Positions 1 through 60,913 of a stretch of DNA of 60,913 bases are shown here, piece by piece. Position numbers and translations under genes: made by a program. The notes beneath the pieces are model-generated. The model worked only from the letters and a program-made list of their open reading frames with translations. It was not told the origin of the DNA and did no database searches. Position 1 is the first letter of the stretch; each line of letters starts with the position of its first letter. Source of the DNA: Clostridia bacterium (GTDB taxonomy: Bacteria > Bacillota > Clostridia > RUG12999); NCBI GenBank assembly GCA_022801925.1, contig JAAWTG010000015.1, positions 1 to 60,913 on the forward strand, given 5' to 3'.

Positions 1-178
1 CGGAGGATGCAGATAGGCTGGCGCCTACGGGAGACGACAATCCGAAAGATGCCAAAATATCGCCGTTTTAGGCGGGTTCAAATTGGAAGCGTCAGGCTAT
101 GCAAAAGCGCTAAACAGTATGTGGAGTTCCGTGCGTCAATAGAGGGTCTTGGATTTTGAGGAAAGAATAGAGTTTTGC
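1..178. other. Left edge, no confident gene
   Basis: A short open frame on the plus strand (3-71) could be the last 22 codons of a gene that begins outside the window, but nothing in it is recognisable. The rest, up to the stop codon of the UPF0340 gene, shows no gene, RNA or clear terminator. Confidence 0.3.
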
Positions 179-730
179 CTACAGTAAAGCATTATCATAC
201 ATAGCGCGTTCGCCGCCGATGAATTTGGGACGTACGCGGGCGCAGACTGCACGGGCTTCTCCAATGGTTTTCACGTCCAGTCGGACAGGCACAGCCACCG
301 GAGCAAGATGCATACCAATCAGTGTATCGCCGATGTCCATACCAGCCTGCGCCTGAATTTTTTCCACCGCGACAGGGGCAGAAAAAGCATGATATGCTGT
401 CGTGGCAAAGGAACCACCCGCTTTTGGCTGCGGCACGACATTCACAAGCGGATAGCCATAATATGCCGCTGCTTCTTTTTCTAAAATTAAGGCACGGTTT
501 AAATGTTCGCAGCATTGGGCTGCAAGAAAAATCCCGCGGTCTTTTAAAACAGGATATAAACCGGAAAAAACGGCTTCTGCCAGATTGATACTGGAACTGG
601 AACCGATTTTTTGCCCGCCGATTTCGCTGGAGGAACAGCCGACAACGAGCAAATCTTTTGCTTGTAAATGGGCGGCGTCCAGCAATTGGATCATTGCACT
701 GTGTGCTTCTTGCTTGATTGTATCATACAT
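179..730 (-). CDS. UPF0340 / TIGR01440 family protein (YwlG-like)
   Basis: A 183-residue cytosolic protein of the conserved UPF0340 family, found in most Firmicutes; its biochemical role is unsettled. Family marks are the GCSSSEIGG segment near residue 32, an AAQCCEHLNRAL segment in the first half, and a C-terminal RPKFIGGERAMYDN tail. The start at 730 is preferred to an upstream ATG (763) because GAGGTG lies six bases ahead of it. A SigA-type promoter at 781-809 drives it. The gene is divergent from the sigK middle piece, and its promoter overlaps the 5' edge of that piece. Full length for the family. Confidence 0.85.
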   Translation of the reverse strand: MYDTIKQEAHSAMIQLLDAAHLQAKDLLVVGCSSSEIGGQKIGSSSSINLAEAVFSGLYPVLKDRGIFLAAQCCEHLNRALILEKEAAAYYGYPLVNVVPQPKAGGSFATTAYHAFSAPVAVEKIQAQAGMDIGDTLIGMHLAPVAVPVRLDVKTIGEARAVCARVRPKFIGGERAMYDNALL

Positions 731-780
731 GATAATCACCTCGTCTATAATGTAGGAAGTCAAAATTTGTTTTCTTTTAT

Positions 781-809
781 ATTATAGCAAGTCTAACATG
801 ATTTTACAA
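781..809 (-). promoter_or_regulatory. SigA-type promoter of the UPF0340 gene
   Basis: On the minus strand TTGTAA (804-809) and TATAAT (781-786) are separated by 17 bp, about 50 bp upstream of the start codon at 730. The box pair lies just before the stretch where sigK homology begins. Confidence 0.6.
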
Positions 810-1169
810 GATGTTTGCTGCAATTGTTTCCACAAAGGATGCAGTGCAAATGAAATACTCATGTATTTACGTTCACAGAAAAGGTATAACAATGAGATTT
901 CACTAAATGAATGCGTTGGAACAGACCAGGAAGGAAATGACATTACATTGTTTGATGTTGTTTGGGACGAGACGGAAGATGTGATTGAGGAAGTGGACGT
1001 AAAGCTGCGGATTCGGAAAATGTACCGAAAGATGAAAGACGTTCTGCAAAAACGGGAGCAGCAAATTTTAGTCTGGCGTTATGGACTGAATAATCAAAAG
1101 GCAAAAACACAAAATGAAATTGCAAGTGATTTGGGTATCTCGCGTTCCTATGTATCAGAACGCGTTTAA
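798..1169 (+). CDS. sigK: Interrupted sporulation sigma factor sigK, middle segment (regions 2.4 to 4.2)
   Basis: The frame encodes the back half of a SigK/SigE-type sigma factor: an NEILMYLR segment, the EISLNECVGTDQEGNDITL linker, region 3, and the region 4.2 helix-turn-helix ending LGISRSYVS. Homology starts at 849, exactly at AATGA in the NE codons, where the skin element splits sigK in Bacillus subtilis. The residues before it (from ATG 798) do not look like a sigma factor and there is no ribosome site, so 798 is not a true start. After codon V the frame runs into foreign sequence and stops at once (ERV then stop). The missing RIEKK C-terminus lies at 26867-26938 on the other strand. Region 2 is absent from the window. 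Alternative: a dead gene. Confidence 0.85.
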   Translation: MILQDVCCNCFHKGCSANEILMYLRSQKRYNNEISLNECVGTDQEGNDITLFDVVWDETEDVIEEVDVKLRIRKMYRKMKDVLQKREQQILVWRYGLNNQKAKTQNEIASDLGISRSYVSERV

Positions 1170-1177
1170 GAACAAAA
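1150..1177 (+). other. attL-like recombination site in sigK
   Basis: The shared heptamer ATGTATC (1150-1156, central GT at 1152-1153) joins sigK coding sequence on its left to a 24-bp arm (1154-1177, starting ATCAGAACGCG and ending AAGAACAAAA). The same arm with one mismatch lies at 26939-26962 beside the serine recombinase and the sigK 3' piece. The arm is one half of a symmetric attP of the kind used by large serine recombinases. The site is in inverted orientation relative to its partner. Confidence 0.85.
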
Positions 1178-1363
1178 TATATGGGGAGGAAAAATTGGTG
1201 GAAAAGGTCTGGAAAAAACAGAAATAAGGAAGGAAATTTATGGGATGGACAAGCAGTGAAATGGTGATAATATAAGGGTTTGACGGGATGGTATGTGAAG
1301 GTGTCCCCTGATGTTAAAAACTGTCCATTTACAAAAAAATAGATTATATTTATAATAATATTA
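1178..1363. other. Intergenic region, no confident gene
   Basis: This stretch follows the attL-like arm. An 11-codon reading frame (ATG at 1240) has a good AAGGAAGG site before it, but it is too short to call. No terminator is evident. If the flanking segment inverts, this DNA would lie beyond the recombinase stop codon. Confidence 0.35.
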
Positions 1364-1445
1364 TACCATCACTTGACAAGAGTAAACACGTCTGACCAAA
1401 ATAAAAATGGCTGCTGACCGCGTTTACCTTTGTCAAGTGATGGTA
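1364..1445. repeat. Short terminal-inverted-repeat element (MITE-like), copy 1
   Basis: An 80-bp element bounded by TA dinucleotides. Its ends are inverted repeats of about 26 bp: CCATCACTTGACAA at the left and TTGTCAAGTGATGG at the right, with the match continuing imperfectly inward. A second, longer copy with the same left end begins at 60642 and runs off the window. TA flanks fit a Tc1/mariner or IS630-type mobilised element. Its right end supplies a possible -35 box for the next gene. Confidence 0.75.
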
Positions 1446-1458
1446 ACGGTTTTATAGT
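1430..1458 (+). promoter_or_regulatory. Promoter of surface module A, -35 inside the repeat element
   Basis: TTGTCA (1430-1435) and TATAGT (1453-1458) with a 17-bp spacer, about 70 bp upstream of the SLH gene start. The -35 box is part of the terminal inverted repeat, so insertion of the element may have created or altered this promoter. Confidence 0.5.
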
Positions 1459-1526
1459 ATCCGTGCGATGGTAAAAAGAGAGAAAAAAAGACGGATATGG
1501 AGACCAAAAGTAAAGGAGAGGAAAAT

Positions 1527-4223
1527 ATGAAAAAAAGAATTTGCTTTTTCATTGCAGTTATGATGCTGATAGGAAACGTTGCGTTTGCTCAGACAGATAC
1601 AAAAGCGGAATTATGTGTTTCCGGTCTGGGTATAATGCGGGCGGATGAAACAGGCGATTTTCATTGGGGAGACACTGTTACAAGAGCAGAATTCACAACA
1701 ATAGCAACACGGTTATTGCGGATTGACGACGCTTCCGCGCAGCAGCAGGAAACACCATTTGCTGATGTGCCACAAGACCACTGGGCAAGCGGATATGTGA
1801 AATATGCTGCGGATTTGGGACTTGTTAGTGGAACCGGTAACGGCAATTTCTCTCCGGAAGACCCCATTCGTTTGAATGAAGTGATGAAAATATTAATACA
1901 TATTTTGGGGTATGATGTACCGGCGCAGCAGATGGGCGGATATCCACAGGGATATATTGCGCTGGCGGGCAATTTGGGATTATATAAACAGGTAAAACAG
2001 GAAGAAGAAACACTGTCACGCGGTGAAATTGCACAGGTAATTTATAATGCAATGGACATTGTGCCGCTGGAGAGAAACTATGGAACGAACGAAGTGATTC
2101 GGAATGACTCCGGTAAAACGTTATATGAATTATTGACGGAACACAGCGACATCGTGAGAATCAGCGGTATTGTGATGGAGACGGAGTTTTCCAGTTTGCG
2201 CAAACCTGTACCGGACATGGAAAGCGGCTATATTGTCATTGGCAATGTAAAATATAAAACCAAAGTCAACTTAAATGAATATCTGGGATATTATGTGGAA
2301 GGGTATACGCGGCTGGATACAGCAGATGATTTATATGAAATTGTAAAAATCAGTCCTGCCAAAAACCGCAATGAATTAACCGTGATTGACAGTGAAGACG
2401 CGGTTATCTCTGCAAACTCCATTGAACAGGTGAAAGACGGCAGAACAGAACGCTATCCGTTGGACGCAAATGTACAGTATCTCTATAACGGCAGATATGT
2501 AACCATGCCGACAGAAGAAGAAAAACAAGCGAATTATGGAGAATACCGGTTGCTGGATAATAATGGAGACGGGGCAATTGACGTGGTGTTTGTCCAAAAT
2601 TCCGAAAGCTTTATTGTAGAACGTGTGAATACGGATAACAACACCATTTATTTAGCAAATAAAGCATTGTTCCGCGGTAAAAACGGTTTTAAATTTGATT
2701 ATGAAGAAAAAGGCAATCTTTATGAACTGGTCAATACCGACGGCGACGCCATTGAATTGAAAGATGTCGCGCCGGGCAACGGCATTACCATTATGGCAAC
2801 CAGAGACGAAACCTATGCTAAGGTGGTTATCAGCCGCCAGCAGGTGACGGGAAAAGTGGAAGAAATTCTGGATGAAAACACGGTTACTGTTGCAGGGCAA
2901 GCGTATAAAGTTGCAAATAATCCGGAGAATTTGACCGGTGTTGATATTGACTTGGGTGATGAAGCAACCTATGTACTGGATATGTTCGGAAATATTATTG
3001 GTATGTATGGGGATAAAAAGAGAAGTTACAATTATGGATATATTGTAGACGCAGGAATGAGCGGAACAATGTCAACCAATGCGCAGCTGCGCATTGTAAC
3101 AGGATTGACGCCGGAAAAAGAAGTGAAAACAACAGCGGGAAATGAAAAGATTTCCTACTATTTCCAGAATGACATGATTCAGTTGTATGACTGTGCGTCT
3201 AAAGTGGAATGGAACGGCGTATCAAAAACTTTGAGTGCAGCAGAAGCAGTGTCTCTGAAAGGAAAAATCATTGCCTATTCGACAGACGCCGGCGGTCAAA
3301 TTAAAAAAATGCTTACCTATGATATCCCTACGTTGTCGAAAAGCTATAATTTTAATGGAAAAATAGTTTCTTTCGGCGGCTCAAGCGTGTCTCGCGGTTA
3401 TGCGACAAACAGTGAGACGAAAGTGATTTGTGTGCCGGATGTTGCCGACGAAGATGATGATTATTATGTACGTCTGAAATTGGCAGACGGCGCAACAGGA
3501 AATAAAGTGTTTGGCGTTAACGTATTTCCTGCGCCGGTTTCTTCTGCACTGAGTCCGGCGGATGAGTTAGAACAACTGAATGCACAGCCGGTGAATGTAT
3601 TGATTATTCAAGACGCGATGGATGCATCACGTCCGCAGCCGATTCAAAGCGGCGCAGATATTTGTATTGTCGGTAATGTCACTTCATCTGTCGGAACGAT
3701 TATGGACGATGAAGGCGCAAGTGTATATAAACTGGAACTGCTCAATGGAGAAAAAAGAATAACAGAAGTGACAAAAGCGTCCGGTGATGGATATACGGTG
3801 GCAGCGGGTCTGAGAAAAGGAGATTTAATTCAATATACTAAAGATGGCTTTAACCGTGTGATTAATATTAAAAAATTGGCGTCTGTGCAAGGCTTGAGCG
3901 AATATGGAGAAATTTATACAGACGCAGGCGAAGGAATGTATGGGTTAGCCTACGATATTAATTTGGATACTTATGATTATATGACAAATCAGGAAATCGA
4001 TCGGCTGGCACTCTATTTTGGTGAAGGGGAAGAAATCAAAAAAATCCGTATTTATCATGAGGACGGTCAACCGATTTACTTATATGAACGTTCCAGCGGA
4101 TATATCTATCCGGCAACGGCAGATGACATCACTGCATATAGTCAAGTTGGCAGCAAGGCATCTAAAATTTATGCGCAAATGGAAGATAATGATGCAACGG
4201 TAATTATTATTATTGAAGATTAG
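1527..4223 (+). CDS. Secreted SLH-domain surface protein (module A)
   Basis: An 898-residue exported protein. The start at 1527 has AGGAGAGG seven bases upstream; ATG 1497 has no such site. Residues 1-21 form a signal peptide ending NVAFA. About residues 25-180 hold SLH repeats (TVTRAEF, FADVPQDHWASGYV, FSPEDPIRLNEV), which normally bind pyruvylated cell-wall polymer. The remaining 700 residues are a beta-rich region of unknown function, including a segment with DNNGDGAIDVVFV and GKVEEILDENTVTVAG. The gene at 46779 encodes a paralogue with the same order of parts. It lies 12 bp upstream of the lyase gene and is surely cotranscribed with it. Likely a wall-associated partner or scaffold of the lyase. 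Confidence 0.8.
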   Translation: MKKRICFFIAVMMLIGNVAFAQTDTKAELCVSGLGIMRADETGDFHWGDTVTRAEFTTIATRLLRIDDASAQQQETPFADVPQDHWASGYVKYAADLGLVSGTGNGNFSPEDPIRLNEVMKILIHILGYDVPAQQMGGYPQGYIALAGNLGLYKQVKQEEETLSRGEIAQVIYNAMDIVPLERNYGTNEVIRNDSGKTLYELLTEHSDIVRISGIVMETEFSSLRKPVPDMESGYIVIGNVKYKTKVNLNEYLGYYVEGYTRLDTADDLYEIVKISPAKNRNELTVIDSEDAVISANSIEQVKDGRTERYPLDANVQYLYNGRYVTMPTEEEKQANYGEYRLLDNNGDGAIDVVFVQNSESFIVERVNTDNNTIYLANKALFRGKNGFKFDYEEKGNLYELVNTDGDAIELKDVAPGNGITIMATRDETYAKVVISRQQVTGKVEEILDENTVTVAGQAYKVANNPENLTGVDIDLGDEATYVLDMFGNIIGMYGDKKRSYNYGYIVDAGMSGTMSTNAQLRIVTGLTPEKEVKTTAGNEKISYYFQNDMIQLYDCASKVEWNGVSKTLSAAEAVSLKGKIIAYSTDAGGQIKKMLTYDIPTLSKSYNFNGKIVSFGGSSVSRGYATNSETKVICVPDVADEDDDYYVRLKLADGATGNKVFGVNVFPAPVSSALSPADELEQLNAQPVNVLIIQDAMDASRPQPIQSGADICIVGNVTSSVGTIMDDEGASVYKLELLNGEKRITEVTKASGDGYTVAAGLRKGDLIQYTKDGFNRVINIKKLASVQGLSEYGEIYTDAGEGMYGLAYDINLDTYDYMTNQEIDRLALYFGEGEEIKKIRIYHEDGQPIYLYERSSGYIYPATADDITAYSQVGSKASKIYAQMEDNDATVIIIIED

Positions 4224-4235
4224 GAGGCGACAAGC

Positions 4236-7200
4236 ATGAAAGGAAAACGATGGCTATCTGTTTTGTTAGCAGCCGCTATGCTTTTGCCGCAGACTATGTT
4301 GTTGGGGTGTGCAGCGCAGGATATAGAACAGGCGGAGATGGTTTTGCCGGCAGAACTGCAAGAAAACGGTGCTTTGCCGGAAGAGGAACCAGAGCAGACG
4401 CAAAGTGTGAAGAATGAAGCGGCAAATCTGGAATTTAGTGAGTCTGGAGAAGCGGTAAAAGCAGGAGAAGATAACAGCGGCGTTTCTATTCGGGAAATGA
4501 TTTATGAAAATGATTTTACAAATACAACAATTGATAAAAATATGACATTTACAACGGACGGTGGTTCTATTAACATTGCCGATGGAAAATTGAACATTGT
4601 CCGCAGTACAAATAGTGGAACTACGATTGCCGATATTTATGCAATGGAAGACCATACTGCTGTGTCAGGACTGATTGGCGTGGAATATACATTGCACCGC
4701 AGCAATGCATCTAAAACGGTACAGCAGCGTCTGCGTATGACAGGGTCAAGCGACTATATAGCGCTGACATGGGCGGCAAATAAATCGGTATCCAGTATTC
4801 ATTCGGATACATATGGTGTAGACGGAAAAGGATATTCAGTATCATTTAATGATAATAATACTATGAAGGTAAAAGCGTATATGGATACTTCCACATCTAA
4901 GTTTTCGTTATGGCTGAATGACGAACTGGTATTGAAAGATGTATATTCCAGAGCAGCAGGAGCAAATAAACTGACGTATGTTCGTTTGTATTTGGAAGGT
5001 AATCATTTGAATACCCTGACAGTGGACGATTTTAAAATTTATTATGCACAGCCTCCGGCGGAAGATGCAATTGCAATGGATCAGGAATGGCTGACGGACG
5101 CAAGAATTATGACAGGCGCATATGTTTCGGAGAACATCATTATGCATAATTTGTCACTGCCGACAAAAGGCGCCTATAACAGCGATATTACATGGGAAAC
5201 GAGCGATTCTGAGTTGATTCGGATTGAACAGGGCGAAGACGGAAATTTGGTCGGAGTGGTAAATCGACCGGCAAATGCAAACAATCCGGAAGTTACGGTA
5301 ACAGCACATTTATCTATTGGAGGCTTGAGCGTGGATAAGGAATTCCGCTTTAGAATTTTACGTAATATATCAAATGATCAGGAGAGTGTGGAAGCGGAAG
5401 CGGAAGCATTGGAGGCGCTTCCGTGGTATGGTGAACCGACAGATGCGGTGATTACCAGTTTGGACTTAAGAACAAACGGACTTTATGGAACCAAGATTTC
5501 TTGGGTAAGCAGTAACCAAAATGTCATTACAAACAGCGGACGCGTCATTCGTCCGAGAAGTGACAAACAAAATGAAACAGTGACGATGACAGCGACAATT
5601 ACAGCAGGCAGCGCGAAAACAGAAAAGTCTTTTGAACTCACTGTTTTAAAAGACGAAGAATATACAGACCCGGGGTGGATTTCGGATGAAGATTTTTTTG
5701 GGGTGTGGAACGGCAGAAGGTGGACGACCACAGGTAAATTTGATTATTCCATCAGCGGTCTGGCAGGCGTGGAAGCGGCGGTAAAAGAGGGGGATTATGT
5801 AAAGGCAAAAGAGGAATTGCTGGCATATATGAAAATCAGAAACCAAGCGCCGACGGTCAATACAGCCTCCAGAAATTCAGGATGGGCGAATATGTGTCTG
5901 GCAGGCGTTTACAACCTGCAGGGTGGTACATATTATGAAGGCGATGGCATGATAGCATCGCATGATTATCAATCAGTGAACCTTGATATTGGGAAATCTC
6001 ATATTTCAAAAGGTGGAACCAGTACCTATAGTATCATTGCACGATATAATGAAATGAGTGAGGCTGTTATTGCCGGCGTGAATTATCCGGATGCAGCGCT
6101 TCGACCCAAAATTGAAGTGGTGGTCAATGGGCAGACACGTACTTACGATGCAGTAGACGCCGCCATGATTCGTGCAGGAAATTATATGGACACCAACTAT
6201 GGTGCAGAAGAAGAACTAAAGGTTAAAATTTTTGGGGAATTCTTGGGTGATGAGACCTATCGTACCTTAATTAAATTTAATTTCAGCGACCTTTCCGATG
6301 CTGATACGGTATCATCGGCAAGACTGGTACTTCATGCGAAAGTGCAGCCGGATTTTGTGGATATGAAGAGTCTGATTGTCAACTATGAACCGACCAATAC
6401 ATGGAAACGGGAAAGTGTTGTATGGAATACTTTGTCGGGATATGTCTATAACATGAACGGTATTCCGGGCGGAAACTTCTGGGATGCAATCCCGGGCTGT
6501 GACGTAGAGTACACCTATCAGGCGCCGCGCTTTTTGTCATGGCGTGGTATGGCATCAGAATATAACTATACAGGTGATGAAAAATATGCCTATTTCATGA
6601 TACGCGACATGATGGACTTCATTTGGGACAGAGGAAAGCCGGTAGACTATAATGGAAGCGGACAATGGCCCAAAGGAGTCTTGATTGGTATGGGCTATCC
6701 GCGCACGCTGGATACAGCATCGCGTTTGGAGGGTTGGCTCGGTGCATGGAATGCTTTGGTGAAGAGTCCCTATATGTCGCCGGATTGCTGCAGTGCGATT
6801 CTCAAAGGAATGTGGGAGATGTGCAATAATCTTCCAAAATCTAAAGTAACGCAGGGAAACTGGGTACAGACAGAAAATATGTGTGATTTGCAAGGCGCGC
6901 TATTCTTCCCGGAATTTGTTGCGGCAGAAGACTGGATTTCCGGAGCGCAGGAGAAATTAGAGGATTTGCTTTTTGTAAACTCCTTTGATGATGGTTCCTA
7001 TATTGAAGCAACAGGTGGATATAGTCAGGATGCTTATACGAACTTTTTGAATTATAAAAAGATTATGGCGGAAAACGGTCACGAAGTCACCGCAGAATAT
7101 GATAAACGGCTGCAGGAACTTGCCTACTATAATCTGTTGATGGCAGGACCGGATGGCACTAAGCTGCAATATGGTGATGAACGTGCAGGTTCTTATAATA

Positions 7201-9185
7201 CAAACCGGTATCCGGAACTTGTGACATGGTATGGTGATCATGAAATTGAATATATTGATTCGCGCGGGTCGAAAGGAACCATGCCGGAGTGGTCTTCGCG
7301 GTTGTTTATGGAGTCGCGGACATCCTATCTGCGGTCTGACTGGACAAAAAATGCCCTGTATTTGTTTACCAATGTGCGCGGCGGAGGTCAGCACGGACAC
7401 TCGGATGACAATGCTATTATCGCAATGGCATATGGCAGAACATTGCTAAACGATGCCGGAATTTTTACCTATACGAATACGGATCCATATCGTATCTGGG
7501 GAAAATCATCACGGGCGCATAATACGGTGGAAATCAACAATACAACCCAGACAATTGGTGCGGCGCCGGCATTGGAAAACCGCGGAACAGTTCATGAATT
7601 CCGTACCAATGATAGTTATGATTTCCTGAGCCAGAGTACAATTAGCACACCGGGTTATGACCACCAGAGAACGATTACGTTTGTTAAATCGGGCTTTTGG
7701 ATTGTTTCCGATTTGATGACGCCACAGGATATGAACAAAGCGAACGATTATAAACAAATTTGGCATATGCCGCCGGCAGCGGGAATTACTGTGGATAAAA
7801 CAGAGATGACAATGCGTTCCAACTATAACAGCGGTGCGAATATTATTGTTGCCTCTGCGGACAAAGATGCGATTTTGACAGAGGAAGATGGATATTATGA
7901 TTATAGTTATCAACAGCTTACAGATGCGCCGTTTGCCTATTATGAGAAAAAAGGCGTGACAGGAAAAGCAACATATGATACCGTTTTGTTCCCGTATAAA
8001 AATGTTGGGAAAGGCGACATTAAAGTGGAACGGATTGATATGGGTGTACCGACCTATGAAGTGACAGCAATGAAATTTACTGTGACGAATGGAAATGAAA
8101 CCACTGTCAACTACTATGTGATGGACTACACGAACAATCCGTTACAGGAAAAAACAATCGGAAATTATAAAGTGTGTGGAAAGTCTGCCACGATTGTGGA
8201 AAATGCAAAAGGAGAAGTAAAAGATATTTATTTGACCGGCGGTACAAATGTGACGACGCTGGATGGTACGAAGCTCATTGCGTCTGACACAGTGCTGAAG
8301 GGTACAGCTGTTAGTTATAAGGGAAATGTTGCAGAGATCAATTCCTCTGGAGATGAATTGATGTATACGGGCGGTCAGAAAATGAATCTGGAAACATTGA
8401 CCTTGAATACAAAGAATGCGCTAGGTACCGTTAAAGTAGATGGAAAGAGTGTGGCGTTTAAACAAGAGGGGACGAAAGTAACTTTGACCGACCAACCAAA
8501 GCAAGACAAACCGGTAAATGACGCGCATCCGGGCAATGGATTTGGCGGCGGTGGCGGAGGAGGTGCAGTTGTACCGTCAACGCCAACACCCACTCCAAGC
8601 GATGGACCGCAAACCACACCAACGCCAACGGGACCGCAGACAGAATTTAAAGACATTACCGGTCACTGGGCACAGTCGGCGATTGAAGATGTGACTGCAA
8701 AAGGTGTTATAAAAGGAAAGGAAAATGACAGCTTTTGTCCGGATGATACGGTGACGCGTGCGGAATTGGTTGCGATGATGGTGCGGACGCTGGAACTGGA
8801 AAAGAAGAATTATCAAGGTGAATTTACGGATGTATCCGCAGAGGATTGGTATGCAAGTGAAATTCAGACAGCGCTGGAAGCAGGTATTATTTCTAAGGCA
8901 ACAGAATTTCGTCCTGATGACCAGATTACGCGGGAGGAAATGAGTAAAGTTGTCGCAGTGATAGCGAAAAAACTGAATATTGCAGGTGAACTGCCGGAAG
9001 ATTATCAGGCAAATTTCTCAGATATCAATATGATTAGTGAATGGGCAAATGACTATGTACGGTTTGTCAGCTATGCCGGTTTGATGTCCGGCATGGAGGA
9101 CGGTTCCTTCAGACCGCATGGAAGCGCGACCAGGGCAGAAGCAGCGACTGTTATCAGCAGAATGCTGCATAAAGCACAGCAATAA
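4236..9185 (+). CDS. Cell-surface heparinase II/III-like polysaccharide lyase with SLH domains (module A)
   Basis: A 1649-residue exported enzyme. The N-terminal signal ends in LLGC, a possible lipobox. Order of parts: concanavalin-like sandwich (about 88-270), two bacterial Ig-like domains (275-470), a conserved DFFGVWNGRRW block (about 485), a DNRLRE/CBM96-like beta sandwich nested at about 620-740 (IRAGNYMDTNYG), an alpha-helical toroid (750-1010), the heparinase II/III beta domain with the HGHSDDN segment near 1050, a Gly-rich then Thr/Pro-rich linker, and three SLH repeats (1471-1649). The family cleaves uronate-containing polysaccharides by beta-elimination; the substrate is unknown. 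Paralogue of the gene at 49368. A strong terminator follows at 9197. Confidence 0.85.
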   Translation: MKGKRWLSVLLAAAMLLPQTMLLGCAAQDIEQAEMVLPAELQENGALPEEEPEQTQSVKNEAANLEFSESGEAVKAGEDNSGVSIREMIYENDFTNTTIDKNMTFTTDGGSINIADGKLNIVRSTNSGTTIADIYAMEDHTAVSGLIGVEYTLHRSNASKTVQQRLRMTGSSDYIALTWAANKSVSSIHSDTYGVDGKGYSVSFNDNNTMKVKAYMDTSTSKFSLWLNDELVLKDVYSRAAGANKLTYVRLYLEGNHLNTLTVDDFKIYYAQPPAEDAIAMDQEWLTDARIMTGAYVSENIIMHNLSLPTKGAYNSDITWETSDSELIRIEQGEDGNLVGVVNRPANANNPEVTVTAHLSIGGLSVDKEFRFRILRNISNDQESVEAEAEALEALPWYGEPTDAVITSLDLRTNGLYGTKISWVSSNQNVITNSGRVIRPRSDKQNETVTMTATITAGSAKTEKSFELTVLKDEEYTDPGWISDEDFFGVWNGRRWTTTGKFDYSISGLAGVEAAVKEGDYVKAKEELLAYMKIRNQAPTVNTASRNSGWANMCLAGVYNLQGGTYYEGDGMIASHDYQSVNLDIGKSHISKGGTSTYSIIARYNEMSEAVIAGVNYPDAALRPKIEVVVNGQTRTYDAVDAAMIRAGNYMDTNYGAEEELKVKIFGEFLGDETYRTLIKFNFSDLSDADTVSSARLVLHAKVQPDFVDMKSLIVNYEPTNTWKRESVVWNTLSGYVYNMNGIPGGNFWDAIPGCDVEYTYQAPRFLSWRGMASEYNYTGDEKYAYFMIRDMMDFIWDRGKPVDYNGSGQWPKGVLIGMGYPRTLDTASRLEGWLGAWNALVKSPYMSPDCCSAILKGMWEMCNNLPKSKVTQGNWVQTENMCDLQGALFFPEFVAAEDWISGAQEKLEDLLFVNSFDDGSYIEATGGYSQDAYTNFLNYKKIMAENGHEVTAEYDKRLQELAYYNLLMAGPDGTKLQYGDERAGSYNTNRYPELVTWYGDHEIEYIDSRGSKGTMPEWSSRLFMESRTSYLRSDWTKNALYLFTNVRGGGQHGHSDDNAIIAMAYGRTLLNDAGIFTYTNTDPYRIWGKSSRAHNTVEINNTTQTIGAAPALENRGTVHEFRTNDSYDFLSQSTISTPGYDHQRTITFVKSGFWIVSDLMTPQDMNKANDYKQIWHMPPAAGITVDKTEMTMRSNYNSGANIIVASADKDAILTEEDGYYDYSYQQLTDAPFAYYEKKGVTGKATYDTVLFPYKNVGKGDIKVERIDMGVPTYEVTAMKFTVTNGNETTVNYYVMDYTNNPLQEKTIGNYKVCGKSATIVENAKGEVKDIYLTGGTNVTTLDGTKLIASDTVLKGTAVSYKGNVAEINSSGDELMYTGGQKMNLETLTLNTKNALGTVKVDGKSVAFKQEGTKVTLTDQPKQDKPVNDAHPGNGFGGGGGGGAVVPSTPTPTPSDGPQTTPTPTGPQTEFKDITGHWAQSAIEDVTAKGVIKGKENDSFCPDDTVTRAELVAMMVRTLELEKKNYQGEFTDVSAEDWYASEIQTALEAGIISKATEFRPDDQITREEMSKVVAVIAKKLNIAGELPEDYQANFSDINMISEWANDYVRFVSYAGLMSGMEDGSFRPHGSATRAEAATVISRMLHKAQQ

Positions 9186-9196
9186 CAAAATATGAA

Positions 9197-9230
9197 AAAA
9201 AGGCTTTCCTATTTCCAGGAAAGCCTTTTT
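9197..9230 (+). terminator. Rho-independent terminator of module A
   Basis: A perfect 14-bp stem (9197-9210 with 9217-9230) and a 6-base loop; the right arm ends in five T. It follows the lyase stop codon by 11 bases. Confidence 0.9.
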
Positions 9231-9246
9231 CTATGTGAAAGAGAGG

Positions 9247-9275
9247 TCATGAAATAAGTTGGCACAGCATATAAT
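9247..9275 (+). promoter_or_regulatory. Possible SigE promoter of cwlJ-gerQ
   Basis: TCATGAA (9247-9253), 14 bp, then CATATAAT (9268-9275). This resembles the mother-cell SigE consensus (ATATT-type -35 and CATACAAT) and has the same 14-bp spacer as the cotJ promoter at 24615. The -35 match is partial. Confidence 0.5.
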
Positions 9276-9314
9276 GATAAAGAGAAATGTTTTGAATGGC
9301 AAGGGGGTGGTGGT

Positions 9315-9746
9315 TTGACGGATATAGAACTGTTTGCACGTATTTTACGCTGTGAAGCCGGCGGAGAAGGAATGGACGGCATGAAAGCGGTTGCCTGTGT
9401 TGTCATGAACAGAGTGAATGTACAATATGGAGAATATGCGCGTCTGGGCGGATCTATACGTGAAGTGTTGTATCAACCTTATCAGTTTGATTGTACGAGA
9501 GAAACGCTGTATGGGCAATATAACCCACAGAATATCTACAATATACCGGCAGAACAAATTCATTATGATATCGCGAACTGGGCAATTGCCGGAAACCGGT
9601 TGCCAAACTTGGGCTTTGCCCTATGGTATTTTAATCCATTCAATCCCAATTGCCGGCAGTATTTTCCGTCAGAAGTGGGATATTTTGTAATACGCATTGG
9701 TGACCATTGTTTTTATAATCCAACGGAGGCTTATGCAAATACTTAA
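9315..9746 (+). CDS. cwlJ: Spore cortex-lytic hydrolase CwlJ
   Basis: A 143-residue protein of the Hydrolase_2 (SleB/CwlJ) family without signal peptide, as is usual for CwlJ, which acts from the spore coat on the cortex peptidoglycan at germination. Family marks: LFARILRCEAGGEG (the Glu is the presumed catalytic residue), REVLYQPYQF, and the C-terminal ALWYFNPFNPNCRQYFP and HCFYNPTEAY. The start is TTG at 9315 with AGGGGGTGG just upstream. A SigE-like promoter lies at 9247. The next gene, 14 bp on, is gerQ-like, the known partner of CwlJ. The protein is full length. Confidence 0.85.
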   Translation: MTDIELFARILRCEAGGEGMDGMKAVACVVMNRVNVQYGEYARLGGSIREVLYQPYQFDCTRETLYGQYNPQNIYNIPAEQIHYDIANWAIAGNRLPNLGFALWYFNPFNPNCRQYFPSEVGYFVIRIGDHCFYNPTEAYANT

Positions 9747-9760
9747 AGGAGGTCTATACT

Positions 9761-10270
9761 ATGAACGAATTTGAATTTAAAAATTCTGGGTTTGATTGTT
9801 GTCCAAGAGATGCGGATGGAAATTTGGTGACGCCTGATAACACACCTATTGTTAGAAATCCGGACGGGACTATCAGACCGCCTTACACGCCGCCGGAGAC
9901 AGGCGGGGTTGCGCCGTCGCCCATGAATCCACCGATAGACCAGGGAGAAAATTCTATTGTGACGCCGCCGGAGGGCGAGTTTAACACGGAAGCATTTCAA
10001 GGGTCTATGCAGCAGATTTTGTCAGATAATATTGGACAGTTTGTCGTCTGTGAATTTATTATTGGGACAGGACCAACGTTAACCGTAAAAGAAGGCGTTT
10101 TATATTCCGTTGGTAGAAGTTTTATTGTTTTATATGAGGAACTCAATCGAAACTATGTTGTCTGTGATATTTTTTCCATCAAATTTGTGACATTCTATCT
10201 GCCCGGACAGCGTCCAAGACGTTATACCAGCGGCGGTGCCACGACCGCAGGAGGCAGAATGAGAAGATAG
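9761..10270 (+). CDS. gerQ: GerQ-like spore coat protein
   Basis: A 169-residue protein. The first 80 residues are Pro-rich and disordered; residues 80-145 (ILSDNIGQFVVCEFIIGTG, then VGRSFIVLYEE and FSIKFVTFY) resemble the C-terminal domain of GerQ, the coat protein that holds CwlJ in the spore coat of Bacillus. The tail is Gly/Arg-rich. The immediate upstream neighbour is cwlJ, which supports the assignment. Similarity is modest, so a different coat protein with the same fold is possible. AAAGGAGG precedes the ATG. Confidence 0.65.
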   Translation: MNEFEFKNSGFDCCPRDADGNLVTPDNTPIVRNPDGTIRPPYTPPETGGVAPSPMNPPIDQGENSIVTPPEGEFNTEAFQGSMQQILSDNIGQFVVCEFIIGTGPTLTVKEGVLYSVGRSFIVLYEELNRNYVVCDIFSIKFVTFYLPGQRPRRYTSGGATTAGGRMRR

Positions 10271-10282
10271 GAAATAACAGCA

Positions 10283-10320
10283 AACAATCCTCTCCCGATA
10301 ATGATGTGGAGAGGATTGTT
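10283..10320. terminator. Bidirectional terminator between gerQ and the cotJC 3' end
   Basis: A 13-bp perfect stem (10283-10295 with 10308-10320). A TT-ATTAT run follows on the right. Before the 13-kb insertion it would have separated the converging gerQ and cotJC genes. Confidence 0.7.
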
Positions 10321-10372
10321 ATTATATTTAAAACTTTAATCATACCCCTAAATGAGTGCTTGGGTTACACGT

Positions 10373-10414
10373 TTATCTTTTTTTCTGACTTTGCAACCGG
10401 TCAAGCGCTTCACC
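10373..10414 (-). pseudogene. cotJC: Severed 3' end of cotJC
   Basis: On the minus strand this encodes GEALDRLQSQKKR followed by a stop. That is a normal CotJC C-terminus, missing from the cotJC copy at 23433-24080. Joined through the shared CGCTTCACC to 23561 it continues the frame VHFQRFGEAL. It therefore marks the left boundary of an inserted element. Confidence 0.9.
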
Positions 10415-10437
10415 GATTTTTCCATTTCAAACAGATT
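10406..10437 (+). other. attL of the cotJC element
   Basis: The core CGCTTCACC (10406-10414) is shared with attR (23553-23561). Ten bases inside the core lies TTTCAAACAGATT (10425-10437), the exact inverse of 23530-23542. In the excised circle these two arms would flank the core symmetrically, as expected for a large serine integrase attP. Confidence 0.9.
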
Positions 10438-10513
10438 GCCGGAATCCTTGATTTTATCAGGGTTTTAGGGCATTTTGTTTTGTGCCGAGATTTGGAAAAA
10501 GGAGTGACTTAGT

Positions 10514-11614
10514 TTGAATTTTATTGAAACGATAAATAAAATCAATGAGGTAAGCGGGAGCGGGGCAAATGTTAAGCCCGTCATACATTTTAGAATGGAA
10601 ATTCTTAGTCGCGGAAAAGGGGCGCACCGTTCCGTTGTGGGATATGCTGCCTACTGTGCCGGAACGAGGTTACGCGACGAACGTGACGCTCGTCTTTATA
10701 ACTGGTCGAAGCGGAAAGATATAATTTTTTCCAAAATTATGCTGCCGAAAAATGCACCCCGAAGATATAACGACCGCAAAATTTTGTGGAACGAGGTCGA
10801 AAAAGTTGAAAAAAATAAAAACGCACAGCTGGCGCGGACACTTGTTATCGCTTTACCATCCGAATTTTCAGCTGATACACAGAAGCGGGTGGTCTGTAAT
10901 TTTGTGCAGGAGGCTTTTGTCACTCGGGGGATGTGCGCTGACATCAATCTACATGATAACGGCACAGGGAACCCCCACGCTCATATAATTTTGACTATGC
11001 GCTCTATGGATAAGGACGGGAACTGGATTGCGAAGCAAAGAAAGATTTACGAGTTCGACAATAACGGTCAAAAAATATATGACCGTACCAAAAAACAATA
11101 TAAATGCACTATCCAAAAAACTAATGATTGGGACAACTCTACAAACGTCGAGCTATGGCGGGAAAAATGGGCGGCGGTCTGCAACAAAGAATTTGAACGT
11201 TTAGGATTACGCAAACGCATAACTCATAAAAGTTATCAACGACAAGGGTGTGAGCTTCTCCCTACCCAACACTGTGGCTCTGCGTCTACGGCTATGGAGC
11301 GGAAAGGTTTGCGGACAAAAACGGGCGACGTGAATCGGAGTATTCATTTACAAAATATGAAACTAATTTCCGACATGGTAAGCAAAACATTTCAGATATT
11401 GATGGAAAAATTTAAGGAAATGATTCAATATTTCAAAAAACAAATATCACAGGAAAGCCCGGAGAAAGCGCTAACTATTTGCGGCGAATTGTCATTGGCA
11501 TTCCTCAATCCGGAATACGAGAAACCGAAACTTCCCCAGTACACGCGAAGTTACCGACAATACCAACGGAAATATACCCGCACCCATTCGCGGGATTTCG
11601 TTCCCTCATTATAA
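10514..11614 (+). CDS. MobA/MobL-family relaxase
   Basis: A 366-residue relaxase that would nick the element's transfer origin and lead the strand into a recipient. Seen: the N-terminal block RGKGAHRSVVGYAAYCAG with the candidate catalytic Tyr at about 43-47, and the metal-binding His motif NPHAHIILTMR at about 152. The start is TTG at 10514 with GGAG upstream. A later internal ATG just before the RGKG block is possible. It is shorter than many MobQ relaxases, with no helicase part. It precedes the coupling ATPase by 18 bp. No clear oriT was identified; the 100 bp between attL and the start are the likely place. Confidence 0.85.
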   Translation: MNFIETINKINEVSGSGANVKPVIHFRMEILSRGKGAHRSVVGYAAYCAGTRLRDERDARLYNWSKRKDIIFSKIMLPKNAPRRYNDRKILWNEVEKVEKNKNAQLARTLVIALPSEFSADTQKRVVCNFVQEAFVTRGMCADINLHDNGTGNPHAHIILTMRSMDKDGNWIAKQRKIYEFDNNGQKIYDRTKKQYKCTIQKTNDWDNSTNVELWREKWAAVCNKEFERLGLRKRITHKSYQRQGCELLPTQHCGSASTAMERKGLRTKTGDVNRSIHLQNMKLISDMVSKTFQILMEKFKEMIQYFKKQISQESPEKALTICGELSLAFLNPEYEKPKLPQYTRSYRQYQRKYTRTHSRDFVPSL

Positions 11615-11632
11615 AAGGAAAGGATGAAAGAT

Positions 11633-13288
11633 ATGAGAGTGAATATAGATTTATCAAATCAAAAACAACGGTCGCTTAACAATATCGAAAAAATTTTCTG
11701 GGGTAGAAAACCCCTAACCCAATCGAGCAGTCTTGGAAAAACCGTTGACGCAATGCCCAAAACAAAGGACGGTCATATTCTGGCTGTTGGTTCAACAAAT
11801 AGCGGTAAAACATCCTGTTTTGTAATTCCGGCGCTGAGAAGATGGTCGGGGCGTGTTTTTTGTATAGATATTAAAGGAGAGCTTTATGAGCATACCCAAA
11901 AACAAAGAACCAATATAAAGGTTTTTGACCCGCTCAGTGAGTCAACCTATGGATTTGACCCGTTCGAGGCATTAAGTAAAACAAAAAACAAAGCGCCGGA
12001 AGCGGAAGCAATCGCGGCGGCGCTCATCCCAATGTCACCAGATGTGAGAGAGCGTTTCTGGTTGGATAGTGCGCGAAATTTACTTACCGGATGTATTTTG
12101 CATTTCCACAGGGAAGGAAAAACCTTTTTGGAAACAATCAAAGCAATTTTAACACCCGCCGCCCCTAAAAGTGATTTTAAACCCATCCGCGTGCCGCCGT
12201 TTGCAAGGCTAATCGAGGACATCTACGAAAACACAAAATCAGAAGAAGCGAGGAAGTATATATCAGCATTTGTTGGATTAGACGATAAGCCTATGTCGAG
12301 TATCTACACGGAACTCAGCCGCCATATTGCGCGATTTGTGACGGACAAGGATATAGTAAATTGCCTTTCGCAGGAAAAGCGGATAAGCCCCGACGATTTA
12401 GAAAACGGACACGATATTTACATATGCGTTCCGGAATACCGTTTGGAGCAATGGCGAAGCTTACTAACTCTGATGACAAGTCAATTCATGCGAAACTTTG
12501 AAAAACGTCCGGATTTAACAGAAACCCCCATTCTTTTTATGTTGGACGAATTTGCACGGTTGGGGAAAATTGAAGGAATCGTCAATGCGTTTGCGACTTT
12601 GCGAAGTAAGAAAATTACAATATGCGCGGTTGTGCAAAGTCTGGCTCAAATCGACTTGATTTACGGCGAGCCAACAAGGAGAGTCATTGTTGATAATTGC
12701 TCATATATTGCGATATTTGCGGTCACTGACGCAACAAGTCAAGAATATTTTAGCTGTTTAATTGGTGGAAAGTACACATGGAATCCCAGCGTTGGCTGGT
12801 CTTTCCCGCTGTCGGTGAATGCCAATATCAGTAGAAACCGTGACCCCCTAATTTACCCCGAGCAGCTTGCAACTTTGAATTTTATCATTGCGCTAATGCC
12901 GGACGGTGTATTCCGGCTGGAGAAAATTCCGTTCTTTTTCAAACGTCTTGAGCAAAAAGCGCTTTTTGTCACTTCCGCTAATGATAATGCCAACCACTCT
13001 TACAAGCTGACGGACGAAGAATGGAAACAAGTTGAACCGCTTTTGCCGCCGCAACGTACCGGACAGAAAGGAAAGCCGCCGAAAAGCCATAGGCTGATGA
13101 TTGACGCAATCTTGTGGCGTGCGCGTGTTGGAACAAAATGGTCGGAGCTTCCGGAAGAATACGGCTCTTATAAAACGGTAAACGAGAGATTCCGCAGATG
13201 GTACGACAGCGGATTGCTTAAAAATATTTTTGATACACTCGGCGCTGTCGGCGATTACGAAAAACTTGTCCGTATCCGGACGAACTGA
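11633..13288 (+). CDS. VirD4/TraG-type coupling ATPase fused to an IS5-type DNA-binding domain
   Basis: A 551-residue protein. Residues 53-61 are a Walker A (GSTNSGKTS) and about 299-309 a Walker B (LFMLDEFARLG), as in type IV coupling proteins that feed relaxase-DNA into the secretion channel. No N-terminal membrane segments are present, unlike canonical VirD4. From about residue 456 the sequence changes into the N-terminal domain of IS5-family transposases (YKLTDEEWKQVEPLLPPQ, then WSELPEEYGSYKTVNERFRRW), stopping right after DYEKL, before any DDE catalytic residue. This may be an IS insertion scar or a useful fusion. The start at 11633 is chosen over 11624 because of ribosome-site spacing. 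Confidence 0.8.
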   Translation: MRVNIDLSNQKQRSLNNIEKIFWGRKPLTQSSSLGKTVDAMPKTKDGHILAVGSTNSGKTSCFVIPALRRWSGRVFCIDIKGELYEHTQKQRTNIKVFDPLSESTYGFDPFEALSKTKNKAPEAEAIAAALIPMSPDVRERFWLDSARNLLTGCILHFHREGKTFLETIKAILTPAAPKSDFKPIRVPPFARLIEDIYENTKSEEARKYISAFVGLDDKPMSSIYTELSRHIARFVTDKDIVNCLSQEKRISPDDLENGHDIYICVPEYRLEQWRSLLTLMTSQFMRNFEKRPDLTETPILFMLDEFARLGKIEGIVNAFATLRSKKITICAVVQSLAQIDLIYGEPTRRVIVDNCSYIAIFAVTDATSQEYFSCLIGGKYTWNPSVGWSFPLSVNANISRNRDPLIYPEQLATLNFIIALMPDGVFRLEKIPFFFKRLEQKALFVTSANDNANHSYKLTDEEWKQVEPLLPPQRTGQKGKPPKSHRLMIDAILWRARVGTKWSELPEEYGSYKTVNERFRRWYDSGLLKNIFDTLGAVGDYEKLVRIRTN

Positions 13289-13323
13289 AATAACATATTA
13301 TACATTAGTACATAAAAGCAATC

Positions 13324-13356
13324 ACCCGCCGCTGAGGTTCAGCGGTGGGTATTTTT
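13324..13356 (+). terminator. Terminator after the coupling ATPase gene
   Basis: A 12-bp stem with one G-T pair (13324-13335 with 13339-13350) closed by a 3-base loop and followed by ATTTTT. Confidence 0.8.
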
Positions 13357-13374
13357 ATATCCAGAAAACGGTAC

Positions 13375-13410
13375 TTTTTACGGATATAAAAAAGGATAGT
13401 TTTACGGATA
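13375..13410. repeat. Two direct repeats of TTTTACGGATA
   Basis: TTTTACGGATA occurs at 13376-13386 and 13400-13410, each followed within three bases by an A-rich stretch, with a 24-bp period. Possible operator or protein-binding iterons upstream of the Mor-like gene. Confidence 0.4.
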
Positions 13411-13505
13411 GCAAAAAAGATATGTTTGGGATTTGAATTATGGCATTTGCGGTTGTTATAATTTTCTGGGATTGTCGAAATTCCTGTGGAAAGGGGGGAT
13501 GAACG

Positions 13506-13856
13506 GTGATTGACATTGATTTCGACAATATAAATGACGAGATGATTTATGAGGCATTTGGTGTGGAAGGGAAAGAGTCAGAGGCTTTAAGCGATATTTA
13601 TCTGGAACTGTTTGAACTTCTCGGAAAGGAGGCAATGTTAAAAATATTTCGGCATTTTCACGGCGATAAAATTGACTGCCCTATGAGGCTGTATCGTCCG
13701 GAGTTTATCGCAGACCTTGCAAAGCCTGTGACTGACCGCCGCGAACGGGCAAAAATTGCAAGAGCTGGAGGGTATTCAGCCAAAGTCATTGAAGGAATGT
13801 TGAGTAAACGAAGGAAAGAAAACGAAGAAGAGGAAAATAGCAAGACGAGGAGGTAA
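13506..13856 (+). CDS. Mor-like transcriptional activator, small DNA-binding protein
   Basis: A 116-residue protein with the layout of the Mor/C activator family: a dimerisation half (YLELFELLGKEAMLKIFRHFHGDKIDCP) and a C-terminal basic helix-turn-helix region (RAKIARAGGYSAKVIEGMLSKRRKE). The GTG start at 13506 is preceded by GGGGGGA. It ends four bases before the RCC1-SLH gene and is likely cotranscribed. Its target in the element is unknown. Assignment rests on pattern similarity only. Confidence 0.5.
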   Translation: MIDIDFDNINDEMIYEAFGVEGKESEALSDIYLELFELLGKEAMLKIFRHFHGDKIDCPMRLYRPEFIADLAKPVTDRRERAKIARAGGYSAKVIEGMLSKRRKENEEEENSKTRR

Positions 13857-13860
13857 AAAA

Positions 13861-16161
13861 ATGAAAAAACAATTATTGTCCTTAGTATTGGCATTGTCAA
13901 TGCTTATGACTATTGCGAGTGCTTCGCTGACCGTATTAGCCGCAAATGAAATTACCAGTGAAAAAATTGATGTCACGCAAACGGGAGATTTCCCCACAAT
14001 CAGCGTGAGTGATTATGGTGTTTTTGCCATTAAAAGGGATGAAAATTTGTGGTTTTATGGTCCCGAAAAAATAACAGAGAGGTGGAAAAAACAAACAATC
14101 AAGATTATGGATGGCGTAAAGGCTGTTAGCGCCGCAGGTATAAATGTTTTTATGATTCAAAAGGACGGCAGCTTATGGATTGGGAAACATAATATTGAAT
14201 CAGACGAAACAAAGCTGTGGACACCGGTAAAGATTATGGACAACGTGAAAGTAATTGGCGCCAACCAAAACAGTGTATTAGCTGTTAAATATGATAATAG
14301 TCTTTGGCTTTGGAGCGCAAACGATTATGGCGTGTTTGGTGAAGGAACCGAGGAAAAAATCATGGATGATGTAAAAGCAGTCAGCGCCGGCACCGGTTAT
14401 TATATGGCAATTAAGAATGATGGAAGCCTTTGGACTTGGGGTAACAATGAGTACGGTCAACTGGGAGACGGCACAACAGAAAACAGAACAGCGCCGGTCA
14501 AAATTATGGACAATGTGCGAACAATAAGCGCAGGTCGTGTACATAGCTTTGCAATTAAAAATGACGGAAGTCTGTGGGCATGGGGTAGCAACGAATGCGG
14601 ATTGCTTGGTGATGGCACTGCTACCGTTAAATTTGTTGAAGCTGGATGGTTTGATGTTATACTGAGCGAGGTTGAGGAAGGTTATCTGACAGAAGCGAAT
14701 AACGACCGAACAACACCGGTTAAAGTGATGGATGATGTAAAGGCGGTCGGAGCAGGATACGCTTACAGCTTGGCGGTAAAAAATGACGGAAGTCTTTGGA
14801 CTTGGGGCAGTATAGCGATTAGACCATCTAACGTCAATCCTAAGTACAAGGCGGATGTTTACAAGGCTTATGCTCCCGATAAGCTGATGGATTATGTGGT
14901 ACTTATTGACCCCGGTGTTTATGATGATGCAATTGCAGTTAAAAGTGATGGTACTCTCTGGTCATGGAGAGGAGAACAGCTTATGGATGATATTATGTTA
15001 TCCACCGAAGCGGATGATGTATCAGTTCCAACCGAGGTATCGCCCGGCGAACAACCGGACGCGCCGTCATCATGGGCGGAAGCTGACATTTCAAATGCAA
15101 TAACACTTGGTTTTGTCCCACAGGAATTACAAAGCAAATTTGTACAGGCAACAACACGCGCGGAATTTTGTTCATTGGCTGTAGCGTTATACGAAACCAA
15201 GACGGGAAATACCATTACAAAACGAACGACTTTTAATGATACAAAGGATGAAAATGTGGAAAAGGCAGCGGCAATTGGTGTTGTGTCGGGCGTAGGCAAC
15301 AATATGTTTGAGCCTGACGGTCAATTAACCCGCGAACAGGCGGCGACCATGCTGTCCCGGTTGTCGGAAGTGATTGGCTGTCCGCTCACAAACCAAACAA
15401 CAGATTTTGCAGATATGGGTAGTATATCATCATGGGCGGCTGAAGCAGTCGGAAAAGTTCAGGCAGCAGGCATTATGAGCGGTGTCGGCGATAATATGTT
15501 TGAGCCGCAGGGGCTTTATACACGCGAGCAGAGCATTATTACAATGCTGCGTCTGCACAATGTAATTTCGACCACTAAGCAAACAAATACAACCACCGAG
15601 CAAACGAATGTGACCACAAATAAAGCGTTATCGGAACTGGTTCAAGATTCAGAGTACGTTTCTTTTACAATGGAAATGAACGGGGTATCAATGGGACAAT
15701 TGGAAGTGCTAAAAAGAGACGGGACGTATTTTTTCAAAATACTGCATATAGCCGAGCCGTTTGGGTTGACAGTTGAAACGACCGCTATGGGTGATTTATA
15801 TGATGATACCTCAATTTGGCAGCTGACAAATGGTTCCCATTGGATAACTATGCAGGGCGAAAAGAATGAGGTCATAATAGACAATACACGGATTCCGTTA
15901 GAGACCGGAATTAGGACATTTCAGAGTGAGGTGGTTAGACATCATCGCTCGTTTAAGGACACTGGGATGCCTTATGAATTATATCTTGCTATGTATCCCA
16001 CAGGTTCGAAAGAGGGTTATGAAGAAGAATACGACTATATCGACCGAGTTACTTTCCAAAGGATTTCCCTGCAAGCTGTACAGGCTATAGCAGAGGCTTG
16101 CGGTGCAACCTTTACCTTGGATGAAAACGCCAAAATAGTAAGAATTGAATACAATAAGTAA
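13861..16161 (+). CDS. Secreted RCC1-repeat protein with SLH anchor (element cargo)
   Basis: A 766-residue exported protein. Residues 1-28 are a signal peptide ending TVLA. About 40-380 are RCC1-type beta-propeller repeats (NDGSLWTWGNNEYGQLGDGT and repeats of it), about 410-570 are three SLH repeats, and the last 150 residues form a beta-rich domain. RCC1-type propellers in bacteria are usually binding modules. GAGGAGG precedes the ATG. It is the only surface protein on the mobile element and uses the same anchoring as the host's own enzymes, so it probably changes the cell surface of the carrier. Function unknown. Confidence 0.75.
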   Translation: MKKQLLSLVLALSMLMTIASASLTVLAANEITSEKIDVTQTGDFPTISVSDYGVFAIKRDENLWFYGPEKITERWKKQTIKIMDGVKAVSAAGINVFMIQKDGSLWIGKHNIESDETKLWTPVKIMDNVKVIGANQNSVLAVKYDNSLWLWSANDYGVFGEGTEEKIMDDVKAVSAGTGYYMAIKNDGSLWTWGNNEYGQLGDGTTENRTAPVKIMDNVRTISAGRVHSFAIKNDGSLWAWGSNECGLLGDGTATVKFVEAGWFDVILSEVEEGYLTEANNDRTTPVKVMDDVKAVGAGYAYSLAVKNDGSLWTWGSIAIRPSNVNPKYKADVYKAYAPDKLMDYVVLIDPGVYDDAIAVKSDGTLWSWRGEQLMDDIMLSTEADDVSVPTEVSPGEQPDAPSSWAEADISNAITLGFVPQELQSKFVQATTRAEFCSLAVALYETKTGNTITKRTTFNDTKDENVEKAAAIGVVSGVGNNMFEPDGQLTREQAATMLSRLSEVIGCPLTNQTTDFADMGSISSWAAEAVGKVQAAGIMSGVGDNMFEPQGLYTREQSIITMLRLHNVISTTKQTNTTTEQTNVTTNKALSELVQDSEYVSFTMEMNGVSMGQLEVLKRDGTYFFKILHIAEPFGLTVETTAMGDLYDDTSIWQLTNGSHWITMQGEKNEVIIDNTRIPLETGIRTFQSEVVRHHRSFKDTGMPYELYLAMYPTGSKEGYEEEYDYIDRVTFQRISLQAVQAIAEACGATFTLDENAKIVRIEYNK

Positions 16162-16242
16162 AAGAGCGAGGATATTGTTCAAGATTGCGAAACAGTACGA
16201 ATAATATCAGGAAATAGAGCTTAATTGGAATAAAATGATTTT

Positions 16243-16274
16243 ACACCTTCCCATATCGGGAGGGTGTATTTTTT
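16243..16274 (+). terminator. Terminator after the RCC1-SLH gene
   Basis: A 10-bp stem with one G-T pair (16243-16252 with 16258-16267) followed by ATTTTTT. Confidence 0.8.
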
Positions 16275-16307
16275 ATGCCCAAAAATGCGAAGGGAGGTGA
16301 TTTTACA

Positions 16308-16430
16308 ATGGGAAATAAGGCAAGAGCTGTCGGAGAAGTAGCGAGAGCGACCGGTGATGTAGCAAAAGCGCTGGTTGCCGTGGTTGGGCTGGCAACGGTG
16401 ATACTGTTTGAAATCGGAAAAAACAGATAG
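16308..16430 (+). CDS. Small 40-residue hydrophobic protein
   Basis: The start at 16308 has a strong AGGGAGGTGA eight bases upstream; an in-frame ATG at 16275 has none. The protein starts MGNKARAVGEVARATGDVAK and continues into a hydrophobic helix (ALVAVVGLATVILFEIG) long enough for one membrane span. It lies 77 bp before the amidoligase gene. Function unknown; such small membrane proteins are easily missed by annotation. Confidence 0.6.
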   Translation: MGNKARAVGEVARATGDVAKALVAVVGLATVILFEIGKNR

Positions 16431-16507
16431 CCTATATCCGGAGCGTATCCCGCTCCGGATAAATCTTTTCAATGAGAAAAAATATGTTTGGGAGGTAAAA
16501 TAAAAAA

Positions 16508-17644
16508 ATGTTTGAAATATTAGAAGCTATACTATTGGAAGCCTGTTCCGAATGCGGAAACGACTTTGAGCAAGGAGAGTTGACCGAGTTTGACGGCGAG
16601 CGTCTATGCACAGATTGTCTGGACAACAATACCTTTGTATGCGCCTGCTGCAATGAAAGGCATTGGAACGACAACCAATACGGGGATTGCGACACGCCGC
16701 TATGTGAAGCGTGCTACGAGGAATACTATACCCGTTGCGAGGGCTGTAACAGCGTTATCAGGCGAGACGAGGCGAATTATGAGGAGGACGACGAGGACAG
16801 CGAGTGTCCCTATTGCGATTCCTGTTATAACTATAACGGCGAAGGGCGGTATCTGCACGATTACGGTTATAAACCCTCGCCGATATTCTACGGCGAAGGC
16901 AAGCGGTATTTTGGTGTGGAGCTTGAAATCGACAAGGGCGGTAAGGAAAACGGGAACGCCAAAACCATAACTAAACTTGCGAATCAATCGGGCGATAATA
17001 TTTATATCAAAACAGACGGCAGCTTAGACGACGGCTTAGAAATTGTTACACACCCTATGACGATTCAATATCATATGTCGAAAATGCCGTGGCAGGATAT
17101 TTTACATACGGCTGTCAGATTGAGGTATCAATCGCACAAGGCTACCACCTGCGGACTTCATATTCATGTCAACCGCGACAGCTTAGGTGAAAACGTAAAA
17201 GAACAGGACGAATGCGTGGGGCGCATATTGTTTATTGTAGAGCGGTTTTGGTCGGAGCTTCTGAGGTTTTCGCGGAGAACGGAAAACCAGATAAGGCAAT
17301 GGGCGAACCGATACGGCTACAAGGAAAATCCATCAGAAATTTTAGACCATGCAAAAAAAGGAGAGCGCGGTCGGTATGCCGCTGTCAATATTACAAACTG
17401 GAACACCATAGAATTTCGATTGTTCCGTGGGACGTTAAAATACAATACTTTGATTGCCACATTGCAGCTCGTAAACGAGATTTGTGATGTGGCTTTTTTC
17501 ATGTCTGATGAAGAAGTCGGGGCGTTGTCTTGGTGTGATTTTGCTGAAAGGCTTGACCCCGAAAGACATTCGGAATTGATAACTTATCTCAAAGAGCGGC
17601 GGCTGTATATCAACGAGGCGGTTAATAGTGAGGAGGATGAATAA
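16508..17644 (+). CDS. Amidoligase-family enzyme with N-terminal zinc-finger region
   Basis: A 378-residue protein. Residues 13-106 contain repeated CxxC pairs (CSEC, CTDC, CACC, CEAC, CEGC, CPYCDSC), a LIM/treble-clef-like metal-binding block. From 135 the protein matches the predicted COOH-NH2 ligases (amidoligase family): FGVELEI (135-141), GLHIH (216-220) and EFRLFRGT (302-309). Family members are predicted to form amide or isopeptide bonds using ATP. The next gene overlaps by one base and encodes a class II glutamine amidotransferase, the known genomic partner. The substrate is unknown and may be a protein or peptide. Confidence 0.8.
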   Translation: MFEILEAILLEACSECGNDFEQGELTEFDGERLCTDCLDNNTFVCACCNERHWNDNQYGDCDTPLCEACYEEYYTRCEGCNSVIRRDEANYEEDDEDSECPYCDSCYNYNGEGRYLHDYGYKPSPIFYGEGKRYFGVELEIDKGGKENGNAKTITKLANQSGDNIYIKTDGSLDDGLEIVTHPMTIQYHMSKMPWQDILHTAVRLRYQSHKATTCGLHIHVNRDSLGENVKEQDECVGRILFIVERFWSELLRFSRRTENQIRQWANRYGYKENPSEILDHAKKGERGRYAAVNITNWNTIEFRLFRGTLKYNTLIATLQLVNEICDVAFFMSDEEVGALSWCDFAERLDPERHSELITYLKERRLYINEAVNSEEDE

Positions 17645-18579
17645 TGTGTTGTTTATTCGGCATTTATGATTACAATAATTATTTCAATAAAAAGCAGAGA
17701 AATATCATACTTTCCGTACTTTCAACGGAATGTGAAGCAAGAGGCACAGACGCTACGGGGATTGCCTATAACGCAAACGGCAAGCTTAATATATTCAAGC
17801 GTCCGCTTCCGGCTCACAAAATAAAATACCAAACGCCGGAGTTTGCAAAAGTCATTATGGGACACACCCGTATGGCTACACAGGGGAGCAGAAAACGGAA
17901 TTACAATAATCATCCGTTTGCGGGACAAGCGGGTAATACTTTATTTGCTTTCGCCCATAACGGTATTCTCTATAATGATGAACTTATAAGAAAGGACAAA
18001 AAATTACCCAATACCAAAATCCGGACGGACAGCTATATTGCCGTTCAGCTTTTGGAGCAGGAGCGCGCATTAACCTTTCAAAGCCTTGCGAAAATGGCGG
18101 AAACGGTAGACGGTTCTTTTACTTTCACCGTTCTGGATAATGGCGACAATCTGTATTTTGTGAAGGGCGATAATCCGCTATGTATTTATCACTTTGTCAG
18201 CGCGGGATTTTACATATACGCTTCAACAAAAGAGATTCTGGATAATGCGCTGAAACGACTGCGGCTGAATAAAAAAGCGCATAAGGTAGTCCCCAGTCAT
18301 TGCGGTGATATTATCCGCATTGATACCGGCGGGAATATAGCGACATCAAGGTTTGATACCCGCGCGTTATCCTCTTTGCAGTATTATTTCAGACCGTATC
18401 GGTGTTCCTTTTATGATTATCCAGATTGCGATTATCCGGATAATGAACATTTACAGACAGTCCGCGAAATGGCAGGGACATTCGGTTATTCGCCGGAAGA
18501 TGTAGATTGCCTGTTAGCAGAGGGATACACGCTTGATGAAATCGAAGAAGTCTTTTATGGAATTGATATGTCCCAATAG
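17644..18579 (+). CDS. Class II glutamine amidotransferase
   Basis: A 311-residue Ntn hydrolase of the GATase II fold. The start MCC places Cys2 at the mature N-terminus as the expected nucleophile. RGTDATGIAY, GHTRMATQGS and AHNGILYND are the usual glutamine-site motifs. It lacks the large synthase domains of PurF, GlmS or AsnB, so it probably supplies ammonia, or carries out a related amide step, for its neighbour. It overlaps the amidoligase stop codon (TAATG), implying coupled translation. The C-terminal 80 residues are Tyr/Asp-rich and end in a short helical domain. Confidence 0.8.
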   Translation: MCCLFGIYDYNNYFNKKQRNIILSVLSTECEARGTDATGIAYNANGKLNIFKRPLPAHKIKYQTPEFAKVIMGHTRMATQGSRKRNYNNHPFAGQAGNTLFAFAHNGILYNDELIRKDKKLPNTKIRTDSYIAVQLLEQERALTFQSLAKMAETVDGSFTFTVLDNGDNLYFVKGDNPLCIYHFVSAGFYIYASTKEILDNALKRLRLNKKAHKVVPSHCGDIIRIDTGGNIATSRFDTRALSSLQYYFRPYRCSFYDYPDCDYPDNEHLQTVREMAGTFGYSPEDVDCLLAEGYTLDEIEEVFYGIDMSQ

Positions 18580-18592
18580 GGTACAGCGTACA

Positions 18593-18652
18593 AACGGAAC
18601 GTCCCATAAACCGAAAACCAACTCTATTGGCACGGTTTTCGGATGTTCCGTT
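18593..18652. repeat. Large dyad upstream of the small resolvase (possible res site)
   Basis: AACGGAAC (18593-18600) and ACCGAAAACC (18610-18619) recur in inverse order at 18634-18652, with a 14-base centre. Weaker outer matches flank it (CCCAATAGGGTAC at 18572 and CCCCATTGGTAC at 18661). No T-run follows, so a terminator is unlikely. A recombination or operator site for the next gene is a reasonable guess. Confidence 0.45.
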
Positions 18653-18690
18653 AGAGTACACCCCATTGGTACGGGAAAGGAGAGAAGGTT

Positions 18691-19239
18691 ATGAAAATAG
18701 GTTATATTCGTGTCAGCACCATCGACCAGAACACAGCGCGTCAGGAAGTGCTGATGAAAGAGCTTGGCGTTGATGAAGTCTACATAGATAAGGCAAGCGG
18801 CAAAAGCAAGGACAACAGAGCGCAATTATATACTATGCTTGAATACGTCCGTAAAGGCGATACCGTCATAGTGGAATCTATCAGCCGTTTTGCCAGAAAT
18901 ACAAAAGACCTTTTGGAGCTTGTGGAAATTCTTACCAAGAAAGAAGTGGAATTTGTATCTAAAAAAGAAGCGATTGACACAACCACGCCCACAGGGAAAT
19001 TTATGCTGACAATATTCGGGGCGGTCGCAGAACTGGAACGCGAATATATTTTACAGCGGCAAAAAGAGGGCATTGCGATTGCGAAGTCCGAGGGAAAGTA
19101 TAAGGGGCGCGCACGAAAGGAATACCCCGATTTTGATAAGATTGTCGGGCTGTGGCGCAACGGAAAAATCACCGCCGCCGAAGCTATGAAACGTTTGGGT
19201 ATGAGTAAGACAAATTTTTATAGGAGAGTGAGAGGGTAA
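18691..19239 (+). CDS. Small serine recombinase (resolvase/invertase)
   Basis: A 182-residue enzyme of the Tn3-resolvase/DNA-invertase class: YIRVSTIDQN (catalytic Ser9), ISRFARNTKDLLEL, GAVAELEREYILQRQKEG, and a C-terminal helix-turn-helix (ITAAEAMKRLGMSKTNFYRRV). Full length. AAAGGAGAG precedes the ATG. It probably resolves multimers of the excised circle or acts on the dyad just upstream. It is distinct from the large integrase at 21126. Confidence 0.85.
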   Translation: MKIGYIRVSTIDQNTARQEVLMKELGVDEVYIDKASGKSKDNRAQLYTMLEYVRKGDTVIVESISRFARNTKDLLELVEILTKKEVEFVSKKEAIDTTTPTGKFMLTIFGAVAELEREYILQRQKEGIAIAKSEGKYKGRARKEYPDFDKIVGLWRNGKITAAEAMKRLGMSKTNFYRRVRG

Positions 19240-19301
19240 GCGCTACCCTCTCCGCTTATTCTTTGCGTAGCGTAGCGTAGCGAAATTATATACCACAAAA
19301 A

Positions 19302-20054
19302 TTACTCTTGTTGCATGGACTGTATTTCGTTATATAAAACTTCCAAATTTTGAACTCTTGATGTGATTTCTTCCTGAAACACCAGTCTGTTCGTTTGAGG
19401 TAAGAGGAAGTAAAACTCACTGTCATCCCTTGGCAGCATATACTGTCCCAAAAACTCGTTGTATTCATCTATAAGTATCGTGAAATCTATTATTTTGCCT
19501 AATACAGGTTCATTGCTGTCTCGAAATTCATACAGTTTAGTCTTTATTTCGGATACAAACGCACAAACATCATCAACTAAATCCATTAAAATACGAGATA
19601 TTGAATCGTTTTGCAAAAAATCTAAAATATTATGGTTTTTAACCGCTTGATTGAATATTCCAAGCATACGTTCTTTGGGTGACTCTATCCATGGAAAACC
19701 AAGAATTTCATAGAATTGTTTTAGTAAACTTAAATAAAACGCTAAATCATCTGCGGGGTTACAGTCTACGACCCCAGTATCTTCCAATTTTCGGAATGCT
19801 TCTAAAAGTATCTGCCATGTATCAGCAGTATTATCTTTAAAATATTTAATAAAACCGGCTTTGTCAACTTTGTATTGCGGGAAGTAAGTTGTGGGCTGTG
19901 CCATGTTCTTTCTTTTAAACCATTGCTTTACAACTTCTGGGCTGATTCCATCTACACTTCCGGCAGCTTGACAAATGTTAATCACAAGACCTTCACGGGT
20001 GCAATCAAAAATTTTAGTATCATTTATTGTTTTAAAAAAGTCAGTAAATGTCAT
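19302..20054 (-). CDS. Hypothetical protein of the mobile element
   Basis: A 250-residue, mostly helical, soluble protein not recognised. It is the only element gene on the minus strand besides the cotJC fragments. The N-terminal 70 residues (REGLVINICQAAGSVDGISPEVVKQWF) could be a small DNA-binding fold with a helix-turn-helix. GAGGGGATG precedes the ATG. Two 16-bp direct repeats lie 27 bp upstream of the start, which would suit autoregulation. Confidence 0.5.
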   Translation of the reverse strand: MTFTDFFKTINDTKIFDCTREGLVINICQAAGSVDGISPEVVKQWFKRKNMAQPTTYFPQYKVDKAGFIKYFKDNTADTWQILLEAFRKLEDTGVVDCNPADDLAFYLSLLKQFYEILGFPWIESPKERMLGIFNQAVKNHNILDFLQNDSISRILMDLVDDVCAFVSEIKTKLYEFRDSNEPVLGKIIDFTILIDEYNEFLGQYMLPRDDSEFYFLLPQTNRLVFQEEITSRVQNLEVLYNEIQSMQQE

Positions 20055-20080
20055 ATCTTCATCCCCTCGTTAATTCGTTT

Positions 20081-20118
20081 GTCCCCTTGCTGTACCCCCT
20101 CTGTCCCATTGCTGTACC
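20081..20118. repeat. Two direct repeats upstream of the minus-strand gene
   Basis: GTCCCCTTGCTGTACC (20081-20096) and GTCCCATTGCTGTACC (20103-20118) have a 22-bp period, two helical turns. The related words TGTCCCA and GGTACAGC occur near the dyad at 18570-18600. Candidate operator or recombinase-binding motif. Confidence 0.5.
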
Positions 20119-20244
20119 TTGGCAAATCGCATTGCCATCCGTTACACTAAAAACAGCGCTAAACAAGAGCGAATATATTCTACCATATCTCGCCATTATT
20201 TTCAAGCACGTGTGATTTTGAAAAAATAGAAAGGAGGAATTGCA

Positions 20245-20901
20245 ATGCAAAAAAGCATTTTGAAAATGGATAGAATTTCCAGAAACCGCTACCATACGGT
20301 TTTCAGAAACAATCACGGACGGAGGATATACCTCTGTCTGAATTATAGGAATAACGAGGTTTTAATCACGAATTGTTTTTACATAGACAGACCAGAAAGG
20401 AACGGTACCAAAGCCGTTCCGCACAGATTTAAAACATCACGCTGTGCGCGCGAAAATTTACTTGATGTATTGGCTGACGAGCTTGACAAAAGATTTTTTG
20501 ACATTGAGTTTTCTGAAACTGAAAACGACGTATCCGCTGATGAATACATCAGATTCAAAAGCGCGGATAAGCCAAAATATAAGTTCTTGATTCTGATAAA
20601 CAGCGGCGATTCATATAAAACAAGATTGAAAAATCGTGTTCACAGGTCTATCTATCTTGAAATCAGCCGCAACGGTAACAACGGAATTATTACTGACTGT
20701 CATTATTATGACCGCCAGTATAAGCGCAACAATGCCTACATATCACCATCAGGGTTGACAAGCATTACCTTTGATTTCAGCCTTGACAATATACGCAGAA
20801 TCGTTAATAACGAGCTTAACTGCGATTTTACAGACGTTATCATCACAGAGGATACCTTTGGTTTTGATAATACTTTACTGCCGATTTGCGGCAGTATTTA
20901 G
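20245..20901 (+). CDS. Hypothetical protein with an internal domain duplication
   Basis: A 218-residue protein not recognised. It has two related halves: GRRIYLCLNYRNNEVLITNCFYIDR in the first and HRSIYLEISRNGNNGIITDCHYYDR in the second, each followed by about 40 residues ending in a D..DIEF or FTDVII strand. The basic Arg/Lys content suggests nucleic-acid binding. AAAGGAGG precedes the ATG. Probably an element accessory protein. Confidence 0.55.
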   Translation: MQKSILKMDRISRNRYHTVFRNNHGRRIYLCLNYRNNEVLITNCFYIDRPERNGTKAVPHRFKTSRCARENLLDVLADELDKRFFDIEFSETENDVSADEYIRFKSADKPKYKFLILINSGDSYKTRLKNRVHRSIYLEISRNGNNGIITDCHYYDRQYKRNNAYISPSGLTSITFDFSLDNIRRIVNNELNCDFTDVIITEDTFGFDNTLLPICGSI

Positions 20902-20951
20902 ACAAGTCATATTTGCATAAAATAGTAGATATAGATTTATGAAAGGAGTTT

Positions 20952-21089
20952 ATGATTATGTCAGAATATACCGACGTAAAAAACCACACATATCAAATCA
21001 AACAAAGTTCGCTTGCAGGTAATCCGCAAGTGGTGCAGAGTAAAGAGGAAATCATTGAGGCATTGTACTGCATTTTTGATAAGCGATAA
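20952..21089 (+). CDS. Small 45-residue protein upstream of the integrase
   Basis: It reads MIMSEYTDVKNHTYQIKQSS and onward to IIEALYCIFDKR. AAAGGAG lies upstream; ATG 20958 is the alternative start. The stop is 36 bp before the integrase start, so cotranscription is likely. A short acidic-helical gene before a serine integrase could be a directionality factor, but that is only a guess. Confidence 0.5.
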   Translation: MIMSEYTDVKNHTYQIKQSSLAGNPQVVQSKEEIIEALYCIFDKR

Positions 21090-21125
21090 TTATAAAAAAA
21101 TACTGAAAGGAAGGAAGTGTTCAGG

Positions 21126-22646
21126 ATGGCGATTGCCCTGTATGCAAGAAAATCCATTGAACGGGAAGGCAGTATTTCTTGCGAAACGCAGCTTGAATAC
21201 TGCAAATCGGTAATTAAGCCCGACGAGCGCAAAGAAAAGGTCATTACCTTTGTTGACAACGGTTACTCCGGCGGCAATATTGACCGCGACGGATTTCAGA
21301 AGATGATGCGTCAAGTGGAAAAGGGGGAAATAACAAAGATTATTGTTTACCGCCTTGACCGTATCAGCAGAAGTTTATACGACTTTGTGGGGATTCTTGA
21401 AACGCTGAAAAAATACAATGTGCAATTTGTTTCCTCGCAGGAATCATTTGACACATCAAGCCCATACGGTGAAATGGTAGTTAAAATACTTATGGTGTTC
21501 GCAGAATTTGAACGGCAGAGCATTATTGAGCGCGTTACGCAAGCGTATGCGCACAGAAGCGAAATTGGCTTATATATGGGCGGTCGCCGTCCTTACGGCT
21601 TTAATCTGAAAGATACCGTTATACACAATATCAAAACGAAAATGTATGAACCTGTTTTGGAGGAAGTTGAGCAGATAAAATACATCTTTGAAAATTACGC
21701 AGTACCAAATGTAACCCTCCGTAGACTTATGGATAACTTAATTCAAAATGGCATTTTGCCTACTGAGGGAAGTTGGTCTACTGCAAAGCTCTCTAATATC
21801 ATAAAAAACCCAATCTATGCGAAAGCGGATAATGATATATACGAATATTATGCGAATAACAATGCAAACATTATAAGCGATATAAACGCATTTGATGGCA
21901 TACACGGTTTGCAGATATACGGCAAAACAAAGCATACGGCTGATGATATGTCGGATATAAAGGTCGTTGTTATGGCTCATGAGGGTGTTGTAGGCTCTGA
22001 TGTGTGGCTTAAATGTCAGAAAAAAATTGAGCGCAACAAGCAGATTGGTAATTCCATGAGCAATGCCACAAGCTGGATTGGCGGTAAAATTGTCTGCAAA
22101 AAATGCGGCAGAACAATGACCGTCACACGCGGCGGAAAGCATAAAGACGGCACGCAGACGCGGTATTTTAACTGTACCGGCAAATCTCATAATCGCGTAT
22201 GCAAAGGGACAAAGGTCACACTATATGCCGATAGCTTGGAGGATATGGTTTATAACTTGATTTCCGAAAAGCTCGAAACACTCAAAGGGTCACGCAAAAG
22301 AGTTTCAACTGATAATTCAAACAAAATCAATTTGCTGAAAAACCGTATCAGTGAAATTAAACTGTCGCAGGACAAACTGGTTAATATGCTCCTGAACGAC
22401 GAATTTGACAAGGATATGGTTGCTCTTTTGAACGACAAGGCTAAAAAGCTATCTGAGGAACGGCAGGAACTTACCCAGCAGATTGAAGCGCTTGAAAATG
22501 AGGAAAATGAAATCATCAGCGTTATAAATCTGTCTAAAAAGTGGAAAACTGCAAATACCGAGGAACGCAAGGCGGTTTGTAATGTGCTGATACATAAAAT
22601 ATTTATAGACGAGGACGGCTCTTGTGAGGTCGTGTGGAATATATAG
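21126..22646 (+). CDS. Large serine integrase of the cotJC element
   Basis: A 506-residue large serine recombinase. The catalytic domain starts ALYARKS (Ser10) and includes YRLDRISRSLYDF and GEMVVKILMVFAEFERQSI; then a recombinase domain, a zinc ribbon (CKKCGRTM, YFNCTGKSHNRVCKG, about 320-360) and a coiled-coil tail (about 400-480). ATG 21126 is preferred to GTG 21117 because AAGGAAGGA sits 10 bases ahead of it but abuts the GTG. It lies about 0.9 kb from attR and is expected to catalyse integration at the cotJC core CGCTTCACC. Confidence 0.9.
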   Translation: MAIALYARKSIEREGSISCETQLEYCKSVIKPDERKEKVITFVDNGYSGGNIDRDGFQKMMRQVEKGEITKIIVYRLDRISRSLYDFVGILETLKKYNVQFVSSQESFDTSSPYGEMVVKILMVFAEFERQSIIERVTQAYAHRSEIGLYMGGRRPYGFNLKDTVIHNIKTKMYEPVLEEVEQIKYIFENYAVPNVTLRRLMDNLIQNGILPTEGSWSTAKLSNIIKNPIYAKADNDIYEYYANNNANIISDINAFDGIHGLQIYGKTKHTADDMSDIKVVVMAHEGVVGSDVWLKCQKKIERNKQIGNSMSNATSWIGGKIVCKKCGRTMTVTRGGKHKDGTQTRYFNCTGKSHNRVCKGTKVTLYADSLEDMVYNLISEKLETLKGSRKRVSTDNSNKINLLKNRISEIKLSQDKLVNMLLNDEFDKDMVALLNDKAKKLSEERQELTQQIEALENEENEIISVINLSKKWKTANTEERKAVCNVLIHKIFIDEDGSCEVVWNI

Positions 22647-22725
22647 TTAAAGCTATTGTTTTTATATGAAGAGTATGGTATAATAATATTATTATAAATG
22701 ATACAAGGATTCGGAGGTGTATCGT

Positions 22726-23064
22726 ATGTGTACTAAAAATCAACTTGATATAATATTGAGAAAAATTACTGATTATGCAAAAGAATTGTTTGGTGATAAA
22801 TTCAAAAATGTAATTCTTTACGGTTCCTACGCGCGCGGCGATTATGATGAGGAATCTGATATTGACATAATGATTATGGTTGATATGTCAAGAGATGAGC
22901 TTTATAAGTACCGCAAACTTATGAGTGATTTCTGTGCCGATTTGGATTTGGAAAATAATGTGTTTTTATCTCCTAAATTACAAAGTGTTTCATTTTTTAA
23001 TGAATGGAAAAATACACTTCCTTTTTATCAGAATGTAATAAAGGACGGTGTATTGTATGCCTAA
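22726..23064 (+). CDS. MNT-type minimal nucleotidyltransferase (antitoxin-like)
   Basis: A 112-residue protein with the polymerase-beta fold signature GSYARGDYDEESDID (Gly-Ser at 33-34, Asp pair at 45 and 47). ATG 22726 has GGAGGTG seven bases ahead; GTG 22717 lies inside that site. The gene overlaps the following HEPN gene by eight bases. In MNT-HEPN pairs the transferase usually neutralises its partner, in some cases by adenylylating it. Likely a maintenance module of the element. Confidence 0.8.
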   Translation: MCTKNQLDIILRKITDYAKELFGDKFKNVILYGSYARGDYDEESDIDIMIMVDMSRDELYKYRKLMSDFCADLDLENNVFLSPKLQSVSFFNEWKNTLPFYQNVIKDGVLYA

Positions 23065-23458
23065 TGAAAATGAGTATAAAGCCGCGCTTTCAAAATACAG
23101 ACTGGAGAAAGCACAAGAGAGCTTGAAATACGCAAAAATTCTAATGGATAACGGAGGATATGCCGAAGCTGTAAATCGCGCTTATTATTCTATATTTCAC
23201 GCGACAAGAGCGGTGCTTGCCATTGATGGCGCGGACAGGAAAAAGCACTCCGGCGTTATTTCATATTTTCAAGAAAACTATGTAAAAACGGGCGCTTTTG
23301 ATAAGGAGTGTTCGTATATTTTGAAAAATGCTTTTAGCATTCGTCAGGAATCTGATTACGAAGATTTTTATGTTGTATCAAAAGACGAGGCGCAAGCACA
23401 AATTGATAATGCCGAAACTTTCTTGAAAAAAGTTACAGAATATTTATGTAAACGATAA
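23057..23458 (+). CDS. HEPN-domain protein, partner of the MNT transferase
   Basis: A 133-residue all-helical protein of the HEPN/UPF0332 class (ESLKYAKILMDNGGYAEAVNRAYYSIFHATRAVL). The classical RNase motif RxxxxH is not evident, so RNase activity is uncertain. Translation overlaps the MNT gene by eight bases. Its stop lies only about 100 bp from attR, making it the last gene of the element. Confidence 0.75.
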   Translation: MPNENEYKAALSKYRLEKAQESLKYAKILMDNGGYAEAVNRAYYSIFHATRAVLAIDGADRKKHSGVISYFQENYVKTGAFDKECSYILKNAFSIRQESDYEDFYVVSKDEAQAQIDNAETFLKKVTEYLCKR

Positions 23459-24080
23459 AACCAGAGCTTGCCCCGTGCGCGGGACAAGCTCCGGTTATCC
23501 ACTTTATTACAATTATTTTTTCTATCAAAAATCTGTTTGAAACAGTCAAAATCGCTTCACCAAACCGCTGGAAGTGAACAATTTCCCGCTGACGCAAATA
23601 TTTAATAACATTGTTCACATCCGGGTCATCTGATAGGCGCAGGATGTTATCATAAGTTGCTCTTGCCTTTTGCTCTGCAGCCAAATCCTCCACCAAATCT
23701 GCAATTGGGTCGCCTGTTACCTGAAAGGTTGCGGCATCAAATGTCTGTCCGGCAGATGTAACCGGATAAACGCCTTTACCATGGTCAATATAATATTGTG
23801 CAAACGGACTGTTTTCAATCTCTTTTGTTGTCGCATTTTTGGTTAATTGATGCACCAATGTGCTAACCATTTCCAAATGTGCTAATTCTTCAGTTCCTAT
23901 GTCCGTTAAAATCCCTTTACAAACGTTATCCGTCATGGAAAAACGCTGGGACAAATACCGCAGCGACGCGCCCAGTTCACCGTTTGGCCCGCCGTATTGA
24001 CTGATGATAAGCTGTGCTAATTTGGGGTTTGCATGTTTAATATTAATTGGAAACTGTAATTTCTTTTCATATTGCCACAT
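23433..24080 (-). CDS. cotJC: CotJC, manganese-catalase-type spore coat protein, C-terminus replaced
   Basis: A 215-residue frame. Residues 1-174 are a normal CotJC (MWQYEKKLQFPINIKHANPK, LTDIGTEELAHLEM, AAEQKARATYD, REIVHFQRFGEA), with the Glu/His ligands of the di-manganese centre. After GEA at 23553 the frame enters the mobile element and gains about 38 foreign residues. The true end (LDRLQSQKKR) is stranded at 10373-10414. The active-site helices are intact, so the chimera might fold, but its tail is abnormal. Last gene of a SigE-type operon cotJA-cotJB-cotJC. GGAGGTACC precedes the ATG. Confidence 0.9.
   Translation of the reverse strand: MWQYEKKLQFPINIKHANPKLAQLIISQYGGPNGELGASLRYLSQRFSMTDNVCKGILTDIGTEELAHLEMVSTLVHQLTKNATTKEIENSPFAQYYIDHGKGVYPVTSAGQTFDAATFQVTGDPIADLVEDLAAEQKARATYDNILRLSDDPDVNNVIKYLRQREIVHFQRFGEAILTVSNRFLIEKIIVIKWITGACPAHGASSGFIVYINIL
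23460..23493. terminator. Hairpin between the HEPN gene and the cotJC fusion end
   Basis: CCAGAGCTTGCCCC pairs with GGGACAAGCTCCGG with two G-T pairs, just after the HEPN stop codon. T-runs are weak on both sides. The chimeric cotJC frame runs through it. Confidence 0.55.
23530..23561 (+). other. attR of the cotJC element
   Basis: The core CGCTTCACC (23553-23561) and, ten bases inside the element, AATCTGTTTGAAA (23530-23542), the exact inverse of the arm at 10425-10437. To the right of the core is cotJC coding sequence. Confidence 0.9.
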
Positions 24081-24128
24081 AAATAATGGGTACCTCCTAT
24101 TGCGCTATGCGCTCAAATTTAATAGATT

Positions 24129-24374
24129 TTAATTCTCCCACGGCCATGGACCTTCAATCCAGCACCATTTTTCTAAAGACCGACATTCGTTTGGCGAAAT
24201 CGGACCATATTTCTGCACAAATTCCGCACGCAGTTCCATTGCTTTTTCTGCAACACTTTTATGCATTTCCAGTGCTTTCATATCCATTGGATGTGTATCT
24301 AAAAATAAGTTCAGTTCTTTTTCTACAAAATCATAGGTCATAAGCTGTTTCATCAGTTCGTCTCTGCCTGCCAT
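24129..24374 (-). CDS. cotJB: CotJB spore coat protein
   Basis: An 81-residue protein of the CotJB family (LMTYDFVEKELNLFLDTHPMDMKAL, then CWIEGPWPWEN), a small coat component made in the mother cell. Start 24374 is chosen because AAGGTGA lies eight bases upstream; an ATG at 24401 lacks a ribosome site. It sits between cotJA and cotJC. Confidence 0.85.
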   Translation of the reverse strand: MAGRDELMKQLMTYDFVEKELNLFLDTHPMDMKALEMHKSVAEKAMELRAEFVQKYGPISPNECRSLEKWCWIEGPWPWEN

Positions 24375-24410
24375 ATGAATCGTCACCTTCCATTCCTCCA
24401 TTATTATTTC

Positions 24411-24596
24411 TTAGTTTCCCATTGGACCATATACTTCCATCGGAATATGCAGCGCCCGGAACAATGTCCCGTTTTGAAGTGCCTCTTCCGGTGAATATAG
24501 ATTTTCAAATGTCTGCGGAAGCACATAGGTATATGCTAATCGCATATTCACTGCTGGTGTCATGTCATTTACAATTTCTTGCATATAGAAATTCAT
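24411..24596 (-). CDS. cotJA: CotJA spore coat protein
   Basis: About 61 residues, with the CotJA signature RLAYTYVLPQTFENLYSPEEALQNGTLF and the tail EVYGPMGN. The start is 24596 or the next ATG (24584); AAAGG lies just before. A longer frame from 24635 is excluded because it overlaps the SigE promoter. First gene of the cotJ operon. Confidence 0.85.
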   Translation of the reverse strand: MNFYMQEIVNDMTPAVNMRLAYTYVLPQTFENLYSPEEALQNGTLFRALHIPMEVYGPMGN

Positions 24597-24614
24597 CCTT
24601 TCAGTCAAAAGCTT

Positions 24615-24643
24615 ATTGTATGACACTTCATACAATAATATGA
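24615..24643 (-). promoter_or_regulatory. SigE promoter of the cotJ operon
   Basis: On the minus strand TCATATT (24637-24643), 14 bp, then CATACAAT (24615-24622). This fits the SigE consensus almost perfectly. Transcription would start near 24607, shortly before the cotJA start codon. Confidence 0.8.
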
Positions 24644-24752
24644 TATGCTGTTAGCAATACAAACGTTATATAGAATTAGATTTATCATATGATATATCCA
24701 AAAACTAAAAATTCTCTCTAAAAAATCACTTTTATTTTGTTTATTATGCCGA

Positions 24753-24781
24753 TTGCATAATTGATAAAAATATAATATAAT
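24753..24781 (+). promoter_or_regulatory. Promoter of the leuA leader
   Basis: TTGCAT (24753-24758), 17 bp, TATAAT (24776-24781), about 30 bp upstream of the first conserved T-box bases. Confidence 0.65.
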
Positions 24782-24810
24782 AATAACAATTTCATAAGTT
24801 TTTAAAATAC

Positions 24811-25090
24811 GATGAAGAGGAAGAGTAGTGTTCTGGAAGCAATTCAGAGAGCTGTTGGCAGGTGTGAAACAGTTGCGGAACGGATATGAACTGGCCTTGG
24901 AGTAGCAAGCTGAAAGAAAAGTAGGCGTCGCCGGCACCTGACCGTTATCACAAGGAGGATATAAGGCTTTTAGCCCGTATCTGCAGAGCGCATTTTCAGC
25001 AAGTTTTTGTTTGCTGATATGAATTAGAGTGGTACCGCGTAAGCGTCTTGTCTTTCGTCTCTAAAAAGAGGTGAAGGGCTTTTTTTATTG
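24811..25090 (+). promoter_or_regulatory. T-box riboswitch, probably leucine-responsive
   Basis: The T-box motif AGAGTGGTACCGCG lies at 25026-25039 and is followed by a stem and T-run terminator (about 25052-25088). The Stem I region begins near 24815 (GAGGAAGAGTAGTG). A candidate specifier is CTG, a Leu codon, at 24891-24893, which fits the downstream leuA. Uncharged tRNA-Leu would stabilise the antiterminator and allow leuA expression. The specifier is assigned by context, not by folding. Confidence 0.85.
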
Positions 25091-25122
25091 CTAAAATGAC
25101 AAGAGAAAGGATGAATGGTCTT

Positions 25123-26787
25123 ATGAAAAACACAGAAAAATATACTCGTGGCTATTTTATGCCGCCGGAACCCTGTAATGACTGGGTAAACAAAACCTAT
25201 ATCGATAAAGCGCCTGTGTGGTGCAGCGTTGATTTGCGTGATGGAAACCAAGCGCTGGTTGTCCCCATGACACTGGAAGAAAAATTGGAATTCTTTCAAT
25301 TTCTGGTGAAACTAGGTTTCAAAGAAATCGAAGTGGGATTCCCGGCTGCTTCCGAAACAGAATATCTGTTTTTGAGAACATTGATTGAGCAGGATTTAAT
25401 TCCGGACGATGTCACCATTCAGGTGTTGACACAGTCCCGTGAACATATTATTCGTAAAACGTTTGAAGCGCTCAAAGGTGCAAAAAAAGCGGTAGTACAT
25501 TTATATAATTCCACTTCTGTTGCACAGCGGGAACAGGTGTTTCGCAAATCCAAAGAAGAAATTATTGATATCGCCGTGTTTGGTGCAAAATTGCTGAAAG
25601 AAATTGCTGCGGAAACGGAAGGGGATTTCCGTTTTGAATATTCTCCCGAAAGCTTCACCGGAACAGAAATGGAATTTGCACTGGAAATCTGTAACCGTGT
25701 CTTAGATATCTGGAAACCAACAGCTGACAACAAAGTAATTATCAATCTGCCTGTCACTGTTCAGCTTTCCATGCCGCATGTCTATGCCAGTCAAGTAGAA
25801 TTCATGTGCAAACATTTAAACTACCGGGAAAATGTTATTGTATCGCTGCATCCGCACAATGACCGCGGCTGCGGTGTAGCTGATTCTGAACTGGGACTGC
25901 TGGCAGGTGCAGACCGTATTGAAGGCACGCTGTTCGGTAATGGTGAACGAACCGGTAATGTGGATATTATCACATTGGCGCTGAATATGTTTTCTCATGG
26001 TGTTGACCCGCAACTTGACTTTGAAAATATACCGGAAGTGACACAAATGTATGAAAAACTGACAGGCATGAAAGTCTATGAACGTCAGCCCTATGGTGGA
26101 AAACTTGTCTTTGCTGCATTTTCAGGTTCACACCAAGACGCGATTGCAAAAGGAATGAAATGGCGTCAGGAAAAAGATTGCCAGCACTGGACGGTTCCTT
26201 ATTTGATGATTGACCCGCAGGATATCGGACGTGAATACGAAAGCGATGTTATTCGTATCAACAGTCAGTCCGGCAAAGGCGGCATTGGCTATTTGATGGA
26301 ACAAAACTTCGGGTTTGACCTGCCGCCCAAAATGCGCGAAGATTTTGGATATGTGGTCAAAGGCGTGTCCGACCATCAGCATAAAGAACTCATGCCAGAT
26401 GAAATCAAAGATATTTTTGTACAGGAATATGTCAATCTTACAGCGCCTGTTCAACTCATTCACCACCGTTTTGAACATGCAGACAATGATATGATGCGTG
26501 TTCAGCTTGAAATTGAAAAAAATGGTCAAACCTTCCAAATTGAGGCGCTTGGGAATGGACGTTTAGATGCGGTTAGCAATGCCCTTCAGGAAAGTCTGCA
26601 TATTTCCTATTCCGACTTAGTCTATAAAGAACATGCATTGTCTATCGGTTCCAGTTCTCAGGCGGTTGCTTATGTGGGTGTGACCGGCGCCGATAAAAAG
26701 ATTACTTGGGGCGTGGGTATCCATAATGACATTATTACAGCTTCCATCTATGCGCTGCTCAGCGCAATCAACAAGCTGACAGACTAA
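25123..26787 (+). CDS. leuA: 2-isopropylmalate synthase
   Basis: A 554-residue enzyme for the first step of leucine synthesis (2-oxoisovalerate plus acetyl-CoA). It belongs to the longer LeuA2 (yeast-like) type: CSVDLRDGNQALVVPM with the metal-binding Asp, VSLHPHNDRGCGVADSELG with the His pair, and GNGERTGNVDI. The C-terminal 120 residues form the allosteric leucine-binding domain. Start 25123 best fits the AAAGGATG spacing; ATGs at 25096 and 25111 are alternatives. Controlled by the T-box upstream. Apparently monocistronic, with a terminator at 26816. Confidence 0.9.
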   Translation: MKNTEKYTRGYFMPPEPCNDWVNKTYIDKAPVWCSVDLRDGNQALVVPMTLEEKLEFFQFLVKLGFKEIEVGFPAASETEYLFLRTLIEQDLIPDDVTIQVLTQSREHIIRKTFEALKGAKKAVVHLYNSTSVAQREQVFRKSKEEIIDIAVFGAKLLKEIAAETEGDFRFEYSPESFTGTEMEFALEICNRVLDIWKPTADNKVIINLPVTVQLSMPHVYASQVEFMCKHLNYRENVIVSLHPHNDRGCGVADSELGLLAGADRIEGTLFGNGERTGNVDIITLALNMFSHGVDPQLDFENIPEVTQMYEKLTGMKVYERQPYGGKLVFAAFSGSHQDAIAKGMKWRQEKDCQHWTVPYLMIDPQDIGREYESDVIRINSQSGKGGIGYLMEQNFGFDLPPKMREDFGYVVKGVSDHQHKELMPDEIKDIFVQEYVNLTAPVQLIHHRFEHADNDMMRVQLEIEKNGQTFQIEALGNGRLDAVSNALQESLHISYSDLVYKEHALSIGSSSQAVAYVGVTGADKKITWGVGIHNDIITASIYALLSAINKLTD

Positions 26788-26815
26788 AAGAAACGTAAGT
26801 ATTTCACATAAAATG

Positions 26816-26862
26816 AAAGGTATCTTGATGTATAGACCTATCTACATATCAAGATACCTTTT
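26816..26862 (+). terminator. Terminator of leuA
   Basis: A long stem (AAAGGTATCTTGATGTA with TACATATCAAGATACCTTT, one bulge) followed by T6. The sigK 3' piece ends just beyond it on the opposite strand. Confidence 0.85.
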
Positions 26863-26866
26863 TTAT

Positions 26867-26938
26867 TTAAACACCACGCACGTCGCTCTGCATGGATTTG
26901 TTTAATTTTTCCAGTGCTTTTTTTTCAATTCGCGATAC
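26867..26938 (-). CDS. sigK: Interrupted sigK, 3' terminal segment
   Basis: On the minus strand, after the GT core, the frame reads (V)SRIEKKALEKLNKSMQSDVRGV and stops at 26867. SRIEKKALEKL is the typical end of region 4.2 in SigK/SigE factors. It completes exactly the piece that stops at 1152 on the plus strand (LGISRSYV). The codons just before the core belong to the recombinase-side arm, not to sigK. This fragment has no start codon of its own. Confidence 0.9.
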   Translation of the reverse strand, partial: VSRIEKKALEKLNKSMQSDVRGV

Positions 26939-26962
26939 ATCAGAACGCGGTTAAGAACAAAA
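26934..26962 (-). other. attR-like recombination site beside the sigK 3' end
   Basis: The heptamer ATGTATC on the minus strand (26934-26940, GT core at 26937-26938) joins sigK 3' coding sequence to the arm at 26939-26962. That arm matches 1154-1177 in 23 of 24 positions and overlaps the last codons of the recombinase gene. The core points opposite to that of the site at 1150, so recombination between them inverts the intervening 25.8 kb. Confidence 0.9.
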
Positions 26963-28507
26963 ATGTGGTCTCGAAAAACGGAAATCAATCTGTATATGTT
27001 GCTCCGGTGTCACTTCAATCCGGTCAATGAGCAAACTCCAAATCCCTTTTTCTGTTTGCGCATTTTCCCAGAAATAATGAACAAGTTCTTGTGGCGTCCA
27101 TTGTTTTTTGGCTTTTTCATCGTCTGCAAGTCGTCTCTCCAATTGGATTTTTTCTTCTTTTTTCTCCCGATACATCTGCTTAAAATCTTCTGTTTCAAGA
27201 ATTCCGGCTACTCTGTCTGCGTAGAGTTGTTTCAAAAAAATTTCTAACTGTTGTAATTGTATTGTAATTTGCCGTTCTCGGCTTCCGCTTTGACGATTTA
27301 TTTCTGTTTGAAGTATTTGCCGTGCATAATCTTCCCAATCAAAACATTGCTCCGCCAGTTTTCGTATTTGTTCTATGACCGCGTCCCGAACCACTTCTTC
27401 CCGTATCATATGATGAGAACACGGTGCGACACCTTCTCTTTTGTGATGAGACCGACAACCCAAATAAAGTGTAACCCCAGTTTTAAGCTGTCTTGGAACT
27501 GCACTAAGTCCCATGCCGCAGTTTTGACAAACCATCAATCCTTTGAACAAATAGTCATATTTTCTAACGCGTGTTTTGCTGCGCTGCTGTAATAGATGCT
27601 GCACGGTATAAAAGGTTTCTGTATCTACAATCGCCTCATGGGTTCCTTCCACCACAGTCCACTGTTCCACCGGTTTTTTCAAAATTTTTTTTGATTTATA
27701 ACTGGCTTTTTGTACGCGCCCTTGTACCATATTTCCAATATATACTTCATTTTTCAAAAGAAAAGAAACGCGCTCTGCCCGCCATCTTCCGTCATAGCAT
27801 TCCCACGTTGCCGCAGGCTGTAGTCCTGCATATATCAGCGGCGATGGAATTCCCCTGCTATTGAGCCATCTTGCAATTTCGCTACATGTTTTTCCTTCCG
27901 CTGCAAGTGCAAATATTTGCCGTACAATATTTGCCGCGGGTTCATCTATGATAATCTTATTTTTTTCTTCTTTCGATTTTTGATATCCATAGGGCGCTTT
28001 GCCGCCAATAAACAGCCCTTTTTGCTGCTTATCCCGTTTAACGCTTTTAATTTTCTTGGAAATATCTTTTGCATACATGTCATTGACAACTGCCCGAAAC
28101 GGCGTCACATCGCTCCCATAGGAATCTTCTTCTCCGGAGTCAATCCGATCTAGTAGGGATATATAACGCACGCGATGTTCCGGAAAATATTTTTCCAAAT
28201 AATATCCGGTTTGAATATAGTCCCGTCCCAATCTGGATAAATCTTTTGTTATTACGGTATGAACGCGTCTGTCCTCAATATCCTGAAGCATTTTTTGAAA
28301 TGCTGGACGGTCAAAATGCATTCCGGAATATCCGTCGTCTACATATTCCTGATAAATTGAAATTTGATTTTCCGCCGCATATTTTCGCAGCAAACTTCGT
28401 TGATTACCGATGCTGGAGGACTCTCCTGTTTCTCCATCCTCTTTGGATAACCGTAAGTACAAAGCTGCACCTGGCACACCGCCAATTGTTTTTTCTTCCC
28501 GCACCAT
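26951..28507 (-). CDS. Large serine recombinase adjacent to the sigK 3' end (SpoIVCA-like)
   Basis: A 518-residue large serine recombinase. The catalytic domain has ALYLRLSKEDGE with the likely nucleophile Ser21 and TVITKDLSRLGRDYIQTGYYLE; then a recombinase domain (GKTCSEIARWLNSRGIPSP), a zinc ribbon (CQNCGMGLS, LGCRSHH, CSHH) and a coiled-coil (about 400-470). The stop codon lies within the recombination arm, so the enzyme is physically tied to the site. SpoIVCA, which excises skin from sigK in Bacillus, belongs to the same class. It differs clearly from the integrase at 21126. Start ATG 28507 overlaps the preceding small gene by one base. Confidence 0.9.
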   Translation of the reverse strand: MVREEKTIGGVPGAALYLRLSKEDGETGESSSIGNQRSLLRKYAAENQISIYQEYVDDGYSGMHFDRPAFQKMLQDIEDRRVHTVITKDLSRLGRDYIQTGYYLEKYFPEHRVRYISLLDRIDSGEEDSYGSDVTPFRAVVNDMYAKDISKKIKSVKRDKQQKGLFIGGKAPYGYQKSKEEKNKIIIDEPAANIVRQIFALAAEGKTCSEIARWLNSRGIPSPLIYAGLQPAATWECYDGRWRAERVSFLLKNEVYIGNMVQGRVQKASYKSKKILKKPVEQWTVVEGTHEAIVDTETFYTVQHLLQQRSKTRVRKYDYLFKGLMVCQNCGMGLSAVPRQLKTGVTLYLGCRSHHKREGVAPCSHHMIREEVVRDAVIEQIRKLAEQCFDWEDYARQILQTEINRQSGSRERQITIQLQQLEIFLKQLYADRVAGILETEDFKQMYREKKEEKIQLERRLADDEKAKKQWTPQELVHYFWENAQTEKGIWSLLIDRIEVTPEQHIQIDFRFSRPHFCS

Positions 28508-28650
28508 TATTGCTCACCACCGGTTTGCTGCTCTTTGAGCCTATTTAATATCACTTTTCTAAAACTTTGCTTTAAAACCGTCTGAAGTTCTTCGCCATCC
28601 TCGCGATAAAAACAGGTAATTTCCGGTTTTCTTTGTTGTTTTTCCGCCAT
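28507..28650 (-). CDS. 47-residue protein translationally coupled to the recombinase
   Basis: It starts MAEKQQRKPEITCFYREDGE and ends RLKEQQTGGEQ. AGGAGGG lies ahead of the ATG. Its stop overlaps the recombinase start (TAATG), so the two are made together. A small basic-acidic protein in this position could be a recombination directionality factor or a cofactor; no homology is evident from reading alone. Confidence 0.65.
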   Translation of the reverse strand: MAEKQQRKPEITCFYREDGEELQTVLKQSFRKVILNRLKEQQTGGEQ

Positions 28651-28761
28651 AGAGTTTCCCTCCTTTGTTCTATATCTATGATGATGTTGCCTTCCGTTTG
28701 CTTGTCAACCCCAAAAATGACAGATTACATTTATATCACAGCAAAACAGTTTTATTTCCAT

Positions 28762-28798
28762 AAAAAAAGACCGATTCAACATTACATTGAACCGGTTT
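28762..28798 (-). terminator. Terminator of the minus-strand AraC gene
   Basis: Read on the minus strand, a 12-bp stem (28787-28798 with 28768-28779, two G-U pairs) followed by seven T. Confidence 0.75.
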
Positions 28799-28845
28799 AT
28801 ATTGGGCGGGGGAATAGGTAAATAGCAGCGCCTAAAAATAAATTT

Positions 28846-29673
28846 CTAACGCGTATGTCTATCATCTTTGATAGAAGCGATATATTCTTTGGGAGACAGG
28901 CGCATAGCATTTTTAAATACTTTAGAGAAATATAAAGGGTCTTTGAAACCGGAGAGTAGGGCAATATCCTTCACATTTGAAAGTCCTTCGTTCATTAGCA
29001 TATGGGCGTGCTGAAGGCGCAGTGTGCGCAGATATTCGGAAAATCCCACATGCAGCAATTCCCGTAATGCGCCGGAAAGATATTTTTTATTATACGGAAA
29101 GACCGTACAAATTTTTTCCAGTGACAAATCCAGCATGGTAAAATTATCGTCAATATATTTTTTGATTTTCAACAGATTATCCGCTGCGCCGGAGAGTTTT
29201 TCCTCCTGCTGACCTCTGTGGCTGATGACAGACAAGGTATAGAGCAGTACAGATTCAGAAAGCATATCCAGATTGTTTTGGGTTGCAATGCCGAGTGCCT
29301 GCCGCCAGAAGGATTCCAGAAAACCATAGTCTTCCAGTATACAGTTTCCGGAATTGATTCCAAGTTCGTCCAGAATTTTTCCAGCGCGGATTCCCAAAAA
29401 AGAGATATAAATATATTCCAGACCGTCGGCGTCTACCTCAATGGCAAAAGGAGAAGCCGGAAATGTGAAAAAGATGTCGCCTTGTTTTAGGGCATAGCTT
29501 CTTTGTGTATAGCACAATGTTCCGCTGCCGGAAGTAACCAAATACATGATGTAAGTGGATTTTGTGATAAACTGATTCCGATCGGGAATTTCTGTTTCAT
29601 AGACAAAATTGATGGCATTGATTTGGTCATAGTTATTTTTCACCGGAACAAACCGGCAAATGTTTTTGGTCAT
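28846..29673 (-). CDS. AraC-family transcriptional regulator
   Basis: A 275-residue regulator: an N-terminal cupin sugar-sensing domain (YALKQGDIFFTFPASPF) and a C-terminal double helix-turn-helix (DLSLEKICTVFPYNKKYLSGALRE and NVKDIALLSGFKDPLYFSKVFKN, then LSPKEYIA). Start 29673 has AGGAGGG seven bases ahead. Divergent from the sugar operon that starts at 29875, which it most likely controls. Own promoter at 29714-29741. Confidence 0.85.
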   Translation of the reverse strand: MTKNICRFVPVKNNYDQINAINFVYETEIPDRNQFITKSTYIMYLVTSGSGTLCYTQRSYALKQGDIFFTFPASPFAIEVDADGLEYIYISFLGIRAGKILDELGINSGNCILEDYGFLESFWRQALGIATQNNLDMLSESVLLYTLSVISHRGQQEEKLSGAADNLLKIKKYIDDNFTMLDLSLEKICTVFPYNKKYLSGALRELLHVGFSEYLRTLRLQHAHMLMNEGLSNVKDIALLSGFKDPLYFSKVFKNAMRLSPKEYIASIKDDRHTR

Positions 29674-29713
29674 AGTGTAGCCCTCCTGATAAGTAGGCAT
29701 CAAGTATAATTCT

Positions 29714-29741
29714 ATTATAACGCAGCAGGGGAATTTGTCAA
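29714..29741 (-). promoter_or_regulatory. Promoter of the AraC gene
   Basis: Minus strand: TTGACA (29736-29741), 16 bp, TATAAT (29714-29719). Confidence 0.7.
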
Positions 29742-29750
29742 GAAAAAGAA

Positions 29751-29813
29751 TGGAATAATTCCATAATTAAATGGATATTTTCCATTTACAGAATAAGGCG
29801 GATAGATTATAAT
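29751..29813 (+). promoter_or_regulatory. Sugar-operon promoter with two palindromic operators
   Basis: TTTACA (29785-29790), 17 bp, TATAAT (29808-29813). Directly upstream are two palindromes sharing TGGA/TCCA half-sites: TGGAATAATTCCA (29751-29763) and AATGGATATTTTCCATT (29770-29786). They touch the -35 box and lie between the divergent promoters, a good place for the AraC protein or another regulator. Confidence 0.65.
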
Positions 29814-29874
29814 GAACGTAAAGAATAAAGGAGACTTTGACAGAGAAATCTAAAAAAGTAAGGGAGCGAGCGAC

Positions 29875-31203
29875 ATGAAAAAAGTAAAAATCGGTGTGCT
29901 GGGCGTATTTCGCGGAAAGAGTATGATTCGGTATTGTGCATGTGCGGAGAATGCGGAGGTTGTGGCAATTTGCGACAAAAATGAAACTTGGCTGAACAAC
30001 ACAAAAGAGGAGATGGGACTGGATTCCGTGACCTACTACACTTCTTTTGATGAATTTTTAAAGCATGATATGGACGCGGTGGTTCTGGCAAACTATGCAA
30101 ATGAGCATGCACCTTTTGCCGTGCGGTGTATGGAGGCGGGCAAGCATGTATTCAGCGAGGTGCTGCCCATGCAGACAATGAAAGAAGCAGTGCAGTTGGT
30201 TGAAGCGGTGGAACGCACCGGAAAGATTTATGCTTACGGAGAAAATTATTGCTACATGCCGGCGCCCAGAGAGATGAGAAAATTATATCGGGAAGGCGTT
30301 ATCGGTGAATTTGAATACGGTGAAGGCGAATATGTCCACAACTGTGAACCGATTTGGCCGCAAATTACCTATGGAGAACCGGACCACTGGAGAAACAATA
30401 TGTATGCAAATTTCTATTGCACGCATTCTATCGGTCCCCTCATTCATATAACAGGGCTGCGTCCGGTGAAAGTAACCGGATTTGAAGGTACAAAAATCGA
30501 ACGGAATTTGCGCACAGGCGCTAAAAGCGGCAGCTTTGGCATTGAGATGATTGAACTGGAAAACGGCGGTATTATCAAAAGTATTCACGGCGGTCTCTAT
30601 CGGGATTCTATCTGGTATAGTGTGTACGGTGCAAAGGGCAGATTGGAAAGCCGCAGGGAAGACGAGGACAAAGAGGGCGTATCCACAATTCATGTCAATG
30701 CGGACAGCTACTCCGGCGAATATGGAGAATTAAATGTCAAGACCTATCAGCCGACAGATGAACTCAGCGAAAAGGGAAAAGCATTCGGACACGGCGGTTC
30801 TGATTTTTATTCTATGTATCACTTTGTAGAAAAAATCCGTGGAAACAAAGAGGCGGACATCATTGATGTATATGAAGCAATGGATATGTTCCTGCCCGGC
30901 ATGTTTGCCTACCGTAGCGTGTTGCAGGGCGGCGTACCGCTTGAGGTGCCGAATCTGCGGGACAAGACGGTGAGAGACCAATATAGAGAGGATACTATGT
31001 GCACAGACCCCAAGGTAGCGGGAGATATGCTGATTCCGGTATTCTCTAAAGGAAATCCCGATATTCCTGACGTGGTATATGAAAATATGAAACGTCTGTG
31101 GGATAAAAAAGCGGCAGAGCAGGAAGCGCAAATTGCACAGAAAACAGCCAAGAGAGAATATGGTGACATGTGGAAAGACTGGGTGAAGAAAGACGAGAAA
31201 TAA
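29875..31203 (+). CDS. Gfo/Idh/MocA-family sugar dehydrogenase
   Basis: A 442-residue NAD(P)-dependent oxidoreductase acting on sugars or cyclitols. N-terminal Rossmann fold (KIGVLGVFRGKSMIRYCACAEN, slightly unusual at the glycine loop), then EAGKHVFSEVLPMQTMKEA with the EK-type catalytic region modified (EVLP rather than EKP). C-terminal alpha/beta substrate domain with PDHWRNN and THSIGPLIHITG. First gene of a ten-gene operon. The missing canonical Lys in the EKP motif may mean altered chemistry, as in Gfo/Idh-type glycosidases or isomerases. Confidence 0.8.
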   Translation: MKKVKIGVLGVFRGKSMIRYCACAENAEVVAICDKNETWLNNTKEEMGLDSVTYYTSFDEFLKHDMDAVVLANYANEHAPFAVRCMEAGKHVFSEVLPMQTMKEAVQLVEAVERTGKIYAYGENYCYMPAPREMRKLYREGVIGEFEYGEGEYVHNCEPIWPQITYGEPDHWRNNMYANFYCTHSIGPLIHITGLRPVKVTGFEGTKIERNLRTGAKSGSFGIEMIELENGGIIKSIHGGLYRDSIWYSVYGAKGRLESRREDEDKEGVSTIHVNADSYSGEYGELNVKTYQPTDELSEKGKAFGHGGSDFYSMYHFVEKIRGNKEADIIDVYEAMDMFLPGMFAYRSVLQGGVPLEVPNLRDKTVRDQYREDTMCTDPKVAGDMLIPVFSKGNPDIPDVVYENMKRLWDKKAAEQEAQIAQKTAKREYGDMWKDWVKKDEK

Positions 31204-31216
31204 GGGAGGAAGCGGA

Positions 31217-31891
31217 ATGCTGTATATACTGGACACAGGGAATTTAAAAGATATCCGCCATTGCAAGGCGTTTTATCCGTTGGCGGGCGTGACCACCAAT
31301 CCTTCCATCATTGCGCGGGAAAAAACGGATTTTTGGAATTTGGTGAAAGACATTCGCAGCGTCATTGGAGCAGAAAAAATGCTGCATGTACAGACTGTGC
31401 AAACGACGGCGGAAAAAATGGTGGAGGAAGCGCAGATTATTAAAGAGCGCATTGGCGGGAACCTATATATCAAAATTCCCATTGGCGAAGAAGGATTGAA
31501 AGCCACAATGGAATTGCAAAAGCTGGGAATCGGCGTGACCATGACGGCTATTTTCACGCCGGCACAGGCACTGATTGCGGCAAAAGCCGGAGCGGATTTT
31601 GTGGCGCCCTATGTGAACCGTCTGGACAACATTATCGGTGACGGAAGCCGAGTGGTAGCAGAAATTGTTCAGGTACTGGAAGCGCATCGGCTGGACTGCA
31701 AGGTGCTGGCGGCAAGCTTTAAAAATGCACAGCAGGTACATAAATGTGCCATGGCAGGCTGTCAAAGCGTGACAGTTTCGGCGGATATTTTAAAAGCAAT
31801 TATCACGCACCCTATGACAGACGTGGCTGTGGCAGGATTCCAAAAGGATTGGCAGGCAGCATATGGTGAGCAGACCATTCTGGAACTATAG
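31217..31891 (+). CDS. Transaldolase-like fructose-6-phosphate aldolase (Fsa/TalC type)
   Basis: A 224-residue class I aldolase. TGNLKDIRH and GVTTNPSIIAREK at the N-terminus, and the Schiff-base Lys in NLYIKIPIGEEGLKA. VTMTAIFTPAQALIAAKAGADFVAPYVNRLDN follows. The short length fits the Fsa/TalC group, which cleaves ketose phosphates to dihydroxyacetone or its phosphate and an aldehyde. GGGAGG precedes the ATG. Second gene of the operon. Confidence 0.85.
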   Translation: MLYILDTGNLKDIRHCKAFYPLAGVTTNPSIIAREKTDFWNLVKDIRSVIGAEKMLHVQTVQTTAEKMVEEAQIIKERIGGNLYIKIPIGEEGLKATMELQKLGIGVTMTAIFTPAQALIAAKAGADFVAPYVNRLDNIIGDGSRVVAEIVQVLEAHRLDCKVLAASFKNAQQVHKCAMAGCQSVTVSADILKAIITHPMTDVAVAGFQKDWQAAYGEQTILEL

Positions 31892-31904
31892 GGAGGGAGA
31901 ACCC

Positions 31905-32519
31905 ATGAAGGAAGAATCCCTGCGTATGGCACGGCAGGTCTATGAAATCGAGCAGCAGTGTATTGCAAAAATGGCGGACTATTTTGACGAAGAATCCTTT
32001 TGCAAGGCAGTGTCGCTTTTAAAAGAAGCGGAGCGGATTGGTACGAGCGGCTGCGGGCACTCGGGCATTATGTGCCGCCATTTTGTGCATTTGCTTTGCT
32101 GCGTGGAGCAGCCCGCCCGTTTTATATCGCCGGCAGAAGCGGTGCATGGCGCGACCGGATTTTTGCAGAAAGGCGACGTGATGGTCTTTGCCTCAAGAGG
32201 CGGCAAAACAAAAGAACTGCTGCCAATCGTGGATATCTGTAAAGCAAAAGGGGTGCATATCATCACAATTACCGAAAATATAGAATCGCCGCTGGCAATG
32301 CAGGCAGATGTTGTTTTGAAACAATATGTGAATCGGGAGACAGACCGGTATAATGCGCAGGGGACGACTTCGTCTACGGCATTATGCGTGATTTTTCACA
32401 CACTGCAAACTGCGTTGATGGAAGAAATAGGGTTTTCTAATGAACAGTTTGCACGCATTCACCCGGGCGGCGCTGTGGGCGAGAGACTGAACCGAAAAGG
32501 GGGAGAGACTGGACAATGA
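31905..32519 (+). CDS. SIS-domain phosphosugar isomerase
   Basis: A 204-residue single-SIS-domain protein (RIGTSGCGHSGIMCRHFVHLL, VMVFASRGGKTKELLPIV, TTSSTALCVIFHTLQ), of the phosphosugar isomerase/binding class. The C-terminal IHPGGAVGERL resembles KdsD and hexulose-phosphate isomerases. GGGAGGGAG precedes ATG 31905. It overlaps the next gene by four bases (ATGA), indicating translational coupling. Confidence 0.85.
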   Translation: MKEESLRMARQVYEIEQQCIAKMADYFDEESFCKAVSLLKEAERIGTSGCGHSGIMCRHFVHLLCCVEQPARFISPAEAVHGATGFLQKGDVMVFASRGGKTKELLPIVDICKAKGVHIITITENIESPLAMQADVVLKQYVNRETDRYNAQGTTSSTALCVIFHTLQTALMEEIGFSNEQFARIHPGGAVGERLNRKGGETGQ

Positions 32520-33337
32520 GTATCATAGATGAAATCATGGGCAGTAGAACGGAACAGCCGCTGGAACGGCTGGTGAATGACGGTGGATTCTGCGGCATTT
32601 TCAGAACAATAGGCTGTGTGGGAGACAGCCTTTCTTCGGGAGAATTTGAGGCAACAAGACTGGACGGTACAACCGCTTATATTGACATGTATGACTACTC
32701 CTGGGGGCAATATCTTGCGCGTATGGCGGGCTGTCAGGTGAGAAATTTTTCGCGCGGCGGCATGACGGCGAAAGAATATTGTGATACATTTGCGGCAGAA
32801 AACGGATTCTGGGATACGGACAAGGCATGTCAGGCATATATCATTGCTTTGGGCGTCAATGATATCGCGCATCTAGAGGATTTGTACGGCGGAGAGGTTG
32901 GCAGTGCGCAGGACGTTTGCGCGGAAGATTACAGTAAAAACAAACCGAATTTTGCAGGTTACTATGCACAGATTTTGCAGCGGTTGAAGCTGATACAGCC
33001 CAGAGCAAAATTTTTTCTGATGTCAATGCCGAGAGACGGACGCACTGGACAAAAGAAGGTTTATGCGGAAGCGGTGACACGGCTTTTATATGAGCTTGCG
33101 GAATTGTTTGAAAACATCTATGTATTGGATTTTGAAAAATATGCGCCGGAGTATGACGAAGCGTTCAAACAAAATTTTTATTTGTCGAACCACATGAACC
33201 CCTGCGGCTATATTGTGACGGCAAAGCTGGTTGCATCTTACATTGATTACATCATACGTCACAACATGAAAGACTTTAAACAAGCCGGATTTATCGGGAC
33301 AGGATATGTATGCAGAGAAGCGGAGAGACAAAAATGA
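32516..33337 (+). CDS. SGNH/GDSL-family esterase
   Basis: A 273-residue cytosolic hydrolase: GCVGDSLSSGE (nucleophile Ser), ALGVNDIAH (Asn block) and SNHMNPCGY near the C-terminus. The Asp normally three residues before the catalytic His is not seen there. No signal peptide, so it would deacylate imported sugars. Overlaps the upstream isomerase gene. Confidence 0.75.
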   Translation: MSIIDEIMGSRTEQPLERLVNDGGFCGIFRTIGCVGDSLSSGEFEATRLDGTTAYIDMYDYSWGQYLARMAGCQVRNFSRGGMTAKEYCDTFAAENGFWDTDKACQAYIIALGVNDIAHLEDLYGGEVGSAQDVCAEDYSKNKPNFAGYYAQILQRLKLIQPRAKFFLMSMPRDGRTGQKKVYAEAVTRLLYELAELFENIYVLDFEKYAPEYDEAFKQNFYLSNHMNPCGYIVTAKLVASYIDYIIRHNMKDFKQAGFIGTGYVCREAERQK

Positions 33338-33389
33338 CAACTGTTTTTGCAAACAGAGGAAGCGCAAGAGAATAAAGGAGGAAAAAAGA

Positions 33390-34010
33390 ATGGAATTTAA
33401 AGTGTATCAAAAAGAATTGGAATTGCAGTCCAGAGGGTGGATTCCCACGTTTCATGACGTATCAAAAGAGGTGCTGGAAATTGTAAAAGCGTCCGGCGTC
33501 AAAAACGGTACATGCTGCATTGCGTCCCATCATACCACTTGCAGCGTAATGATTCAGGAGTGCTCGCACGACATTGATTCTTTTGATTTGGAATATTTGC
33601 AGCATGACCTGTTGGACATCATGCGGAAAATGATTCCTGATTTTGCGGAGGAACATCAATACCGCCACCCGGGGCCGATTCATGCGCAGTTCGGACGTTA
33701 TGTGAACGAGCCAGGCGACTATACCAGCATGAACACGGACGGGCATTTGCGCAGCGTGTTTTTCGGACGCAGCGAGACCATGACCATTAAAGACGGAGAA
33801 CTGGACGGCGGCGAATTTGCCCATATTTATTTTATCGACTGGGATCATGTGCGCGCACGTCACAGACAGTTGAATGTCACGGTGATGGGAACCACAGAAG
33901 ACGTGGGCGACCGCAAATGGAACGGCGGCGAAACGATTGATACGCTGCGGAAATATACAGAAGAAGAAAAAGCGTTTGATGTGCACTACACATTGCAGCA
34001 GGAAAGATAA
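33390..34010 (+). CDS. YjbQ (UPF0047) family protein, copy 1
   Basis: A 206-residue member of the YjbQ family (SHHTTCSVMIQE, RHPGPIHA, DGHLRSVFFGRSETMTI, GRSET block). Known members have weak thiamine-phosphate synthase activity and a metal site formed by His residues. It is longer than typical YjbQ (about 140) because of a C-terminal extension. Start 33390 has AAAGGAGG upstream. Separated from a second YjbQ copy only by the TPI-like gene, which points to a catabolic task. Confidence 0.8.
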   Translation: MEFKVYQKELELQSRGWIPTFHDVSKEVLEIVKASGVKNGTCCIASHHTTCSVMIQECSHDIDSFDLEYLQHDLLDIMRKMIPDFAEEHQYRHPGPIHAQFGRYVNEPGDYTSMNTDGHLRSVFFGRSETMTIKDGELDGGEFAHIYFIDWDHVRARHRQLNVTVMGTTEDVGDRKWNGGETIDTLRKYTEEEKAFDVHYTLQQER

Positions 34011-34019
34011 GGGTGTGCG

Positions 34020-34727
34020 ATGAAAAAAACAATCAGAACTCCATATTTTGAAATCGGAACCAAAAACTACATATATGGCGACACTGTGCTGGAATATGCA
34101 AAAGCAGCGGACGCGGCGGCGGAAAAATATGATATTGACGTACTGTTTATCACGCCGGCGGTGGAAATCCGACGGGTGGTGGAAAACACCAAACATTTGA
34201 TTGTGCTGGCGCCTTATATGGATACATTGCGCCCGGGGCGGGGCATGGCGGATATTTTGCCGGAGGCGCTCAAAGCTGCCGGCGCGCAGGGCGTGGTGGT
34301 GAACCACTGCGAAAAGCCCATGTCTGTTCCGGCGATTCGTGAGACCATAGAACGTGCGCGGGAACTGGATATGCTGGTGTTTGCCTGTGCGGATACCATT
34401 GCGGAGGCAAAAGCAATTGCACAGTTACACCCTGACATCATCAATCCGGAGCCGTCAGAACTGATTGGCGGTACCGGAGGCGGCGTCAGCGATATGGGAT
34501 TCGTGAAAGAATCCATTCGCGCGATTAAAGAGATTTATCCGGATATTTTGGTGGAACAGGCGGCGGGAATTACCAGCGGAAAACAGGTATATGATTTTAT
34601 CATGGCAGGCTCGGAGGCTGCGGGCGCGGCGTCCGGCATTGTGAATGCCAAAGACCCCATTGCTATGATTGACGAAATGATTGCCGCTACCCGCCGCGCG
34701 GCGGACGATTTGAAAAAGAAAGGATAG
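34020..34727 (+). CDS. Triose-phosphate isomerase-like protein
   Basis: A 235-residue TIM-barrel of the archaeal-like TPI type. Lys in FEIGTKNY, His and Glu in VVNHCEKP, the PEPSELIGGTGGGVSD loop with the catalytic Glu, and the phosphate loop AGAASGIV. The cell surely has a glycolytic TPI elsewhere, so this copy probably isomerises a related sugar phosphate in this pathway, as EryH does for tetrulose phosphates. Gaps of nine bases on each side to the YjbQ genes. Confidence 0.75.
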   Translation: MKKTIRTPYFEIGTKNYIYGDTVLEYAKAADAAAEKYDIDVLFITPAVEIRRVVENTKHLIVLAPYMDTLRPGRGMADILPEALKAAGAQGVVVNHCEKPMSVPAIRETIERARELDMLVFACADTIAEAKAIAQLHPDIINPEPSELIGGTGGGVSDMGFVKESIRAIKEIYPDILVEQAAGITSGKQVYDFIMAGSEAAGAASGIVNAKDPIAMIDEMIAATRRAADDLKKKG

Positions 34728-34736
34728 AGATGCAAA

Positions 34737-35231
34737 ATGGTATATAAAGAATCTTTTCAGGTGCAGTCCAATGATAAAATGTGCACCTTTCATAATGTGA
34801 CCAAACAGGCGAAAGAAATTCTGGAACGCTCCGGTATTAAGAACGGTATTTTGGTGGTATATTCCCATCACACGACCTGCTGCGTGATTACGCAGGAGTG
34901 CGCATTTGATATATCCATGACAGGTCTGGAAACGTTGCAGCAGGATTTGGTGGAGGTTTTTGAAAACACCATACCCACTTGCCGAAAAGAAGGCATGTAT
35001 CTGCACCCGGGTCCCAAAGCGCTGAAATTTGCGGAGGAACACGGAGAGGACGCGCGCGGCTGTCACAATACGGACGCCCATTTGCGTTCTTCTATTGTCG
35101 GACGCAGTGAGACCATTGTCGTTGACAACGGAGAATTGGATTTGGGGGAATTTGGGTTCATTTATTTTATTGATTTTGACCACACCAGAGCCAGAACACG
35201 TACGGTACAGGTGATGATTCTGGGAGAATAG
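34737..35231 (+). CDS. YjbQ (UPF0047) family protein, copy 2
   Basis: A 164-residue YjbQ protein (YSHHTTCCVITQECAFD, DAHLRSSIVGRSETIVV, FIYFIDFDHTRARTRTVQV). It differs clearly from copy 1 and may form a heteromer with it. GGATAGAG lies upstream of the ATG. Confidence 0.8.
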   Translation: MVYKESFQVQSNDKMCTFHNVTKQAKEILERSGIKNGILVVYSHHTTCCVITQECAFDISMTGLETLQQDLVEVFENTIPTCRKEGMYLHPGPKALKFAEEHGEDARGCHNTDAHLRSSIVGRSETIVVDNGELDLGEFGFIYFIDFDHTRARTRTVQVMILGE

Positions 35232-35247
35232 AGAGGAGCGGTGGAAC

Positions 35248-36630
35248 ATGAAAATCGGATTGCTGCCTCTTTATGTCAAGCTATATGACAAGGTACTACC
35301 ACAAATGCGGGAGCGGCTGGAAGGGTTTTATGGAGAAATTGCAGAGCAGTTTGAAAGCCAGAAGATTCAGGTCGTGCGTGCGCCGTTCTGCCGGTTGAAA
35401 GCGGAATTCGGGCAGGCGGTACAAGAATTTGAAACCCAAAATGTAGATGCGGTGGTAACGCTGCATATGGCATATTCGCCGTCGCTGGAGTCCATTGACG
35501 CGTTAGCGGAAACGGCGCTTCCCATTGTGGTATTGGATACAACGCAGACACTGGAATTTACAGGAGAACAGAATCCTGATGAAATCAGTTATTGCCATGG
35601 GATTCATGGCGTGATGGACATGTGCAGTATGCTGACGCGCAGGGGTAAATGCTATGCCATTGCTGCCGGACACTATTTGGAATCAGACTGTATCGCGCGC
35701 GTGTGCGGCTATGTGCGTGCGGCGAAGGCGGCGCGGGCATTACAGGGAATGCGGGTAGGTATGGTAGGCGGCGCATTTGAAGGCATGGGAGATTTTGCGG
35801 TTTCTTTTGAAGAATTGGCGCAGCGGTTTGGGATTCAGGTGCTGCCGCAGAGCAGAGAAATTTTGCAGCAGTGCCGAAGCAGCGTAACAGAAGCGCAGAT
35901 GGAAGCGGAATTAGCGCGGGATAGGGAACAATTTGATTTTGACGGCAATGTCGATTGGGAGGAATACCGGCAGTCCGTGCTGGCGTGTTTGACCATGCGG
36001 CGTTGTTTGGAACAGGAAAAACTGAACGCATTTTCCGTCAATTTTACGCAAGTGGGCGAAGCGTCCGGCTTGGATACCATGCCGTTTATAGAATGCTGCA
36101 AGGCAATGGAGCGTGGTATCGGTTATGCCGGAGAAGGCGATGCGTTGACAGCGGCGTTGACAGGCGCGCTTATGCAGGGTTGGCAGGACACCAATTTTGT
36201 GGAAATTTTTTGTCCGGACTGGCAAAACAATTTGCTGTTTTTAAGCCATATGGGGGAAGTCAATTATCGTGTGGCGGCAACGAAACCGCAGGTGTGCCGG
36301 GCGGGCGTGAACTATACGCCGGGGCCGTATCCCTATATGGGTTATACGCGTATGAAAGCAGGACAGGGCGTATATGTCAATATCAGCCGCGGACAGCAGG
36401 ACTATAAGCTGACACTTGCGGCGGCGGAAATGATAGAACCGCAGCGGGATAATTTCACCGCCAGTATGCGCGGCTGGATGAAACCGCAGATGCGTACGGC
36501 GCGGTTTTTGGAAGGGCTTAGCGAAAACGGCGCGACACATCACAGCGTTTTTGTCTATGGCGCAAAAACGGAAGAATTGATTTATTTCGGCAGATTGTTA
36601 GGACTGGAAACGGTGGAGTTGAACGGCTGA
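35248..36630 (+). CDS. L-fucose/L-arabinose isomerase family protein
   Basis: A 460-residue aldose-ketose isomerase of the FucI/AraA fold, acting with a divalent metal. N-terminal KIGLLPLYVKLYDKVLPQMRER, AVVTLHMAYSPSLES, then GMVGGAFEGMGDF, the central NFTQVGEASGLDTMPFIECCKAM, and MGEVNYRVA. The actual aldose is unknown. It precedes an FGGY kinase, the usual next step. GAGGAGCGG before the ATG. Confidence 0.8.
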   Translation: MKIGLLPLYVKLYDKVLPQMRERLEGFYGEIAEQFESQKIQVVRAPFCRLKAEFGQAVQEFETQNVDAVVTLHMAYSPSLESIDALAETALPIVVLDTTQTLEFTGEQNPDEISYCHGIHGVMDMCSMLTRRGKCYAIAAGHYLESDCIARVCGYVRAAKAARALQGMRVGMVGGAFEGMGDFAVSFEELAQRFGIQVLPQSREILQQCRSSVTEAQMEAELARDREQFDFDGNVDWEEYRQSVLACLTMRRCLEQEKLNAFSVNFTQVGEASGLDTMPFIECCKAMERGIGYAGEGDALTAALTGALMQGWQDTNFVEIFCPDWQNNLLFLSHMGEVNYRVAATKPQVCRAGVNYTPGPYPYMGYTRMKAGQGVYVNISRGQQDYKLTLAAAEMIEPQRDNFTASMRGWMKPQMRTARFLEGLSENGATHHSVFVYGAKTEELIYFGRLLGLETVELNG

Positions 36631-36667
36631 GAGAAGAATTTTAAAACGGCAGGAACAGAAGGTGCAT

Positions 36668-38014
36668 ATGTTGAAAGATATCATTGGGCTGGACATTGGG
36701 ACGTCGTCCGTCAAAGGAATCAGAATCAGTGAAAACGGAGAGAAGCGAACCACAGGAAAAGAAGGGTTTACATATCGCCGCGGCGAAAACGGTCAGGTGG
36801 AGATTGACGCGGAACAATATCTTGCTACCTGTTGCCGATTATTACGGCGTTTAGCTGCCGCCGAAGGCGGAGAAATTGCGGCGGCCTGTGCGGCATCGGC
36901 AAGCGGAAACCTGTTGATTTTAGACCGACAGGGTAAGCCCGCCACGCCTGTTTATAACTGGCAGGATACGCGCGTGCAAGATGAAGCAAAACAAATATTG
37001 CAGAATATCTCTGCCGAAGAAATCTATGAAGCGGTCGGCTGGCCGTTTGATTATCAGACGTTTCCGCTTGCGCAGCTTTGCTATTTGAAATGCCACAGTC
37101 CCGAAACGCTGAAAAACTGCGGAAAAATCTGCATGAGTACAGAATATTTATATTGGCGACTGAGCGGCGCATGGGGACTGAGCAACTCGGCGGGAACGCC
37201 CTTTTATTTGCTGGATCAACGAACAGGGCGGTATCATCAAACGTTGTTGAAGGCTTTGGAACTACAAGAAAATGTGCTGCCGCCGCCCGGAAAAACAGGG
37301 GGAATTGCGGGCAGTGTGACAAAAGAGGGCGCGGCATTGTCCGGTCTGCCGGAAGGAACGCCGCTGATATTGGGCGCCTTTGACCACCCAAGCGCGGCGC
37401 GCGGCGCGGGCGTGTTACAGGAAGGACAAATGCTGCTGTCCTGCGGTACGTCATGGGTAGGGTTCTATCCTGTAGAGGACAGGGAAAAAGCGATTCGTTG
37501 TCAAATGTTGATGGACCCATTCCGTACGCCGGAGGGCTGTTGGGGCGCTATGGCTTCCGTCCCATCTGTGGCGGAGCGCATTGAATGTTATATCAAAAAA
37601 TATGTGGCGGACGGCGATGATATGTTTGAACAGTTTGCGGCCTATGCCGCAGAAAGTGAGTTCGGTGCGGGAGGACTGGAGATTCACCTTTTGGAACAAC
37701 CGAAGGAAGCGGAAATCAAACAGTTTCCCAAAAAAGACATTGCGCGCGCCATTATGGAAGGCACGGTTCGTTTGCTGAAAGAAAAAACAGACCTTCTGGA
37801 GCAGCAGGGAATCTGCGCCAAAGAAGCCGTTATGGTAGGCGGCCCATCGGAATGTCCCCTGTGGGCGGAGGTCATTTCCCAAATGACAGGACTGACGGTG
37901 CGTGCGGCGCAGGGCGCATACACAGGCGCCATGGGCGCGGCAATTGTCGCGGCGTCGGCAGTTGGATTATATGAAAATGAAATGGCGGCATATGAGGGGC
38001 TGCGGCAACAATGA
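36668..38014 (+). CDS. FGGY-family carbohydrate kinase
   Basis: A 448-residue sugar kinase, xylulokinase-like: the phosphate-1 loop IIGLDIGTSSVKGIRI, GAFDHPSAARGAG, SCGTSWVGF, and the AVMVGGPSECPLWAEVISQMTG adenosine region. It would phosphorylate the ketose made by the neighbouring isomerase. Start 36668 is used; an in-frame GTG lies six bases before. Confidence 0.85.
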   Translation: MLKDIIGLDIGTSSVKGIRISENGEKRTTGKEGFTYRRGENGQVEIDAEQYLATCCRLLRRLAAAEGGEIAAACAASASGNLLILDRQGKPATPVYNWQDTRVQDEAKQILQNISAEEIYEAVGWPFDYQTFPLAQLCYLKCHSPETLKNCGKICMSTEYLYWRLSGAWGLSNSAGTPFYLLDQRTGRYHQTLLKALELQENVLPPPGKTGGIAGSVTKEGAALSGLPEGTPLILGAFDHPSAARGAGVLQEGQMLLSCGTSWVGFYPVEDREKAIRCQMLMDPFRTPEGCWGAMASVPSVAERIECYIKKYVADGDDMFEQFAAYAAESEFGAGGLEIHLLEQPKEAEIKQFPKKDIARAIMEGTVRLLKEKTDLLEQQGICAKEAVMVGGPSECPLWAEVISQMTGLTVRAAQGAYTGAMGAAIVAASAVGLYENEMAAYEGLRQQ

Positions 38015-38027
38015 GGAGGCATTGTGC

Positions 38028-39047
38028 ATGTATGAATTAAAATTAACGGACTATGACCGGAAAGTGTATGAAACGGAACTGAAAGATTTTCTGCCGGAAA
38101 CCTTCATTGATATTCATACGCATATCTGGAAAAACACATTTCAGCCATATGGCAGTGCCAATGGCGGGTCTACCTGGACGAAAATGGTGGCAGACGAACA
38201 GACGGCGGAAAATTTGGTGGAGGGACTGGCAGAACTGTTTCCGCAAAACAAAGTGATTCCGTTGGTGTTCGGCGGTGTTGACCATGATGTGAGACAATGC
38301 AATGATTATGTGCGGGAAAGTGCGGAGAAATATGGATTTCCGATGCTTCTGCGGACAGATTATTCTATGAGTGCGGCGGAGGTAGAGGCGCAAGTAAAGA
38401 AAAATGGGTGCTTGGGTCTGAAACCATATTTGACCAATTGTCCGCCCTATGTGCCGCTTGCGGAACTTCGGATTTTTGATTTTTTGCCGCAGGAACATCT
38501 GGAAGCGGCGGACAGAAACGGTTGGATTGTCATGCTGCATATTCCGCGGGCAATGAGACTGCGCGACCCGATGAATGTCGCGCAGTTGATGGAGATTGAA
38601 CGAAGGTATCCGAACGTACGGCTGATTGTGGCGCATATCGGCAGAGCCTATTCCATAGAGGACATTGGAGACGCTTTTGAGGTGCTGGGGCGCACGGAAA
38701 ATATGCTGTTTGATTTTACGGCAAACCTGTGTGACGATGCTATCAAAGAATGCATAAAAGCTGTTGGAACGCGGCGACTGATGTTTGGTTCCGATTTGCC
38801 CATTGCCTCTATGCGGATGTATCGGGTGACGGAAGGCGGCGTTTATTATAACATCGTGCCAAGAGGACTATACGGCGATGTCTCCAGCGACCCACACATG
38901 CGGGAGACGGATGAAACTGATGTAACACTGATGATTTATGAACAATTGCGGGCGCTGAAACGCTGTGCCACGGAATTGCATTTGACGGACGGAGACGTGG
39001 AAAACATCATGTATGAAAATGCCTGCCGGCTGTTAAAGCTACGATAA
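38028..39047 (+). CDS. Amidohydrolase-family (metal-dependent) hydrolase
   Basis: A 339-residue TIM-barrel hydrolase of the amidohydrolase_2 type: HxH in FIDIHTHIW, metal/catalytic His in VMLHIPRAM and LIVAHIGRAY, and Asp in LMFGSDLPIAS. Relatives act on lactones or decarboxylate aromatic or sugar-derived acids. ATG 38028 follows GAGGAGG. The last gene of the operon; a lactonase role would fit the oxidation product of the first gene. Confidence 0.8.
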   Translation: MYELKLTDYDRKVYETELKDFLPETFIDIHTHIWKNTFQPYGSANGGSTWTKMVADEQTAENLVEGLAELFPQNKVIPLVFGGVDHDVRQCNDYVRESAEKYGFPMLLRTDYSMSAAEVEAQVKKNGCLGLKPYLTNCPPYVPLAELRIFDFLPQEHLEAADRNGWIVMLHIPRAMRLRDPMNVAQLMEIERRYPNVRLIVAHIGRAYSIEDIGDAFEVLGRTENMLFDFTANLCDDAIKECIKAVGTRRLMFGSDLPIASMRMYRVTEGGVYYNIVPRGLYGDVSSDPHMRETDETDVTLMIYEQLRALKRCATELHLTDGDVENIMYENACRLLKLR

Positions 39048-39068
39048 GAGGAAGAAACTGCCGCGCAG

Positions 39069-39097
39069 TTGACGTACTGCCGATTTTGTGCTACAAT
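39069..39097 (+). promoter_or_regulatory. SigA promoter before small membrane genes
   Basis: TTGACG (39069-39074), 17 bp, TACAAT (39092-39097). Confidence 0.7.
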
Positions 39098-39120
39098 AAG
39101 GCATAAACGGGGGTGGCGGC

Positions 39121-39339
39121 ATGGCATATGATGTCATAACAGGGTTGATGCAATTGACAGCAATAGCAGTGGTAATATTGGCGGCATTGCTTATTCTGGC
39201 GGCAATTGTCGGCGCTGTGATAGCAATGGTCAAAGCTAAAAAGAGCGGGAACCGCATGAGAGTGCGGTATGACGTCATTTCGATTGTCTGCGTCTTGGTG
39301 GCGGCGGCTTCATGGCTGTTGAATTTCGGGTGGATTTGA
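39121..39339 (+). CDS. Small two-span membrane protein
   Basis: A 72-residue protein with two hydrophobic helices (IAVVILAALLILAAIVGAVI and VISIVCVLVAAASWLL) linked by a basic loop. GGGGGTGG precedes the ATG. Not recognised. Six bases separate it from the next membrane gene. Confidence 0.65.
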   Translation: MAYDVITGLMQLTAIAVVILAALLILAAIVGAVIAMVKAKKSGNRMRVRYDVISIVCVLVAAASWLLNFGWI

Positions 39340-39345
39340 TTCATT

Positions 39346-39744
39346 ATGACGCTGACGGCGATACCGTTTATCCATGCTATCCTATTTTTCTTTGTGAACC
39401 ATTTTGCAGCGGCGTATGTAAAGAAATCACGTGCGCTGAGTAGTTTCGCTGTGTTGTCCTATGTTTTTTATATGGCGGCATATCTTTGTCTGCCTGACGG
39501 TGGCGATATCGGACCGTTATATGTTTTCTTCGGTCAGTTTCACAGCGATTGGGTCATAGGTGTATGTAATACGATTGCGGCGATTGGATTTGCAGGGAGC
39601 GCTGTCTGTTTGGTATTGCAGCTTATCTTTGCTTTGAAAACAAGAAAACGAACCCTTCAAAACGAGAATGTACCTATGGCAGAAGAGAAACGAGGAGAAG
39701 GAACAGAATTTACGCAGAAAGAAAAGAAAAGGGCGTCCGGCTGA
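39346..39744 (+). CDS. Membrane protein of unknown function
   Basis: A 132-residue protein with three or four hydrophobic segments and a charged 35-residue C-terminal tail (KTRKRTLQNENVPMAEEKRG). Probably cotranscribed and paired with the preceding small membrane protein. Not recognised. A terminator stem overlaps the last codons. Confidence 0.6.
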   Translation: MTLTAIPFIHAILFFFVNHFAAAYVKKSRALSSFAVLSYVFYMAAYLCLPDGGDIGPLYVFFGQFHSDWVIGVCNTIAAIGFAGSAVCLVLQLIFALKTRKRTLQNENVPMAEEKRGEGTEFTQKEKKRASG

Positions 39745-39766
39745 CATGGCACGGGACGCCTTTTTT
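39732..39766 (+). terminator. Terminator after the membrane genes
   Basis: GGCGTCC (39732-39738) pairs with GGACGCC (39754-39760), followed by T6. The left arm lies in the 3' end of the upstream gene. Confidence 0.7.
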
Positions 39767-39801
39767 GATAAAATGCGACCTCCATGCTAAAAAATTGTAT
39801 A

Positions 39802-39829
39802 TTGACATATCCGGTGGTTGGTGTATAAT
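39802..39829 (+). promoter_or_regulatory. Promoter of the SGNH esterase gene
   Basis: TTGACA (39802-39807), 16 bp, TATAAT (39824-39829), 40 bp before the start codon. Confidence 0.8.
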
Positions 39830-39868
39830 GTCAATTAAAAAAGGGAGAGGTATAAGGGAGGTTTCACA

Positions 39869-40885
39869 ATGGTTTATCAGAACATGGAAATACATAATAT
39901 CGGAGAATTGATTCCCTGCGATAATGGGGAAGGCGTCCGCTGGCTGCGCGTGCCGCAAAATGTTTATGACAAAATGGAATCGGATAGCGGAAAAAGATTG
40001 TGCCGCGGCGCGACGGGCGTGGAACTGCGTTTTGTCATGAAAAGCGATACCGTGACGCTGCGTATGAAGGTGAACGAGGGAACAGGCGTATTTCACGTTT
40101 TTCGCGGGAGCATTCAGGGCGGCTGGGAAGATCATGAACTGAAACAATATGTGACGGAAGAAGTGCACGATTTTGTGATACAAAAATCGGGCAATTTGCC
40201 TGTTCTGCACCGTATCACAGAGGAATTTCGTCAACCGTTTGCGCCGGAAGTAGTGCGCGTGATTTTTGACAGGGGTACTTACACATTGCTGGACGTGATC
40301 GGCGATATTGCGCCGCCGGAAAAAACACAGTTGCCGGAAAAAACGCTTTTATCCTACGGTTCTTCTATCACGCATGGTTCCAATGCAATTGACGCTTCCC
40401 ATACATGGGTATCGGTATTGGCACACCGTTTGCGCATGGACGCGCGCAATCTCGGCATGGCGGGAAGCTGCATGATGGAACCTGCAATTGCGGAATATAT
40501 TGCGAAAGAAGGGGAACTGGGACATTGGGACGTGGCAACGCTGGAACTGGGGATTAACGTGCTAGACTGGGAGGAAGGCAAAATTATAGACAGAGTGTCG
40601 AACATGATTCGTCAGGTAGCGGGAAGAAATGCAGGTAAACCTGTTTTTGTCATATCGCCTTTTTATTGCATGGACGATTATGCGCAGCAGGGCAGGGCGG
40701 AAAAATGGCGCAGATTGATTGCAGAGGTGGTGCAAAAAGAAAACTTTGCAAATGTGACATATATAAGCGGACTGGAGTTGCTGGGAGATATGTCGCTGAT
40801 ATCGGCGGACGAAGTGCATCCCAATATTTTTGGCGTGGCGCAGATTGCAGACAGGCTGGAAGCAGCGATGAGAAAACGGCTGTAG
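39869..40885 (+). CDS. Two-domain SGNH hydrolase (carbohydrate-esterase-like)
   Basis: A 338-residue enzyme. Residues 1-145 form a jelly-roll-like N-terminal domain; from about 157 an SGNH hydrolase domain with LLSYGSSITHGS (nucleophile Ser), NLGMAGSC (Gly), LELGINVLD (Asn), and ADEVHPN (Asp and His). All catalytic residues are present. No signal peptide, so it acts on intracellular sugar esters. The two-domain layout resembles CE2-type acetylesterases. GGGAGG before the ATG. Confidence 0.8.
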   Translation: MVYQNMEIHNIGELIPCDNGEGVRWLRVPQNVYDKMESDSGKRLCRGATGVELRFVMKSDTVTLRMKVNEGTGVFHVFRGSIQGGWEDHELKQYVTEEVHDFVIQKSGNLPVLHRITEEFRQPFAPEVVRVIFDRGTYTLLDVIGDIAPPEKTQLPEKTLLSYGSSITHGSNAIDASHTWVSVLAHRLRMDARNLGMAGSCMMEPAIAEYIAKEGELGHWDVATLELGINVLDWEEGKIIDRVSNMIRQVAGRNAGKPVFVISPFYCMDDYAQQGRAEKWRRLIAEVVQKENFANVTYISGLELLGDMSLISADEVHPNIFGVAQIADRLEAAMRKRL

Positions 40886-40971
40886 CAGCGTTAAAAGGAG
40901 TGGTTGACAAGCTTAGCGGCGGTATACCTGCCGTTGGTATATAATGCACAAAATCCTAAATTGCATATTAG

Positions 40972-41009
40972 AAAGAGACGGTTTCTGTTTTGAAATTGTC
41001 TCTTTTTTT
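40972..41009 (+). terminator. Terminator upstream of the first solute-binding lipoprotein
   Basis: A 14-bp stem with one mismatch (40972-40985 with 40992-41005) followed by a T-run. The rest of 40886-41189 holds no gene; a clear promoter for the next gene was not identified. Confidence 0.8.
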
Positions 41010-41189
41010 GTACGCTAATCGCATGGTATCACGGAATCGTAAAAAGTGTACATTGGTTATGAAAATCTCAACATTTACTTTTATAACGCATTTCCGTATA
41101 CTAAAATTAAGGAAAATACTGTCGGCTCATGGTAATTGAATCGGATTGACAGTAAAGCAAAATTTTGCCTGAAAGGGGGAGAGAACAAA

Positions 41190-42791
41190 ATGAAAAAACA
41201 AATGGTGCAGCTGGCGGCAGTCAGCATAGGTATTGTATTGACTGCCGGCTGTATACAGAGAGGAACAGAGGAACTGTTGCAATTTCATACACCAGATACC
41301 TATCCGATTGAAACGAACGTTACCCTGCGCTATTGGCTGGAACTCAGTCCGCAGGTTTCTGCCAACAACACCAGTTTTAACGCAACGGAATTAGTGGCAT
41401 ATCTGGAGGAAGCCACCGGCATTCATGTGAAATATGAACATCCGGCAGCCGGACAGGCGGACGCAGCGTTTCATCTGCTGCGAAGTTCAAACGACATGCC
41501 GGACATCATGGAACGTACATGGTCGGACATGCCCGGCGGAGCAGAAAAATTAATCAGCGACGGTGTACTTGCAGATTTGACGCCATACATAGAACATGTT
41601 TCGCCGAACTTGAAAAACCTGCTGAAGGAAAATCCGGACTGGGCGCTTCAAATGATGACGGATAAAGGAAAATATTTTGAATATCCGTTTATCAGACCGG
41701 ACGAAAAACTGACGGCGTGCATGACCTATATCATTCGCAAGGATTTACTGGACAAGGCGGGACTGGCGGTGCCGGAAACGCTGGAGGAATGGGAAACAGC
41801 ATTATATGCATTTCGGGATATGGGAATTGAAGCGCCGCTTTCGCTGCGGCTGGGATCTTATCAATTTGCGAAATTTTCGCCGTTTACAGGGGTGTTTGGC
41901 ATTGGTTCCGCGTTCTATCAGGTGGGCGGAACCGTAAAATATGGACCATATGAGCCGGAATTTGCCGACTATATGAAACTTTTGCGCAGATGGTATGAAG
42001 ATGGAATACTGGACAAAGAATTTGCGAATGAAGATTCTAAGCGTCGCGCCGCGCTGGTGGTGAATGGCAAAAACGGTGCTGTTGACGCGACTATTGGCGG
42101 CGAATTTGGAACGTATCTGAATATGATTCCGGAGGAGAGTACAATTCAATATGTCGCTGCAAAAATTCCGGTGCGGACTGCCGGCGATATCGCTATGATT
42201 GCGCAGAAAGATTGGCCGGTGCACGACTGCGCAGGTATTTCGGGCAGTTCCAAAAACAAAGAGATTGCCGCGCGTTTTTTAGATTTCGGATATTCCAAGC
42301 AGGGACATATGCTCTATAACTTTGGGAAAGAAGGCGTTTCCTATGAAATAAACGGCGGCGTACCTGTCTATACCGGCGCGGTGATTCAGCCGAATCAAAA
42401 CGGCGGTTTAACGGCTGAACAGGGAATGGCAAAATATGTCCGCGCTTGCTACGGCGGTCCGTTTGTGCAAGACGTAAATTATATAGAGCAATATTATCAG
42501 CGGGAGGAACAGAAACAGGCAATGGAACTTTGCGATTCCGATACGCTTGATTACCGTTTGCCGGTCAGCTTAAATATACCGGAAGCAGAACAAAAACGAT
42601 ATGCAGACATCATGGCGCAAGTCAATACCTATCTGACAGAAACGCTTGAAAATTTTGTTTCGGGGAAAGTGGAAACGGGCTATCTTGACGCTTACTATGC
42701 ACAGCTAAAGCGCCTTGGTATTGAAGAAGCCATTGACATTCAGCAGTCGGCATATGATAGCTATTTAAAGCGGAAACGCTATCTCAAATAA
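41190..42791 (+). CDS. Sugar-binding lipoprotein of an ABC transporter, copy 1
   Basis: A 533-residue extracellular solute-binding protein (family 1/LplA-like). The lipobox LTAGC gives a lipidated Cys at residue 21 when starting at ATG 41190, which has AAAGGGGG upstream. TNVTLRYWLELSP, ATGIHVKYEHP and SNDMPDIMERTWSDMPGG are typical. Large proteins of this type bind oligosaccharides. No permease or ATPase genes are present nearby. Paralogue of the next gene. Confidence 0.85.
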   Translation: MKKQMVQLAAVSIGIVLTAGCIQRGTEELLQFHTPDTYPIETNVTLRYWLELSPQVSANNTSFNATELVAYLEEATGIHVKYEHPAAGQADAAFHLLRSSNDMPDIMERTWSDMPGGAEKLISDGVLADLTPYIEHVSPNLKNLLKENPDWALQMMTDKGKYFEYPFIRPDEKLTACMTYIIRKDLLDKAGLAVPETLEEWETALYAFRDMGIEAPLSLRLGSYQFAKFSPFTGVFGIGSAFYQVGGTVKYGPYEPEFADYMKLLRRWYEDGILDKEFANEDSKRRAALVVNGKNGAVDATIGGEFGTYLNMIPEESTIQYVAAKIPVRTAGDIAMIAQKDWPVHDCAGISGSSKNKEIAARFLDFGYSKQGHMLYNFGKEGVSYEINGGVPVYTGAVIQPNQNGGLTAEQGMAKYVRACYGGPFVQDVNYIEQYYQREEQKQAMELCDSDTLDYRLPVSLNIPEAEQKRYADIMAQVNTYLTETLENFVSGKVETGYLDAYYAQLKRLGIEEAIDIQQSAYDSYLKRKRYLK

Positions 42792-42924
42792 GGACGGCAA
42801 AACAACGGAATTCCGGCAGCAGAAAACTTGGAAAGGATTGCAATTTACATTGCTTTGAGATTGCTATATAATGAACATAAGACAAAAAACGAACAGAGCA
42901 ATGTAATTGAAGGGGGCATGTTGG

Positions 42925-44463
42925 ATGAGACATTGGGAAAAAGCTTTTATGCTGGTGATAGCCGGCTGTCTGACACTGCAAACAGGGTGCAGCAGGGAAG
43001 TGCAGGAAGAACCTGTCACGCTTACCTATTGGTCGGATATCCGCACACGGGTAAGCGCCTACCGCGCAGACATTCCACTCTATACAGAACTGGAAAAGCG
43101 GCTTGGCGTTCATCTGGATATTATTGATATTGACGCGGCGGAAACATCGCAGCAGTTTAGCATTATGCTCTCATCAGGCAGTTATCCGGACATTATTGAA
43201 TATAACCTGTCAGGTTATCCCGGCGGCGCGCGGAAAGCCATCACAGATGAAGTGATTTTGCCGCTGAATGATTTGATGGCGGAACATGCCCCTAACCTGT
43301 CGGCACAGCTTGCCGCACATCCTGCGTGGGAACGTGAAGTGCGCACCGAAGACGGACTTTATTATACCTTTCCAATGATTCGCAACAATCCGAAACTGTG
43401 CACCTATATCGGACCAGCATTGCGGAAAGACTGGCTTGAAAAATTACAGTTAGAGGTACCGAAAAGTATCGCGGAGTGGGAAAATGTATTATTAAAATTC
43501 AAAGAAATACCGGGTGTGGAATATCCGTTTGCCTATGAAGAAAGTGTTATGAAAGCCAGTTCCGCATTCATGAGCGCTTATGGAGCAAAGGGGGTGCAGG
43601 AAGCGTTTTATTATGAAGACGGCAAGGTACATTTTTCACCGGCAGAAGCCAGCTGCCGGCAGTTTTGGACGCTTTGGAACCGCTGGTATAGTATGGGGCT
43701 GTTGGCGCCGGATTTTGCAACATCCAGCCATGAAGTGATTACGGAAAAAATCAGTACTGGCAAGGTTGGCGCAACCATTTGCAGAGCGGGCGGCGGTATT
43801 GGTACATATTTGCAAAAAGCAAAAGAGAAATCGTTTGATTTTGTGGCGGCGCCCTATCCGACGCTGGACGGACAGAGCCACGTGAAATTCAGCCATAATA
43901 TGCCGGAATGTGCGCCGTTTGCTTCTGTTTCAACGCATTGCCGAAATCCTGAAAAAGCGGTGGAAGTGCTTGATTACGGATATGGGGAAGATGGGATTTT
44001 ACTCTATAATTTCGGCATTGAAAACGAAAGTTTTGTGTTTGAAAACGGAAAACCGATTTATACGGATATGGTACGCCAAAATCCAGAGGGGAAAAGCATG
44101 AGCGAAATTCTGAATCTGTATGTACGCAGTACCCATAGCGGACCGTTTATCCAAAACATCGGTTATATGGAACAATATATGTACCGTCCACAGCAGCAAG
44201 AGGCGCTTGAAGTTTGGACGTCAAACACAGACGGTACAAAATATAAAATGCCGCAGTATACGCTGACCTCAGAAGAACAAAGCAGATATAACGAAATCAT
44301 GATACCGGTGTTTGAGTATATCAGAACACAGGAACTACAGTTTGTTTTGGGAAAAAGACCGCTGTCGGAATTTCAGGAATATGTTACGGAACTCTATTCC
44401 ATGGGATTGGGCGATGCTGTAAAGATTGTGGAACAGGCGGTCCGGCGTGCAGAAGGGATGTGA
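42925..44463 (+). CDS. Sugar-binding lipoprotein of an ABC transporter, copy 2
   Basis: A 512-residue solute-binding lipoprotein. Lipobox LQTGC; ATG 42925 with AAGGGGG eight bases upstream. VTLTYWSDIRTRVSAYRADIPLYTELEKRLG, SSGSYPDIIEYNLSGYPGG and a C-terminal layout like copy 1 show that the two are paralogues (about the same length, colinear). A weak promoter (TTACAT, 16 bp, TATAAT) lies at about 42846-42873. The next gene begins 10 bp after its stop. Confidence 0.85.
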   Translation: MRHWEKAFMLVIAGCLTLQTGCSREVQEEPVTLTYWSDIRTRVSAYRADIPLYTELEKRLGVHLDIIDIDAAETSQQFSIMLSSGSYPDIIEYNLSGYPGGARKAITDEVILPLNDLMAEHAPNLSAQLAAHPAWEREVRTEDGLYYTFPMIRNNPKLCTYIGPALRKDWLEKLQLEVPKSIAEWENVLLKFKEIPGVEYPFAYEESVMKASSAFMSAYGAKGVQEAFYYEDGKVHFSPAEASCRQFWTLWNRWYSMGLLAPDFATSSHEVITEKISTGKVGATICRAGGGIGTYLQKAKEKSFDFVAAPYPTLDGQSHVKFSHNMPECAPFASVSTHCRNPEKAVEVLDYGYGEDGILLYNFGIENESFVFENGKPIYTDMVRQNPEGKSMSEILNLYVRSTHSGPFIQNIGYMEQYMYRPQQQEALEVWTSNTDGTKYKMPQYTLTSEEQSRYNEIMIPVFEYIRTQELQFVLGKRPLSEFQEYVTELYSMGLGDAVKIVEQAVRRAEGM

Positions 44464-44473
44464 TGGGAACAAG

Positions 44474-46771
44474 ATGAAACACAAAGCCTTTTTGAAAAAA
44501 CAGAAAGCGTTTACCGTCTGGTTTGTATCCTACGCAGTCATTCTGGCACAGACGATGTTAGCGGCAGCAGGGATTTATTGGGCAGTGGTACATGCGGTAG
44601 AAGAAGCGGTCACACGCACAAACAACGGTATTATGTTACAGCTCAGAAACGGCATGGATGATTACCTCGGCACAATGCAGAAATTGTTGGTCGAGCTGGA
44701 TTTGGAAACCGATATCAACCGGCTGTATAAGCGTCCGCTCACCAAAGAGGAACTTGCAATAGAAAGCATGTCCGCAATGACCAAACTGAATAACAGCAGA
44801 TATGTTTACCGTTCTATTGGCAATTTCTATATTTATCTCAAAGATTATGATTATATCATATATACGAATTTTTGTGCGGATACGGAAACAGCATACCGGA
44901 TTTTATACCCAAATGCGCGGTGGAGTTATGATGAATGGATGGAATATCTCAATCAAAAACACCAGCGTAATTACCGGTCTCTGATATTGAACAAGGAGCA
45001 AAACAGAGCAACCATGGCAATGGCACAGTCTCTGCCGATTGATAACATCAGTTCGCCCAAAGCAACCTTTGTTTTTCAGGCGGATACGCAAATGCTGCGC
45101 AGCTACATGGAAGGGCTGGAGCAAAGCGAAGGCAGCATGGTCTACTATCTCAACGGCAATCAGCAGCCGGTGTTTTCCAATACGGATATTCCGCTGCCCG
45201 AGCTGGAACCGTCTGAACTGGCGGAAAGGCGGACAACGGTTCGTTCGGGCGGAGAAAAATATATCATGAGTGTGGCGGATTCTGCTCTGGGAGATTTAAA
45301 ATATGTGAGTCTGGTACCCAAGAAAGTGTATAACAAACCGCTCAGCACCCTGCGGTATATCACGATAGGCATTTTGATTCTGGCATTTGTATCGGGCACT
45401 TTGTTAATCTCGTATTTTGTCAAACGGAACTATAAACCGCTCAAAGAACTGATGGAACTAACAGAAGCGGAAGGAGACGAAAAACATACCAATGAATTTG
45501 ATTTGCTTCATTCCTCTATCAGCCGCACGGTGAAAGAGAAGAAAAAGCTGGAAAACAGTTTGGAGAAGCAAAAACACTATATCAAAAACAATTTTCTGGA
45601 AAGACTTTTGCACGGACGCGTCAACAGCGATTTGCAGCCGGACAGTTTATTTGCCTATGACATTGATTTTCAATATGATCATTTTGTGGTCGTTGTGTTT
45701 TATCTGGAGGAATTTGAAGATTTGTTTGAAGGCTCGGAGATGGCAACGGAAGCGCAGATGGATTTGGCGTTTCTCATGATTCAAAATGTCATGGAGGAAT
45801 TGTCGGAAGAAGCAGGTGATATGGAATTTGCACGAACAGACGATTTGTTGGTTGGTATTTTAAACTGCGAAGAAGCGGACGGGCAGATAGAGCAAATGAC
45901 GGCGATTTTGGAAAAGGCATATGGCATACTGGAGGAAAATATCTATATTCGCTTCACGGCAGGCGTAAGCCGTGTGCACCGTGCGCTTGCCGGTCTCAGT
46001 CCGGCATATCAGGAGGCGTCCGAGGCGCTGGACAGAAAATTTGTGCAGGAGAAGGACGCTATTATTTGCTATGATGACTTGCACTATGACCGGAGCGGAT
46101 TTGACTATTCCATTGAGGACGAGCAATTGCTCATGAATCAAATCAAACTGGGCGATTATATACAAGCCAAAATAGTGGCAGACCGTGTGCTGGACACCAA
46201 TTTACAGGAACGCAGTTTAAAACCGGGCGCGGCGCGTTTACTGCTGCTGAGCATTGTGAATACGGTTATTCGCGCTTCGGACGGACAACTCGATGAGCTA
46301 GCTGCCATAGATTTGTTTAGCAGTACAAATGATATTCACCACTATAGGGAAAAGTTGAACGCTCTCCTGCTGGCAACCTGCAAACAGGTGGCGGAAGACA
46401 GGCAAAAACAGCGGGAACAGAGCGGTGCAAACCGTATCAGCAACACTGTGAAGGAATATATCAGCCGGAACTACAGCGACGCAAATTTGAATCTCAATGT
46501 GTTGGCGGGAGAAATGGGAATCACCAGCAGCTATCTTTCCGGCGCGTTCCGGCTGCAAACGGGCGAGACACTGCTGCACTATTTAAATAAAATACGGATT
46601 GATGAAGCCAAACAGCTTCTGACGGAAACAGAATGGAATTTGCAAAAAATAGCCAAACGGGTCGGCTATATCGATTCCCACGCGCTGATACGATCTTTTA
46701 AAAAACAAGTTGGTATCACGCCGGGAAAATATAGGGACATGAAACAAGTAATCAATCGGAATGGAGAGTGA
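44474..46771 (+). CDS. Membrane-bound AraC-family regulator (YesS-like)
   Basis: A 765-residue protein: a first membrane span (about 16-37), an extracytoplasmic sensor region (about 38-290), a second span (about 292-314; TIGILILAFVSGTLLISYFV), a cytoplasmic linker with coiled-coil and a GGDEF-like degenerate fold, and a C-terminal AraC helix-turn-helix (about 655-760; LNVLAGEMGITSSYLSGAF and LQKIAKRVGYIDSHALIRSFKK). It senses an outside signal and directly controls transcription. Neighbours suggest it works with the lipoproteins and controls module B. Confidence 0.85.
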   Translation: MKHKAFLKKQKAFTVWFVSYAVILAQTMLAAAGIYWAVVHAVEEAVTRTNNGIMLQLRNGMDDYLGTMQKLLVELDLETDINRLYKRPLTKEELAIESMSAMTKLNNSRYVYRSIGNFYIYLKDYDYIIYTNFCADTETAYRILYPNARWSYDEWMEYLNQKHQRNYRSLILNKEQNRATMAMAQSLPIDNISSPKATFVFQADTQMLRSYMEGLEQSEGSMVYYLNGNQQPVFSNTDIPLPELEPSELAERRTTVRSGGEKYIMSVADSALGDLKYVSLVPKKVYNKPLSTLRYITIGILILAFVSGTLLISYFVKRNYKPLKELMELTEAEGDEKHTNEFDLLHSSISRTVKEKKKLENSLEKQKHYIKNNFLERLLHGRVNSDLQPDSLFAYDIDFQYDHFVVVVFYLEEFEDLFEGSEMATEAQMDLAFLMIQNVMEELSEEAGDMEFARTDDLLVGILNCEEADGQIEQMTAILEKAYGILEENIYIRFTAGVSRVHRALAGLSPAYQEASEALDRKFVQEKDAIICYDDLHYDRSGFDYSIEDEQLLMNQIKLGDYIQAKIVADRVLDTNLQERSLKPGAARLLLLSIVNTVIRASDGQLDELAAIDLFSSTNDIHHYREKLNALLLATCKQVAEDRQKQREQSGANRISNTVKEYISRNYSDANLNLNVLAGEMGITSSYLSGAFRLQTGETLLHYLNKIRIDEAKQLLTETEWNLQKIAKRVGYIDSHALIRSFKKQVGITPGKYRDMKQVINRNGE

Positions 46772-46778
46772 GCTGGAA

Positions 46779-49352
46779 ATGAAAATTTGGAGGAAATGCA
46801 GCGCGGCAATCATGGCGTTTTGTTTGATGCTCAGCGGTGTGCACGCATTGGCGCGCACGGAGGACTACTCAGAAACGGACAGCGGGACAAAAGCGGCCGA
46901 TTATTTGATGATGATGCGGATTGCGGACGAACGCGCGGTATTCACAGGAGAAACGCCGCTCACAAAAGGGGAAGCGGCGGCATTGCTTGTGAAATCGCTG
47001 AGCGAAACGGATACAGCGCGGTTGATGGCGGTACCGGAGGAACTTGCAGGACGTCCCTACGCCGATATGGCGGCATATGCAGTCAGCCGCGGTATTCTGG
47101 CGGGAGACGGACTGGCGCAAAGCTGGGATGAAACCATCACAGCCATTCAGGCGGCAAAGATGATGGTGGCGGCGCTGGGATACGGCACCTTGGCGGAATA
47201 CCATGGCGGGTATCCGGCGGGATATCTGTACTACGCCCAGCAATTTCGGCTCTCGCGCGACGTTACTATGTCGCAAAACGCGCCAATCACCCGCATAGAA
47301 TTTGCGAAAATGCTCTGCCGTGCGTTTGACGCGGAACTGCTCAGCGCGGCGGGGGTCGGAAACGGTTTAACATACGAAAGCCGCGCAGGCGATACCATGG
47401 AAAAACAATATCTGGAGCGGAAAGGCTGGACAATTGGCGAAGGAATTGTCCAAGGGACGGAAGTCAGCAGAGCGGCAGGGATGCAGACACTGTTAAAAGA
47501 TGAAGTGTTGATTGGCGGCGTGAAACTCTCTGGCGTAGACGAAGCGCTGAAAGAACGTCTGGGCTATCGCGTGCAATATGTATCGGTTGACCCGGAGGCG
47601 GGCAAACAGACATTGCTGGGCTGGCGGATTTTGGATAAAAATATTGTAGAATTTTTGTCGTGGGAAAACGAGGCATATTGCAGCGGACGCACTGTTACAT
47701 ACTATGATTTGGAAACAAAACGGTATGAAAAACTTACGCTGGATGAAAACGCGGCAGTTTGGTATAACCGAAAACCGCTTGTTTCTTATCAGGAAAGTGA
47801 ATTGGATTTGAGCCACGCAGAGTTAATTGATAATGATAACGACGATTTGTATGAAGTGGTGAAACTGACGCATTCCGAAAGTTTTACGGTCAGCAAAGTG
47901 AATGTATCCAGTGAAGTGATTTTTTTGGAAAGTGGCAGTTTTCGCGGACAAAATGCACTATATATGACGGAGGAAAGCGGCAGGGTTTTATCAGTGCATG
48001 ATGTAAAAGGCAACGAAATAGATTGGAAAACATTGAAGACAAAAGACGCCATTTCTGTTATTGCGTCAAAGGATATGGACTATTTGGAGATTGTTTTGCT
48101 GGAGGAACCTGTCAAAGGGCGCGTGAGCGAAATTGTGGAAGGAGAAAGTATTACCATTGATGGAATCCGCTACAATAGAAGCGAACAACTCAGCGATGTA
48201 TCGGTAGGCGACGCAGGATATTTTTACCGTAACGAGTTTGGCGAGATTTTCTATTTTGAAAATGACCGCACGGAATATGTCTATCTGATAAAAAAAGGAC
48301 GTTCTGGCTCTCAGCTTTCTACCCAAAAAGAGATTCAGGTATTCGACCGGCAAACAGGCGTAAAAGAATACCTGCTGACGGAATCGCTGGGCAAAGATTA
48401 CGAGGCGATTCCGGAACGTGCCGTTGTGACATTGCAGCGCAACAGCGATGGGCTGGTGACAAAGATAACGCCTGCCGAAGCCTATGGAGAAGCCGGAGAA
48501 CGCATGTATTGCGAATATGTATCAGGATTTAATGACGACAAGAACAAACGGCTTCAGCCCTTCCGGTTTGATGAAAGTACGGCGTTTTTCATGGTTCCGA
48601 ACAACGGCAATAAAGACGAATTCGGCATTGACCTGGAACTGGAGGATAATGACCTCTACTGGACACAGGCATTTGACTATGACAGCGATTCCGGCATTGT
48701 GAAAGCGGCAGTTTTAATCGTGGACACTGAAAAGGACGCCGCCAGCACACTGAACTACCGTTCCAAAGTGGGAATTGTCAGCAAAATTTTCCAGGTCTCA
48801 GATGGAAATAATGGCACTTCCTATGTGTTGGAAGGCTATTCGGAGGGTGAAAAAATTCGGATTTGCGCGGCGCAAAACAGCGAGGTACATCAGGTGTTTC
48901 GTTCGCTGCGTGTCGGAGATGTGATACGATATAACAAGAATATGTTTGGGGAAATCGTAAAAGCGGAGTGTCTTGTCTCTCTTGCTGAGACGCGCGAGCC
49001 GTTCCATATCGGCAGAGACAGTGTGGACGAACGCTTTTTCGGTACGGTTATGACACTGCAAAAGAACGTTTTGACCAACTACTCCAAATATCTGTATCAT
49101 GAAATGAATGTGAGCGAATTGGCTTCTTACAGCGGCATGACGCTGATGCGTATGTTTGCGCATACGGAAAATGCAAAAGATAAAAAGAGTGTGTTTGCGG
49201 ACTATTATATATATGACCGGTCGCAGAAGGAGGTGCGGCAGGCGTCTGTTGACGATATTGTCAGCTATGAAAACTACAGTATTGAACCGTCTATGGTATA
49301 CGTTCAGCGGAGCAAATCAGACGTACAGTTTGTTGTGATTGTGAAGGATTAG
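46779..49352 (+). CDS. Secreted SLH-type surface protein (module B)
   Basis: An 857-residue exported protein and paralogue of the module A protein at 1527. Signal peptide ends HALA at about 25; diverged SLH repeats follow (ETPLTKGEAAALLVKSL, PYADMAAYAVSRGILAGDG, APITRIEFAKMLCRAF). The central part shares colinear blocks with module A: LIDNDNDDLYEVVKL, ESFTVSKVNVSSEVIFLESGSFRGQN, and VKGRVSEIVEGESITIDG. ATG 46779 is used. The gene overlaps no other but follows the regulator by seven bases, so it is probably in one operon with it. Confidence 0.8.
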   Translation: MKIWRKCSAAIMAFCLMLSGVHALARTEDYSETDSGTKAADYLMMMRIADERAVFTGETPLTKGEAAALLVKSLSETDTARLMAVPEELAGRPYADMAAYAVSRGILAGDGLAQSWDETITAIQAAKMMVAALGYGTLAEYHGGYPAGYLYYAQQFRLSRDVTMSQNAPITRIEFAKMLCRAFDAELLSAAGVGNGLTYESRAGDTMEKQYLERKGWTIGEGIVQGTEVSRAAGMQTLLKDEVLIGGVKLSGVDEALKERLGYRVQYVSVDPEAGKQTLLGWRILDKNIVEFLSWENEAYCSGRTVTYYDLETKRYEKLTLDENAAVWYNRKPLVSYQESELDLSHAELIDNDNDDLYEVVKLTHSESFTVSKVNVSSEVIFLESGSFRGQNALYMTEESGRVLSVHDVKGNEIDWKTLKTKDAISVIASKDMDYLEIVLLEEPVKGRVSEIVEGESITIDGIRYNRSEQLSDVSVGDAGYFYRNEFGEIFYFENDRTEYVYLIKKGRSGSQLSTQKEIQVFDRQTGVKEYLLTESLGKDYEAIPERAVVTLQRNSDGLVTKITPAEAYGEAGERMYCEYVSGFNDDKNKRLQPFRFDESTAFFMVPNNGNKDEFGIDLELEDNDLYWTQAFDYDSDSGIVKAAVLIVDTEKDAASTLNYRSKVGIVSKIFQVSDGNNGTSYVLEGYSEGEKIRICAAQNSEVHQVFRSLRVGDVIRYNKNMFGEIVKAECLVSLAETREPFHIGRDSVDERFFGTVMTLQKNVLTNYSKYLYHEMNVSELASYSGMTLMRMFAHTENAKDKKSVFADYYIYDRSQKEVRQASVDDIVSYENYSIEPSMVYVQRSKSDVQFVVIVKD

Positions 49353-49367
49353 GAGGAGGACTTTTTC

Positions 49368-52300
49368 ATGCATATAAAAAAATTAACAGCGCTTTTGCTG
49401 GTCGCACTGCTATGCGTTCCGCTTGCAGCCTGTCCGTCTGTACTAGCTTCAGAAAGCGTTTTGTATCCGCAAGACGGCATTTATACATATGGTAATACGA
49501 CAAACTATCAGGTTGTCCTGCCGACTAAATCGACTTTTCAGATTGATTCCAGAGCGACTGCGCCGCGCAGCGTGTTTGTACGCTTTGACTTGTCCGGCGT
49601 GGAAGCGGAATCACTGACGGCGGTACAGTTCCGGTTGACGCCTTCCAGCATTGGCAGTGCGGACAATTTTACAGTGACACTGCTGCCGCAGGAGAAAGAA
49701 CACTATGATATCACGCAGCTCAGCCATGGGTATGCGGTACAGGAAGGACTGTTTGAGACGGGAGAGTTAATCTATACATCTCCCACAGGTATGACGGCGG
49801 CAAACGGCTATCTGTCCGATAATATCGCGGAACAAATCAAACGGCATTTGCAGGAAAATACCGAAGATGCTGTGATAGCGCTGCGCATCGGTTCCACGGC
49901 AGGGGCGGGCTATGTGATTCATGGGACGGAAGCACCGGAGGGCGTGCGTCCCGCATTGGTTTTGGAAACCGCAGAAGCCTATGACCATTTTGCAGCGGCA
50001 AACCGTACGTTGTCCGCCCAAATTGGAACAGCCGTTTCGGAGGACTTGGATTTACCGGAACAACTGGACGACGTTAGACTTACTTGGCGGAGCAAAACAC
50101 CGGAGATTCTTTCAGAGGATGGCAAAATTTTAGCGCGACCGGCTTTTGGGGAAACAGATTCGGAAGCACAGTTGGAGGTAGAAATGCAAGAAGACGGATA
50201 TACGCAGACCTATACCTATGCGCTGCGTGTTTTGAAGGCAGGGAGCGCTGCGGTAAAAAAACAGGAAAGTGCAGATGGAACGCTGCGGCTGGTGTTGTCG
50301 CCGGACAATTCCGCTGCGGAAACAGCCGGATATCTGCTGGAACTTCCCAATTGCTATTTTACGGTCGGTATGCAATATCGTTTGCATATGCCTGACGGAC
50401 AAACCATACCATTTCAACCGTCTCGGAAAAGAGAAACCACGAAACTAAATGTGACCGGCATGATTGACGGCGAAATAGAATGCTATATTACAGGGAATCT
50501 CAAAACTTCTGATGAAACCATTGTGCTTGCGGGTATCGGCGCACAACAGCTTGCGCTGGTACAGGCGCTTGACGAACTGGATTTAGGCGACACCGGTGCG
50601 GTGACGGACAATCTTTCGCTTCCGCGAACGGTTCGCGGAAAACCGGTTCAGTGGAGTTCGTCCGACCCGTCGGTGCTGTCCGACAGCGGCAGGGTGGAAC
50701 GCCCCTTTGCAAATGAATCGAATGTAACTGTAGAACTCGCTGCTGTAATAGAGGAGGGCGGTATGCAGGCAGAGCGCATTTTCTTTGTCAATGTATTAAA
50801 ACGTGAAGGCGGCGGCGCGGACGCGTTTGCTGAACTGCACGACCCCAATCATATGTCAGATGAAACATTTTTTGGTGTTTGGAATGCAGAAAAAGAAACT
50901 TGGACAACAAAACCGGTTTTGTGCTATGAACGCTATGATGATTTGTCGGCGGTATGCGCCTATGCGAGAGAAGGGCAGTATGAGCAGGCGAAAAGCGCAT
51001 TGCTGGATTATTACCGCACGCGGAAAACCAAAACGGATTATGTTGTGAAAGCAAATTATGATTACAATCTTTCCGCAGAAGCAATGAACGAAAAAATCTT
51101 TTCGTTTCTGCAAATGGACGAAGCCATGGGAATGGTGACAGTCGGGCCGGAATGGAATTATTATGTAGCGGATTTGGAGCCCAAAGCGCGCGATACCTAT
51201 TTTTTGCTGGACGCGGACATGGATGGTTCCACTGTTGAAATTATGAGCAAAGAACATCCGGATATGCACCCGCCGGTATTGGAGATTGAAATGGACGGCG
51301 TGAAACGGACGTATCCTGTGGTGGCAGATACCTATATCAGCGCCGGCGACCACAAAAACCGAAACTACGGAGAAGAACCGATTCTCTATGCGCGTGAAGC
51401 TGCCGGAAATGCGGATATTCCTTTTGGAACCAACACGGCGCGCCCGTATTTCCGCTTTAATGTGGGTGTACTCGCAGGCAACATCACGTCGGTACAACTG
51501 AAGTTTTATGCCCGCAGCACCGCGGGAAATAAAAAGCTGTTTGTATTTGACACGTCCAATGAAAATGCATTTGATGAAAAAGAACTGGTTTGGAGCAAAC
51601 ACTATCCGCAGGCATTCAACTTCAAAGAGACAGGATATCTTTGGCACACGCAAAATTATTGTGAGGGAACGTGGGGCGTGGAATATGAATGGCTCCACTA
51701 TTGCAGCAGAATGTATCAGGTGAGCTGGCTGATTCCGCGCTATCTTGCAACAGGCAACGAACTATATGCTTACCGGGCGATTGAACTTGTCCTGTCGCTT
51801 TATGAGCAGCAGCAATCCGGTATTTATCCGCGCGTGTTGGAGGGCGGCTGGCGCACAGAATATCTGACGGATTTGATTTTCGGTGCGCTGAAAAGCAGTT
51901 CCATGACGCCGGAGGTATTCACAGCGCTTTTGAAATATGCCTACCAGCATACGATGGATTTGCGAAATGATACCGGAACATGGGCGTCTAACTGGATGAG
52001 TGCGATTCGAGTGGGATATACGCGCATATTTGCGTATTTGCCGGAAATGATGCAGGAAGAATGGTGGGAAAGCGCAAAACAGGCGTTACAGGATTTGTAT
52101 TCCAGCAAAATGCTCAACGACGACGGCAGCTATATGGAATCGACCTCTTCCTATATCAGCGGAACCATTGATGAATTTCAGCTGGCGCTGGAGTTAATCA
52201 GTGCTATTGATGGACCGGAGGATCCCTATTATCAGTATATCTTGGAGCGATATCAGCTATTGACAAAATATTATTTTGACATGGCAATGAACTATGGAAG

Positions 52301-54257
52301 TACAACGCCGTATGGCGACGGCGGCAGAGCGGATATTATTACGTTTAGCAAGGATGCAAATCTGTTTTTACCCAATCCGCAGTTTGAATTTTTTGCAACC
52401 GCGGGAGAACGCGGGACGGAGCCGGATTATACGTCGATTTTATATCCTGAGAAGGCGATTGCGTTTCTGCGCAGTGACTGGCACAGGGAAGGGTTCAGTG
52501 CGACAATTAACGCTGATTTCGGCGGCAACCACTGTCACTATGACGATTTAGCGCTGGACGTATATGCCTATGGTACGCCGCTCTTGATTGATGCAGGAAA
52601 TTCGTCCTACAGCGCAGGCTCTCTCATGAGCGCGACGCGGAAAAAGACGATTTCACACAATACCATTGAAATTGACGGAAGAGATCAGGCATATGCAAAA
52701 GAAAATATACCGCAGAAACTGGAGCTGAAAACGAACCGACTGTTTGATTTTGTGGACGCAGGGTCAGACCAGATATACGATGGATTTTCCGTCAACAGAA
52801 AGGTGTTGTTTTTACATAATTCCTATTGGATTGTATCAGACCAGATTGACGCGCCGGAGGGGGCGCATACTTACCGACAAGCGTGGCATCCGGACGCTTA
52901 TAACGGACTTAGTGTGGATAAAGAAACGCTGGCGGCACGGACAAATTTCGGGCATAAGGCAAACATTCAAATTGTGCCGGCAGACCCCGAAACACTGTCC
53001 TATGGCATTTATCAAAACTATATGTATGCAGGGGTTGAGGTGAACGCAGATTACTTGCAGTATTACCGCACCGATGTGACAGGACCGCAGACGTTTGATA
53101 CCGTGCTCTATCCCAACAAAACAGGAGAAACAACAGAGGTTGCAGTAGAACGGGTGGCGCTGAATGTGCCGACCAACACCGCCTCAGCACTGGAAATTAC
53201 AATGGGTTCTGATACCGGATACTATTATGTTTCGCATGAGCAGCAGCCGCGGGAACGTACTTTTGGCACATATGAAACGGACGGACAGCTTGCCTATACG
53301 GAAAAAGATTATCGCGGCAGAAGGACGGTTGCCGCGCTTTCCGGAGGGAAATTGTTGCGGGAGAACGGAAACGCGGTCATTGAAAGCGCAGAACCTCTTT
53401 CTGATTTTGGCGCGCAGTGGAACGGCACAACGCTTGCATTGTTTTCTTCTGCAAAACTGCCGGATACAGGCGTGCGCATTGCTGCACCCAGCAGTGTATC
53501 AAAGGTAACACTCAACGGAAAAACAATTCCGTTCACAGTAGAAAATAATATGGTGCAGACAGGAAAAGTGCCGGAGCCGGAGAAACCAGGCGGAACAACG
53601 CCGCCTTCCGGCGGCGGTGGCGGCACCGGAGGAGCAGCGGGGAGACCGGGAGACCAAGTTCCGGTAATCCCGAGCCCAACGCCGGACACGGTGCAGCCGT
53701 CAGTGCCGGAATTTTCGGATATAGAAGGACACTGGGCAAAGGAACAGATTGAACGTATGGCGGCGTGCGGCGCTGTCAATGGTGTGGAACCGGGTGTGTT
53801 CCAGCCGGACAGCGGCGTAACGCGTGCACAGTTTGCGGTCATGTTGGTGAAAGCGTTGAAATTGCCCGCCGGAACAGGCAACGGCGGATTCGCAGATGTG
53901 TCTGACGGCGATTGGTTTGCGCCTTATGTCGCCGCTGCGAAAAATGCGCAGATGATAGATGGCTATGGGGACGGAAGTTTTCAGCCGGACAGGGAAATTT
54001 CACGGCAGGAAATGGCGAAGCTGCTGCGCAGCGTCTGTGCGGCACAGGGGCTTTATGAAGATTTGAAAGATATCCGCAGTTTTTCAGATTGGCAGCAAAT
54101 TGAACCATGGGCAGCGGAAGCGGTGCAGGCGACCACCGGATTTGGACTCATGCAAGGAATGGATGACGGCACGTTTGCGCCGCTGTCCGGTACAACGCGT
54201 GCACAGGCGGCTGTTGTACTGTGTAGGTTATTGGATTTACTTGAGCGGGAGGTGTAA
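49368..54257 (+). CDS. Cell-surface heparinase II/III-like polysaccharide lyase with SLH domains (module B)
   Basis: A 1629-residue exported enzyme, paralogue of the module A lyase. Signal peptide (ending VLAS), an N-terminal DNRLRE/CBM96-like domain (about 30-205), Ig-like domains (208-300 and 395-475), the conserved MSDETFFGVWNAEKETW block (about 494), a nested DNRLRE-like sandwich (about 645-745; VADTYISAGDHKNRNYG), an alpha toroid (760-980), and the heparinase beta domain with GGNHCHYDDLALDVYAYG near 1052. A Gly/Pro-rich linker and three SLH repeats (1448-1629) end the protein. It differs from module A at the N-terminus, where DNRLRE replaces the concanavalin-like domain. AGGAGGAGG precedes the ATG. 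Confidence 0.85.
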   Translation: MHIKKLTALLLVALLCVPLAACPSVLASESVLYPQDGIYTYGNTTNYQVVLPTKSTFQIDSRATAPRSVFVRFDLSGVEAESLTAVQFRLTPSSIGSADNFTVTLLPQEKEHYDITQLSHGYAVQEGLFETGELIYTSPTGMTAANGYLSDNIAEQIKRHLQENTEDAVIALRIGSTAGAGYVIHGTEAPEGVRPALVLETAEAYDHFAAANRTLSAQIGTAVSEDLDLPEQLDDVRLTWRSKTPEILSEDGKILARPAFGETDSEAQLEVEMQEDGYTQTYTYALRVLKAGSAAVKKQESADGTLRLVLSPDNSAAETAGYLLELPNCYFTVGMQYRLHMPDGQTIPFQPSRKRETTKLNVTGMIDGEIECYITGNLKTSDETIVLAGIGAQQLALVQALDELDLGDTGAVTDNLSLPRTVRGKPVQWSSSDPSVLSDSGRVERPFANESNVTVELAAVIEEGGMQAERIFFVNVLKREGGGADAFAELHDPNHMSDETFFGVWNAEKETWTTKPVLCYERYDDLSAVCAYAREGQYEQAKSALLDYYRTRKTKTDYVVKANYDYNLSAEAMNEKIFSFLQMDEAMGMVTVGPEWNYYVADLEPKARDTYFLLDADMDGSTVEIMSKEHPDMHPPVLEIEMDGVKRTYPVVADTYISAGDHKNRNYGEEPILYAREAAGNADIPFGTNTARPYFRFNVGVLAGNITSVQLKFYARSTAGNKKLFVFDTSNENAFDEKELVWSKHYPQAFNFKETGYLWHTQNYCEGTWGVEYEWLHYCSRMYQVSWLIPRYLATGNELYAYRAIELVLSLYEQQQSGIYPRVLEGGWRTEYLTDLIFGALKSSSMTPEVFTALLKYAYQHTMDLRNDTGTWASNWMSAIRVGYTRIFAYLPEMMQEEWWESAKQALQDLYSSKMLNDDGSYMESTSSYISGTIDEFQLALELISAIDGPEDPYYQYILERYQLLTKYYFDMAMNYGSTTPYGDGGRADIITFSKDANLFLPNPQFEFFATAGERGTEPDYTSILYPEKAIAFLRSDWHREGFSATINADFGGNHCHYDDLALDVYAYGTPLLIDAGNSSYSAGSLMSATRKKTISHNTIEIDGRDQAYAKENIPQKLELKTNRLFDFVDAGSDQIYDGFSVNRKVLFLHNSYWIVSDQIDAPEGAHTYRQAWHPDAYNGLSVDKETLAARTNFGHKANIQIVPADPETLSYGIYQNYMYAGVEVNADYLQYYRTDVTGPQTFDTVLYPNKTGETTEVAVERVALNVPTNTASALEITMGSDTGYYYVSHEQQPRERTFGTYETDGQLAYTEKDYRGRRTVAALSGGKLLRENGNAVIESAEPLSDFGAQWNGTTLALFSSAKLPDTGVRIAAPSSVSKVTLNGKTIPFTVENNMVQTGKVPEPEKPGGTTPPSGGGGGTGGAAGRPGDQVPVIPSPTPDTVQPSVPEFSDIEGHWAKEQIERMAACGAVNGVEPGVFQPDSGVTRAQFAVMLVKALKLPAGTGNGGFADVSDGDWFAPYVAAAKNAQMIDGYGDGSFQPDREISRQEMAKLLRSVCAAQGLYEDLKDIRSFSDWQQIEPWAAEAVQATTGFGLMQGMDDGTFAPLSGTTRAQAAVVLCRLLDLLEREV

Positions 54258-54260
54258 ACA

Positions 54261-57200
54261 ATGAAAAAACGATGGATTGCGCTGGCGGCTGCCGCCGCTA
54301 TGCTGCTGGGCGGGATACTGCCGGTACAAGCGGTGGGCGGAACAACAGAGACGCTTGCGCCGACAAACGCGCTCTATATTCGGACTGGGTCGTATGTTGA
54401 TACAGAATATAGCGGAAAAACGTTAGTGAACGATTTGAGAAAAGGATATACCAATGATTCCAACGGTTGGGGGCGCATACCCTATCTGCGTTTTGATTTG
54501 ACAGATGTTATGGATAAGCTGGAAGAACTGGAGAAAATAACGCTTCGCTTATCGACTACAAAGGATATGGAGACCAAAAATGGAACGAATCTTGGGGAAC
54601 GGAATTTTAAAATTTATCTGATGCCGCAGGCGGCGGAACAGTGGTGGTCGGATTCCGCCAAAAAGACGTGGACAACGGCGGAGACAGCCGGTTTGTCATG
54701 CAATACAGATACATTGCTGACGGATACCACTGTGACGCTTGCAGCAAACACCGCCATTGAATCAGGCGATATTCTGGCGGGCATCAAAACATATCTGGCG
54801 GCAAATCCGTCTGAAACGGCGGTGACGATGATGTATGAACTGTCGGGCACATACAACCTTAGCATTTGTAATGGATTGGACGCGGCAGATGATTTAAAGC
54901 CGGCGCTAACGTTTACTTATCGCATATCTGATGCGGAAATTGCACAGCTGGATGCGAAGGCGCTCACATTTGAGAAGCTTTCGGCGGAGACAGCAAGCAG
55001 TATAACAAAAAAATTAACACTGCCGCAAACGGGTGAAAACGGTTCAACAATTAGCTGGACGGAAGAAAGCGGCAGAATTGACACGGAAACAGGGGCGGTG
55101 ACGCGTCCTGCCTATGGAGAGGGAAACGCGGCAGTGACGCTGAAAGCGCGGGTATCCTATGGGAGCGCAACAAAGGAAGTCTCTTTTGCACTCACTATTT
55201 TGGCAGACGATGGCATACCGCGTGTGACAAAAACGCTTGCGGCGACGAATGCGCTATATGTTCGTGCAGGTGCGCATGTTGATAAAGAATACATTGGGAG
55301 TTCACTGATTAATGACCTGAGAAAAGGATATACCAACGATTCGACCGGTTGGGGACGCATACCCTATTTGCGTTTTGATTTAACAGACTACATGGATAAG
55401 CTGGAGAAACTAGAGGAGATAACGCTTCGTGTGACAACCACAAAAGATTCAGATGCCGGCGGCGGTATCAATACAGGAAAGACAAACTACCGCATTTATT
55501 TGATGCCGCAGACAGCGGAAACATGGCTGACGGACGCTAATGTGAAAAAGACGTGGACGACCGCGGCGGAGCAGGGACTGACGAATCAGCCGAGCAATTT
55601 GCTGGCAGAAACACCTGTCACGCTTGCAAACAACACAACCTATGAATCCGGTAATTTGTTGGCGGGTATCAAAGCATATCTTGCGGCGAATCCGATGGAA
55701 ACAGCGGTAACTTTGGTATATGAACTGTCGGGCGCCAGCAATCTCAGTATTTGTAACGGACTGGATGCTGCTGATACAGTAAAACCTACTATTTCGATTA
55801 CCTATCGCGATGAAAATGCTGGAAATGTATTAAAAGACGCGGCAGCGCTTACATTTGAGAAAATCTCAACGGAGACGGCAGACCACATAACAAAAAATTT
55901 GACGCTGCCCCAAACGGGCGAATTTGGTTCGACAATTAGCTGGACGGAAGAAAGCGGCAGAATTGACACGGAAACAGGGGCGGTGACGCGTCCTGCCTAT
56001 GGAGAGGGAAACGCGGCGGTGACGCTGAAAGCAGTGGTATCTTATGGCGGCGCAACGCAGGAGGTTACCTTTGCACTCACTATTTTAGAGGAAGAGCCTG
56101 ACACGTCTGATATACCACGTGTGACAGAGACGCTTCCGGCAGCAGAAGGAGTTTATATCCGCGGCGGTGCCTATCTGGACAAAGAATATATCGGTTCGGA
56201 TTTGATAAATGACATCAGACCGGGATACGCTGAGTCAAACGGGCAGACGCGTGTGCCCTATCTGCGTTTTGATTTAGCGGATTATATGGATAAACTGGAT
56301 GACATAGAACGAATTACCCTGTGCCTGACAACAAAAGGGGTAGAGTATCATACAGGTGCAAGAACCTTTGGCGTTTATTTAATGCCGCAGGAGGCGGAAG
56401 AATGGTGGACGGCGACGGACGAACAGGGGAACCCCATCGTAAAAACCTGGACAACGGCAAAAGACTATGGAATGCCGGGCAATAAAGACCAGTGTTTGGC
56501 GGCAGGAACGGTAACACTCGCGGCAGAACTTACCATCGAATCGGGTAACTTGCTGGAGGGAATCAAAGAACATTTGAAAAACCATCCGCAGGATACGGTG
56601 GTGACACTGATGTATGAGTTGGCAGGCGGGGAGAATCTGAGTATTTGTTATGGAATCAATGGGAATGACACACAACGTCCGGCACTGAATATTACCTATT
56701 TTGATATGGACGCTTATTATGCACAATGTGACGCCGAAGCGCTCACATTTGATAAGTTGTCACCGGAGCGGCAGGACAGCGTTTCAAAAGCATTGCATTT
56801 GCCGACAACAGGCGAAAATGGGTCAACAATTCGGTGGAGTGCAGAGGGTGGAACAATTCATGCAGAAACGGGCGCAGTGACACGACCTGCCTATGGAGAA
56901 CCGGACAATACTGTGACGCTGAAAGCAACCGTATCCCATGGGGAAGCGGAAAAGACCGTTGCATTTACCGTCACGGTGTTGGCAGACCGTACAGACCCGA
57001 TTTTTGCAGGAAAGAATATTCCGGCTTGTGACAGTACTTATGTGCGCAGCGATGCTGCAGGTGAGACCGCTTCAGCGGAGCATTTGATTGTGGGAGACGC
57101 AAATAGTGTACGGAAAACGGCTTTTGTTAAAGTGGATTTTACTGATTCCCTTGCATTGGTACAAAATGCAGGTGCGCTGTATTTGCGCATGATGCCAGAC

Positions 57201-59327
57201 GGCGGCATGCATACCGGACCGGTTCGCATTTATGGAATTGACACAGACTGGACGGGAGCGACGCTAAACTATGAATTGGCGGAGCAAAAGGGGCTTTTAA
57301 ATGGAACGCTGTTAAGCGAGTATGACGGCGCGCTTGCGGCAAATACCTATGTGGATTCAGAGAATTTGATAAACTATATTCGCGGGCAACTGGAAGCGGG
57401 AAGCAGGACAGCGGCATTCCGTATTGAAACGGAAGGTGGACAATATACGCTGCATGGAACGGCGGCAAGCAGTGATTTAAAACCGATGCTGATTGTTGTA
57501 AATGAGCAGGACGCAGTGAAAGCGGCGCTGGAAGCGTTGACACTAGAGACCATCACAACAGAGAAGCCAGCCTATATACGCGGAGATTTGACGCTTCCGC
57601 AGGAAGGGCGTTATGAGACAAATATTGTTTGGAATGCTGCGCCGGCAGGTATTGTTGCGCCGGACGGAACGCTGACAAGACCGGCAGAGAATACGCCTGT
57701 GACACTGACAGCGACAGTGAGCAGCGGAAGCGTGTCTCAAACAAAGACATTTCAGGTGACTGTGTGCGGGCAGGAAACGCCGGAACAATATATTGAATGG
57801 TTGTTTGACCAAGTCACGTTCCCGCTGTCTGTGCTAACAGGCGATATTGCACTTCCGACAGTTAGCGGAACGGAGATTACATGGCGTTCTGCCGATACCT
57901 ATGAGATGATGCCGGACGGCGATATGCTGCGCATCAAACGTCCCAAAAGCAAAGACCTTGTAACGACATTAACAGGAGAAATTTCCTATCAGGGAACAGT
58001 CGGTACCAGAGATTATTCTTTTGTGATTTTGCGCGACCCGAAAAATGATGTGCTTTACGGCAGCCGTGTTACCAGCGCAGATAAAGGCGCGGCAAAAGCG
58101 CTGGACGACAATCCGGCAACCGTTTGGGAATTTGCGGGCGGGCAAACGTTGACGCTTGATTTGAGTACACCCAAAGCGCTTGCGGCATTTACGGTCATTC
58201 CGGCGGGAAGCGGATTTTCCGGCTTGAAAGCGGAGGTTTCGACAGACGGACATAGCTGGAAGCAAATATATGCAGGCGGAACCTTTCGGGAGAATCAAGT
58301 GGGCGGCGTTGCATTGGAAACGCCTGCTTATGGCAGGTATTTACGGTTTACCTTCCCGGCGGGTGGTTACGGAATCCGTATGCTTTGCGGCTATGCGGAA
58401 GGCGGCGCATCGGCTGTAGAAACGCTAGATACAATCGTTTTGCCAAGCGCAGTTACAAATAATTTCACATTGCCACAGCGCGTCGGCGGCGAAGAAATTC
58501 GCTGGTCGTCCGGTAACACGGCAGCGATACGTATCGAAGGAGAAAAGGCAATTGTCACCCGCGCGGCGCAGGATATCACAGTCACCTTGACAGGGCGGAC
58601 TTCGGCAGAAACACGCCTGTTTCAGGTGGTTGTGAAAAGGGCTGCGGGTGCAGGAAACGCCGGCGGCGGTGGCGGAGGCGGCGCTGGAAATGGGATCGGA
58701 AGCGTGACAAACCAAGTTGTCCTTCCGCCGGTATCGAATCCCGATATAACACAGAACGGTTCATCTGCCGGAGCCGAAAAAAATACAGGATATTTTAGTG
58801 ATTTAGAAACTGTGCCATGGGCGGCAGGATATATTGTTGCGCTGGCGGAACGCGGCGTTGTAAGCGGCAAAGCGGCAGGCATTTATGCGCCGGACGACCG
58901 GCTGAAACGGGAGGAATTTGCAAAACTTTTGACAGAGGCGTTTGGGCTGGAAAAAGTGCCGGCTGCTTCCTATGCAGATGTGGAAACCGGATTTTGGTAT
59001 GATGATTATGTCGGCGCAGTTTGCAGCGTAGGTATTTCAAACGGTATCGGAAATGGACTGTTTGGTACCGGACTGGAGATTACGCGTCAGGACGCCATGT
59101 GCCAGCTTGCGCGGGTGCTGAAATTAAACGGCATTCAGGCGAGTGCGGCACAGCCTTTTGCAGACGACGGCGCTATTGCGGATTATGCGCGCGACAGCAT
59201 TTATTTGCTGAAAGGTCTTGGTATTGTCGGCGGGGATGAAACAAACTGCGTCAATCCCGAAGAGAGCATTTCGCGGGCTGAGATTGCCAAAATAGTCTAT
59301 CTGGCGATGCAACAAATAGGACGCTGA
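54261..59327 (+). CDS. Giant surface protein with tandem DNRLRE and Ig-like repeats, F5/8 type C domain and SLH anchor
   Basis: A 1688-residue exported protein with no recognised catalytic domain. Signal peptide ends VQAVG. Three close repeats of about 290 residues (each a DNRLRE/CBM96-like sandwich beginning with an ALYIRTGSYVDTEY-type line, then an Ig-like domain with LPQTGENGSTISW) are followed by a fourth, diverged copy, further Ig-like domains, an F5/8 type C-like domain (about 1260-1377), a Gly-rich linker and three SLH repeats (1510-1688). Probably a wall-bound polysaccharide binder that holds substrate for the lyases. Starts four bases after the lyase stop; same operon. Confidence 0.8.
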   Translation: MKKRWIALAAAAAMLLGGILPVQAVGGTTETLAPTNALYIRTGSYVDTEYSGKTLVNDLRKGYTNDSNGWGRIPYLRFDLTDVMDKLEELEKITLRLSTTKDMETKNGTNLGERNFKIYLMPQAAEQWWSDSAKKTWTTAETAGLSCNTDTLLTDTTVTLAANTAIESGDILAGIKTYLAANPSETAVTMMYELSGTYNLSICNGLDAADDLKPALTFTYRISDAEIAQLDAKALTFEKLSAETASSITKKLTLPQTGENGSTISWTEESGRIDTETGAVTRPAYGEGNAAVTLKARVSYGSATKEVSFALTILADDGIPRVTKTLAATNALYVRAGAHVDKEYIGSSLINDLRKGYTNDSTGWGRIPYLRFDLTDYMDKLEKLEEITLRVTTTKDSDAGGGINTGKTNYRIYLMPQTAETWLTDANVKKTWTTAAEQGLTNQPSNLLAETPVTLANNTTYESGNLLAGIKAYLAANPMETAVTLVYELSGASNLSICNGLDAADTVKPTISITYRDENAGNVLKDAAALTFEKISTETADHITKNLTLPQTGEFGSTISWTEESGRIDTETGAVTRPAYGEGNAAVTLKAVVSYGGATQEVTFALTILEEEPDTSDIPRVTETLPAAEGVYIRGGAYLDKEYIGSDLINDIRPGYAESNGQTRVPYLRFDLADYMDKLDDIERITLCLTTKGVEYHTGARTFGVYLMPQEAEEWWTATDEQGNPIVKTWTTAKDYGMPGNKDQCLAAGTVTLAAELTIESGNLLEGIKEHLKNHPQDTVVTLMYELAGGENLSICYGINGNDTQRPALNITYFDMDAYYAQCDAEALTFDKLSPERQDSVSKALHLPTTGENGSTIRWSAEGGTIHAETGAVTRPAYGEPDNTVTLKATVSHGEAEKTVAFTVTVLADRTDPIFAGKNIPACDSTYVRSDAAGETASAEHLIVGDANSVRKTAFVKVDFTDSLALVQNAGALYLRMMPDGGMHTGPVRIYGIDTDWTGATLNYELAEQKGLLNGTLLSEYDGALAANTYVDSENLINYIRGQLEAGSRTAAFRIETEGGQYTLHGTAASSDLKPMLIVVNEQDAVKAALEALTLETITTEKPAYIRGDLTLPQEGRYETNIVWNAAPAGIVAPDGTLTRPAENTPVTLTATVSSGSVSQTKTFQVTVCGQETPEQYIEWLFDQVTFPLSVLTGDIALPTVSGTEITWRSADTYEMMPDGDMLRIKRPKSKDLVTTLTGEISYQGTVGTRDYSFVILRDPKNDVLYGSRVTSADKGAAKALDDNPATVWEFAGGQTLTLDLSTPKALAAFTVIPAGSGFSGLKAEVSTDGHSWKQIYAGGTFRENQVGGVALETPAYGRYLRFTFPAGGYGIRMLCGYAEGGASAVETLDTIVLPSAVTNNFTLPQRVGGEEIRWSSGNTAAIRIEGEKAIVTRAAQDITVTLTGRTSAETRLFQVVVKRAAGAGNAGGGGGGGAGNGIGSVTNQVVLPPVSNPDITQNGSSAGAEKNTGYFSDLETVPWAAGYIVALAERGVVSGKAAGIYAPDDRLKREEFAKLLTEAFGLEKVPAASYADVETGFWYDDYVGAVCSVGISNGIGNGLFGTGLEITRQDAMCQLARVLKLNGIQASAAQPFADDGAIADYARDSIYLLKGLGIVGGDETNCVNPEESISRAEIAKIVYLAMQQIGR
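55047..56017 (+). repeat. Near-identical intragenic DNA repeat
   Basis: 86 bp at 55047-55132 are identical to 55932-56017, an 885-bp (295-codon) period, with diverged sequence around. The identity reflects a recent duplication or gene conversion between repeat units. Confidence 0.85.
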
Positions 59328-59350
59328 AAAATAGGGGATACGAATCAGAC

Positions 59351-59384
59351 AAAAACCATGGGGTAATGATACCCCATGGTTTTT
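59351..59384 (+). terminator. Terminator of the module B operon
   Basis: A perfect 15-bp stem (59351-59365 with 59370-59384) with a 4-base loop. The right arm ends in T5. Confidence 0.9.
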
Positions 59385-59400
59385 GTTTCTATAGCAGGTA

Positions 59401-59429
59401 TTGACATTATTTGGGGATTGTGTTAAAAT
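59401..59429 (+). promoter_or_regulatory. Promoter of the small gene and AraC regulator
   Basis: TTGACA (59401-59406), 17 bp, TAAAAT (59424-59429). Confidence 0.75.
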
Positions 59430-59460
59430 CCTAATAAGAACAAATGTGCTTAGATGTAAT

Positions 59461-59491
59461 ACAGACAAAGATGAGTGGTTTGTCTGTTTTT
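59461..59491 (+). terminator. Terminator-like hairpin in the leader
   Basis: ACAGACAAA (59461-59469) pairs with TTTGTCTGT (59479-59487) and is followed by a T-run. It lies between the promoter at 59401 and the gene at 59537, so it may be an attenuator. Confidence 0.55.
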
Positions 59492-59536
59492 TTATCTGCT
59501 ATTGCAAATATCGGGCAATCATAGGAGATGTGAAAT

Positions 59537-59800
59537 GTGAATAAATATCGATTTTTGTGGGTGTATTATAAATTTTACGATTATATTTATGGCGTGTGTT
59601 TGGAGATTCGACAGGGCAATGAAAAAATGGCGAAAGAAATGACAATTTACTACATACGGCGGATTTATACAGAGATGGGTAGCGCTACGAAAGAAGAAAT
59701 CGTCCAATTTGTAAACAGGCTGATGATTGAGCTTGCAACGAATGATTGGCGGCGTCAGGAACAGGAAAAAGCGCGGAAAAGAAACAAATCTGTGATATGA
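59537..59800 (+). CDS. Small helical protein of unknown function
   Basis: An 87-residue basic, helical protein (YRFLWVYYKFYDYIYGVCLEIRQGNEKMAKEM and EEIVQFVNRLMIELATNDWRRQEQEKARKR). GTG start with GGAG nine bases ahead. It precedes the AraC gene by 13 bp and is likely cotranscribed with it. Not recognised. Confidence 0.5.
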   Translation: MNKYRFLWVYYKFYDYIYGVCLEIRQGNEKMAKEMTIYYIRRIYTEMGSATKEEIVQFVNRLMIELATNDWRRQEQEKARKRNKSVI

Positions 59801-59813
59801 AGAAGGAATCATA

Positions 59814-60620
59814 ATGCGGCACAACCATTTGGAAAATTATCTGGAGCAAATCGATGTAGAACTGATTATCGCAAGTTATTTTGAAAGTGAACCGTGGTGG
59901 GAAGAATATGGATTCATACCGGATTTCTATAAGTTTTATTATTTGACAGACGGCGATTGTTATCTGGAAGTAGAAGGGCGAACCTATCATGCGGTGGCGG
60001 GAGATTTGTGTCTGCTTCCAGCGGGGGTGGAGCAGTCTTATTATTTATCGGACAGCCAGCAAATGAAAAAATATTGGTGCCATTTTAGTGCAGCGATAGG
60101 AGAGCGGCAGATGTCGGAGGTGATTACCACGCCGGTGATTGTTTCTGTTTCTGATAGAGAACGGGTGGAAAAGCTGTTTCAGCAATTGATTTTTCACTAT
60201 GAATCGGGAGAACCACTTGGCGTATTGAAGCAACAATCGCTGCTGCTTGAGTTGTTATATGAATATTTTTCAGCGTGTGACGAGATAGCGGTGCGTTCTT
60301 CGGTATACAGCGAAGAATTTTCTTGTGTGATGGATTACATTGACACGCACTATGACCGGAATATAAAATTGGAAGAGTTGGCGTCACTGATTCATTTGCA
60401 GCCCAACTATTTTATCAAATATTTCAAGAAAAATTTTGGCGATTCACCAATGAAATATGTGAACAAACTGCGTATAGAAAAAGCAAAAGAACTGCTGAAA
60501 CAAAGCAGCAATCCGGTGGCGGAGATTGCAAGACAGGTGGGGATAGAAGACAGTTACTATTTTTCGAGACTGTTTAAAAAATATGCGGGCGTTTCGCCGA
60601 AATCCTATCGGGATTTATAA
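59814..60620 (+). CDS. AraC-family transcriptional regulator
   Basis: A 268-residue regulator with an N-terminal cupin sensor (DCYLEVEGRTYHAVAGDLCLLPAGVEQSYYL) and a C-terminal AraC helix-turn-helix pair (IKLEELASLIHLQPNYFIKYFKKNFG and NPVAEIARQVGIEDSYYFSRLFKKYAGVSPKSYR). AGAAGGA precedes the ATG. It follows the surface-lyase operon and may control it or genes beyond the window. Confidence 0.85.
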   Translation: MRHNHLENYLEQIDVELIIASYFESEPWWEEYGFIPDFYKFYYLTDGDCYLEVEGRTYHAVAGDLCLLPAGVEQSYYLSDSQQMKKYWCHFSAAIGERQMSEVITTPVIVSVSDRERVEKLFQQLIFHYESGEPLGVLKQQSLLLELLYEYFSACDEIAVRSSVYSEEFSCVMDYIDTHYDRNIKLEELASLIHLQPNYFIKYFKKNFGDSPMKYVNKLRIEKAKELLKQSSNPVAEIARQVGIEDSYYFSRLFKKYAGVSPKSYRDL

Positions 60621-60641
60621 AATCCGTGTTTTTTAAATGCA

Positions 60642-60913
60642 TACCATCACTTGACAAGAGTAAACACGTCTGACCAAAATAAAAATGGCAGCTGACTGCG
60701 TTTTCGTCCTTGGCTTGCGAAAGCAAGCCTGCGTCCGCAGCCTTGTCAGCCCCTCATTTTTACCCCTTCTGTTTTCGGTCAGATCCTATGGAGTTTTTCC
60801 GACGAAAATCCTGCGAAGGATAAGGAAGACGAAAGAGCAGGGCTAGTGCCCGCGAATGAGGATGACGCAATCATTTGCAGGATTTTCGCCGGAAAAACCG
60901 TATTTACCTTTGT
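60642..60913. repeat. Terminal-inverted-repeat element, copy 2 (long form, cut by the window edge)
   Basis: The first 55 bp match copy 1 at 1364 with two differences, and the last bases (TATTTACCTTTGT) match the start of its right repeat, so the element is about 283 bp. The extra 200 bp are highly structured. GGCTTGC-GAAA-GCAAGCC is a perfect hairpin (60712-60729), and 60794-60814 is inverse to 60877-60897 in 20 of 21 positions. Sequence near 60666-60697 is inverse to 60746-60784. No reading frame of note. Confidence 0.75.

Follow-up and report, generated by a model that had tools for sequence, protein, structure and literature searches.

The sporulation sigma factor gene sigK is interrupted in Bacillus subtilis by the skin element, whose recombination core is AATGA, whereas other sigK insertions lack this pentanucleotide (PMC10745906). 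In the Bacillus cereus group, sigK islands occupy several alternative positions, among them position 195 in Bcbva and position 423 in J7/J62, and the island of Bcbva, which has a gene for a serine-type recombinase, undergoes excision when the cells sporulate (PMC10745906). The attP sites of large serine recombinases (LSRs) are usually palindromic about a central dinucleotide (PMC5595907). For two elements, three fragments or an inversion in sigK, the open-licence literature gave single-element cases only.

Here we describe a sigK locus from a Clostridia bacterium, based on a stretch of 60,913 nucleotides (contig JAAWTG010000015.1, hereafter the window) that is one of the 96 contigs of its genome (G000, in which the window is contig C80). 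We consider it very probable that sigK is a composite of three pieces in this organism, split by two skin-type site-specific elements, termed A and B, each with its own recombinase, and that the pieces are rejoined during sporulation.

A search of G000 with the profile TIGR02846 (RNA polymerase sporulation sigma factor SigK) gave an N-terminal piece on another contig (C5:118521-118853, profile positions 4-113, E 4.4e-43), a middle match in the window (C80:837-1160, positions 107-213) and a weak match to the tail on the minus strand (C80:26891-26950, positions 207-226). The window ORF at 798-1169 covers profile positions 107-212 only (E 8.5e-37). Its SigK match begins at residue 14. The SigK-homologous reading NEILMYLRSQ... 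starts with AATGA (849-853), and an earlier, sequence-only reading of this DNA had correctly placed the onset of sigK homology at 849, at the classical skin place. The preceding residues, MILQDVCCNCFHKGCSA, are unlike sigma region 2, and neither region 2 nor an N-terminal sigK piece was found within the window, so the profile search also bore out that reading on the absence of the N-terminal half. The middle piece proper is bounded by both breaks and spans 849..1154 on the plus strand (102 codons, NEILM...SRSYV; TIGR02846 positions 107-213, E 5.2e-36), with identical extent in G000 and in two sister species (G001 and G002), of which G002 is a MAG from a mouse-gut catalogue.

The N piece on C5 ends in ...KCIE, followed by AATGCAC..., and stops at the codon that matches the start of the middle piece. 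The half-sites at this break (site 1), GAAAATGC on the side of the N piece and GCAAATGA on the window side, share AAATG, and joining the two pieces at this common sequence yields KCIENEILMYLRSQ, in frame (CIE followed directly by NEILMYLR). The three species of the genus agree in the position of this break and in the in-frame join. Identity with the B. subtilis skin site, as had been proposed, holds for the place in the gene and for AATGA on the window side, but AATGA is not duplicated: the N side reads AAATGC, and the common core is AAATG. An AATGA repeated at both ends characterizes the B. subtilis variety rather than skin at large (PMC10745906). The same correction of the core applies to the suggestion that a region-2 fragment ending just before AATGA should lie elsewhere in the genome next to a serine recombinase: the fragment on C5 does lie beside a large serine recombinase gene and joins in frame, but at AAATG rather than AATGA. 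That ORF 798-1169 has no part in any programmed rearrangement, being instead a truncated sigma protein in its own right or an ordinary pseudogene fragment, seems extremely improbable to us; it has an ATG of its own and a frame open to 1169, but it lacks region 2, and the matching pieces, the in-frame joins and the recombinases are conserved in three species.

The window-side half-site, attR of element A, lies at 824..875 (plus strand), with the common AAATG at 848-852 and a presumed AA crossover dinucleotide at 849-850. The attP rebuilt from the window and C5 half-sites is palindromic at 19-21 of 25 arm positions about the central AA (G000/G001/G002). The recombinase gene following the N piece on C5, here called recA, is in convergent orientation and runs to the end of the contig. 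A single contig carries N piece, recA and middle piece in either sister species, the distance from N to middle piece being about 2.7 kb in G001 and 2.9 kb in G002; a DUF436 (YwlG-like) gene is located between recA and the middle piece, preceded by small ORFs in G001. This gene forms the right end of element A in the window (179..763, minus strand; PF04260, E 4.9e-74). In G001, recA is full length and encodes the three LSR domains (Resolvase, Recombinase, Zn-ribbon), and it occupies the same place in G002. Element A thus combines a sigK split that is restored in frame with a large serine recombinase gene at its end, which in G000 is incomplete: recA is cut by the contig end, its first ~131 residues including the catalytic serine were not found anywhere in the G000 assembly, and for the final ~60 bases of C5 the sister species gave no match. 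The stretch of element A in G000 is interrupted between C5 and C80, on the window side likely because the window begins in a multi-copy, dispersed MITE-like repeat. The part of this repeat inside element A (1..104, plus strand) has matches at 19 places in G000 and at 15 in G001, many of which are at contig ends; full copies carry terminal inverted repeats of about 23 bp (AGCCTGACGCTTCCAATTTGAA), and G002 has no copies. We also considered a very large element A hidden behind the C5-C80 break, and dropped this idea in view of the size of the element in the sister species and of the repeat at the window start. A second short dispersed repeat is present at about 1364-1426 and at 60641-60703 of the window; 60641-60703 is also matched by the G001 counterpart of the region that follows the middle piece (63 bp, 97%).

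At its other end, the middle piece reads ...SRSYV and then runs into a stop (SERV, stop). The C-terminal piece, 22 codons (SRIEKKALEKLNKSMQSDVRGV) plus the stop codon, lies at 26867..26935 on the minus strand. The cut (site 2) is located in region 4.2, the helix-turn-helix of the sigma factor, so that a SigK protein without the tail should be unable to read -35 elements. Beside the tail lies recB (26951..28507, minus strand), which encodes a large serine recombinase of 518 aa with Resolvase, Recombinase and Zn_ribbon_recom domains. The two recombinases are distant from each other, recB being absent from the recA matches in G000 at E 1e-10. A gene in three pieces with two different recombinases, one of them outside the window, had been suggested from the window alone; our data support this, with recA outside and recB inside. 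The half-sites of element B share GTATC: attL spans 1130..1180 (plus strand; GTATC at 1152-1156, with the crossover presumably at GT, 1152-1153), and attR spans 26910..26965 (minus strand; GTATC at 26934-26938) and is inverted relative to attL. In the attP rebuilt from both ends, 23 of 25 arm positions (22 in G002) fit a palindrome about the central GT, a level far from that of random window positions, none of which reached 18 in 20000 trials (best, 17). Site-specific joining in silico restores sigK in frame at this site as well. An ORF of 47 aa (28507..28650, minus strand) overlaps the start of recB by one base; it may be a candidate directionality factor, by its likeness to skr, which overlaps spoIVCA (PMC6957869). 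Neither this ORF nor the small ORFs in elements A and B gave a Pfam match.

The protein obtained by joining all three pieces scores 308.7 bits against TIGR02846, and N plus middle piece without the tail 286.2; the curated whole-protein cut-off of 298.65 bits is passed only by the three-way join. All sigK pieces are under purifying selection. Between G000 and G002, dN and dS are 0.027 and 0.389 in the N piece, 0.008 and 0.510 in the middle piece, 0 and 0.861 in the 22-codon tail, and 0.072 and 0.612 in recB. The tail protein of G000 is identical to those of G001 and G002, the comparison with G002 giving 7 synonymous and 0 amino-acid changes; such purely synonymous change in an unjoined tail is best explained by use of the tail after rearrangement. 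SpoIIID scores above its cut-off in all three genomes, and SigE and further sigma factors of sporulation are likewise present. The three species share both breaks, while sigK is unbroken in the other genomes of the family.

Among 391 genomes of the class, the recB search found homologs of 39-50% identity, several beside sigK tails; seven genomes were then tested for their sigK, and six of them have it cut at profile positions 212-215. We also scanned named genomes with a recB alignment and examined the best 80 loci. At 67 of these 80, the recB relative adjoins a sigK site-2 piece, being placed beside the tail in 57 cases and convergent with an N+middle piece that ends at the same codon in 10. 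Carriers include Pseudoflavonifractor capillosus, Flavonifractor plautii, Butyricicoccus pullicaecorum, Oscillibacter, Marasmitruncus and many gut MAGs; site 2 is common in gut Oscillospiraceae. A three-piece sigK with the same two sites occurs in G227, where N and middle piece are 22 kb apart on contig C84, the tail is on C106 and the recombinases are separate, and also in UBA1701 (L153) and RGIG8669 (L186), for which the N piece itself was not among the sequence fetched. In three further loci (L146, L191 and L192), sigK seems to be cut near codon 64-70 in addition to site 2, and this extra break is close to position 195 of Bcbva. Doubly interrupted sigK is therefore recurrent among lineages. 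In another genome, G027, sigK is broken at a different position (C25:28412-28828 and C5:46533-46802 of that assembly, profile 144/138), which is close to position 423 of some B. cereus strains (PMC10745906).

The ends of site 2 face each other in the window (attL at 1152 on the plus strand, attR at 26934-26938 on the minus strand), and the direct half-site orientation expected for excision is not found for element B in G000. Because its ends are inverted, the site-2 break of G000 is not a simple skin, and rejoining of the locus as assembled would require a 25.8-kb inversion. Joining middle and C-terminal piece would invert the segment 1154..26936 (25,783 bp); performed in silico, this inversion gives an intact middle-tail junction, ...SRSYVSRIEKKALEKLNKSMQSDVRGV and stop, and leaves the rebuilt attP beside recB. 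The inverted order in G000 is implied by one draft contig, and a combination of excision and inversion is attractive yet unproven; a rearranged sigK junction was not seen in any of the assemblies.

The three-piece, two-recombinase gene could be real and the inverted order an assembly chimera, the true order being direct and both elements being excised, which we take as a serious possibility without thinking it probable. In G002, contig C202 has the order middle piece, SLH protein, large SLH-tailed protein, cell-wall hydrolase, x169 (corresponding to window 9761-10270) and a stretch homologous to contig C71 of G000, and contig C207 resumes this stretch from the very next C71 base and continues with recB, tail and leuA. 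This order of contigs suggests that site 2 is direct in G002, with the excision geometry and about 34 kb between its ends. Direct order was also seen at all 13 relatives' loci with both site-2 ends on one contig, at distances of 4-10 kb, to which the fetched flank of about 10 kb sets the limit. At the window junction near 10281, moreover, x169 is joined to the cotJC terminator via only 7 bp of common sequence (AGCAAAC). Seven base pairs are, however, far below assembler word sizes, which makes a false join unexpected, and the junction between recB and araC is common to G001 and G000, so that part of the rearranged neighbourhood is present in two assemblies. Local synteny with outgroups having an intact sigK, considered for the ancestral order, revealed no common neighbours.

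Less likely, and in our view rather doubtful, is a genuine inversion that disables the gene: a rearrangement of the chromosome would have moved one end of element B and left sigK a relic in this lineage. The direct site-2 order elsewhere and the incomplete recA of the G000 assembly would fit such a relic. The tail, on the other hand, is without amino-acid change, and dN/dS is low in the other pieces and in recB, although a recent loss would not show yet; the sporulation regulators are retained, and both half-sites are intact.

The window also harbors a 13.1-kb mobilizable element (10406-23561), which splits the 3' end of the sporulation gene cotJC and encodes a MobL-type relaxase, a TraG-like coupling protein and serine recombinases (18691-19239 and 21117-22646). 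Its core, GGTGAAGCG, is present on both sides, and joining there gives FGEALDRLQSQKKR and stop, as in G002. G001 carries most of the element (10406-20814) at 99.8-100% identity, with different sequence flanking its left end. In G002, cotJC is broken too, elsewhere in the gene and by unrelated sequence (L061:18103-18197, L073:1-1517). An equation of this mobilizable element with element B was dropped, given its own core and its location in cotJC.

Returning to the composite three-piece gene, we propose the following course of events. Element A, whose site is of the B. subtilis type (the codons NE following CIE), would be served by recA, and element B, 22 codons before the end of sigK, by recB. 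Each recombinase would act on the two half-sites of its own element and rejoin them in the course of sporulation, the mother cell being the most likely place. For element A, this step would be excision of a small element, of about 2.7-2.9 kb as in the sister species; for element B, it would be excision of about 34 kb in G002, if the order there is direct, and the 25.8-kb inversion in G000 as assembled. Two DNA rearrangements would then probably be needed before completion of the spore, and full-length SigK would arise only once both rejoining events are done. Late sporulation might thereby be secured by a two-key lock, in which one recombinase would excise DNA and the other, independently of it, would invert DNA, a reading that we find plausible and put forward tentatively. 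If it is true, inversion would turn skin from a deletion device into a switch without loss of DNA. Whether stacked intervening elements serve to time sigma-K or to lock it for safety, and whether inversion rather than excision can restore a developmental gene, thus becomes open to experimental testing. As to annotation, surveys of sporulation in gut genomes may miss sigK in such species or label it broken.

Earlier descriptions of skin concern one element per gene; here, two kinds of skin would reside in one gene. Site 1 resembles the site of B. subtilis skin (SpoIVCA) in having AATGA at the same place of the gene and palindromic half-sites, and element A resembles skin in the adjacent large serine recombinase gene, convergent to the 5' piece. 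Unlike B. subtilis skin, which measures 48 kb, element A comprises only about 2.7-2.9 kb, has the common core AAATG and is accompanied by a second element in the same gene. The insertions of the Bacillus cereus group differ in that they are single per gene, are excised, and none is located at the last 22 codons (PMC10745906). The gin element in gerE of Bacillus cereus ATCC10987 is likewise a non-phage intervening element with serine recombinases whose host gene is restored in sporulation; it differs in affecting another gene, with one break, in housing three recombinases inside one element, and in being excised (PMC5595907). In Clostridioides difficile, skinCd (CD1231 with CD1234) is one element that is excised, and like recB its recombinase gene directly precedes the 3' sigK piece; site 2 may or may not equal the skinCd insertion codon. 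CD1231, the C. difficile skin recombinase, can invert DNA between engineered inverted att sites (attP x attB) in a test plasmid (PMC5025042).
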